The translations under genes and the position numbers were made by a program. From a virus, in the IMG/VR virus record IMGVR_UViG_3300029893_000044, positions 1 through 33,438 of that record: a stretch of 33,438 nucleotides of DNA; one strand, given 5' to 3'. Positions 1 through 33,438 of the stretch are shown here, in pieces (positions within the stretch are counted from its first letter, which is position 1; each line of letters opens with the position of its first letter). The notes beneath the pieces were generated by a model. It was not told where the DNA came from. It worked only from the letters and a program-made list of their open reading frames with translations, and did no database searches.

Positions 1-1
1 G

Positions 2-604
2 GAGGACGCACTCGACAGCACGGCTGGAGCCTACCCGTTCCCCGCCGATCTACCGACGCTCAGCGAGCTCAACTGGGTGTTCGAGCCGTACCGCGACTTC
101 CGAGCGAACGGAGGCTTGTCGCTGCGCAAGCCGCTCCAGTTCGCCAACGTGATCGAGCTCGTCGAGCACCGCATCATGGCGCACATCACAGGCGCTGGGA
201 AGTCTGTCCCTCTCGACACACGCTACGAACGCGTGGGCGGCGGTTCGGGATGGACGATGGTGAAGGAGCTCGGGGCGAACGCGCGCACCGGCATGTTCGC
301 TGACGGGATATCTGCCTACGTCGCGGTGCGACCGCGTCAGGACGGTCGGTTCACCTACACCGTCGGCAAGATGTCCCCGTTCGTACCGTTCGACGTCGAG
401 CTCGTGCTGGAGAAGCTGAACGACGCGGAGTACGACAAGAGGCACCGGCTCGACCCGACGGTCAACTGTCTCCGAGAGTTCTGGGGAGGCAGCGACAGCG
501 TAGGCGGCTCGCCGAGGGTCGGTGGAAGCGTCCTGACCGCCGCCGAGGTCGAAGAAGTTGTGAAGATGACCTTTCAAGAGAGCGAATCCAAGCCCGAGAG
601 ATAG
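2..604 (+). CDS. Unknown protein, 5' end outside window (possible DHH-type phosphoesterase C-terminus)
   Basis: The frame is open from the first complete codon at base 2, so the gene begins before the window. An internal GTG at 77 would give 175 residues, but the upstream codons look coding (..PFPADLPTLSELNWVFEPYRDF..). Near the C-terminus is a glycine-rich stretch, WGGSDSVGGSPRVGGS. It recalls the GGSP/GGHP loop of DHHA1 domains in DHH-family phosphoesterases. No catalytic DHH motif is visible because the N-terminal part is missing, so that assignment is only a guess. The gene ends with TAG, three bases before the next start, and heads a plus-strand operon. Confidence 0.7.
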   Translation, partial: EDALDSTAGAYPFPADLPTLSELNWVFEPYRDFRANGGLSLRKPLQFANVIELVEHRIMAHITGAGKSVPLDTRYERVGGGSGWTMVKELGANARTGMFADGISAYVAVRPRQDGRFTYTVGKMSPFVPFDVELVLEKLNDAEYDKRHRLDPTVNCLREFWGGSDSVGGSPRVGGSVLTAAEVEEVVKMTFQESESKPER

Positions 605-607
605 AAG

Positions 608-1057
608 ATGAACAACATGAACAAGGCATCCTCCTTCGACGACAGCAACGAGTTCGCGTTCATCCACGTCCGCCCGGGCGACGACGGCAAGTCGCACCCG
701 ATCGGCACCATCGCAGTGGAGCTCGTGCCCGTGGACGACTACTCGCGCTCGATCGACACCCACTGCGTCGGCTTCTCCGCGCAGCACGTGAAGAAGGACG
801 CGTGGATCGCGTCGCGCGGTCGCTCGATCGCGGCCGGGCGCGCGTTGCGCAGCAAGGATCCGATCCTCGTCGCGGCCCCGAAGAACGTGTCCCGACGTGA
901 GCTCATCATGCGCTCGGTCGAAGCCGTGCGCGACGCGGCCGACGAGGGCAAGATCAACGTGTCGAAGCAGTTCCGGCGCGCGCTCGCTGACACCATGGCT
1001 CGTATGGAGCGAGCCGAAGCGATCGCTCGCATGAACAACTCGTCGGCAGCGCAGTGA
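608..1057 (+). CDS. Hypothetical protein
   Basis: This 149-residue protein is not recognised. The N-terminal half (EFAFIHVRPGDDGKSHPIGTIAVELVP) looks like beta structure. The C-terminal half is basic and helical (RRELIMRSVEAVRDAADEGKINVSKQFRRAL). An ATG at 608 and another at 617 are both possible starts. Its TGA overlaps the GTG of the next gene (GTGA), so the two are probably translationally coupled. GC-rich third codon positions support real coding. Confidence 0.8.
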   Translation: MNNMNKASSFDDSNEFAFIHVRPGDDGKSHPIGTIAVELVPVDDYSRSIDTHCVGFSAQHVKKDAWIASRGRSIAAGRALRSKDPILVAAPKNVSRRELIMRSVEAVRDAADEGKINVSKQFRRALADTMARMERAEAIARMNNSSAAQ

Positions 1058-1284
1058 AGTCGCTCAAGTTCCACGTGGTGATGACGCCGAATGGCGATCG
1101 TCCCTACGTGTCGATCAACAAGCCGCAGTCGTACATCGATCACCTGGACGTCTCAGGCGAGAAGGCTGAGGTCTTCACGATCGAGGCGATGCTCCCGAGC
1201 GACGTCGACGGCGTGATCCTCGGCGGTCCGCTCACCAACGGCGCCGAGGGTCGTTTCTCCTTCGTCGCTCGGAGGATCCGGTGA
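1054..1284 (+). CDS. Hypothetical small protein
   Basis: A 76-residue protein that starts with GTG inside a GTGA overlap and ends in another GTGA overlap with the following gene. It is rich in predicted beta strands (LKFHVVMTPNGDRPYVSINKP, FSFVARRIR). I recognise no family. Tight coupling on both sides shows it belongs to the plus-strand operon that leads to the MazG-like and synthetase-like genes. Confidence 0.75.
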   Translation: MKSLKFHVVMTPNGDRPYVSINKPQSYIDHLDVSGEKAEVFTIEAMLPSDVDGVILGGPLTNGAEGRFSFVARRIR

Positions 1285-1532
1285 GGCTGTTCCTGCTCCG
1301 ACCCATCGACGACGAAGCCAAGAACCACGGCTCCAAAGCGCCGTGGACGTACGACTGCTCCTTCGGGGTCGTCGTGCGTGCGAAGGACGAGCAGCAGGCT
1401 CGCTTGCTCGCAGCGTCGGTCTCCGGCGACGAAGGGACGCAAGCCTGGCTCGACGTCGAGCTAACCTCGTGTGCGCCGCTGAAAGCCACTGGGCCGGCCG
1501 GCGTCGTGCTCCAGGACTTCATGGCTGGCTGA
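1281..1532 (+). CDS. Hypothetical small protein
   Basis: An 83-residue protein with a GTG start in a GTGA overlap with the preceding gene. The sequence opens MRLFLLRPIDDEAKNHG and contains YDCSFGVVVRAKDEQQARLLAAS. That alternation of strand and helix resembles a small alpha/beta domain, but no family is recognised. The stop lies nine bases before the MazG-like start, with a GAGGAG ribosome-binding site overlapping the stop. Confidence 0.75.
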   Translation: MRLFLLRPIDDEAKNHGSKAPWTYDCSFGVVVRAKDEQQARLLAASVSGDEGTQAWLDVELTSCAPLKATGPAGVVLQDFMAG

Positions 1533-1540
1533 GGAGTTGC

Positions 1541-1789
1541 ATGGGGTACCACACACGAGAGTTCGAGAAGGGCGAGTACGGAGAAGTCAGCAAGATCAAG
1601 GAGGAGTTCGAAGAGCTCCTCGACGCGTGTGGTCAGGGCGCGAAGCTACTGATCCTGTGCGAGCTCGCTGACATGTACGGCGCGATGTCCGGGTACGTAG
1701 AGAAGCACTTCCCGGGCATGACGATGGCTGACATCGAGGTCATGGCGAAGATGACGACGTCAGCCTTCAAAGAGGGTAAGCGGAAGTGA
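1541..1789 (+). CDS. MazG-like NTP pyrophosphohydrolase
   Basis: An 82-residue all-helical protein with the acidic metal-binding layout of the MazG/all-alpha NTP-PPase superfamily: GEVSKIKEEFEELLDA, then about 12 residues later ELADMYGAMSGY (EExxE...ExxD type). Such enzymes hydrolyse nucleoside triphosphates to monophosphates and pyrophosphate. In phages they are thought to trim non-canonical dNTPs or alter host nucleotide signals. The ATG at 1541 is chosen because GAGGAG lies just upstream; a longer open frame upstream is out of frame with the neighbour and looks non-coding. Its TGA overlaps the GTG of the synthetase-like gene. Confidence 0.75.
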   Translation: MGYHTREFEKGEYGEVSKIKEEFEELLDACGQGAKLLILCELADMYGAMSGYVEKHFPGMTMADIEVMAKMTTSAFKEGKRK

Positions 1790-2385
1790 CTATCGAGGTC
1801 AACTATCAGACCGTGTCGCGAGCGATCTCGCTGTACGCCTCGAAAGGGTACAAGTACGTCGACACACCGTGGTACGTCACAGCCGCTGCGATGTCAGCGA
1901 CGTTGCCTTCAGATCGCGTCGGCTTCAGCATGTGGCATCCAGAGCTACCGCACGACAAGTTCCTCGTCGGCTCGGCTGAACAGGGTTTCCTCCAGCTGAT
2001 GCTGGACGGCACGATCCAACCAGGCAGCTACTGCTCCGCGGGGCCGTGCTTCCGCGACGAACCAACAGTGGATGAGCTCCACCGCTACAGCTTCTTCAAG
2101 CTAGAGCTGATCAAGATCTACGCTGCAAACGAGGTGCCTGAGCTGCTCGACGTCTGGAAGATCGCGCACCTCGTGAAGGACGTGCACGCCGACCTCTACT
2201 GGCTCGGTGAAAAGAGCAAGAAGCAGCTGCGTGTGGTCAAGACCGACGTTGGGTACGACCTGGAGCTCGCGGGCGTCGAGGTCGGCTCCTACGGGCTCAG
2301 AGAGCACAACGGTCATCGCTGGCTGTATGGCACAGGTCTGGCTCTCCCAAGAGCTCAGATCGCCCGATCGCGTGTGGTACTGTGA
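1786..2385 (+). CDS. Stand-alone class II aminoacyl-tRNA synthetase-like core
   Basis: A 199-residue protein with all three class II motifs in order. The motif 1-like segment GYKYVDTPW has its proline near residue 28. Motif 2 reads CFRDE (88-92) followed by HRYSFFKLELIK. Motif 3 reads YGTGLALPR with its arginine at 189. The fold activates an amino acid with ATP. There is no anticodon-binding or editing domain, so it is about half the size of normal synthetases and resembles class II paralogs that act on other acceptors. The substrate cannot be read from the sequence. GTG start in a GTGA overlap with the MazG-like gene. Confidence 0.7.
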   Translation: MTIEVNYQTVSRAISLYASKGYKYVDTPWYVTAAAMSATLPSDRVGFSMWHPELPHDKFLVGSAEQGFLQLMLDGTIQPGSYCSAGPCFRDEPTVDELHRYSFFKLELIKIYAANEVPELLDVWKIAHLVKDVHADLYWLGEKSKKQLRVVKTDVGYDLELAGVEVGSYGLREHNGHRWLYGTGLALPRAQIARSRVVL

Positions 2386-2399
2386 AAAAAGGAGAGAAC

Positions 2400-2729
2400 A
2401 TGGGACTCGACATGAACCTGTACGGCGTGGAGACGGATGGCTCGAAGATCGAGCTCGGCTACTGGCGCAAGCACCCGAACCTGCACGGTTTCATCGTGGA
2501 GTCGTTCGCGGGCGGCGTCGACGAGTGCCAGAAGATCCCCATGTCTCTGCAAGACATCACGCTCACGCTGGCAGCGGCCACGAAGGACATCCTGCCCGAG
2601 ACGACCGGCTTCTTCTTCGGGCAGAGCGGCTCGCACCACCGTGAATCCACTCTCGAGACGCTGAACGCTGCGCTCGTCTGGCTCGGGGAGAACCCGAAGC
2701 GTAAGGTGTACTACCGCGCTTCGTGGTGA
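2400..2729 (+). CDS. Conserved phage protein of the MGLDM...YWRKHPNLHG type
   Basis: A 109-residue protein that begins MGLDMNLYG and contains IELGYWRKHPNLHG, DECQKI, TTGFFFG and the terminal YYRASW. I recall this combination as a widespread phage family of unknown function. The ATG at 2400 is preceded by the strong site AAAAAAGGAGAGAAC, which decides the start over an in-frame GTG at 2382. It follows the synthetase-like gene directly and is co-transcribed. Histidine, cysteine and aromatic residues are conserved as I remember the family, but no catalytic role is established. Confidence 0.8.
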   Translation: MGLDMNLYGVETDGSKIELGYWRKHPNLHGFIVESFAGGVDECQKIPMSLQDITLTLAAATKDILPETTGFFFGQSGSHHRESTLETLNAALVWLGENPKRKVYYRASW

Positions 2730-2748
2730 AGCCACGTAGTTAAGCGCC

Positions 2749-2982
2749 ATGGCTAAGCAGAACCTGCGCGCTCTCATCGAGAACATCGTCGTCGAAGCAC
2801 TCGAGGAGTGGATGGACGATTGCGAGTGCGACGAGCTCGCGGAAGCTGACAAGAAGGCCGGCGTGAAGGCTTTCGGCGACGGTGAAGTCGAGAAGAAATC
2901 GAAGAACGAGGGTTCTAAGAAGAAGGACCTCCCGCCGGCTTTCCTCAAGAACGTCAAGAAGAAGAAGTCGAAGAAGGCCTGA
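2749..2982 (+). CDS. Lysine-rich small protein with N-terminal amphipathic tag
   Basis: A 77-residue protein. The N-terminus (NLRALIENIVVEALEEW) forms an amphipathic helix like the starts of the proteins at 21859 and 31794. The middle is acidic with a CEC pair, and the C-terminus is a highly basic tail (NVKKKKSKKA). This suggests a virion-associated or DNA-binding accessory protein, by inference only. Last gene of the plus-strand operon. Its TGA directly abuts the stop codon of the converging GIY-YIG gene, with no spacer and no obvious terminator hairpin between them. Confidence 0.7.
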   Translation: MAKQNLRALIENIVVEALEEWMDDCECDELAEADKKAGVKAFGDGEVEKKSKNEGSKKKDLPPAFLKNVKKKKSKKA

Positions 2983-3615
2983 TCAGGTCGATTCCGGGTC
3001 TTTGATCCAAGTTTTGAACTTGCGAATCGACCCGATTGTCGTATGAGCTACACCTAGCTCTCTTCCTAACGCTCTGTTGCTAAGTGTCGATGAACGAATG
3101 TGGTCGACAAGGTCCCACGTAAGTTTTGCCGAAGAACTCTTTTCTCCTGCACACTTTCCACGACGTCTCTCGCTGATCTTGGCACGTACTTCAGGACGCG
3201 CCGTCGGGCTATTCTCTCCTGTTACTTCAGGTCGAACGCGTCCTGTCAAAGCTCGACGAATGCGTTCTCGTGTTTCATCTGAGACAACGCGACCTCTCAT
3301 ACGAGCACGTGCAGCATCGTCGTGCTTCATCCCTGCCCATGTACCTCCTAGAGGCACGAGGTTGGCTCCCCATCCTCCGGATGAGACGCAAGTGTTGTAC
3401 GCTGCGATCAATGAACTTTCGTGCTCAAACGCGAAGCTCTCGTCCCGGGTACTAAGCACCAACTCTCTGTGTTGACCGTGCTTCTTGGCGATACGCTTCC
3501 ACAGCTCGTTGCGTCTGGTAACGTCTCTCGTTCGATCCAATGTACCTTTGCCGACGTAAAACGGTCGACCATCGTCAGTGCGATCAACGTAGACGTAGAA
3601 GATCACGGAATCCAT
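2983..3615 (-). CDS. GIY-YIG homing endonuclease, 'VDxT' subfamily
   Basis: A 210-residue protein. The N-terminal GIY-YIG-type nuclease core reads IFYVYVDRTDDGRPFYVGKG, with a likely catalytic arginine in DRTRDVTRR and glutamate in FEHESSLI. A middle section carries NUMOD3-like repeats (SDETRERIRRALTG, RPEVRAKISERRRG). The C-terminal DNA-binding helix-turn-helix reads ALGRELGVAHTTIGSIRKFKTW. It is a paralog of the copies at 6928 and 25327. Its ATG overlaps the last 13 bases of the methyltransferase gene and its stop touches the converging gene's stop. The 7-mer GATCAGG occurs at both flanks (2981 and 3623), possibly by chance. Confidence 0.9.
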   Translation of the reverse strand: MDSVIFYVYVDRTDDGRPFYVGKGTLDRTRDVTRRNELWKRIAKKHGQHRELVLSTRDESFAFEHESSLIAAYNTCVSSGGWGANLVPLGGTWAGMKHDDAARARMRGRVVSDETRERIRRALTGRVRPEVTGENSPTARPEVRAKISERRRGKCAGEKSSSAKLTWDLVDHIRSSTLSNRALGRELGVAHTTIGSIRKFKTWIKDPEST

Positions 3616-4187
3616 TTCAAGAGATCAGGCGTTTCCATTTGACGCAACCACTTGGTTCGATTCTCGACAAGATCGTTCCAAGTCAGAGTATCGAATGGTT
3701 TTGCGACGATCAGCTGATCAGTGTTTGGTCGGACGCGGATGATTCCCATTCCCATGTCGAAAGTCGAACATGCACAGTCAAGATCAGGACGAGTTCTGAT
3801 TTCGATGTAAGCGCGCCACACGTCGCCGCACCAGCCTCGTTGGTTGCCCTGTGGAACCCTCTGACGCTCTTCCGACGGCGGGTCGCAGTCGTGCATGACG
3901 ATCGTCCCTCCAAGGTTGAGCCTGACGAGCGCGTTGTCGATGTCACGTAGTACTTGTTCACGCTCGTGCAAGCCGTCGACGAACACCAGGTCGAACTTCT
4001 GATCGTGCGCCGCGAAGTACTGATCGCTGGTCATGCGCAGGGTGCCGCCTCGCTGCGGGTCGACGCCGACCTTCGTCTGAGCCTCGACGCGGTCGAAGGT
4101 TGTGTTCCCCTTACAGCCGATCTCGAGGTACGAGGCGTAGCTGAACTCCGCGATCAGCCAATTTAGCAAGTGCCATGTTCTATCCAT
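3603..4187 (-). CDS. Class I SAM-dependent methyltransferase (Methyltransf_24-like)
   Basis: A 194-residue Rossmann-fold methyltransferase. The SAM-binding motif I is YLEIGCKGNTTF (residues about 20-31), followed by VGVDPQRGG, FDLVFVDGLHE and the strand-4 motif LGGTIVMHDCDPPSEE. This order matches the methyltransferase 24 family, which often acts on small molecules, sugars or lipids; the acceptor is unknown. The gene sits between two GIY-YIG genes and overlaps both (4180-4187 and 3603-3615). Its start region (MDRTWH) resembles the start of the upstream GIY-YIG gene (MERTAH). No strong ribosome-binding site is visible before the ATG. Confidence 0.8.
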   Translation of the reverse strand: MDRTWHLLNWLIAEFSYASYLEIGCKGNTTFDRVEAQTKVGVDPQRGGTLRMTSDQYFAAHDQKFDLVFVDGLHEREQVLRDIDNALVRLNLGGTIVMHDCDPPSEERQRVPQGNQRGWCGDVWRAYIEIRTRPDLDCACSTFDMGMGIIRVRPNTDQLIVAKPFDTLTWNDLVENRTKWLRQMETPDLLKWIP

Positions 4188-4677
4188 TGTTTAACTTTCG
4201 ACGAGCGTAAGATTCTCTCATTTTTGCGCGTGTTTCCTCACTATGTGGATGTCGAACACGTAGTTTAGCAGATTGGGACATCCGACCGCGTGTTTCTTGC
4301 GAAACTATCTTGCCGGTTTGAATCTCTGCCATCTTACGTCGTGTCTCTTGAGAATGAGACCGACCTGTCCACGTATCACCACCGTCACCACCATCAGTAT
4401 GATTGGTTAGATCAGCACCCAACTCTTTGAAAAGCGCAATCAACTCACGTTCACGCTGATCAACAACGTCTGGTGTGCATGTCTCCAAAGAAAAGCATGC
4501 CGGTTTCAAGCCTTGCTCTTTTAGTTGACGCAACCACATATTCTTGTGCGTTTTTGAAGTAATGCGAGCCAAGTGCTGATTGATGCGTTCGTTCAACGGT
4601 TGAACTGTTTTGCCGATATACCTCAAATACCCGGTGCGTGGGTCGAACAAGCCATAAACATGTGCTGTCCGTTCCAT
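4180..4677 (-). CDS. GIY-YIG homing endonuclease
   Basis: A 165-residue protein. The GIY-YIG core reads HVYGLFDPRTGYLRYIGKT followed by NERINQH, with a glutamate in ERELIALF. Three or so NUMOD3-type repeats follow (SQETRRKMAEIQTG, SQETRGRMSQSAK, SEETRAKMRES). It is the closest relative of the copy at 31805 (both have YGL.DPR.G.L.YIG and a WLR.L...GLKP segment). Base composition is visibly richer in A and T than its neighbours. A TAGGAT box lies 7 nt upstream of the ATG. It is inserted between the small gene ending at 4688 and the methyltransferase, on the same strand. Confidence 0.9.
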   Translation of the reverse strand: MERTAHVYGLFDPRTGYLRYIGKTVQPLNERINQHLARITSKTHKNMWLRQLKEQGLKPACFSLETCTPDVVDQRERELIALFKELGADLTNHTDGGDGGDTWTGRSHSQETRRKMAEIQTGKIVSQETRGRMSQSAKLRVRHPHSEETRAKMRESYARRKLNNG

Positions 4678-4687
4678 GCTCGCGATC

Positions 4688-4978
4688 CTACAGCGTCCTG
4701 AAGTGCTCGTTCAGTAGCAGGACGCACCCGACTCCGAGGTGCGTCATGACGAGAGCTGCAAACGTTCGAACGTCGTCCGGATCGCGATCGTCGTGCATCA
4801 CGTCCAACGCGATGACGTGATCTCCTGGATCTAGCACAGGCATAGAGAGGATCCAAGTGTCGTCATCTGAGAGCTGGGTCCACATGCTCTGCGGGTACAA
4901 CGGTGCCTCACGGACGACCTGGAGCATGTCTCCGGGCTCCACACGAGTGAGCCACTCGTCGAGCCGTTCGAGCTTCAC
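4688..4978 (-). CDS. Hypothetical protein
   Basis: A 96-residue acidic protein of unknown family. It starts with GTG in a GTGA overlap with the upstream gene. The sequence begins MKLERLDEWLTRVEPGDMLQVV and ends VLLLNEHFRTL, with a tryptophan-rich middle (SMWTQLSDDDTWILSMPV) and the helix DPDDVRTFAALVMTHLG. The downstream GIY-YIG gene starts 10 bases after the stop, so this gene may mark the left border of that insertion. It is the third gene of the GroEL operon. Confidence 0.75.
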   Translation of the reverse strand: MKLERLDEWLTRVEPGDMLQVVREAPLYPQSMWTQLSDDDTWILSMPVLDPGDHVIALDVMHDDRDPDDVRTFAALVMTHLGVGCVLLLNEHFRTL

Positions 4979-5235
4979 GCCTTGAGCGTGTTGCTCGGCG
5001 CGATCTCGTACGGGTACACCCAGCCGGTGAGCAGCTTGCCGTCGACGGGGACTTCCACCATGTACGCTGTCATCTTCTGGTCCTTCGACTCGATGACGTG
5101 CAGCACCTTAGCGGTCATGTCCTTCTCCACCAGCGCTCCCTCATGGAGCTTCTGATCGAGCAAGCTCTTACCGTCGTCGCTGATGCGACGCAGCCGAGCA
5201 CCAGAAACGAGCGTGATCCTCTGTCCTTTGTTCAT
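4975..5235 (-). CDS. Small beta-rich protein coupled to GroEL (co-chaperonin candidate)
   Basis: An 86-residue protein whose ATG overlaps the GroEL stop (ATGA), so the two are almost certainly co-translated. It looks like a small beta-barrel: alternating strands (QRITLVSGARLRRIS, GALVEKDMTAKVLHVIES, TAYMVEVPVDGKLLTGWVYPYEI) with short turns. It has none of the sequence hallmarks of GroES. Size, predicted beta content and position are what one would expect of a diverged co-chaperonin such as T4 gp31, which also lacks clear sequence similarity to GroES. That role is inference; an SH3-like accessory protein is equally possible. Confidence 0.8.
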   Translation of the reverse strand: MNKGQRITLVSGARLRRISDDGKSLLDQKLHEGALVEKDMTAKVLHVIESKDQKMTAYMVEVPVDGKLLTGWVYPYEIAPSNTLKA

Positions 5236-6887
5236 GACTTTTCCTCTTTCGGTTCGTGCACCACCGCGTCCAGCTGAAGGAAGATGCCCGCGACGCTGAC
5301 AGCGTTCTGCAACGCGCAACGAGTCACCTTGACCGGATCGATGATGCCTGCGGCGCGGAGGTCGACGATGTCGGCCTTCACAGCATCCCAACCACGGTTC
5401 GGTAGCACGATGTCTTGGCACCGTGAGACGACCACGTCTGGGGATTGACCCGCGTTTTTCACGATCCTACGTAGGGGTGCTGTACAGGCTTCGAGAACAG
5501 CCTTCACGCCAGCTGCGTAGCCGTCGCCCTTGGCGATGTCCTTCGCGATGCCGTCGCTCTGCTCCAGCTCACGCTTGATGCGCAGGAGCGCTTGCCCGCC
5601 ACCCGGGACGATGCCCTCTTCGAGGGCCGCTCGTGCCGCGTGGAGCGCGTCCTCGATGCGGTACTTCTTCTCCACGAGCTCCAGCTCTGTAGCTCCACCC
5701 ACGCGGACGATGGCCGCGCCAGACGACAGCTTCGCCAGGCGACGCTTGACGGCGTCGACGTCCTCGCGCGACAGGCTGACGTTGTCCAGCTGCGAACGCA
5801 GCTCCTCGACGCGCTTGGCCACACGGTCCTGCGCGTCTGGGCGTCCGACGATCGTGGTGACGCGGGCGTCGACGACCGCCTTCTTGACACGGCCGACGTT
5901 CTCGAGCTTGACAGCGTCGACCTTGACGCCGCTGGAGACGGTCGGGTGCGTCCCGCCGACGAGCGCGATGAGGTCGTTCATCTGCGCGTCTCGGTCGGCT
6001 CCGACGCCGGGGAGCTTGACAGCGACGACAGGGAGGCCGTTGGTCGCTTTGTTGATGACGAGGCCTTGCATCGCGTCTCCGTCGACCTCTTCAGCGATGA
6101 TGAGGAGCGGCGTGCGGTTGCGAGCGCAGCTCTCTAGCAACGGGACGAGATCCTTGAGCGACGAGACCTTGCGATCGGTCACGAGGACCGCACAATCCTC
6201 GTAGACAGCGCGCATCTTCTCTTGATCGGTGACGAAGTACGGGCTGAGGTATCCGCGTTCGAACCGTAGACCCTCGACGATCTCCACAGAAGTCGCGCTC
6301 GAACGAGCGTTCTCGACTGCGACGACGCCATCGACGCCGGTCTTGTGGATAGCTTGAGCGACGAGCTCGCCGATCTCCTTGTCGCCGTTGGCGCTGATGG
6401 TCGCGATGTCACGAAGCGCCTCTTCGGTGTCGATCTTCTCGGCGATCTTCGGGAGCCGGTCCAGCACGAGCGCCGCAGCGTCGTCCATGCCGCGCTTCAC
6501 TTCAGCTGGCTCGAGGCCGGCGCTGGAGTACTTGACGACGCTCGACACCAGCGCGCCGGTGAGCACGCTGGCTGTGGTCGTGCCGTCGCCGGCTTCGTCG
6601 TTGGTGCGCGAGGCAGCTTCGCGGACGAGCTGCGCTCCCATCCTCTCGACCGGATCGACCGGGTCGACAGCTTTGCTGACCGTCACTCCGTCCTTGGTGA
6701 CGACCGGTGATCCACCCTCTTCGCCCTGTAGAATGACGCACTTCCCGCGCGGACCGAACGTCGCGCCGACGGTGTCGACCGCGAGGTCCAACCCAACTTT
6801 CAGACGCTTCGTCGCGTCAGCGCCGCGGACAACCACCGAACGACCCAGTCTCGGACGTCCTTCGCCTCTTCCGTCTTGTTCGAACAT
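5232..6887 (-). CDS. groEL: Phage-encoded GroEL-type chaperonin (HSP60)
   Basis: A 551-residue protein that covers a whole group I chaperonin. The equatorial N-terminal region reads DATKRLKVGLDLAVDTVGATFGPRGK. The ATPase motif GDGTTTAS has its conserved Asp near residue 101. The apical domain includes EGLRFERGYLSPYFVTD, and the C-terminal equatorial part includes GGATELELVEKKYRIEDAL and EEGIVPGGGQALL. It folds client proteins in an ATP-driven ring, in phages usually virion proteins. The N-terminus is about 12 residues longer than E. coli GroEL, and the C-terminus (HEPKEEKS) lacks the usual Gly-Gly-Met tail. ATG 6887 is preferred over an in-frame TTG at 6914. No recognisable groES is in the window. 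Confidence 0.95.
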   Translation of the reverse strand: MFEQDGRGEGRPRLGRSVVVRGADATKRLKVGLDLAVDTVGATFGPRGKCVILQGEEGGSPVVTKDGVTVSKAVDPVDPVERMGAQLVREAASRTNDEAGDGTTTASVLTGALVSSVVKYSSAGLEPAEVKRGMDDAAALVLDRLPKIAEKIDTEEALRDIATISANGDKEIGELVAQAIHKTGVDGVVAVENARSSATSVEIVEGLRFERGYLSPYFVTDQEKMRAVYEDCAVLVTDRKVSSLKDLVPLLESCARNRTPLLIIAEEVDGDAMQGLVINKATNGLPVVAVKLPGVGADRDAQMNDLIALVGGTHPTVSSGVKVDAVKLENVGRVKKAVVDARVTTIVGRPDAQDRVAKRVEELRSQLDNVSLSREDVDAVKRRLAKLSSGAAIVRVGGATELELVEKKYRIEDALHAARAALEEGIVPGGGQALLRIKRELEQSDGIAKDIAKGDGYAAGVKAVLEACTAPLRRIVKNAGQSPDVVVSRCQDIVLPNRGWDAVKADIVDLRAAGIIDPVKVTRCALQNAVSVAGIFLQLDAVVHEPKEEKS

Positions 6888-6894
6888 CAAGGCG

Positions 6895-6900
6895 ATAGTA
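6895..6900 (-). promoter_or_regulatory. TACTAT box 7 nt before groEL ATG
   Basis: On the minus strand TACTAT lies exactly 7 nt before the groEL start codon. It fits the TANNNT pattern seen at other non-overlapping starts in this window. It could be a -10 element for a nearly leaderless transcript. No convincing -35 element is seen. The box is in the 40-bp gap between groEL and the divergent GIY-YIG gene. Confidence 0.35.
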
Positions 6901-6927
6901 GGCCTTTTCGGCAACTAACTTACCCAC

Positions 6928-7587
6928 GTGAACAAGATCTTCTTCGTCTATGTTGACTGGACGCTCGAAGACGTTCCACGTTGCTTCTACGTTGGAAAAG
7001 GCAACGAAGCACGCGTTCGAGAACACAAACGCAACCTCTACTGGCAACGCGTCGCATGCAAGTACGGCTGGCGTCGCGAAGTGGTGTTTGTCACTAAGGA
7101 AGAGAAAGCCGCACTCGATTTAGAGATTGAGCTTGTAGCGCATCACAAGACGTACAGATACGACAATATCGATCGTTGGGGATGCAATTTCACGAGAGGT
7201 GGAGATGGAACAAGTGGTCACAAACACTCAAAGGAACACCGATCGCAAATCTCAGGCGAGGGCAACCCGTTTTACGGCAAGAAGCATTCAGAGGAGTTCA
7301 AGCGTCGCTTGAGCGACGAACGAAAAGGCGAGAAATCACTGTTATTCGGGAAACGTGGCTGCGAGATCGCCCACTTCGGTCGCAAGCACAGTCTCGAGCA
7401 ACGCAAGAAATTTGCTGGTGAGAATCATGGTTGGGCGAAGATGACGTGGGAGAAAGTTGACGAGATCCGACTTCGACATGCAAATGGCGAATCTCAAGAC
7501 GAACTGGCTCGTGCATTCAACGTGAGCCGACCAACGATCCATTACATTGTCAGATACAAGACGTGGAAGCTAGAAATTAGAGCTTGA
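6928..7587 (+). CDS. GIY-YIG homing endonuclease, 'VDWT' subfamily, antisense to its operon
   Basis: A 219-residue protein. The GIY-YIG core reads IFFVYVDWTLEDVPRCFYVGKG, then ARVREHKRN, and the catalytic-type glutamate is in LDLEIELVAHH. The middle contains WGCNFTRGGDG and NUMOD3-like repeats (HSEEFKRRLSDERKG). The C-terminal helix-turn-helix reads DELARAFNVSRPTIHYIVRYKTW. It starts with GTG, and TAACTT lies 6 nt upstream. It is the close paralog of the copy at 25327. It lies on the plus strand inside a minus-strand operon, between the 3' end of the 7577-7840 gene (11-bp antiparallel overlap) and the groEL start. Its composition is less GC-rich than its neighbours. Confidence 0.92.
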   Translation: MNKIFFVYVDWTLEDVPRCFYVGKGNEARVREHKRNLYWQRVACKYGWRREVVFVTKEEKAALDLEIELVAHHKTYRYDNIDRWGCNFTRGGDGTSGHKHSKEHRSQISGEGNPFYGKKHSEEFKRRLSDERKGEKSLLFGKRGCEIAHFGRKHSLEQRKKFAGENHGWAKMTWEKVDEIRLRHANGESQDELARAFNVSRPTIHYIVRYKTWKLEIRA

Positions 7588-7840
7588 GAAAGCAGTATAC
7601 AGGGAGACAGCCATCCTCCCACGCGACCGCGATCTTGCCGTTCACGTAGTCGTGCAGCATTCGCGCCGCGATCTTACGGATGTTCTCGTCGAGGTGAGAG
7701 CTAGCCAGGCGCACCAGCTTACGCTCTGTCAGGTCGATGATGTTCTTCGAAGAATCGTTGGGAAAAGCGATGGTCACGTGCGTCTGGTAGGCGCTTCGCG
7801 ATCGCGGTCCGTTCTTCTTCTTGGCCATGACGGTCGACAT
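7577..7840 (-). CDS. Hypothetical protein, 3' end probably altered by GIY-YIG insertion
   Basis: An 87-residue basic protein (MAKKKNGPRSRSAYQTHVTIAFPNDSSKNIIDLTERKLVRLASSHLDENIRKIAARML) of unknown function. Translation can start at the ATG at 7840 or the one at 7828. The last 13 residues (EDGCLPVYCFLKL) may come from the inserted GIY-YIG element. The sequence CGTGGG occurs in the same reading phase here (7618-7623, in the AW codons) and just past the GIY-YIG gene (6923-6928). There it is followed after one codon by TAG and then groEL. The ancestral protein may therefore have ended ..AVxWVS. Confidence 0.7.
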   Translation of the reverse strand: MSTVMAKKKNGPRSRSAYQTHVTIAFPNDSSKNIIDLTERKLVRLASSHLDENIRKIAARMLHDYVNGKIAVAWEDGCLPVYCFLKL

Positions 7841-7895
7841 GAAACTCTCTACACGTAAGTAACGGTCCTCTCAACGCAAGATAGCGTGTCGAACG

Positions 7896-8048
7896 TCAGT
7901 CAGCTCTTTTAGATCTCGCGTGTCGGTAGAGCCACCAAGCCACGTAGAGACTCAGCACGCTGCCCACGATGATCGGGCTCGCTTTCGCAGCGAGCGCAGC
8001 TACGCTCGCGATCGACACCCCGACGACCTTGCGTCGGTGGCCTTCCAC
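7896..8048 (-). CDS. Small single-pass membrane protein (50 aa)
   Basis: This short gene starts with GTG one base after the TGA of the upstream gene. The product has a basic N-terminus (MEGHRRK), one long hydrophobic stretch (VSIASVAALAAKASPIIVG then VLSLYVAWWLY, about 30 residues, possibly two short segments) and a basic tail (RHARSKRAD). It could be a holin-like or inner-membrane accessory protein, but no family is recognised. The tight spacing to the upstream stop supports coupled translation. About 55 untranslated bases separate it from the next gene. Confidence 0.6.
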   Translation of the reverse strand: MEGHRRKVVGVSIASVAALAAKASPIIVGSVLSLYVAWWLYRHARSKRAD

Positions 8049-8049
8049 G

Positions 8050-8253
8050 TCAAGCCTCGTGTGGCTTGAAGAAGTTGCCGACGATGACGCCGTCGATGTC
8101 GCGGTAGACGTGGAGCATCATGGCTCCGACGCGTTTCGTGTGCTGGTACTCGAGCGGTCTAGAGAGCGGCTCGAGCCTTTCGCTTGGCCACTCGCGCCAT
8201 TCCTCGACCTGAGGGTCCCAGATCGCCCACGAACCGTCGACGACGCTCGACAT
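8050..8253 (-). CDS. Hypothetical protein
   Basis: A 67-residue protein (MSSVVDGSWAIWDPQVEEWREW.. ending GVIVGNFFKPHEA) of unknown function. An in-frame ATG at 8334 would add 27 basic residues. I prefer 8253 because the upstream stretch coincides with the displaced 3' end of the glycosylase gene in another frame. Even so it overlaps that remnant by about 95 bp. The codons from 8253 onward have GC-rich third positions. It is followed immediately by the small membrane-protein gene. Confidence 0.6.
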   Translation of the reverse strand: MSSVVDGSWAIWDPQVEEWREWPSERLEPLSRPLEYQHTKRVGAMMLHVYRDIDGVIVGNFFKPHEA

Positions 8254-8350
8254 CTGGATCAGGGCCCCAGCCTTCTTCCGGCCAGAGACCTTCTTTCGCT
8301 TCGTTCGTGATAGCAGTGTTTTCAGCCACTTCATGTTGCCAGTAATCCAT
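8159..8350 (-). pseudogene. Displaced 3' coding end of the MBD4-like glycosylase gene
   Basis: In this frame the minus strand encodes DYW, then 16 residues, then GLWPEEGWGPDPDVERRRRF and a basic tail ending at TAG 8159. The same string, DYW..GLW..GW..DPDVE.RR.RF, forms the C-terminus of the intact glycosylase at 8967. The two copies are separated by the GIY-YIG gene and share the 10-mer GGATTACTGG at the junction. The simplest reading is that this is the original 3' end of the glycosylase gene, cut off by the insertion. An ATG happens to precede DYW at 8350, but there is no ribosome-binding site and independent translation is unlikely. Confidence 0.75.
8339..8348 (+). repeat. 10-bp direct repeat, left junction of GIY-YIG insertion
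   Basis: CCAGTAATCC on the plus strand, repeated exactly at 9084-9093. The two copies are 745 bp apart and bracket the GIY-YIG gene. Both encode G/D-Y-W of the glycosylase on the minus strand. It marks the point where the glycosylase reading frame was split. Confidence 0.75.
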
Positions 8351-8364
8351 AACTACTTGTGATC

Positions 8365-9090
8365 ATGCGATACATCTACGTTATCAGATGCTTACTTGAC
8401 GAGAAACTCTACGTAGGACAGACTGTCCAACGACCTGAACGACGCTTTGCTCTTCATTGGAACCAAGCTTGTCGAGGTCATGGTTACTATCTCCACCGAG
8501 CGATGCGAACGCACGGAAAAGAACATTTTGAATGTCATGTCATCGAACAGTGTTCTGACGAACAAGCAGATGACAGAGAAAAGTACTGGATCAACGAGTT
8601 TGGAACTCTTGATCCAACGCGTGGTTACAACTTAGAAAGCGGCGGTAACGTCGCCAAGACGATCAGTACTCAAACTCGTCAGAAGCAGAGCGAAGCTGCT
8701 CGACGTCGGTTCGAACAGATGACACCTGAACAACGAGAAACGTGGAACGCGTCATTGCGAAAACGACCACCGTGTACAGCTGAACAGGCTAGAAAGATCT
8801 CAGAGTACCATCGAGGTCGTCCAAAGTCGCTTGAACACAAGAAGAAGATCGCTGCGGCCCGTTGTCGACTTGCTGAAGAGTACTTCGAAACAGTCGCACG
8901 TGCTTACGAAGCCGGTAGCTCTGTTGTACAGTTATGTGAGCAATACTCGGTAGGTTCAAGTTCGATCTATACAGCTTTGCGACGTTTCGGACTGCTTCCA
9001 CTTAGAAAACGTGCCCGCCGATCTTCAACATCAGGATCTGAAGGCCATCCGTCCTTGAGCCATAACCCTGATTGCGCCTCAACCCAGTAA
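8365..9090 (+). CDS. GIY-YIG homing endonuclease inserted in a glycosylase gene
   Basis: A 241-residue protein. The GIY-YIG core reads RYIYVIRCLLDEKLYVGQT, followed by RPERRFALHW and a glutamate in DREKYWINEF. It continues with GYNLESGG, NUMOD3-like segments (TAEQARKISEYHRGRPKS) and a helix-turn-helix-like C-terminus (VVQLCEQYSVGSSSIYTALRRFG). A GTG at 8359 is an alternative start. The last ~40 residues (LRKRARRSSTSGSEGHPS..) are encoded opposite the glycosylase C-terminus, a 124-bp antiparallel overlap. The nuclease frame there looks like read-through of sequence selected on the other strand. See the insertion finding. Confidence 0.92.
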   Translation: MRYIYVIRCLLDEKLYVGQTVQRPERRFALHWNQACRGHGYYLHRAMRTHGKEHFECHVIEQCSDEQADDREKYWINEFGTLDPTRGYNLESGGNVAKTISTQTRQKQSEAARRRFEQMTPEQRETWNASLRKRPPCTAEQARKISEYHRGRPKSLEHKKKIAAARCRLAEEYFETVARAYEAGSSVVQLCEQYSVGSSSIYTALRRFGLLPLRKRARRSSTSGSEGHPSLSHNPDCASTQ

Positions 9091-9473
9091 TCCGAAAGAG
9101 CGTGGTCGTTCGGACAGACATCACCCAGCTCCTCTAAGAAAAATATCCTCCAGCAGTCGAACGCGTACTCTCCTACGCCAGGTAACTCACGCGCGTCCTG
9201 CCACCAGATCCCCTGGTAAGCGTCAGCGAACTGGATGAGGCGTTTCGCTCTCTGCTTCTGGAAGCCTAGTGGCTGGAGCAGATCGACGAGGTCCTCCTCG
9301 ACTGCGCGCGCCATGTCGTAGGCGCACGGGTACTTCTCGAAGAGCTTGTCGACCACTCCACGGACCTGCTTGCCGCGCGTGCGGTTGAGCAGCAAGCAGC
9401 AGACGAGCACCTTGAACTCGTCAGGGTAGTAGTCCTCTTGAATGAGGCGTCGGAGCGAGCGGACAGGGATCAT
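8967..9473 (-). CDS. MBD4-like HhH-GPD DNA glycosylase with replaced C-terminus
   Basis: A 168-residue protein of the helix-hairpin-helix glycosylase superfamily. It resembles the catalytic domain of MBD4: LVCCLLLNRTRGKQVRGVVDKLFEKYP, LLQPLGFQKQRAKRLIQFADAY, the hairpin ELPGVGEYAFDCWRIF, then DVCPNDHALSDYW. The Asp in CPNDH (about residue 123) aligns with the catalytic Asp of MBD4. It would excise damaged or mismatched bases such as T or U opposite G. The C-terminus after DYW is encoded by the GIY-YIG element; the older version lies at 8159-8350. ATG 9473 is chosen; a GTG at 9479 is possible. It follows the AAA ATPase gene. Confidence 0.85.
   Translation of the reverse strand: MIPVRSLRRLIQEDYYPDEFKVLVCCLLLNRTRGKQVRGVVDKLFEKYPCAYDMARAVEEDLVDLLQPLGFQKQRAKRLIQFADAYQGIWWQDARELPGVGEYAFDCWRIFFLEELGDVCPNDHALSDYWVEAQSGLWLKDGWPSDPDVEDRRARFLSGSSPKRRKAV
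9084..9093 (+). repeat. 10-bp direct repeat, right junction of GIY-YIG insertion
   Basis: Second copy of CCAGTAATCC, 745 bp from the copy at 8339. It lies inside the intact glycosylase gene at the DYW codons, where the ancestral and replacement tails diverge. Confidence 0.75.
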
Positions 9474-9509
9474 TCCCACGGATCTTCTGCTTCGGCCTGC
9501 TCCGGAGCT

Positions 9510-10700
9510 TCACCCCTCCTCGCCGTAGTTCTCCATCAGCTCAGCGACACGCTGCTGGAGCTCCTTGACGCTCGCGAGAGCGCGGTCGGCTCCGAGGACA
9601 CGGCGACGGGTGATGTACTCCTTCACGAACGCGACCGGCCAGTCCTTCACGAGCTCGAGCGCGTCGTCAGCGTACTCGCCGAGCAGCTTGCGCATCGCCA
9701 CCTCGTCGAGCTTCGACACGTAGACGACGTCGTCGAAGCGTCCGGGGCGCTTGAGCGCGTCAGCGAGGCTGCTGAGGTGGTTGACCGTGGCGAAGACGAG
9801 CCTGACGCGACGGTGGAGCATCTCCATCATCTCGAAGAGAGCGAGCTGAGAAGCGGATCGGTCGAGGTCGTCGAAGATGATCGCGTCGGGTTCGAAGATG
9901 CTGATGATCTCTCCGACGGACTCGGTCCCGAGGAAGCCGATGTCCTCCACACGAACGCGCAGGCTACGGACGTCGAGCTTCTCGCAGACCGTGCGCGCCA
10001 GAGTGCTCTTCCCGGTCCCGGCAGGTCCGTGGAACAGGATGGTGCGCTTCACGCCGTGCGCCGCGTACGCTTTCAGGTCCGTGACCCAGTCGTCAGCGAG
10101 GGTCGAACCCACAGAGCTGACGATGTCATCGGTGACGACGCGCACCTGTCCGCCGGATCCAGAGCCACGCGGAGCCTTGATGCTCATCGCGTCGTAGTTC
10201 TTCTCTACAGCGCTGAGGACGATGCGGTTCGGGTCGATGGTCTTCCACAGGAGATCGCGGACGAACTTGACGCTGGCTTCGTAGCTGTCCACGTGGGCCA
10301 AGATGTCGGTCGTCGTGTTCTCGTTGTTCTCTTTCACCCAGCCGATGCGTACACCAGGCTTCGAGATGAGCATGACGGTGGTCGTGCCGGCGTGGTTGAC
10401 CTTGATCCGCGACGTGACGTGAGGCTCGAGGATCTCGAGCAGCTGATCCTTGATGCACGACGGGAACACGCGTCGCCAACCGTTGCGATCGAGCACGTCG
10501 TAGAAGTACAGATCGTCGCCGGTCATGGTGCGCGCGACTGAGAGGAGCGCTTCGACGACGTTGAAGGGGGTCGGGTTCATGACCGCCTTGCCGACGACCT
10601 CGACGGACTTCATGCTCTTCTCGAGTAGGTCGTCCCACCCAGAGTTCTTGAAACGTCGAACGTAGAAGTCCCACTTCAGCTTCATGTCGTTGTTGCTCAC
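9510..10700 (-). CDS. AAA+ ATPase (BCS1-like)
   Basis: A 396-residue protein. The first ~200 residues are unknown and may be a recognition or adaptor domain. The AAA+ module follows: Walker A HGPAGTGKST (about 224-233), Walker B AIIFDDLD (about 273-280), sensor 1 FATVNHLSSL and the RPGRFDDVVYV box typical of BCS1/katanin-type AAA proteins. It ends in a helical lid with the coiled segment ALASVKELQQRVAEL. It should use ATP to remodel a protein or nucleoprotein partner. GTG 10700 lies in a GTGA overlap with the Fpg gene and has GGAGG six bases upstream, so it is favoured over ATG 10685. It lies between two DNA glycosylase genes. Confidence 0.85.
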   Translation of the reverse strand: MSNNDMKLKWDFYVRRFKNSGWDDLLEKSMKSVEVVGKAVMNPTPFNVVEALLSVARTMTGDDLYFYDVLDRNGWRRVFPSCIKDQLLEILEPHVTSRIKVNHAGTTTVMLISKPGVRIGWVKENNENTTTDILAHVDSYEASVKFVRDLLWKTIDPNRIVLSAVEKNYDAMSIKAPRGSGSGGQVRVVTDDIVSSVGSTLADDWVTDLKAYAAHGVKRTILFHGPAGTGKSTLARTVCEKLDVRSLRVRVEDIGFLGTESVGEIISIFEPDAIIFDDLDRSASQLALFEMMEMLHRRVRLVFATVNHLSSLADALKRPGRFDDVVYVSKLDEVAMRKLLGEYADDALELVKDWPVAFVKEYITRRRVLGADRALASVKELQQRVAELMENYGEEG

Positions 10701-11551
10701 TCGTTGCCTCCCTGAACCTCGGGGACCCACCACACGGTGCGTCCGTTCTTGTCTTTGCGGCGCTCTACGGCGCGACCTGCGGGGTCTGTGATCCTACCGT
10801 ACACCTCGAGGAAGTCGACGTGATCTCCTCGTTCATCTTCTCCTCCGTAGAAGTTCTCCAGCGTAGCTCCTCCTCGAGAGTACGATTCCTTCATGACGTT
10901 CGCGACAGCCGTGCACAACGATTCCCACACCTTGTCTGGCATGTTGATGACGAGCCGATCGGGGTGAACGCGAGCCCGGTACATCACTTCCGCGCGGATG
11001 TAGTTGCCGACGCCAGCGAAGACGTCCTGCATCAAGAGCACATCGCAGATGCGTTTCTTCGCGTACTTCATGGCTCTGAGCCTGGCTTTTCCAGACGTCA
11101 TCGGCTCAGCTAGAGCGTCCCATCCGAGCTCGTCGAGGCGTGACGTGGCCTCTCGCGTCGACACAACCCGGAAGTTACCGAAGCGTCGCTGATCGTCGTA
11201 GTACACTGGGAGCATGCCTCGGGTCGGAGGCTTCTCGCACCACAGCCTGAGAGCGGTGTGTTTGCCTTCCTCTCGCGTCCAACGACCGGACATGCCGAGC
11301 GTCGCGATCGCGGAGAGTTCATCCTCGAAGTCGAGGACGATCACCTTTCCACGACAACGCACGTTCGTCACTCTCTTGCTCTTCAGCTCGTCTAAGCGAG
11401 CGATCGGCTGCTTGATGAAGCGCCCGAACTGCTCTACGTCGCGCACGACGCAGTCCAAGATGCTGCTCTTCAACCAGTCGGCGGTGCGGCGAACTTCAGG
11501 CCCCTCGGGTGGAGGCCTCGAGGACTTCGCGGATGCGGATGATCTGTGCAT
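10697..11551 (-). CDS. Fpg/Nei-family DNA glycosylase with lost native start and zincless finger
   Basis: The family body is complete, about 270 residues from PEGPEVRR (the normal Fpg N-terminus) to the end. It has RCRGKVIVLDF (beta-loop lysine), LGMSGRW, DDQRRFGNF and the H2TH segment QDVFAGVGNYIRAEVMYRARVHP. The terminal hairpin VYGRITDPAG...NGRTVWWVPEVQ keeps the arginine but has none of the four zinc cysteines. The codon before the catalytic proline is CCA, not ATG. The nearest in-frame ATG (11551) would add a 14-residue leader and bury the Pro1 nucleophile needed for base excision. The adjoining GIY-YIG gene ends inside the first codons, so the insertion probably destroyed the start. Confidence 0.8.
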   Translation of the reverse strand: MHRSSASAKSSRPPPEGPEVRRTADWLKSSILDCVVRDVEQFGRFIKQPIARLDELKSKRVTNVRCRGKVIVLDFEDELSAIATLGMSGRWTREEGKHTALRLWCEKPPTRGMLPVYYDDQRRFGNFRVVSTREATSRLDELGWDALAEPMTSGKARLRAMKYAKKRICDVLLMQDVFAGVGNYIRAEVMYRARVHPDRLVINMPDKVWESLCTAVANVMKESYSRGGATLENFYGGEDERGDHVDFLEVYGRITDPAGRAVERRKDKNGRTVWWVPEVQGGNE

Positions 11552-12110
11552 GCTTGACTGTACGACTGTACTTTGCACTGAGCTCTGCGAACGTGAACTC
11601 TCCAGTTTCGTAGTCACGAAGGATCGAACGCATCGTCTCTTCGTCGAGTCGAACCCCTTGCTTGCGCCGTCGATACGTCTTCTCGTACTCCTCAGTTCCA
11701 GGGACGAGCTTCCTACCCTTGTTCCAAGGTTCGCGACCGGTCAACTCTTGGATTCGCTTCTCGCGCTGTGCTGCCGTCAATTTTCGACCGTGACACTTCT
11801 GGCTGATGAGTCGCTTTGTTTCCTCAGTGTGCCGATCGTTAGGGCCGAATCCACCTGTGCCTTCGCTCATGTTGTAGAACTCTTCTGATCGTACTGCATC
11901 GAAGTAGGCAATCCAGAACTTCTCACGATCGATGAGATGACGCATGTCACGACACTTCTCTAGGTTGATCCGTTCGAAGTTGTGGCGACCGTACTTGCGA
12001 ATCGCTTGCTTCAAGAAGGTACCAGAACCCAAGTAATCTCTCCTATCAGTGGAATCACGGCCCACGTAACCTCGACCGTTAACGAGGTTGATCGTCAAGT
12101 AGACGTACAT
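11496..12110 (-). CDS. GIY-YIG homing endonuclease truncating the Fpg gene
   Basis: A 204-residue protein. The GIY-YIG core reads YVYLTINLVNGRGYVGRDSTD, then YGRHNFERINLEKC with glutamate in DREKFWIAYF. The middle has NUMOD-type segments (HTEETKRLISQKCHGRK, QREKRIQELTGREPWNKGRK). The C-terminal DNA-binding part (RSILRDYETGEFTFAELSAKYSRTVKHAQIIRIREVL) closely resembles the copy at 12831. A TTG at 12128 is in frame, but the ATG at 12110 is more likely. The final codons (ASTRGA, stop) are read from Fpg gene sequence in another frame. The gene lies between the divergent 12168 gene and Fpg. Confidence 0.9.
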   Translation of the reverse strand: MYVYLTINLVNGRGYVGRDSTDRRDYLGSGTFLKQAIRKYGRHNFERINLEKCRDMRHLIDREKFWIAYFDAVRSEEFYNMSEGTGGFGPNDRHTEETKRLISQKCHGRKLTAAQREKRIQELTGREPWNKGRKLVPGTEEYEKTYRRRKQGVRLDEETMRSILRDYETGEFTFAELSAKYSRTVKHAQIIRIREVLEASTRGA

Positions 12111-12167
12111 GCTCTTAGCTATGCCCAAGAGACCGGTCTTTCAGGCAAACATGGTAGATTCCATAGC

Positions 12168-12533
12168 ATGGTTGCCAAGAAGAAGGCGCGGTTCTCGAAG
12201 GATGACATCGAGTTCTGCCTGAACGACTACCGCTCTGAGGAGTATGTCAAGACGTCTGCCGACGTCGACAAGGTCATGAACGCTCGGTGGAAGCTCTTCG
12301 AGAAGGTGCGTGCTGCTCACGGCGCGGCTGAGTCCAACGAGGTCAAACAAGTTCTGAGGTTCACGATGGACGTCATCCTCGACGAGATCAAAGCGCTCGC
12401 TTTCTTTTGCGGCGCGAAGAAGCAGCTCGAGGAACCGCACGTCGCTGCTTGGATCGCGCTCACTGACAAGGTCGATCGGTTGTCCGAGGAGCTCGACCGC
12501 GTCGCCAGTCGCCTCCCAGAAGAGCACTACTGA
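12168..12533 (+). CDS. Hypothetical helical protein
   Basis: A 121-residue protein, mostly helical and charged (MVAKKKARFSKDDIEFCLNDYRSEEYVKTSADVDKVMNARWKLFEKVRAA...DKVDRLSEELDRVASRLPEEHY), with a coiled-coil-like C-terminus. No family is recognised. TAGATT lies 7 nt before the ATG. The promoter must lie in or beside the 5' end of the divergent GIY-YIG gene, since only 57 bp separate the two starts. First gene of the plus-strand island. Confidence 0.8.
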   Translation: MVAKKKARFSKDDIEFCLNDYRSEEYVKTSADVDKVMNARWKLFEKVRAAHGAAESNEVKQVLRFTMDVILDEIKALAFFCGAKKQLEEPHVAAWIALTDKVDRLSEELDRVASRLPEEHY

Positions 12534-12604
12534 TGTATCTTCACAAGCATCCGTTCGCTGATGGTAACCTTGTATCATCTACGGCTAGAGGATCACACCC
12601 AACG
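12534..12604 (+). promoter_or_regulatory. AT-richer leader before the 12605 gene, possible promoter
   Basis: These 71 bases follow the TGA of the previous gene. They contain TTGTATCATC and TAGAGGATC ahead of the next likely start. A TGATG at 12531-12535 would open an in-frame 24-residue extension, but its third codon positions are AT-rich, unlike coding sequence here. I therefore read the stretch as leader or promoter with a weak AGAGGA ribosome-binding site. Confidence 0.35.
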
Positions 12605-12757
12605 ATGGACTTCTACGCAGCGGATCTCGTCGTGTGCATGAGAACGATGCGAACGATGAAGGATCGGTACAACGCTACGACCAAGACGCCACATCGCACG
12701 CTGATCCGCCTCTACGAAGCGATCGAAGCAGATGAGAAGGTCCTCGTGCTTACTTAA
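12605..12757 (+). CDS. Small hypothetical protein
   Basis: A 50-residue basic protein (MDFYAADLVVCMRTMRTMKDRYNATTKTPHRTLIRLYEAIEADEKVLVLT) with a helical core. An upstream ATG at 12533 in a TGATG overlap would make it 74 residues, but codon usage turns coding-like only from 12605. It is followed three bases later by a small membrane-protein gene. Function unknown. Confidence 0.6.
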   Translation: MDFYAADLVVCMRTMRTMKDRYNATTKTPHRTLIRLYEAIEADEKVLVLT

Positions 12758-12760
12758 AGC

Positions 12761-12901
12761 ATGACCAAGACACCTGGCACCATCATCAAGATCTTCGGAG
12801 CGACGCTGTTCGTCGTCCTCCTCGGCGCGTTCATCTGGTCGCTGACACGACCGCCCGTGACGCACGGCCCGATGCCCGACCCGTGGCACGAGACGCGCTG
12901 A
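12761..12901 (+). CDS. Small single-pass membrane protein (46 aa)
   Basis: This short gene follows the previous stop by three bases. It encodes a short polar N-terminus (MTKTPGTIIK), a transmembrane helix (IFGATLFVVLLGAFIWSL) and a proline-rich C-terminal tail (RPPVTHGPMPDPWHETR). That topology suits a spanin-, holin- or antiholin-like envelope protein, but no family is recognised. The neighbouring envelope genes (zinc proteases and endolysin, 13585-15960) fit a lysis role. The last 71 bases overlap, antiparallel, the 3' end of the GIY-YIG gene. Confidence 0.6.
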   Translation: MTKTPGTIIKIFGATLFVVLLGAFIWSLTRPPVTHGPMPDPWHETR

Positions 12902-13619
12902 TCAACTTTCGACGGTATCGTTCGAGCACTTTGCGGTTGATCACACGCTTGTAACGAGCTGACAGCTCAGCGAAATTAAAGTTACCGGTCTCGTGATCGG
13001 TCAATACTTGACGCATCAGTTCTTCGTCAGCGAAGACAGGTTTTCTCCTTTGAGAAGCGGCGATCCGCATTCGCTGTTTTGTCTCATCCGAATGACGTCG
13101 TCCAAGCATTGGAGACGGAAGTTGATCTCGTACTGCGCGATACGCTTCCTTGAGTATCGCGATTTGAATTTGCGTCAGCTTCTTACCGGGTTTGCCGAGT
13201 CGAGGCCCAGGTATGCCTCGACGCTCAGGTCGCGCTCGACCCTTCCAGTAAGCAGATATCCGTGCTCTGGATTGTTCGGACCACACGCACCCTCGCGAAC
13301 CATCGCCGCCATCTGTGAGATTGTAGAGAGGAACACCTTGTTCTCTCAAGAACACTACCCAATCGCGTTCTGACGCGAACGCTTCCTCTTTCGAGGAATG
13401 CCAACTGACTATCCACCACTCAAAAGCATCACCGCCGTGCTTCGCTAACGCGGCATGGAAGTAGGTCTTGCTACCGCGTTTAGCGAGCTTGATGTGATCC
13501 TTCCAACGTCTTTCTGGAAATGCTGCCTTCCCAAGGTAAATTCTTCCTGACGCTTGATGCTGAACAGCGTACAGCGCGTGAGGTTTACAAGGAACAACGG
13601 ATGAAGGCTGTAGGATCAC
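12831..13619 (-). CDS. GIY-YIG homing endonuclease
   Basis: A 262-residue protein. The GIY-YIG-type core reads HALYAVQHQASGRIYLGKA (degenerate YLG), followed by PERRWKDHIKLAKRG and glutamate in SERDWVVFL. Then come LTDGGDGSRG, NUMOD3-like repeats (WSEQSRARISAYWKG, HSDETKQRMRIAASQR) and a DNA-binding end (RQVLTDHETGNFNFAELSARYKRVINRKVLERY) shared with the copy at 11496. It starts with GTG, with TAGAAT 8 nt upstream. The first codons overlap the protease 3' end by 35 bp. The last ~24 residues run antisense through the small membrane-protein gene and are probably accidental read-through after insertion. Confidence 0.88.
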   Translation of the reverse strand: MILQPSSVVPCKPHALYAVQHQASGRIYLGKAAFPERRWKDHIKLAKRGSKTYFHAALAKHGGDAFEWWIVSWHSSKEEAFASERDWVVFLREQGVPLYNLTDGGDGSRGCVWSEQSRARISAYWKGRARPERRGIPGPRLGKPGKKLTQIQIAILKEAYRAVRDQLPSPMLGRRHSDETKQRMRIAASQRRKPVFADEELMRQVLTDHETGNFNFAELSARYKRVINRKVLERYRRKLISASRATGRASGRASRAVVSATR

Positions 13620-14322
13620 AATGATATATTCTACAGAACTCGTTCTGATCCTCGACGCTCCACTCCGGCGTGTCCTCCAAGCCGAAGAAGTACGGCGCGC
13701 GCGGCTCCATGAGCCCGTTCTTGACGTGGTCCATGCCGAGCGCGTGACCGAGCTCGTGGAGCACCGTCCACTCGGCGAGCTGAGTGTCCTCTTCGAGGCG
13801 ATCGTTGACCAGGAAGATCCACACTGGGTTCCACCGTGGGTTCTTCGCCGAGCGAGTCATGCCGAGGAGGTCGTCCGCGTCGTCGCGTCCGAGCGAGGTC
13901 TCGACGTCCAGCACGCTCACGCCTTGGATGACGTTGTCGCCTCTGAGTGCGGCTCGAGGCAGGTCCCACTCGCGGCTGTAGTCCCAGACGATGTTCACCT
14001 TCGCCAAGCCGCAGCTGACCCGATCGAGGTCGACGATGGCTCGCTCGACGCCGAGCCTCACCTTTTCTGGAGCCGAGTAGTCTCCTCGGAAGTTGAGCGT
14101 CATGAGCGGCTCAGAAGCGTGGCCGTGCTGGCGAATGGCGATCGACTGCTTGCGCCCAGCTTCGCTGTCAATGATCTTCTGTCGTGTGTCGTAAGCGACG
14201 ATCGCGATAGCGCTGAACGCCACCACGTAGAGCGCGATGATGACGCGCGGCCGCTCCGTGAGCTGAGTGTCGAGCCACTCTCGGAACCGAGTCAGACTTC
14301 GTTTAACGCCTTCCCAGTACAC
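13585..14322 (-). CDS. Membrane-anchored metzincin-type zinc metalloprotease
   Basis: A 245-residue protein. A transmembrane anchor (VIIALYVVAFSAIAIVAY, about 27-44) is followed by an extracytoplasmic domain. The zinc site HELGHALGMDH has His189, Glu190, His193 and His199, and a downstream Met-turn candidate is NGLM (Met205), as in matrixin-like metzincins. It probably cleaves envelope or virion proteins. The GTG start is preceded by a near-perfect ribosome-binding site (GGAGGTGATC), and the gene overlaps the endolysin 3' end by 20 bp. The final ~10 residues overlap the GIY-YIG 5' end and might have been altered by that insertion. Confidence 0.85.
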   Translation of the reverse strand: MYWEGVKRSLTRFREWLDTQLTERPRVIIALYVVAFSAIAIVAYDTRQKIIDSEAGRKQSIAIRQHGHASEPLMTLNFRGDYSAPEKVRLGVERAIVDLDRVSCGLAKVNIVWDYSREWDLPRAALRGDNVIQGVSVLDVETSLGRDDADDLLGMTRSAKNPRWNPVWIFLVNDRLEEDTQLAEWTVLHELGHALGMDHVKNGLMEPRAPYFFGLEDTPEWSVEDQNEFCRIYHCDPTAFIRCSL

Positions 14323-15421
14323 GTGCGATCACCTCCATCATCATCTTGACCAACTGGACCAAGGTTGCGAACGCTCCAGAAGGCGGAACGACGATCGGCG
14401 TCGGCTCTGGAGGTGACGGAAGAGGCTCGGGCTGCGGATCGGGAGTCGGAGGTGGAGTCGGAACTGGCTCGGGGTCAGGTTCGGGCTCTGGGGTAGGAAT
14501 GGGTGTCGGGACAGGAGTCGGCGCATCGTCCGCCGGCATCGGCGGGTCCCATGTGCCGTTCGCGAGCTGCTGGTACGTCGGGAGCGTCACCCCGAACATG
14601 GTCTTGACGAGAGGATGCTTCGCGACCCACCGCGCTGGCCACACGTCGATGCCTGAACCGATGACCACGCCACGCAGCACGGCTAGGCACCACTCTGGCG
14701 TGCCAAACGCGTGGCCGTTGTTACGGCAAGCGGCGTAGCGCTTGACGACGATGGCTGGAGCGTTGACGGCGAAAGAGAGCAGCACCGCTCGTAGAGCTCC
14801 GAGCCAACCGTCTTCGGGTTGATCGCCAGTGAACAGGTCCTTCTTGAGCTCGTTCCACACGAAGCCGTTGATGAGCCTCGGAAGGGTGAAGCGGACCTGG
14901 ACGGCGACCGCTCGAGGGTCAGCCCACACGTTCGCCATGCAAGCGGCCCATGTCTTCGCTCGCAAGCGTTTGGCGTCGGTGTAGCTGCCGACGGCGTTCC
15001 CAGCCGAGTCGCCGAAGTACAGTCGCTTCTGAAGATCCTTGGTCGTGACCGTCACGCCGCCCAGCGAGAACCTCCATACCCCCGTAGCTGTCTTGAAGAA
15101 CATGGCGTTGGACATGTCCATCGCTGGTGCGAGGGCCTTCTGCACGTAGATCGGGCCGAGCTCGTCAGCGACCGCGCCGAGCATGTCAGCGACTTGGAAC
15201 GAGCCCGCGTCGATGAACTGGATCGCGCCGACAGACACGAGGCCGCTGTCGTACATGTTGATCGCGTCGTAGTGCCCACCCTCGGCCGACGCGGTCAAGC
15301 TCAAGACACGCTCAGCGAACGAAGCAGCGCGCGGAGCCTCGAGCACCTTCACCACGCCACCGAAGAATGGGCCTTCGTTGCTGTGGTACCGACTCCATCC
15401 GATTTGCGAAGGAGCGACCAT
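14303..15421 (-). CDS. Endolysin / peptidoglycan hydrolase with proline-rich linker
   Basis: A 372-residue protein. The N-terminal catalytic domain opens with RVLSLTASAEGGHYDAINMYDSG and VGAIQFI. The glutamate in SAEGG (about residue 47) is the likely acid catalyst, as in lysozyme- and chitosanase-like folds. Residues about 295-345 form a repetitive PT/PE/PD linker. The C-terminus (TLVQLVKMMMEVIARVLGRR) is a basic amphipathic helix of the sort that disturbs outer membranes. The ATG shares one base with the upstream TAA (TAATG), and AAGGTGA serves as ribosome-binding site. It is clustered with two zinc proteases and small membrane proteins, which suggests an envelope module. Confidence 0.75.
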   Translation of the reverse strand: MVAPSQIGWSRYHSNEGPFFGGVVKVLEAPRAASFAERVLSLTASAEGGHYDAINMYDSGLVSVGAIQFIDAGSFQVADMLGAVADELGPIYVQKALAPAMDMSNAMFFKTATGVWRFSLGGVTVTTKDLQKRLYFGDSAGNAVGSYTDAKRLRAKTWAACMANVWADPRAVAVQVRFTLPRLINGFVWNELKKDLFTGDQPEDGWLGALRAVLLSFAVNAPAIVVKRYAACRNNGHAFGTPEWCLAVLRGVVIGSGIDVWPARWVAKHPLVKTMFGVTLPTYQQLANGTWDPPMPADDAPTPVPTPIPTPEPEPDPEPVPTPPPTPDPQPEPLPSPPEPTPIVVPPSGAFATLVQLVKMMMEVIARVLGRR

Positions 15422-15960
15422 TAAGTCACCTTGTTCGGTGGAGCTGCTTGCTGAGCGTGGCTCTTGCACATGCCGTAGCCTGAAGCGAAGCTCTGTGGAT
15501 CGACGATCTGGCCGGCGACGCGACGAGCGCTCATCTCGAACACGTTCATGATGTAAGCGTCTTCGCCTGCGACCTTCGCGCACAGGCTAGACAGAACGTA
15601 CAGGACAGGTTGGAAGAAGCCGAACCGATGCATCTGATCGACGTGGTGCAGCTCGTGCGCGAGCGTGATGTCCGCTTTCTTCGAAGAGCCTGGCTCGTTC
15701 TTCACAACAACGGCAGTCCCGACGCAGTGCCCGCCCCACTTAGCCCAGTACTTGACGAGCCATCCAGGACAACGCTCCAGCTGGACCGTCCACACTGGGG
15801 CGAGCGCGAGCGGGCTATTCGGGTTGGCGTGCCTGTCGACGCCGTACCATCCTTCGTACTTGTACCATTTCAGAGCAGTGAAAGGCAGGATGTAGAAGAG
15901 CAACGTCACGAGCGTGACGGGCGACGCGAACACGATGCCGAGGATGGTGCGCAGCTTCAT
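15421..15960 (-). CDS. Membrane protein with HELHH zinc-peptidase motif
   Basis: A 179-residue protein. The N-terminal signal anchor (TILGIVFASPVTLVTLLFYILPF) is followed by a tryptophan-rich domain and the motif TLAHELHHVDQMHRFG, an HExxH site. A possible third ligand is the glutamate in NVFEMSARR, as in DUF4157-type putative peptidases. Six or so cysteines suggest an oxidising compartment. The ATG at 15960 is chosen over an upstream GTG frame because of AGAAGGA upstream and the signal peptide. TACCAT lies 6 nt before the ATG. It precedes the endolysin gene with a one-base overlap. Confidence 0.75.
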   Translation of the reverse strand: MKLRTILGIVFASPVTLVTLLFYILPFTALKWYKYEGWYGVDRHANPNSPLALAPVWTVQLERCPGWLVKYWAKWGGHCVGTAVVVKNEPGSSKKADITLAHELHHVDQMHRFGFFQPVLYVLSSLCAKVAGEDAYIMNVFEMSARRVAGQIVDPQSFASGYGMCKSHAQQAAPPNKVT

Positions 15961-15995
15961 AGTCGTATGGTATCCTTCTGTGATACTTTCTGCGT

Positions 15996-17009
15996 TCAGA
16001 TCGACCACGTTCGCGATGCTAGCTCCTTGACGATCTCGAGGCCTCCGACGAGGTTGACTCGCACGTGCGAAGGGTAGCCGTACGCTTCGCCGTCGACTAG
16101 GAGCGTCTGCAGCTTGCCAGCGTCGTACAGAGGTCCTTTACGACACCAGGCGAACGCGCCTTCGTTGATGCGCATGTCCGCCTCGAGCACCTGAGGGTTG
16201 AACTCTGTGGCGATCTGTCGCGCTTGGTTCATCAACTTGAGAGCGTCTTCGTGGAACATGGAAGCCAACTTCGGGCTAGTGCGAAGGCGCTTGAGCAACC
16301 GCGCGACGGCGCCTTGCGCCGTGCCGCTCACGCCGGCGCTCATGATCTCGACAGCAGAAGCGACATCAGCGTGCACGTTTTTGTCGGGGCAGACAGCCCA
16401 ACCGACGCGCAGGCCTGATAGACCAAACCGTTTCGACACGCTGTGGAGCTGGATGTGCCCGACTGGTCGAATGGTTCCGCTGAGGTTGATGTACGGCGCG
16501 CACGTGTACGCTGCGTCGTGAACGAGGAACTTGCCTGCTGCGAGCAGGTGCTCCTCGATGCGCGCGAGCTCGAACGGCGTGTGCGCGTACCCGTCAGGGT
16601 TGTTCGGCGAGACGAGCAGGAAGCAGTCGAACTTCTTCAGGTCGCGAGGCTCGCAGAGCACCACCTTGAAGCCGAGCGACGTCGCCGCTTGGACGAGCGG
16701 AGGCCAGGCCGGATCGCGCATTCCCACGCGACGACAGCCACGCTGCTTCGCGACCATCAGCGCTGCGAACACCCCTTGCTTCGCGCCTGCTGTGACGACG
16801 TAGGGCGCTCGGTGTAAGTGCTCGAGCTCGTCCAAGAGCTTCTGGCTACCCTGCGACGGCTGGTAATCCAGCTCATCGTCCGTCGATCGGTGGAAGAACT
16901 CTAGGCCGAACGTGCTCTCAAGAGCGGTTCGGACTAGGCGTGCTTCTCCGATGCCGAGGTCGATCCACCCCGGCTCCAGCTTCGCTCCTTTGACGAACGC
17001 GTCCTTCAC
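15996..17009 (-). CDS. PLP-dependent fold-type I aminotransferase
   Basis: A 337-residue protein. It carries the class I/II aminotransferase landmarks in order: TAGAKQGVFAALM (phosphate-binding turn), SPNNPDG (134-140), HDAAYTCAPY (Asp165 and Tyr168 contact the cofactor), and HSVSKRFGLSGLRVGW with the Schiff-base Lys193. A substrate-binding arginine is plausible in SHVRVNLVGG. It would transfer an amino group between an amino acid and an oxo acid; the substrate is not evident. It is about 50 residues shorter than typical family members, mainly at the N-terminus. GTG start, 10 bases after the previous stop. An aminotransferase is unusual in a phage. Confidence 0.85.
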   Translation of the reverse strand: MKDAFVKGAKLEPGWIDLGIGEARLVRTALESTFGLEFFHRSTDDELDYQPSQGSQKLLDELEHLHRAPYVVTAGAKQGVFAALMVAKQRGCRRVGMRDPAWPPLVQAATSLGFKVVLCEPRDLKKFDCFLLVSPNNPDGYAHTPFELARIEEHLLAAGKFLVHDAAYTCAPYINLSGTIRPVGHIQLHSVSKRFGLSGLRVGWAVCPDKNVHADVASAVEIMSAGVSGTAQGAVARLLKRLRTSPKLASMFHEDALKLMNQARQIATEFNPQVLEADMRINEGAFAWCRKGPLYDAGKLQTLLVDGEAYGYPSHVRVNLVGGLEIVKELASRTWSI

Positions 17010-17019
17010 GGACGGGAAG

Positions 17020-17367
17020 TTAGTGTTCGCCTCGCTGGTACAGCGGCAACCACTCGTCGTATGTCAGGAACTCACGACCGTTCTTGCCGTAAACCCACCA
17101 CCCTTGGCAGCGGTAGGTGAGCTCGATCAGCTTGCTACGATCCGCGAGCGACAGGGTCGAGAACCCGAAGATGTGCTCCGGCGTCTCGAAGATCCGACGC
17201 CACAGCGAGAATTCGAGACCCATCAGCCAACCAGCAGCGTAGTGATCCTCGTTGATCTGGCTCATCAACGAGCGAAGCTCGAGAGCTGCAGCTTGATCTG
17301 GGCAGCTCTCGAGCGAACCTTCTCGAGACTCATCGCGATCGTCGTCGATGTCAGTAGGGAAGATCAC
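17020..17367 (-). CDS. Conserved hypothetical protein
   Basis: A 115-residue protein with an acidic N-terminus and the segments HYAAGWLMGLEFSLWRRIF, LSLADRSKLIELTYRCQGWWVYG and FLTYDEWLPLYQ. The many tryptophans and regular helices suggest a compact helical fold. I recall similar 'AAGW..GLE..LW' proteins in large phages but know no function. GTG start in a GTGA overlap with the upstream gene. It precedes the aminotransferase gene. Confidence 0.75.
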   Translation of the reverse strand: MIFPTDIDDDRDESREGSLESCPDQAAALELRSLMSQINEDHYAAGWLMGLEFSLWRRIFETPEHIFGFSTLSLADRSKLIELTYRCQGWWVYGKNGREFLTYDEWLPLYQRGEH

Positions 17368-17657
17368 TTCTTCGCAGCTGCGTGCTTCGCGATGAACTTC
17401 TGGATCTGGTTCTCGGCCTTGATCGAGGCCTGCGTCTTCTGCGCCTCGATCGCCTTGAGCAAGCGAGCGCGCTGCTTCTTGCTCTCTCCGGGCTTACGGT
17501 CGAGCTGCTCGAGCTTCTGCTGGAGGCTGAGCTTGTCGTACTCGTTCTGACGCAGGATCGCTTCCTTGCGACGGAACTCCTTGCCATCCGGGCGCGGGCC
17601 TCGCACGCCAGGGTACTCGCGATCGCGCTGGTGGTTTCCCTTTGCTCCGAAGCTCAT
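17364..17657 (-). CDS. Basic coiled-coil protein
   Basis: A 97-residue, lysine- and arginine-rich protein (MSFGAKGNHQRDREYPGVRGPRPDGKEFRRKEAILRQNEYDKLSLQQKLEQLDRKPG...). Its predicted coiled coil (LSLQQKLEQL) and helical tail end in KHAAAKK. It is likely a nucleic-acid-binding or scaffold accessory protein, by composition only. Its ATG overlaps the stop of the zinc-ribbon gene (ATGA), and its TGA overlaps the next GTG, so translation is coupled on both sides. Confidence 0.7.
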   Translation of the reverse strand: MSFGAKGNHQRDREYPGVRGPRPDGKEFRRKEAILRQNEYDKLSLQQKLEQLDRKPGESKKQRARLLKAIEAQKTQASIKAENQIQKFIAKHAAAKK

Positions 17658-17917
17658 GCGGTCACCTTCTCTTCTTCCTTGGCGGCCAACTTGGCCTCTT
17701 TCTTCTCTTCTTGCTTGAGACGCTTGCGCGTCTCGCAGTCCGTGCATCGCTCAGGCAGCCGAGCGACGACGACCTTGCCGAGATCGCCGATGGCTGAGCT
17801 GAACTCGGCCGGCGTCATCGGCGCCGAGCACTTGCGGCACAGCACGAAGTTGTGCTCGTGCATGTTGGTCCAGGAGTAACGGCTGCGCGTCGAGATTTCG
17901 AACTGTTTCGCGTTCAT
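17654..17917 (-). CDS. Small zinc-ribbon protein
   Basis: An 87-residue protein with two cysteine pairs, LCRKC and CTDC, about 33 residues apart. They would bind one zinc ion, DksA/TraR or ribbon style. A highly charged helical tail (RLKQEEKKEAKLAAKEEEK) follows. It may contact RNA polymerase or nucleic acid, but this is inference. It heads the three-gene coupled cluster 17654-17020. The 40 bp upstream hold TACTGT 9 nt before the ATG and no other clear signal. Confidence 0.7.
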   Translation of the reverse strand: MNAKQFEISTRSRYSWTNMHEHNFVLCRKCSAPMTPAEFSSAIGDLGKVVVARLPERCTDCETRKRLKQEEKKEAKLAAKEEEKVTA

Positions 17918-17957
17918 GTAAGACCTACAGTACCTTGTTTTGGTTGGAGTCGAACTC

Positions 17958-18974
17958 TCAGAACCCGATCGCGTTCTCTGCGTCGCGCTTAGCGATGCGT
18001 AGCTCTTTGAACAGAGCTTCGACGCGGCCTCGATAGCCGATCGGCGTGAGCTCGATCATACGGTAGAACAGCGAGTAGTACTTCTCTTCGGTCTCCTGAC
18101 ACTGCTTGCGCACGAAGGCTGGGATGCAGCCCTTCAGCGAGCGTAGGTTGTCGAGCCGATCGCACGCTTTGATGACGTACGGTCGCCAGTCGACGCTCGC
18201 CTCGAACCGCTCCAGGTAACCCTCCTTCGGGACCTTACTTAGCGTCTTCACGATCGTGACGACGTCCTTGCCGAAGCAGTGCTCGATCATCTCAGGAGTG
18301 AGGTCGCGCGTGTCCTCCGTGCCGTCGTGCAACAGAGCTGCGATGACGAGCTCAGGTTCGTGGATCTTTACCTCGTCGAGCAGTACGAGCGTCACGCGAC
18401 GCGGGTGCTCGAAGTAGCGTTCCGGCTGACCGTCCTCGCCGAGCTCCTTACGTGTCTGCGCTCGGTGTCCGAATTTGGCGAGCGTGTAGGCGAGCTGGAT
18501 GTCGAGCAGGGTGCTCGGGGCCAAGAACGGCTCCAACCGAGCGAAGAAGCTCTCGCGGTTCTCGTGCGTCATCGGTACGGTCCTCTCGACATACGGCGCA
18601 GCTCCTGCTCGTGCCACTCGATCCACCCGTGCGAAGCGACCAGGCTTCGGATCGACGTCCACGAACTTCGCTTTTGTGTCGCGCACGATGTCTCGGTAGT
18701 GGGTGAAGTTGCGGCGTAAGGTGCGAAGTCTGATCATGCCGTCGACCTTCGTCCAGTTGAAGATCCGATACCACAACGATCGTCGGCACTCTGTGATGAG
18801 GTCGTCGTAGGTTTGGAAGTGCGGCTCGAAGAAGTCGAGGGCCTCCAGCGTCCTGTCGAGCAAAGCAGTTGCGTCACTTGACAGCATGTTCTGGTGCTCG
18901 GTAAACGTCGGATCGCTCGCCGGCGCTCGTTGCAGGAGCTCCATCGTGGTCTTCGCGCGGTCGATGAGGTTCAC
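17958..18974 (-). CDS. SpoT/MESH1-like HD-domain hydrolase
   Basis: A 338-residue protein. The N-terminal ~150 residues are an unknown helical region. The C-terminal half matches RelA/SpoT hydrolase domains: FGHRAQTRKELG (His about 170), YFEHPRRVTLVLLDEV (His190), LVIAALLHDGTEDT (His216-Asp217 and Glu220-Asp221), HCFGKDVVTIVKTLSKVPKEG and KACDRLDNLRSL (Asp272). These residues bind Mn2+ and remove pyrophosphate from ppGpp or, in relatives, phosphate from NADPH. There is no synthetase domain, so a phage-encoded alarmone hydrolase that counters the stringent response is plausible. GTG start in a GTGA overlap. Confidence 0.8.
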   Translation of the reverse strand: MNLIDRAKTTMELLQRAPASDPTFTEHQNMLSSDATALLDRTLEALDFFEPHFQTYDDLITECRRSLWYRIFNWTKVDGMIRLRTLRRNFTHYRDIVRDTKAKFVDVDPKPGRFARVDRVARAGAAPYVERTVPMTHENRESFFARLEPFLAPSTLLDIQLAYTLAKFGHRAQTRKELGEDGQPERYFEHPRRVTLVLLDEVKIHEPELVIAALLHDGTEDTRDLTPEMIEHCFGKDVVTIVKTLSKVPKEGYLERFEASVDWRPYVIKACDRLDNLRSLKGCIPAFVRKQCQETEEKYYSLFYRMIELTPIGYRGRVEALFKELRIAKRDAENAIGF

Positions 18975-19204
18975 GCGTCGTCCTCCAACGACTCGTTCGC
19001 CTCTTCCAGCTCCTCGCACGCCAAGCAAGTGTCCCAGATGTCTCGGCCGTGCTCGCACTCGGTCGGGATGCCGTCCTGAGCTGCAGCTGCGACGATGTTG
19101 ACGTTGACCTTGCGACGGAGCAGCTCGAAGAACGCTTCTGACTTGCCGTCGTCGAACGGTCCGACCGCGCGCAGAAGATCGAGCAGCTCCGCGTCTGTCT
19201 TCAT
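18971..19204 (-). CDS. Hypothetical acidic protein
   Basis: A 77-residue protein (MKTDAELLDLLRAVGPFDDGKSEAFFELLRRKVNVNIVAAAAQDGIPTECEHGRDIWDTCLACEELEEANESLEDDA). One CEHG...CLAC group may bind a metal. ATGA overlap with the upstream gene and GTGA overlap with the HD gene mean coupled translation. Function unknown. Confidence 0.75.
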   Translation of the reverse strand: MKTDAELLDLLRAVGPFDDGKSEAFFELLRRKVNVNIVAAAAQDGIPTECEHGRDIWDTCLACEELEEANESLEDDA

Positions 19205-19677
19205 CGACCGAACCTCTTGTTCACTCGGTACGCTTTGCGCGCAGCGATGAACCCTTTGATGAAGTGTCGCATCGAGTTGTAGTCCTCTTTCGCCAGCTTG
19301 TCGTCGTTCGGATCGTAACACGACACTCCACGGACGACCCACAGCTCGTACGTGCCGTGACGGTCGTTCGCGATGTGACCCTGGATGATGAGGTTGTAGA
19401 AATGGAACTCTTCGAGGAAGGCCTCTTGCAGACGACCGAGCTCGCGCTTGCTGAGGTCACTGGTCGTGTCGATCTGAAACGCCTTGAGCGGGTTGACCTT
19501 GGGCCAGGACACGTAGAAGCTGCTATTCTCCTTCACCTTGTCGCCGAAGGAGGCGCGCTTCTCGAGCTCCACGATCTTGGCCTCGTACTCGCGACGCAGC
19601 TCCTCGTGCAGAGCTTCCAGAGCTTTCTTGGTCTGCTCGTCCGCTTGGACGTAGCTGATGGGTCCACGCTCTCTCAT
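19201..19677 (-). CDS. Hypothetical protein
   Basis: A 158-residue protein with an N-terminal coiled-coil segment (TKKALEALHEELRREYEAKIVELEKRA) and a C-terminal alpha/beta part (FHFYNLIIQGHIANDRHGTYELWVVRGVSCYDPNDDKLAKEDYNSMRHFIKGFIAARKAYRVNKRFGR). The basic tail could bind nucleic acid. No family recognised. ATGA overlaps at both ends place it in the same operon as the HD gene. The short genes on either side are also unknown. Confidence 0.75.
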   Translation of the reverse strand: MRERGPISYVQADEQTKKALEALHEELRREYEAKIVELEKRASFGDKVKENSSFYVSWPKVNPLKAFQIDTTSDLSKRELGRLQEAFLEEFHFYNLIIQGHIANDRHGTYELWVVRGVSCYDPNDDKLAKEDYNSMRHFIKGFIAARKAYRVNKRFGR

Positions 19678-19997
19678 GTTTGATCTCTTTCTTTCAAGAG
19701 CTTCTTGATGTCCGACGGGAGGATGTTGTGCGCTTTCGCTTCCTCCCACCGCGCGATCTCCCATTGAATGCACTGGTCGAAGTTCAGGCGGATCTCCACC
19801 TTCACCTCGGACAGCACCAGGTTGCATAGCTGGAAGCGCTTCGCCTTCTCGACCAGGTTGTCGTAGGCTTGACGCTCCTCCAGGAACTCACGCGGGAGCT
19901 CGCCGAACACGGCGACGTATTTCTCCTGCGCGACCCTCCACGGGTGCTTCTTGCGGACGTTGTCTGCGATGGCCTTCAACAGCTCTTGCTTATTCAC
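19674..19997 (-). CDS. Hypothetical helical protein
   Basis: A 107-residue charged protein (GTG start, MNKQELLKAIADNVRKKHPWRVAQEKYVAVFGELPREFLEERQAYDNLVEKAKRF...). It is largely helical and ends DIKKLLKERDQT. The start lies one base after the previous stop (TGACGTG). Two cysteines, but no motif. Function unknown; part of the coupled cluster 20352-18971. Confidence 0.7.
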   Translation of the reverse strand: MNKQELLKAIADNVRKKHPWRVAQEKYVAVFGELPREFLEERQAYDNLVEKAKRFQLCNLVLSEVKVEIRLNFDQCIQWEIARWEEAKAHNILPSDIKKLLKERDQT

Positions 19998-19998
19998 G

Positions 19999-20352
19999 TC
20001 ACCACTCGTCTCTACGGAATCCTGGGAATACTTCCTCGATCTTCCGTTCGATGTTCTTCTCGAGGTCGCTGATGACGTCGTGGAGCTTGCTGACGCCGTT
20101 CTCTCGGAGAAGCTCGTGAGCCTTGTCCTGCAGCATCCGGTCGTGCTGTCGCTCCAGCTCGTCCATGAAGTGCTTGAAGTCGACGGCGACTCCATTGATC
20201 TTGATCTCGACCTCGACGTCGCTGTTCGCGCCAGGGACCACGTTGAACTTCTTGCAGAAGTCCTCGGACTTCGGCGTCTCCTCCGTCATGACGTGCATGA
20301 CAGCGATCGCGAGGAAGCTGTTCTTGCAGAGATCTTCGACTTTGATCTTCAT
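19999..20352 (-). CDS. Hypothetical protein
   Basis: A 117-residue protein. It has strand-rich parts (MKIKVEDLCKNSFLAIAVMHVM, DVEVEIKINGVAVDFKHFMDEL) followed by a long coiled-coil helix (ERQHDRMLQDKAHELLRENGVSKLHDVISDLEKNIERKIEEVF). The ATG overlaps the HNH gene stop (ATGA), so the HNH gene either coevolved with this junction or inserted precisely at it. No family is recognised. Confidence 0.75.
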   Translation of the reverse strand: MKIKVEDLCKNSFLAIAVMHVMTEETPKSEDFCKKFNVVPGANSDVEVEIKINGVAVDFKHFMDELERQHDRMLQDKAHELLRENGVSKLHDVISDLEKNIERKIEEVFPGFRRDEW

Positions 20353-20906
20353 GACGTCTCCAGATACTCGAGCGCTCTCCTTAGAAAGAGCACGTTGTCC
20401 TTGAACTGTCCAAGTCCGCTGTTGCAATTGAAACAGAGCAGACCGCGAATCTTGTTCGTCGCATGACAGTGATCAACATGAAAACGAGGAGTAGGACCTG
20501 GATCATCGGATCCACAGATCTTGCAACACCCACCTTGATCCAACAAGCGTCGTTCGTACTCTTCCAACGTGATGTCGTAGTCGCATTTCAACCTGACGTT
20601 CAAACGAACTCGAGCGCCGCGTTCCGTCTTGTTGTAAGCCTTTCGTGACTGCTTCCAGATCTCAGAAGCCTGGTACGCTTTGCGACGTGCTTTCTCTTTC
20701 GGGGAAGCATGATAAGCTTTTCGCCACTCGCGACTCTTTTCTGAGTTGATGTACGCTTCTCGTTTCGCTCGGCCTTCAGGTGACTCCTGATACGCTTTCA
20801 CACGTGCACGAACACAGACTTTACACTGTGACATCTTTCTGTCACCTTGGCGATGGAAGTCCTTTTCGACATCCTTCGCAAGTCCGCATTTTGTGCACAC
20901 TTTCAT
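20349..20906 (-). CDS. HNH endonuclease of the endonuclease VII type (probable homing nuclease)
   Basis: A 185-residue protein. An N-terminal zinc knuckle (KVCTKCGLAK...SQCKVCVRAR) leads into four or five imperfect 13-15-residue helical repeats (KAYQESPEGRAKREAY, KAYHASPKEKARRKAY, KAYNKTERG). The C-terminal HNH core, CCKICGSDD...FHVDHCHATNKIRGLLCFNCNSGLG, matches recombination endonuclease VII, with a DH catalytic pair and CxxC zinc ligands. In phage genomes such genes often behave as free-standing homing nucleases. It is less GC-rich than neighbours. TAGAGT lies 8 nt before the ATG. Its stop overlaps the next start. Confidence 0.88.
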   Translation of the reverse strand: MKVCTKCGLAKDVEKDFHRQGDRKMSQCKVCVRARVKAYQESPEGRAKREAYINSEKSREWRKAYHASPKEKARRKAYQASEIWKQSRKAYNKTERGARVRLNVRLKCDYDITLEEYERRLLDQGGCCKICGSDDPGPTPRFHVDHCHATNKIRGLLCFNCNSGLGQFKDNVLFLRRALEYLETS

Positions 20907-20946
20907 CTGATCCCACTCTACCAGAGTGAGTCAAGAGATGATCTCT

Positions 20947-21792
20947 TCAGCCGTACACGCGCACGCACTCGCGCATCGTGTTGTCATGGATCTCCAGCAC
21001 GGCCGGGATGCTGCCGTCGGCCTTGACCTGGTACCCTCCGGCCAGGTTCCACGCCACCGGGACCTTGGCGATCGAGAGAGCGTCGAACACGGCCGCGTCG
21101 CGACGCCGCAGCTCCGAAGTCTCCAGCCAGCCGCCGTACGGGTCCATGATGTGCGGGTCGGCACCGGCCTGGAACAGCACGACGTCGCAGCTGGACAGCG
21201 CAGCGAGAGCGTCGGGCAGCCACGCGTTGAAGAAGTACTCGGCCTGGTCGGGTCGCTCGATCTCGTAGCCGGCGGTGAAGTGCTTGCACCAGCCGTCCAG
21301 GTTCCCCACTCTCTTGAGGATGTCGTCTGTCCCGTTGCCGTAGTGCATGTCGAGGTCGAGGATGCCGACTCTCTTGACACCTTCAGCCCGGAGTGCGAGG
21401 GCCGTGATCATCAACCCATTGAAGGTGCAGTAGCCCATCGACCTCGCGTGCTCTGCGTGGTGGAAGCCGGAGCAAGGCGCCGCGGCCGCTTTGCCCGTCT
21501 TCAACGCGTGCCGAGCAGCCGAGAGCATGGAGCCGTTGGTGTACGGTAGCGCTGCCGCGACCGCCGACGAGCGATTGCTGAAGCCGTTGTCGGCTTGGCA
21601 CGCGAGCACGCGCTCCACCCAGGCCCGATCGTGAGCTCGAGAGATCTCTTCTACGGTCACAGGGGTTGGCTCGATCAGCTCCACAGGGAACTGCTTCTGC
21701 CAGGAAGCGACGACCTTCTCGGGCTTCGCCGCGCTGGGAGAGAAGCACTCGGAGTTGGCGACCATCTTGGGCGAGTAGAAGACAGGGATCAT
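20947..21792 (-). CDS. Histone deacetylase-fold amidohydrolase
   Basis: A 281-residue protein of the arginase/deacetylase superfamily. The charge-relay pair is in SGFHHAEHARSMGYC (His111-His112). Zinc ligands are in ILDLDMHYGNGT (Asp148, His150) and FQAGADPH (Asp212). The transition-state tyrosine is in AGGYQV. Homologs remove acetyl or acyl groups from lysine or polyamines. The ATG at 21792 is chosen because AGGAGGT lies directly upstream and TAGAGT 7 nt upstream; a longer frame begins at 21813. It stands alone between the HNH gene and a divergent plus-strand gene. Its target could be host or phage proteins or acetylpolyamines. Confidence 0.85.
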   Translation of the reverse strand: MIPVFYSPKMVANSECFSPSAAKPEKVVASWQKQFPVELIEPTPVTVEEISRAHDRAWVERVLACQADNGFSNRSSAVAAALPYTNGSMLSAARHALKTGKAAAAPCSGFHHAEHARSMGYCTFNGLMITALALRAEGVKRVGILDLDMHYGNGTDDILKRVGNLDGWCKHFTAGYEIERPDQAEYFFNAWLPDALAALSSCDVVLFQAGADPHIMDPYGGWLETSELRRRDAAVFDALSIAKVPVAWNLAGGYQVKADGSIPAVLEIHDNTMRECVRVYG

Positions 21793-21815
21793 ACCTCCTA
21801 CTCTAACAGACATCG

Positions 21816-21836
21816 CTCGAGAGCTTCTCTCTCGAG
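21816..21836. promoter_or_regulatory. 8-bp perfect inverted repeat between divergent genes
   Basis: CTCGAGAG and CTCTCGAG flank a 5-base loop. The hairpin lies in the 66-bp gap between the deacetylase gene and the plus-strand 21859 gene. It could be an operator or an mRNA leader hairpin of the plus-strand gene. Another CTCGAG follows at 21838-21843. Confidence 0.4.
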
Positions 21837-21858
21837 CCTCGAGAAGATAGCTAAGCTC

Positions 21859-22179
21859 ATGTCTTCACCCTTGCGCGACGCTGTGCGGCAGATCATCTCG
21901 GAGCTCATGGGACCGATGCCGGCGTCGGCTCAAGGGTTACTGAACGTCGGGCCTTCTAAGCCGAAGCCGCCTCCGCTTCCGACAGCAGCGAAGCCAGCCT
22001 CCGCAGCGCTGCCGCAGAAGGGTGCTCTGGACAAGTTCAAGTCTAGCCTCAACATGGCGGCTGACGCCGGCGCGCGCGCGAAGCAAGCCTCGGAGCAGGC
22101 TAACACGAAGGAAGCCCTGCGCTGGCTCGACAAGACGATCGAGTACGCGACAGCAGCGAAGAAGCAGCTCGTCCCCTAA
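21859..22179 (+). CDS. Small protein with virion-type N-terminal tag
   Basis: A 106-residue protein. It opens MSSPLRDAVRQIISELMGP, an amphipathic tag like those at 2749 and 31794. A proline/alanine-rich linker follows (PSKPKPPPLPTAAKPASAALPQ), then a helical domain (FKSSLNMAADAGARAKQASEQANTKEALRWLDKTIEYATAAKKQL). It is the only plus-strand gene in this part of the window and converges with the 22176 gene, 4-bp overlap. A virion or scaffold-associated role is inferred from the tag only. Confidence 0.75.
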   Translation: MSSPLRDAVRQIISELMGPMPASAQGLLNVGPSKPKPPPLPTAAKPASAALPQKGALDKFKSSLNMAADAGARAKQASEQANTKEALRWLDKTIEYATAAKKQLVP

Positions 22180-22835
22180 GGACGGTACGCCATGAACTCG
22201 GTGCGAGCCGAGTGGATCGGCCCGGTCGGCTCCACGCCGAGCGGGTTGCGGGTGTAACCCTCGTACCACGGCGCGTCGCTCGGCAACGAGAGCCGCACGA
22301 ACTGTCGCTTCGTCCGGGTCGGGAGCGGGAGCGGCTCGTGCACGCAGCTCTCGTTCAGTCGGTACGCGCGTTGGCCGAGCAACGGGATCGCATCCTCGTC
22401 ACGTAGCATGCTCTTCATGTGCGAGCAGTCGCCGTTCGGGCCGATGCGAGCCTCGAACTCACCGTGCCAGGCGCGGCAGCCGAGGTGCGAAGCGACGACG
22501 ACCATGCCACCCGTGCCCCATCCTTCGCCTCCTCCACCACCCCACCCACCGAGGCCGCCGGTCGGGCCAACGCCGTCGACGTGGATGCCAGGACGACGGT
22601 GTGTCGTCCCAGGCTCGACCTCCGCCTCGTCGATGGTCAGGTAGCCGACACCCTCTTGGACTGGGGCGAGCGCGACCATGCGCTGCAGCGCCTCGTGCCA
22701 GTCCTCGGCTGTGATGGTTCGCTTGACGTCCTCCAGACGAAAGGGCATCATCATCCAACGGATGCCGCTGTAGGCTGGCAGCTGGAAGGGTCCGAGATCT
22801 TTGACCTCGCTACGAAAAGTCTTGAGCTTCTTCAT
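22176..22835 (-). CDS. Putative 2OG-Fe(II) oxygenase-like protein with glycine-rich loop
   Basis: A 219-residue protein. RRPGIHVDGVG supplies an HxD pair. Much later SCVHEPLP supplies a histidine, followed 15 residues on by RQFVRLSLPSD. That is the H-x-D...H...R order of 2-oxoglutarate/iron dioxygenases. Between them is an extreme glycine/tryptophan loop (GGLGGWGGGGGEGWGTGG). The terminal DAPWYEGYTRNPLG block looks conserved. The assignment is tentative because spacing is unusual. ATG in an ATGA overlap with the upstream gene. No neighbour clarifies the substrate. Confidence 0.7.
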   Translation of the reverse strand: MKKLKTFRSEVKDLGPFQLPAYSGIRWMMMPFRLEDVKRTITAEDWHEALQRMVALAPVQEGVGYLTIDEAEVEPGTTHRRPGIHVDGVGPTGGLGGWGGGGGEGWGTGGMVVVASHLGCRAWHGEFEARIGPNGDCSHMKSMLRDEDAIPLLGQRAYRLNESCVHEPLPLPTRTKRQFVRLSLPSDAPWYEGYTRNPLGVEPTGPIHSARTEFMAYRP

Positions 22836-23104
22836 TCGTCCTCCAAGATCGGTTCGGCTGTGATGCTGTACGCGCCGAGCTGCTTCAGTGCGACACTCCA
22901 ACAGTGGTGGCACAGGCTCATCGAGCCGCGTCGCCCGTCTGGTCCAGGCACAACCTCTGTGACGATGACTGTGGGCTTGTCCTCGCAACGCACGCGGCCA
23001 GGCACGCCGCCGAGAGTCATGAAGCTGTGACCGTTTGGCTTCTCAGCCTGGCAACGCTTCAGATCCGGCGGGGTGAGCGGCGGGAGGTCCTTCGTCTTCT
23101 TCAT
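22832..23104 (-). CDS. Small cysteine-containing protein
   Basis: A 90-residue protein with CQAEK, RCEDK and CHHCW cysteines and histidines that could form a zinc site around a short beta domain (VIVTEVVPGPDGRRGSMSLCHHCW). It begins MKKTKDLPPLTPPDLKRC. The ATG overlaps the upstream stop (ATGA). Function unknown. Confidence 0.75.
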   Translation of the reverse strand: MKKTKDLPPLTPPDLKRCQAEKPNGHSFMTLGGVPGRVRCEDKPTVIVTEVVPGPDGRRGSMSLCHHCWSVALKQLGAYSITAEPILEDE

Positions 23105-24306
23105 CGCGGTGTCACCTTGTGGATCGTCCCGAGACGATCGACTTCGAGTGTCCAGTTGGTGTGGGAGAAGCGACGGAAGTCGAACTCGTCCTTCGGCGTC
23201 CAGTCTCTGACCTTGTTGTCGCTGGCGACGAACGTCACCTTGTACGATTCGCTCCGACCGCTCTCGCGCTCGCGCTCAGCCAGCTCAAAGGTCGGCCACT
23301 TGGGATCGGTGTCATCGCCCGTAGCAGGAACTGAGCGCGATGGCACCCAAGTCCAAACGTCCCAGCTGTAGTACGGCTGGAAGATCGGGAAATCTTGGTA
23401 ATCGTCGATCGTGTGCGGCACCTGCCGCGTGCACCACCTGGTCGTGCAGTCTTGCCCGCCGCCGGAGCACGATTGACCTCCTCCGGTGCAGACGGTGTTG
23501 CCGCCAGTGCAGGTTTCGCTGCATGTAGCGTAGCCGTTCTTGTTTGAGGTGCAGTTGGACTTCCGACAAGTTCGCGGTGTCGTCGAGCAGGTCCGTGGCA
23601 CGTCTCGACAGACGCGAGGGATAGTTCGACAGTCCTGACCACAGGAGTACCGTTCGGTCGAGTACTCGGTGTGGTGACCCACGACACGGTGATCCGTGTG
23701 ATGGAACTTCATACCCTCGTTCGTCACGTTGAAGGATCCCATCGACGGGGACCAACCGTTCTCTCAAACGACGACGTTCTTCTCTAGACGAACAACGCGC
23801 TCCCAATGGGTCGTTTGGACGCGAACCCGTTCAGAGTGTGGTGTGCACGTCCAGACGACGCCGCTGAACAGGACCAGAATAGCCGCGACAGTCGCCAGGT
23901 ACTTCGCGTAACGCGACCACTGAAGTTTTGGTGACGATTGTTCCTCAGGGGTCGAGGCAGGCGTTTGAGGTGGGTTGATCGCGTCGAATCGATCCTTCTG
24001 ATCCTTCTCCCAGACCTCAGAGTCACCGTCCTTCTGAGGGACGCCGCAGTTGACGCACTCGTCGTCGTTGCGCCGCTCGTGGCAACCGCAGAACTTGCAA
24101 GACCAGTTCGGACCCGCCTTAGCGTCGGCGAGCATCTCAGCATCCGTCACTTCGGGTGCTTCAGCACCCTCGTCGGGCATGTAGTACTCGTCGTCCTCTG
24201 TCTTGGGGCGGCCGCAGACCTCGCACTTAGTGTGACGACCTCGCTGCCGCTTGTGCCCCATCGGGCAGTCCCACAGCATCTCGATCTGGAACTCACGCGT
24301 GCTCAT
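23101..24306 (-). CDS. Zinc-ribbon membrane protein interrupted by in-frame TGA
   Basis: Two open frames in the same phase are split by one TGA (23764-23766). The 180-residue first part has two zinc ribbons (CPMGH...CEVCG and WSCKFCGCHERRNDDECVNCG), a transmembrane helix (YLATVAAILVLFSGVVW) and THWERVVRLEKNVVV. After the stop, coding resumes at once (ENGWSPSMGSFN), through a region with many cysteines (YSCGQDC..CRDV..CSTT..) to KWPTFELAERERESG and the end at 23101. I recall proteins where HWER, the cysteine-rich part and the ERE block are continuous. An ATG at 23742 has no ribosome-binding site. A CGA to TGA change, read-through or a sequencing error would all explain it. Confidence 0.75.
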
Positions 24307-24307
24307 A

Positions 24308-24496
24308 TCAGTCGCCTAGATCTCTCCAGAGGTTGCCTTCGACGAGGAAGATGCAGGCGCGAACCAAGGCGGCAGCAGGCCAGAACAACAGAGTGAAGAT
24401 CGTGTCACTGACGTTGACGACGTTCTTGCGTGACATGATGTACATCAGCGCTGTGCCCAAGACGTAGAGCACAACGAAGAAAGGGAACGAATTCAT
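24308..24496 (-). CDS. Small two-helix membrane protein
   Basis: A 62-residue protein with two hydrophobic helices (FPFFVVLYVLGTALMYIM and ISDTIFTLLFWPAAALVRACIFLV-like, residues 30-52) and a short charged C-terminus. Its ATG overlaps the exonuclease stop (ATGA), and the next gene begins two bases after its own stop. The coupling to a membrane zinc-ribbon gene suggests they may act together at the inner membrane, by inference only. Confidence 0.7.
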   Translation of the reverse strand: MNSFPFFVVLYVLGTALMYIMSRKNVVNVSDTIFTLLFWPAAALVRACIFLVEGNLWRDLGD

Positions 24497-25368
24497 CGCG
24501 TCTGGACCGGGAGCTTGGCAGGCTCCATGCCTCCGAAGGTGTCGTAGTACGAGTTGAGCGTCTTGTCCTTCGTCAGCGACGCGAACCCGAAGGCGTGGAA
24601 GTCGATCATGAGCGCTGCCGGGTCCCACTTGCCGCGCTGCGCTTCGACGCGGTACCAGTCCTCCTCGCTCATCTGAGCGAACTCGACCAGCTTCACGTTG
24701 CGTTGGAAGATCTCGTAGTGCTCCTGCCCAAGGTGCTCCACGTCGAACGAGCCCTCCGCGATCGCCTGCGTCAGCTTGAGCGCTTTCTTCGGCCCGTAGC
24801 CCGGCACGCCGGGGATGTTGTCGGACTTGTCGCCGACGAGAGCCTTGTAGACGACCGGGTCGTGGTCCGGAGGCGAGAAGAACTCCTTCTTGCCGGTGTC
24901 GTAGACCCTGATGTTCGCGGGGCTGCCGTGGAGCAGCTGGACGAAGTCCTTGTCGTTGCTCGCGACGACGACGTCCTCGCCCTTCTCGGCGAGGAAGCGC
25001 GCGTAGTTGGCGATGACGTCGTCCGCTTCGAGGCGACCGTGGCGGAGCACCGTCACCTCAAGGTTCTTCAGGGCGAACATGATGGCCTCGTCGGCCTGCT
25101 CCTTGAAGCCCATCAGCTCCGTCCACTTCTCTTGGAGCTTGGGGTCGTCCTCCTTGATCTTGCGGTTTTGCTTATATTCCTTGAACAGGTCGTATCTATA
25201 CTGAGGAGACCCTTCTTTGACCAAGACGAGAGAGGTGGGCTGATGCTCCGCGACGAGGGCGCGAAGGTTCCGGACGAACTTGAAGAGGAAAGCGGTTCCT
25301 TCGTTGCTGAAACCCGCACGGCAGCGGTGAGCGAAGTTCTGGAAGTCGACAATCAGCGTCTTACCCAT
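24493..25368 (-). CDS. 5'-3' exonuclease of the FEN/PolA N-terminal family (T4 RNase H-like)
   Basis: A 291-residue protein with the metal-binding acidic clusters of flap nucleases. LIVDFQNFAHR lies at the N-terminus. LEADDVIA and ASNDKDFVQLL follow in the middle. The helix-hairpin-helix end is VGDKSDNIPGVPGYGPKKALKL. It would remove RNA primers and 5' flaps during phage DNA replication. Length is normal for phage members. GGTAAGGT lies 6 nt before the ATG and includes an SD-like AAGGT. The divergent GIY-YIG gene begins within about 30 bases upstream. It is the clearest replication gene in the window. Confidence 0.93.
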   Translation of the reverse strand: MGKTLIVDFQNFAHRCRAGFSNEGTAFLFKFVRNLRALVAEHQPTSLVLVKEGSPQYRYDLFKEYKQNRKIKEDDPKLQEKWTELMGFKEQADEAIMFALKNLEVTVLRHGRLEADDVIANYARFLAEKGEDVVVASNDKDFVQLLHGSPANIRVYDTGKKEFFSPPDHDPVVYKALVGDKSDNIPGVPGYGPKKALKLTQAIAEGSFDVEHLGQEHYEIFQRNVKLVEFAQMSEEDWYRVEAQRGKWDPAALMIDFHAFGFASLTKDKTLNSYYDTFGGMEPAKLPVQTR

Positions 25369-26082
25369 GTTCTCACCTTACCTTCGAACGATCAACAAGC
25401 GAACCGCGTCTACTTCATTTACGTCGACTGGACGACGGATATCTCTCCTAAACCCTTCTACGTCGGGATGGGCGACAAGCACCGTGTCGGGCTTCGAGAC
25501 CGTAACGAACTGTGGAAGCGTGTCGCAGCGAGGCACGGATGGCGCCGTGAAGTAGTTCTTGCGACTAAGTCCAAAGAGTTCGCATTCGAGCACGAAATAG
25601 AGCTCATCGAAACTCTGAAGACCTACCACTACGACAGTGAAAACGGGTGGGGCTGCAACTTCACTCGCGGCGGAGACGGCAGCAACGGAGGCTACCGACA
25701 CACGAAAGAGTACTACGAGAAGCACACCGGCGTTAACCACCCGATGTACGGACGACCCAACCCAAAGCTCGCCAAACTCAATGCCGAGTGGAAGGGCCCT
25801 ACGCACCCACGTTACGGTAAGAAGCACACCGACGAGACACGAGCCAAGATCGGTCGCGCCAATCGCCTCGCGCTCATCGGCAAGAAGCAATCAGCGAGCA
25901 CGATTCAAAAACGCTGCGGCGAATGGAATGCTCGCGCGTTGCTCTCTTGGTCAGATGTTCATGAGATCCGACGCCTACATGCGATCGGCGAGACGTGTGC
26001 ATCGATCGCCGATCGCTTCGGCGTGAAGTGGCAGGTCGTCTACAAGATCGTGACGTACAAGACCTGGAAGATCATCCCGTAA
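25327..26082 (+). CDS. GIY-YIG homing endonuclease, 'VDWT' subfamily, start codon unclear
   Basis: The conserved protein begins about 25405 with RVYFIYVDWTTDISPKPFYVGMG. It continues with the catalytic region (FEHEIELIETLKTYHYD), WGCNFTRGGDG, NUMOD-type repeats (HTDETRAKIGRANR) and a C-terminal helix-turn-helix (IADRFGVKWQVVYKIVTYKTW). It is the close paralog of 6928-7587. No ATG, GTG or TTG lies just before the conserved part. The nearest upstream in-frame start is GTG 25327, inside the divergent exonuclease gene; the next downstream ATG would remove the GIY motif. The native start was probably lost on insertion. It overlaps the 3' end of the 26072 gene by 11 bp, antiparallel. Confidence 0.85.
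   Translation: MSEVLEVDNQRLTHVLTLPSNDQQANRVYFIYVDWTTDISPKPFYVGMGDKHRVGLRDRNELWKRVAARHGWRREVVLATKSKEFAFEHEIELIETLKTYHYDSENGWGCNFTRGGDGSNGGYRHTKEYYEKHTGVNHPMYGRPNPKLAKLNAEWKGPTHPRYGKKHTDETRAKIGRANRLALIGKKQSASTIQKRCGEWNARALLSWSDVHEIRRLHAIGETCASIADRFGVKWQVVYKIVTYKTWKIIP
25375..25382 (-). promoter_or_regulatory. GGTAAGGT box before exonuclease gene
   Basis: An exact 8-mer placed 6 nt before the ATG, repeated at identical spacing at 26368 and 26811. It holds both an SD-like AAGGT and a TANNNT core (TAAGGT). Confidence 0.5.
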
Positions 26083-26361
26083 TCGTGAGGTTGACCTCAA
26101 CGTCCACTTGACAAGGAGGTTTCGTCGTCAAACGATTCCACTCTGGCGTTCCGTCCTGGTACGAGCTGAATCTCTCTTCGATAGAAGCGAGCGCGGCTGG
26201 ATCGTTGTTCACCTCGACCCACTTGCTCTTCTGATTGACCGCTCGTTCCAAGAGAGAGACAAGTAAGCTCGCTCGAACTGATTCGAAGCGTCGACCTTAG
26301 ACGAATCGAAGAAGTAACGCTGGCTTGAGTTGTCGTACCACTCGGTGACGGCGTAGATCAT
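26072..26361 (-). pseudogene. Small gene broken by a frameshift, 3' end overlapped by GIY-YIG gene
   Basis: From ATG 26361 (GGTAAGGT box upstream) the first frame reads MIYAVTEWYDNSSQRYFFDSSK and stays open to TGA 26209 with increasingly poor sequence. In the -1 frame, coding resumes around 26290-26300 as RRFESVRASLLVSLLERAV, then NQKSKWVEVNNDPAALASIEERF, and runs to TGA 26072. Joined, they give about 96 residues with normal composition. One base was lost in the gene or in sequencing, or a programmed -1 shift occurs; no classic slippery heptamer is visible. The last residues (about LTTKPPCQVDVEVNLTITG) may come from the GIY-YIG element. Confidence 0.65.
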
Positions 26362-26367
26362 GGTCCC

Positions 26368-26375
26368 ACCTTACC
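26368..26375 (-). promoter_or_regulatory. GGTAAGGT box before the 26072 gene
   Basis: An exact copy of the 8-mer, 6 nt before ATG 26361, at the same spacing as the boxes at 25375 and 26811. Confidence 0.5.
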
Positions 26376-26384
26376 TCGCGCGAC

Positions 26385-26804
26385 TCAGAAGCGAACCTCT
26401 GGCGACAACTGGCTCATCCTCTTGAAGAACTCCTCTTGTTCAGGGGAGAAATGGACGCTCTCGAGGTCGATCCGGTCCAGGTAATCCTGCCACGCAGCGA
26501 AAGCCTGCTCGTCGGTCAGGTCCTCGCGGACCTCGAAGCACGTGCCCTTGTGGTTGTTGGCGTACACGCACCAATCCGGCGTCTCCCAGACCCAGAAACG
26601 GAACTCCCCGACCCAGGTGTAGTCCTGGTCGCCGAGTCGCTCCTTGTGGAAGGGCACAGAACCCTCTCTCGATGACGCGGTGTGCATCCGTGCGAGCTGA
26701 GTCTGTATCTCTTGGTACCGAGGCTGATCGTCGACCGCGAGCTTGAAGACACGGTTGATGAAGGCTTCGCTCTCCCAGGTCTGACGAACACGCTTACGCG
26801 GCAT
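26385..26804 (-). CDS. Hypothetical protein
   Basis: A 139-residue protein. A helical basic N-terminus (MPRKRVRQTWESEAFINRVFKL) is followed by a tryptophan-rich beta core (DYTWVGEFRFWVWETPDWCVYANN) and a helical acidic C-terminus (LTDEQAFAAWQDYLDRIDLESVHFSPEQEEFFKRM). No family is recognised. GGTAAGGT lies 6 nt before the ATG, so it may begin its own transcript. It precedes the frameshifted 26072 gene by 23 bases. Confidence 0.8.
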   Translation of the reverse strand: MPRKRVRQTWESEAFINRVFKLAVDDQPRYQEIQTQLARMHTASSREGSVPFHKERLGDQDYTWVGEFRFWVWETPDWCVYANNHKGTCFEVREDLTDEQAFAAWQDYLDRIDLESVHFSPEQEEFFKRMSQLSPEVRF

Positions 26805-26810
26805 GATCTG

Positions 26811-26818
26811 ACCTTACC
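26811..26818 (-). promoter_or_regulatory. GGTAAGGT box before the 26385 gene
   Basis: The third copy of the 8-mer, 6 nt before ATG 26804. Confidence 0.5.
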
Positions 26819-26827
26819 AGAGCGTCG

Positions 26828-27091
26828 TCACTCTTTCTCTCTTGTCAACCCCTCGTCGATCTTGTCGAGGTAACTCGAGCAGTCCCACACCGCGTTGTGG
26901 AGCAAGAACCTCTCTTGATCGTTTAGAAGAGAACGAAGCTTCTCGCCGAGCGCGACGCAAGCCTGCGCGCGAGCAGAACCGGACCAGCACCTTTCAGAGC
27001 AGTAGTTGTACGCCCAACCAGGCTCGTCACAGCTGGAGCAGCAGTGGTAGCTGTCGCCGCAACCAAGGTATACGCGATTCTTCGAGGCCAC
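26828..27091 (-). CDS. Small cysteine-rich zinc-finger protein
   Basis: An 87-residue protein with a GTG start. The cysteine-rich N-terminal half (YLGCGDSYHCCSSCDEPGWAYNYCSERCW) has the look of a treble-clef or FCS-type zinc finger. The C-terminal half is helical (LGEKLRSLLNDQERFLLHNAVWDCSSYLDKIDEGL). It starts three bases after the papain-like protease stop and may be co-translated with it. Function unknown. Confidence 0.75.
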   Translation of the reverse strand: MASKNRVYLGCGDSYHCCSSCDEPGWAYNYCSERCWSGSARAQACVALGEKLRSLLNDQERFLLHNAVWDCSSYLDKIDEGLTREKE

Positions 27092-27094
27092 GTC

Positions 27095-27865
27095 TCAGAA
27101 CACTAGCGCCGGCACGCGCGTCATGACCCAGAAGTCGGAGCACCGAGCGCTCTCGACGTACGCTTCAGTGTACCACGAGTGCCCGTTCTCTCCGAACGCC
27201 GAACCCCACGAGTTGCGCACCTTGAACTGACGTTGCCCGTTGACGCTGCGGACTCCGACGATGATCTGCGCGTGAGCTCCGGCCCACGTTCGAGGGGTGT
27301 CCCACACGACGTCGCTGCGGTTGAAGTACTGGATGTACTCCTGCGTCACGTCGGAGGCGAACACGACCGGGTGGTTGGCTCGCACGGCGTCCTCGACAGC
27401 GTTCGCACGATCGCTGACGATTCGGTAGTAAGCGTTGATCTTGTTGTCAACGCTCAGCTGGTACGCTCGCAGCGGTGGCTGCGCGTACACCTGACGGATG
27501 TCGTACGGCCACACGCTCTCAGGCGCGACGCCGAGTCGTTGGAAGCTGTCGACGCAGTTGCGGACGTACGTGCCATCGTCCTTGTCGGTGTCGTGGGTGT
27601 ACGAGCGGGCGTTCCAGTACGCGAGCAGACGCGATAGCTGAACCACTGAGCTCGGATCCTCTAAGCCGAGCAAGATCTCCAGCGCGTCGCAGCATGCGTT
27701 CGCGACGCACGAACCCAGCGATGACTGATCAGAGATCGGAGTGAACTCCGGGATGTGGTACTCGGAGTCGACGCTGACACGGGCGGACGCCACCGCGGCG
27801 CGCGCGATGTCGAAATCTTTGTCGCCCGGCAGGACGATAGGCGGTTTACAAGCGAGCTTGATCAC
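27095..27865 (-). CDS. Papain-like (C1 family) cysteine protease
   Basis: A 256-residue protein with all papain landmarks: oxyanion-hole Gln47 and nucleophile Cys53 in SDQSSLGSCVANACC, His198 in WAGAHAQIIVGV, and Asn218 in VRNSWGSAFGENGHSWY. No signal peptide or long propeptide is seen (about 45 residues precede the catalytic cysteine region). It would cut proteins, perhaps in head maturation or host takeover. GTG 27865 is the most likely start, with AAAGG very close by. It follows the lipoprotein gene with four spacer bases, so the two are co-transcribed. C1 proteases are uncommon in phages but do occur. Confidence 0.85.
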   Translation of the reverse strand: MIKLACKPPIVLPGDKDFDIARAAVASARVSVDSEYHIPEFTPISDQSSLGSCVANACCDALEILLGLEDPSSVVQLSRLLAYWNARSYTHDTDKDDGTYVRNCVDSFQRLGVAPESVWPYDIRQVYAQPPLRAYQLSVDNKINAYYRIVSDRANAVEDAVRANHPVVFASDVTQEYIQYFNRSDVVWDTPRTWAGAHAQIIVGVRSVNGQRQFKVRNSWGSAFGENGHSWYTEAYVESARCSDFWVMTRVPALVF

Positions 27866-27869
27866 GCCT

Positions 27870-28181
27870 TTACTTAGGCGCGACCACCGTCCTGGTGCAG
27901 ACGTCGACCGCAGAGCACGACGTGATGGTCGCGAGGCACCGAGGGTTGACGAAGATCCCGTTCTCGTGCAGTTCACGGCAGACGTCCCCGAAGCGGGTCC
28001 CGCGCTTGGTCGGTTTGCCCTCGGGGCAGCTGAGCTTGATCAGGTTAGCCTCAGCTGCGTCGCAGAACTGAGTGTCGGTGACGACCGGCGTCGGAGCGGG
28101 GGTCGGGGCTGGAGCAGACGCCGGCCCGCAAGCGCCTACCAACGTCACCAGGATGGCTAGAGACAACGCGAGCTTCTTCAT
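27870..28181 (-). CDS. Small lipoprotein
   Basis: A 103-residue protein with a lipoprotein signal peptide (MKKLALSLAILVTLVGAC, lipobox LVGAC). A PAPTPAPTP linker leads to a small domain with several cysteines (FCDAAEANLIKLSCPEG, DVCREL, RCLATITSCSAVDVC) that probably form disulfides outside the cytoplasm. Phage lipoproteins often act in superinfection exclusion or as outer spanins; which applies here is unknown. The ATG overlaps the upstream stop (ATGA). Confidence 0.75.
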   Translation of the reverse strand: MKKLALSLAILVTLVGACGPASAPAPTPAPTPVVTDTQFCDAAEANLIKLSCPEGKPTKRGTRFGDVCRELHENGIFVNPRCLATITSCSAVDVCTRTVVAPK

Positions 28182-28426
28182 CGCTTACCACCTCGGAAAG
28201 CGTCCACGGGTACCATCTTGAGCGCGCCTGCGGCCATCTCGAGCGTCTTCCAGAAGTCACGCAAAGCTGCCTCGTCCTTGATCTCGCCGGAAGCCACCCG
28301 TGCTGCGATCATGCGTTGAAGGTCCTCACGAACCTTCTCCTTCGCCATGTACTCGCGTGAGGCCTTGATCGTCTCTTCGAGCACGATGCGGCGCAGCTTG
28401 TCGACGTCGTCTTCGCTCTTGCTCAT
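28178..28426 (-). CDS. Hypothetical helical protein
   Basis: An 82-residue, wholly helical and charged protein (MSKSEDDVDKLRRIVLEETIKASREYMAKEKVREDLQRMIAARVASGEIKDEAALRDFWKTLEMAAGALKMVPVDAFRGGKR). No family recognised. It begins five bases after the upstream stop, and its stop overlaps the lipoprotein start (ATGA). Confidence 0.75.
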   Translation of the reverse strand: MSKSEDDVDKLRRIVLEETIKASREYMAKEKVREDLQRMIAARVASGEIKDEAALRDFWKTLEMAAGALKMVPVDAFRGGKR

Positions 28427-28431
28427 GGGTC

Positions 28432-28863
28432 TTACTTAGGCGATCGCTTGGCTGCTTCCGCAGCGAGCTCCTCATACGACGGCACGTCGAGCCCGATCGG
28501 CGCTGCTTGCGGCGACAGCTGCGGCATCGGGATGACGTTCGACGGCATCGTCGCTTGCGCTTGAGCGAGAGCCTGCGGTCGGTACCAAACACGCTGCATC
28601 TCGACGGTCCAGGTAGCCTGCTGCTGGAGGAACTGCTCGAAGTTCTTCCTCAGCTCGCCGAGAGCGTCGTCGATGGTCTTGTGGATGTTGCCCGGGATGG
28701 TCTTGAGGTCGAAGGTGGTCATCTCGGCGCCGCCGCGGACGAGGTAGCTGATCTCCTCGCCCGCCGCCGTCCGACGACGGATCTCCTCGCAGACGAGGAG
28801 CGGGACGATGCGCTGCGTCTCTCCTGAGACCACGTACAGGATCTGTCCGACGTCGAACGCCAC
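28432..28863 (-). CDS. Hypothetical protein
   Basis: A 143-residue protein. The beta-rich N-terminus (FDVGQILYVVSGETQRIVPLLVCEEIRRRTAAGEEISYLVRG) resembles small barrel proteins such as those at 32431-32834. A helix (IDDALGELRKNFEQFLQQQATWTVEMQRVW) and a proline/glutamine-rich tail follow. GTG start, two bases after the upstream TGA. Function unknown. Confidence 0.75.
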   Translation of the reverse strand: MAFDVGQILYVVSGETQRIVPLLVCEEIRRRTAAGEEISYLVRGGAEMTTFDLKTIPGNIHKTIDDALGELRKNFEQFLQQQATWTVEMQRVWYRPQALAQAQATMPSNVIPMPQLSPQAAPIGLDVPSYEELAAEAAKRSPK

Positions 28864-28865
28864 TC

Positions 28866-29183
28866 TCAGTCCTCCAACTTGTAGATGTACATGGTCGGCA
28901 CGTCGTGCGCTGAGACAGCGTACGAAGGCGCGCTGTCACCGACCGTCACTCCGGTCTTCTGACACGCGTTCGAGATCTTGTCCCAGATCGTTTCTTCGAC
29001 AGAAGCGCGGTGGGTCGCGCCAGCGAGCAGCTGGCACACGTTCCCTTCGACCGTCTCGCCTTCCTCTTTGACAGGTGTGCTGAGGCCGAACACGTCACGG
29101 AGGAACTCCAGCTCGTCGCGCGTGAACGGCACGTCGATGGTGGAGGCGCTCGCCCCAGGCTTCGCGCGCTTCTTAGGCGACAT
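28866..29183 (-). CDS. Hypothetical protein
   Basis: A 105-residue protein (MSPKKRAKPGASASTIDVPFTRDELEFLRDVFGLSTPV...) with a basic N-terminal tail and a predicted helix-rich core. ATG 29183 is chosen; an in-frame ATG at 29192 would add three residues. Its first 11 bases overlap the 3' end of the GIY-YIG gene. The original upstream neighbour was probably the gene ending at 29961. Function unknown. Confidence 0.75.
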   Translation of the reverse strand: MSPKKRAKPGASASTIDVPFTRDELEFLRDVFGLSTPVKEEGETVEGNVCQLLAGATHRASVEETIWDKISNACQKTGVTVGDSAPSYAVSAHDVPTMYIYKLED

Positions 29184-29934
29184 CGCGTTCAACCTCGCGG
29201 TTTCGAGCGTGACGTTCTTTTGCTTTGATGCTCATCTTCAACCTTGCTTCGTCTGACATCTTAGTCCCTAAGCGTTTTGCTCGGATCTTCTGTTTCGTGT
29301 CTTCGGATACAGTGCGTCCAAGTTGCGCTTCGCTCATAGCTCGACGATGTTCATCAGACAGAGGCACCCCTTTATGAGCCAAGCTCATCTTCTTTCGAGC
29401 AGCTTCTGACATCTTCTTCCCAGTATGAGCAGCAGACATCTTTCGGCGTGTTGCCTCTGAGTGTGAAATGCCAACTCTAGCGTCGCGAGCTTGCGCCTGA
29501 ACTTCTGGTCTTTGGAATTGACACAACCCAAGCTCAACCAAGGCAGATTGCGACGCCGACATCTTTGCTCGAGTTACAGAGGATACCTGTTTCCCCAAAC
29601 ATGCTTCTGAAATCTTGCGTCGAGTTGCCTCAGAGGCCGCGCAACCATCGCCCCCTAAGGTTCTGTTGTAACCTTTTCGAGGTTGACAAGCCTCAAGTTG
29701 AGCGATGATCTCGCGTTCTGCTGACGCGGCTTCTTCGAATGTTTCGCACGTGTGAACCACGTCGTGTTTCCATATCTCGAAACCGTACTTGCGCAACGCT
29801 CGATGGAAGTAGTAACGGCTTCCGTTGCGCGCGTCGTTCCGATGACCGTACCAACGATCATCCATAGATTGACTGCTCAACCCAACATACACCTTTGAAT
29901 TGAGCAAGTTAGTGATCACGTACACGATGTACAT
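29173..29934 (-). CDS. GIY-YIG homing endonuclease with long NUMOD3 array
   Basis: A 253-residue protein. The GIY-YIG core reads YIVYVITNLLNSKVYVGLS, followed by DDRWYGHRNDA, YGFEIWKHDVV and a glutamate in SAEREIIAQLEA. It continues GYNRTLGGDG and then an unusually long run of seven or so NUMOD3-type repeats (SEATRRKISEACLGK, SEATRRKMSAAHTGK, SEAARKKMSLAHKG, SDEHRRAMSEAQLG, SEDTKQKIRAKRLG, SDEARLKMS). There is no clear terminal helix-turn-helix. It is located between the gene ending at 29961 and the 28866 gene on the same strand. Clearly richer in A and T than neighbours. Confidence 0.92.
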   Translation of the reverse strand: MYIVYVITNLLNSKVYVGLSSQSMDDRWYGHRNDARNGSRYYFHRALRKYGFEIWKHDVVHTCETFEEAASAEREIIAQLEACQPRKGYNRTLGGDGCAASEATRRKISEACLGKQVSSVTRAKMSASQSALVELGLCQFQRPEVQAQARDARVGISHSEATRRKMSAAHTGKKMSEAARKKMSLAHKGVPLSDEHRRAMSEAQLGRTVSEDTKQKIRAKRLGTKMSDEARLKMSIKAKERHARNREVERDVA

Positions 29935-29960
29935 GCTCAGTAACTAGATCATCGATGAAT

Positions 29961-30239
29961 TCAGGATGCGTCGTCCTTGGTCAAGATCTCCACGAACATG
30001 TCGAACGTGTGCTTACGCTCGACGCTCGCGCGGATCTTCACCGTCTTCAGAGCTTGGTTCAACGTCTTTGTGTCCAGACGTTCCGAGTACTCCTCCACGA
30101 TCTCCTTGCGGTCCGCCTTGAGCAGGTCGATCTCCGCGTCCACCCCTCGGAGCTTGCTGACGAACTCCTCCACCAGGCTTCCCAGCTCCTTGAGCTCGTC
30201 CGGCTGCGTCGGGAGCACTGTTTCCTTGTTCTTGGCCAT
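29961..30239 (-). CDS. Coiled-coil protein, possibly GapR/DUF2312-like
   Basis: A 92-residue helical protein. LGSLVEEFVSKLRGVDAEIDLLKADRKEIVEEYSERLDTKTLNQALKTVKI has the coiled-coil-plus-short-helix layout of GapR (DUF2312) DNA-binding proteins, but the match is from memory and weak. GGAGG lies 11 nt before the ATG. Most of the gene (30013-30239) is also covered, in another frame, by the end of the InPase protein gene. Third-position GC is higher in this frame, which marks it as the selected one. Confidence 0.7.
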   Translation of the reverse strand: MAKNKETVLPTQPDELKELGSLVEEFVSKLRGVDAEIDLLKADRKEIVEEYSERLDTKTLNQALKTVKIRASVERKHTFDMFVEILTKDDAS

Positions 30240-31794
30240 GTGCGGTCGTTCCTCCGCTCGGAGCTGACGACGCAGCCGCTTGCTGCTTGACCGGCTCGAG
30301 CGATGCGATCATACGCCGCACAGACGTGGCGTACGGGCTCTGGTCGTTAATTCCCGTCTCGGACAGCTGCTTGAGCAGCTCCTTGAGACGGCTCTCGTAG
30401 TACGTCGCCATCGACGCCTTGACCTGCTTGACGACGGTGTCGTCGAAGACCTGCTTCTCCTCTGGACCTAGCTGCGCGTACTCCGGAGGAAGCGACCACG
30501 AGCCTCCTGAGGCTGCTGCGAGGTCCTGAGCGGACTTCGCGTTCAGGATGGGCGCCATCGTCGACTGCAGCTGCGACGTGGACTGACCCTCGATAGAAGC
30601 CGCGTCCTTCTGCATCTGCTGAACGATAGGCAGCTTCTTGACCTGAGCCTGGAACTGCTTCGAAGTGAGGATGTCAGCGAGCTGCTCGCCGGGCGTCTTA
30701 GCGCGCGCGGGCTGAGCTTCGGTCATCGGGTCGAGCCCGAGCATGCCCTTCAGAGCGCCGACAGGGATGGTCGAGACGCTGTCGAAGAACTCCGTCGGGA
30801 TGTGAGCCTCGTAGGCTTCCAACGCTTCATCCTCTGAGCCGAAACCGACGAAGGCCTTGTACTCGTCGAACGAACCATCAGCGTGGTTCTGGGTGACGAT
30901 GTAGACCTCAGGAGCATCCATGTCCTCGCCGACGAAGACGTCGAGGTCCTCACCGTCGCCACCTTCTGTTCCTTTGATGAACCCGTAGTCGTAGAGGTAC
31001 GTGCGCTCCCAGTCCTCGCCCTCTTGGTTGGTGCCGGTCTGCACGAAGCCCTTGGGACGGTCGATAGCGATCTCGAGCCCTTTGAAGTCGACCTTCTTGG
31101 CGATGTCGCCGTTCTCGCGCAGCGCGCGACGCAAGCTACGACGGAAGCTCTCACCCTTGACAGGGAGAGGTCCAGTCGCGCCGTACAGCCCCGCACCAGG
31201 CACGCTCGCGCCGAACAGACGGTTGCGGATGTCACGGAGGTACAGAGCGAGCGTGTTGGAACCCTCTGCGATGGCCTCGTAGACTGACAGAGCAGCCTCA
31301 GGCTTCGAGGTGATCGCTTTGTACGTCAGCCACGTCGTCGGATCGTGCATGAACGCGAAGAGCTGGATGTCTGGGTGGTTCCAGTTCTCGGCGACAGCCT
31401 CATACGCCGGCTTGTACTTCTCTTTGATCTTCTCTAGGTACTTCTTCTGGATCTTGTCGACCTTGTCGTAGTCAGCCTTGAACCCTGGCAAGAGCGCGTC
31501 GAGCACGGTCTCGATAGCCTTAGACATGAGCGCGATGACGCGCACGCCGGTCTGACCGAGCTCGGCGCCGACGACCTTTGCAGCATCTACGAAGGGCTGT
31601 ACAAAGATCGAATAGAGAGAATTTCCATACGTTCCCATACCCATAGAAGAGCGTGAACCTTTGGATGAGCCTCCGAAACCGCTAGACCACGGCGTTACAC
31701 CACCATAGCTTTGTCCATAGCCATAGTCTCCCAATTCTTCGCGCAGTTGCTTGCGAATACATTCGCGTAGCAGTCGTCGTTCGTTGCGTTTCAT
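30013..31794 (-). CDS. Polyvalent virion-type protein with inorganic pyrophosphatase-like (InPase) domain
   Basis: A 593-residue protein. It opens with the tag MKRNERRLLRECIRKQLREEL and a glycine/serine/tyrosine-rich stretch. A helical region follows (QPFVDAAKVVGAELGQTGVRVIALMSKAIETVLDALLPGF), then a second tag-like segment (SFRRSLRRALRENG). The InPase-like domain spans about residues 240-310 (IDRPKGFVQTGTN, YDYGFIKGTEGGDGEDLDVFVGED). This domain is known from phage polyvalent proteins that are thought to enter the cell with DNA. Helical segments and a Gly/Arg-rich tail finish it; the tail lies over the 29961 gene. Start supported by the gene boundary at the GIY-YIG stop. Confidence 0.75.
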   Translation of the reverse strand: MKRNERRLLRECIRKQLREELGDYGYGQSYGGVTPWSSGFGGSSKGSRSSMGMGTYGNSLYSIFVQPFVDAAKVVGAELGQTGVRVIALMSKAIETVLDALLPGFKADYDKVDKIQKKYLEKIKEKYKPAYEAVAENWNHPDIQLFAFMHDPTTWLTYKAITSKPEAALSVYEAIAEGSNTLALYLRDIRNRLFGASVPGAGLYGATGPLPVKGESFRRSLRRALRENGDIAKKVDFKGLEIAIDRPKGFVQTGTNQEGEDWERTYLYDYGFIKGTEGGDGEDLDVFVGEDMDAPEVYIVTQNHADGSFDEYKAFVGFGSEDEALEAYEAHIPTEFFDSVSTIPVGALKGMLGLDPMTEAQPARAKTPGEQLADILTSKQFQAQVKKLPIVQQMQKDAASIEGQSTSQLQSTMAPILNAKSAQDLAAASGGSWSLPPEYAQLGPEEKQVFDDTVVKQVKASMATYYESRLKELLKQLSETGINDQSPYATSVRRMIASLEPVKQQAAASSAPSGGTTAHGQEQGNSAPDAAGRAQGAGKPGGGVRQQAPRGGRGDRPAQGGPQGDRGGVLGTSGHKDVEPSSEDGEDPRERRA

Positions 31795-31804
31795 TGTGTT
31801 CTAA

Positions 31805-32434
31805 CTACCGTCGCCAGGTTTTGTGTTTGACAATGGACCACACGGTAGCAGTGTTAAGGCCGTACGGCTCGCCAAGCTCGCGACACGACACGTTCTCGTT
31901 GGCGTAACGCACACGCAGTTCATCGACGATCGCCCAGGTTGCTTTCGCACATTGACTGTTCTCGCCGGTATTTGACACGCGATTACGTTCGTTACTCTCA
32001 GTGGTGTGACGAATTCCCAAACGCGGATGCTTCGTACCAGGCTTGTGGATACTCCACCGCGCGATCCACTCCTTCGTGTGTCTGATCCCGGGATTACCCT
32101 CACCTCCATGAGTGGCGTTCTTCAGAACGGCACCAGTGATACGGACGGCTGCGATCCAATAGATCTCGGCCTCGCTCAACGTCTTCTTGTCAAGCTCGCG
32201 CTCGCCGGTCAACGGTATCTCCTCCAAGACGACGAGCTCAGGTTTCAGACCACGTTCGATGAGCGCTCTAAGCCAAGCGTTCTTCTTCGTGTTAGTCGTC
32301 AGCTTGACACGTGAACAATGAGACGACAGACGTCGTTGGAAGTTTACAGCGAACCCAATGTAGTGGAGACACCCATCGCGCGGATCAATGAGCCCGTAGA
32401 TGCCGCTTTTCAAGCGCTTCTCGATGGACCTCAT
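31805..32434 (-). CDS. GIY-YIG homing endonuclease
   Basis: A 209-residue protein. The GIY-YIG core reads GIYGLIDPRDGCLHYIGFA, then FQRRLSSHC, WLRALIERGLKPE and a glutamate in SEAEIYWIAAV. It continues THGGEGNPG and ends with a helix-turn-helix (CRELGEPYGLNTATVWSIVKHKTW) similar to the VDxT copies. The first half resembles the 4180 copy, so the gene may be a chimera of two subfamilies. Its ATG overlaps the upstream stop (ATGA), and its TAG lies 10 bases before the InPase gene ATG. It sits between the 32431 gene and the InPase gene. Confidence 0.9.
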   Translation of the reverse strand: MRSIEKRLKSGIYGLIDPRDGCLHYIGFAVNFQRRLSSHCSRVKLTTNTKKNAWLRALIERGLKPELVVLEEIPLTGERELDKKTLSEAEIYWIAAVRITGAVLKNATHGGEGNPGIRHTKEWIARWSIHKPGTKHPRLGIRHTTESNERNRVSNTGENSQCAKATWAIVDELRVRYANENVSCRELGEPYGLNTATVWSIVKHKTWRR

Positions 32435-32640
32435 TGCGCCTTAAGTACCCGGACGAGGTGTTCTTCGAGGTACTCCGGGTGCATCTGCACCCAGCGACCA
32501 GGTAGCAAGCGAGATTCGTGCTCGTATAGAACTCGCATATCCCAGACCCACCCTCCTTTCGCGTGTTTTATTTCCTTGGTACCAACGATCAAGTAGACGC
32601 CGTTCTCAGATCGCCACACGTCTCCGATCCTGCTTTTCAC
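32431..32640 (-). CDS. Small barrel-like protein, paralog of next upstream gene
   Basis: A 69-residue protein (MKSRIGDVWRSENGVYLIVGTKEIKHAKGGWVWDMRVLYEHESRLLPGRWVQMHPEYLEEHLVRVL) with a strand-rich SH3-like look. The opening GDVWRSENGVYLIVG parallels GQIYLSETGEGNSFEHVLVL in the neighbour at 32637, so the two may be a duplicated pair. GTG start in a GTGA overlap. Function unknown. Confidence 0.7.
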   Translation of the reverse strand: MKSRIGDVWRSENGVYLIVGTKEIKHAKGGWVWDMRVLYEHESRLLPGRWVQMHPEYLEEHLVRVLKAQ

Positions 32641-32834
32641 GCGATCCTCTCGCACATCCGCCAGAGAGTCCTGGCGTGCACATTGTACTTCTTGCCAGTC
32701 TCGAAGATGTAGATGTCGGCTCGAGCCAACGTTTCGGGACGATCGTCCTCCACGTCTAGCACCAAGACGTGCTCGAACGAGTTCCCTTCGCCAGTCTCGC
32801 TCAGGTAGATCTGACCCACTTTGACGTCTACCAT
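32637..32834 (-). CDS. Small barrel-like protein
   Basis: A 65-residue protein (MVDVKVGQIYLSETGEGNSFEHVLVLDVEDDRPETLARADIYIFETGKKYNVHARTLWRMCERIA). Predicted beta barrel followed by a short helix, distantly like the 32431 product. The ATG lies inside the last codons of the upstream gene (ATGGTAG overlap), and its stop overlaps the next GTG. No family recognised. Confidence 0.7.
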   Translation of the reverse strand: MVDVKVGQIYLSETGEGNSFEHVLVLDVEDDRPETLARADIYIFETGKKYNVHARTLWRMCERIA

Positions 32835-33169
32835 CCCACGTTCTTCCGTTTGAAAGGCGGTCGACCGATGCGTCGCTTGTTCCTCTCGGCCTCCGACGGG
32901 TCCCACCAGGACAGCTCACGACGCTCCGACAGAGGTCTTCGCACGAGCGTCACACCCGTCAGCTCCTTCCACAGCGCGACCACTGCGAGCTCCAGGTCGT
33001 TGAACTCCGGGATCTCCTTCGACAGTCGATCGCGCTTGCTGAACAGCGCACGGTGCTCGTTGTCGAGCTCTGTGAGGATCTCGTGCTTGACGACGGACCA
33101 GTCGTCGGTGTGTCGACGGACCCAGCAGACAGCCATGCGCACCGCGTCGTCGATCCGTGCAGGGAGCAT
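32828..33169 (-). CDS. Hypothetical protein
   Basis: A 113-residue protein with a helical N-terminal half (DDAVRMAVCWVRRHTDDWSVVKHEILTELDNEHRALFSKRDRL...FNDLELAVVALWKEL) and a basic tail (ERNKRRIGRPPFKRKNVGW). The tail may bind nucleic acid. The ATG shares a base with the Nudix gene stop (TGATG). Function unknown. Confidence 0.75.
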   Translation of the reverse strand: MLPARIDDAVRMAVCWVRRHTDDWSVVKHEILTELDNEHRALFSKRDRLSKEIPEFNDLELAVVALWKELTGVTLVRRPLSERRELSWWDPSEAERNKRRIGRPPFKRKNVGW

Positions 33170-33438
33170 CAGTCCTCAGGGAACAGGAGCGTCACAGCGG
33201 ATCGGAGCGACGCGAACAGGTTCTGCTGCGACTGCATAGCGTTCGGCAGTTGATCGACCGAGCACCAAGCGACGACCGCGTTCTCTCCGTCGGCCGGAGC
33301 TGGCTCCTTGAGCGGGTCCTCAGGCACAGCCATGTAGATGATGACCGTCTTGTCCTCGTCCTTGAGCTTCACTTGGGTGGATCCGAGGATGTGCGGGAGG
33401 ATCTGGACGGCGACGCCGGTCTCCTCTAGGGTCTCACG
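33169..33438 (-). CDS. Nudix hydrolase, N-terminus outside window
   Basis: The frame is open to the right edge. It opens with RETLEETGV, the conserved core of the Nudix box (REUXEEXGU) that binds Mg2+. Downstream are IIYMAVPEDP, a beta segment WCSVDQLPNAM and a terminal helix (NLFASLRSAVTLLFPED). Nudix enzymes cleave nucleoside diphosphates linked to another group; phages use them on dNTPs, NAD or RNA caps. The front part of the Nudix box lies beyond base 33438. It is the most upstream gene of a four-gene coupled run ending at the 31805 GIY-YIG. Confidence 0.8.
   Translation of the reverse strand, partial: RETLEETGVAVQILPHILGSTQVKLKDEDKTVIIYMAVPEDPLKEPAPADGENAVVAWCSVDQLPNAMQSQQNLFASLRSAVTLLFPED

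Follow-up and report, generated by a model that had tools for sequence, protein, structure and literature searches.

A GIY-YIG homing endonuclease gene within a predicted DNA glycosylase gene of an uncultured phage, accompanied by an inferred replacement C-terminus

Free-standing homing endonucleases are thought to be confined largely to the spaces between genes, or to need introns or inteins, because entry into a gene destroys it. The free-standing seg and mob endonucleases of T-even phages, which include GIY-YIG nucleases adjacent to conserved DNA-metabolism genes, lie mainly between genes and spread by intronless homing, in which break repair is accompanied by co-conversion of flanking sequence and one-sided events can be joined at microhomology (PMC2988022). 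A homing endonuclease gene can also be found within a conserved phage coding region, as with mobE in Aeh1 nrdA, mobA in T4 gene 60, and seg43 in gene 43 of Aeromonas phage 25, where both halves of the split gene remain in use as two polypeptides (PMC2988022). A different arrangement is represented by the mobile ORF (mORF) elements of fungal mitochondria, found in Allomyces macrogynus atp6, Glomus atp6, atp9, cox2, and nad3, Rhizopus atp9, and Mortierella cox2 (PMC3630166 and references therein). In these a homing endonuclease ORF is inserted in a gene together with a diverged homologous 3′ end of that gene, so that the new end is in frame and the native end lies beyond the endonuclease. Here, we describe a similar arrangement in a 33,438-bp virus record (IMG/VR record IMGVR_UViG_3300029893_000044, G+C 59%), the whole of which was analyzed and is referred to as the window.

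A preliminary description of the window, made from sequence alone, claimed that a GIY-YIG element is inserted in a glycosylase gene and supplies it with a foreign, homologous C-terminus encoded opposite the nuclease, displacing the gene's own 3′ end. The observation itself is confirmed: the ORFs at 8967-9479 and 8159-8350 on the minus strand and at 8359-9090 on the plus strand are all present, and the 10-mer CCAGTAATCC (minus strand GGATTACTGG) occurs twice, 745 bp apart from start to start. Two details were refined. The tail opposite the nuclease has 38 codons after DYW, rather than about 39, with the nuclease stop codon lying within the repeat, and the second, orphan tail overlaps another minus-strand ORF. 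The glycosylase gene and the nuclease gene face each other and overlap by 124 bp, and the remaining minus-strand genes of the region are a Fpg/Nei-type glycosylase, an AAA ATPase, and small ORFs down to a GroEL-type chaperonin. Coordinates are collected in the table.

Features of the glycosylase–nuclease locus, other features of the window, and related loci in other records
Record	Positions	Strand	Feature	Evidence
Window	9094-9479	-	Body of the MBD4-like HhH-GPD DNA glycosylase gene up to the repeat; GTG at 9479, possible ATG at 9473	Pfam HhH-GPD, E 1e-9
Window	9084-9093	-	GGATTACTGG, copy 1; codons of DYW in the last core helix, at the junction of body and current tail	Sequence; structural model
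Window	8967-9083	-	Current, inferred foreign, C-terminal tail (38 codons and stop; stop codon 8967-8969), antisense to the 3′ end of the nuclease gene	Homology to orphan tail; composition
Window	8365-9090	+	GIY-YIG homing endonuclease gene; ATG at 8365, GTG possible at 8359; stop TAA at 9088-9090 inside the repeat	Pfam PF01541, E 1.5e-12; phrog_314, E 8e-34; TIGR01453 (group I intron endonuclease subfamily) above cut-off
Window	8349-8364	+	16-bp leader between the second repeat copy and the nuclease start codon	Sequence
Window	8339-8348	-	GGATTACTGG, copy 2; DYW codons in front of the orphan tail	Sequence
Window	8159-8338	-	Orphan, inferred native, C-terminal tail of the glycosylase (59 codons and stop), still open	Homology; joined frame; composition of the region
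Window	8050-8334	-	94-aa ORF overlapping 176 bp of the orphan tail in another frame; probably the next gene of the operon	Codon composition; no family hit
Window	5232-6914	-	GroEL-type chaperonin	
Window	9510-10733	-	AAA ATPase	
Window	10697-11617	-	Fpg/Nei-type glycosylase	
Window	11496-11617		End of a GIY-YIG gene (11496-12128, minus strand) inside the start of the Fpg/Nei gene	
Window	2983-3615, 4180-4677, 6928-7587, 11496-12128, 12831-13619, about 25370-26082, 29173-29934, 31805-32434, 20349-20906		Eight further GIY-YIG-like genes and one HNH-like gene	Judged mostly from sequence
L231 (record G022)	815-2452		Complete foreign gene, GIY-YIG gene, and orphan native 3′ end	
L159	2815-4395		Decayed N-terminal remnant, GIY-YIG gene, and complete methyltransferase-like gene with a homologous N-terminus	
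L008	4661-5524		Relative of the window nuclease	
L009	4643-5506		Relative of the window nuclease	

To determine whether the two tails are homologous, we compared their translations. After DYW at 9084 the gene reads VEAQSGLWLKDGWPSDPDVEDRRARFLSGSSPKRRKAV and a stop codon, and after DYW at 8339 the same strand reads QHEVAENTAITNEAKEGLWPEEGWGPDPDVERRRRFVGDLGPSGRGMARVAKRKARAAL and a stop codon, the two sharing EA..GLW...GW..DPDVE.RR.RF. Their local BLOSUM62 score is 90, whereas 20,000 shuffles reached at most 59 and about 20,000 random pairs of open frames from the window reached at most 60; in a BLASTP comparison of the nuclease flanks the E value was 6e-8. Over 24 aligned codons the first, second, and third positions match in 13, 16, and 6 cases, respectively, so that the similarity is in the protein with silent sites randomized, indicating two old relatives, both kept under selection in this frame, rather than a recent duplicate. 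Homology stops at the repeat on the upstream side, where the orphan copy reads VVM and the gene reads ALS, and joining the two flanks gives a single open glycosylase frame ending with the orphan tail. The repeat alone is weak evidence, since about 2% of random pairs of 101-bp stretches from the window share an exact match of 10 or more.

The profile of 36 relatives of the glycosylase hit MBD4 chains at E 7e-50, and an AlphaFold2 model (mean pLDDT 86) had human MBD4 (6vjw, 38% identity) as its best Foldseek match. The last core helix in the model (residues 126-136) contains most of DHALSDYW, the Asp of which is the catalytic one, placing the insertion right behind the most conserved C-terminal motif; homing endonucleases prefer conserved sites. 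The current tail adds one more predicted helix (residues 149-160, pLDDT about 75 or lower). MBD4-like glycosylases are widespread in environmental phages (341 candidate stretches in viral contigs), while records of known phages hold very few. Among 80 IMG/VR loci with a relative, none has such a tail, most ending within about 10-40 residues of DHALxxYW, and no convincing tail duplication was detected among the relatives. Several of those records share other genes with the window (Fpg, AAA ATPase, and 5′-3′ exonuclease), and many of the contigs run to 100-370 kb, so the window is probably a piece of a large phage.

The nuclease has the conserved residues of the GIY-YIG catalytic domain (Y5, Y16, G18, R27, E72, and N89 invariant in the alignment) and a separate C-terminal helix-turn-helix (HTH_7, residues 153-204, E 0.0015, below Pfam's own cut-off), as in I-TevI/Seg-type homing endonucleases. 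The HTH match ends at about 8970, where the stop codon of the tail lies, so the two functional units abut, and the last ~39 codons of the nuclease are probably just the reverse of the tail. A relative of this nuclease (about 39% over 173 aa, among the closest found) lies about 1.2 kb downstream of the same glycosylase gene, between genes, in related phages at loci L008 and L009. The window is heavily infested, with ten homing endonuclease genes in 33 kb. One of the other GIY-YIG genes ends inside the start of the Fpg/Nei gene, where PPEGPEV has no Met codon before it, so that the start giving the catalytic N-terminal proline seems to have been lost. Of the ALTERNATIVES checked, an intron found no support, as there was no Rfam match on either strand even at E 1, and none of the other homing endonuclease genes in the window has homologous protein ends on its two sides.

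To determine which tail is native, we searched for uninterrupted alleles. Searches for close relatives using the glycosylase, the AAA ATPase, and the nuclease found none; tail motif patterns in viral and genome contigs matched only unrelated proteins, such as S41 peptidases; and TBLASTN searches of phages with the tail gave only chance hits. No relative with either tail, empty or occupied, was found, and no uninterrupted allele joining the body (...NDHALSDYW) to either the orphan tail (QHEVAENTAITNEAKEGLWPEEGW) or the current tail (VEAQSGLWLKDGW) exists in the collections searched, so the assignment of native and foreign at this locus rests on composition and position and is not proved by descent. 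GC at third codon positions (GC3) is 100/129 (0.78) in the gene body, 13/38 (0.34) in the current tail (Fisher p 2e-6), and about 0.43 in the nuclease, whose third positions face those of the tail. The maximum-likelihood low-GC segment is 8291-9146, with 2-lnL bounds of 8247-8333 and 9009-9199. The current tail therefore shares the background of the nuclease, whereas the orphan tail lies in DNA of host-like composition, although the boundary is not resolved to the repeat and the last 20 codons of the body have a GC3 of 0.60. The orphan tail seems overprinted on the next gene: the 94-aa ORF has a GC3 of 0.86 outside the overlap and 0.76 within it, against 0.49 in the tail frame. This ORF is not significantly similar to the small gene that follows the glycosylase in relatives.

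To determine whether the arrangement is a one-off, we compared the protein ends on the two sides of about 135 other GIY-YIG genes, in an initial set of loci and further sets of 30 and 26, with some overlap between sets and a few loci skipped. A control at 120 random positions in other loci had its strongest hits in two loci, one of them clearly a true tandem paralogue, and each candidate was therefore read by eye. Further hits at L286 (an overlap artifact), L294 (an apparent tRNA array), and L103 and others (short) were judged spurious, and two cases stand out. The first, better documented than the window itself, is L231 in record G022 (also the record of locus L082; 137,772 bp), which carries a complete conserved gene (222 aa, RuvC-like by eye only, with no Pfam match), then a GIY-YIG gene on the same strand, then an orphan 3′ end comprising the last ~65 codons. 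The orphan is 84% identical in DNA over 173 bp to the uninterrupted gene of record G017, and the match begins at ATGAAACAAATTT, the last codons of the nuclease, so there too the resident sequence supplies the stop of the nuclease. In protein the orphan is 81, 73, and 69% identical to G017, G018, and G035, respectively, whereas the complete gene is only 36-39% identical to them (36.5% to G017), although they are 76-89% identical among themselves, and the glycosylases place G022 with G017 at 78%. Thus, in G022 the remnant is native and the complete gene is foreign along its whole length. The second case, L159, is a mirror image in which a decayed 5′ remnant (MSIDKDTGIWSIDTANK..., residues 3-47, two stops) lies upstream of a GIY-YIG gene and is followed by a complete methyltransferase-like gene; no match was found in phages by which its ancestry could be resolved.

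The most likely reading of the window, to which we give a probability of roughly 0.58, is that a GIY-YIG element of about 745 bp, carrying a homologous but foreign 3′ end of the glycosylase on the strand opposite the nuclease, entered the glycosylase gene of a large phage at the DYW codons, just after the catalytic-Asp motif DHAL. Its insertion would have left a full-length gene with a substitute C-terminus and pushed the native C-terminus past the nuclease as an untranslated or barely translated remnant. The inferred route is a nuclease-made break in an empty allele, copying of the element from a donor, and rejoining at short homology or at the repeat, after which the split recognition site and diverged tail would protect the occupied allele; a nuclease break, co-conversion, and one-sided repair joined at microhomology are provided by work on T4 (PMC2988022). 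The anatomy of the locus, the homology and age of the tails, their composition, the lack of an intron match, and the same outcome with resolved ancestry at another gene of another phage are established by the analysis, whereas the identity of the native tail and of the donor, mobility, cleavage at GGATTACTGG, resistance of the occupied allele, expression of the orphan tail, and activity of the hybrid enzyme are inferences. The interpretation in the preliminary description is accordingly supported only in part: a foreign tail that came with the nuclease and was joined to a resident body is the best reading of the composition, but replacement of more than the tail is not excluded. Neither of the outcomes set beforehand as counting against it was observed, since the alignment is far above shuffled sequences and no relative with the current tail alone was found. 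Its comparison with Allomyces atp6 is accurate (PMC3630166), and its statement that none is described in phages agrees with our literature searches, which covered an open-access library only.

The main rival, which we consider unlikely but which gains weight from G022, is that the whole gene or most of it was replaced during intronless homing, the body, tail, and nuclease of the donor arriving together by co-conversion and the remnant marking where incoming DNA was joined to the resident gene at microhomology, so that the nuclease does not carry a tail as such. This is what happened in G022, L159 shows the mirror case, and one-sided, microhomology-mediated repair in homing is documented for T4 (PMC2988022). 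However, the body in the window has host-like GC3, unlike the tail and the nuclease, and the remnant begins exactly where the two tails diverge. In either reading the presumed functional gene would end in foreign sequence with the native end displaced. Much less likely is that two glycosylase paralogues or tandem copies existed and that the nuclease or a deletion removed nearly all of the second; tandem paralogues do occur in these phages, but the relatives examined show no convincing duplicated tail, and the orphan homology starts precisely at the DYW repeat and restores one frame when joined. A metagenome assembly chimera of two strains joined in the nuclease gene is similarly improbable: the window is a 33-kb fragment for which no reads or close relatives are available, but the piece with the orphan tail would still hold a nuclease 16 bp from DYW, so an insertion in that gene is needed anyway, and G022 shows the same arrangement in an independent record. 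A group I intron or other spliced element, with the current tail as read-through, is least likely, because, although GIY-YIG nucleases are common in group I introns and this one passes the TIGR01453 cut-off, no intron was recognized by Rfam, the nuclease is on the opposite strand, and read-through into an intron would not be homologous to the exon beyond it.

More tentatively, GIY-YIG homing endonucleases of large phages may travel as cassettes with a homologous end, or a whole copy, of the gene they enter, so that they can enter conserved coding sequence without killing it. Displaced remnants of native gene ends on either side of the nuclease would then be the general footprint, at 3′ ends in the window and G022 and at a 5′ end in L159. 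Carrying a spare gene end is another way for a homing endonuclease to enter a gene, known from fungal mitochondria but not, in the literature we could search, from phages. It makes chimeric genes with foreign termini, a source of hybrid proteins and of gene transfer between distant phages, and leaves a footprint of displaced homologous termini flanking a nuclease gene that can be looked for in all phage genomes.

Compared with MBD4-type thymine/uracil DNA glycosylases, the host gene encodes the same predicted HhH-GPD fold but has an extra C-terminal helix, the tail, that is not present in MBD4 chains or in the phage relatives. Compared with the split genes, the locus likewise has a homing endonuclease within a conserved phage coding region, but the distal part appears to be replaced in cis by a homologous new end; the orphan tail has only 59 codons, and an ATG directly precedes its DYW at 8350. 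Compared with the seg and mob endonucleases, a GIY-YIG nuclease is again associated with a conserved DNA-metabolism gene, but here the insertion is inside the gene and a remnant persists, whereas no displaced end of the target gene is described there (PMC2988022). The fungal mORF elements (PMC3630166) share with this locus an endonuclease ORF and a homologous 3′ end inserted within the host gene, with the new end in frame and the duplicated end only distantly similar in DNA. At this locus neither the donor nor an empty allele was found in the collections searched, and a displaced end matching an uninterrupted relative was seen only in G022, where the body is foreign too. The locus differs from the fungal elements in being in a phage rather than a mitochondrion and in having a nuclease that is antisense to the gene, with its 3′ end overlapping the new tail.
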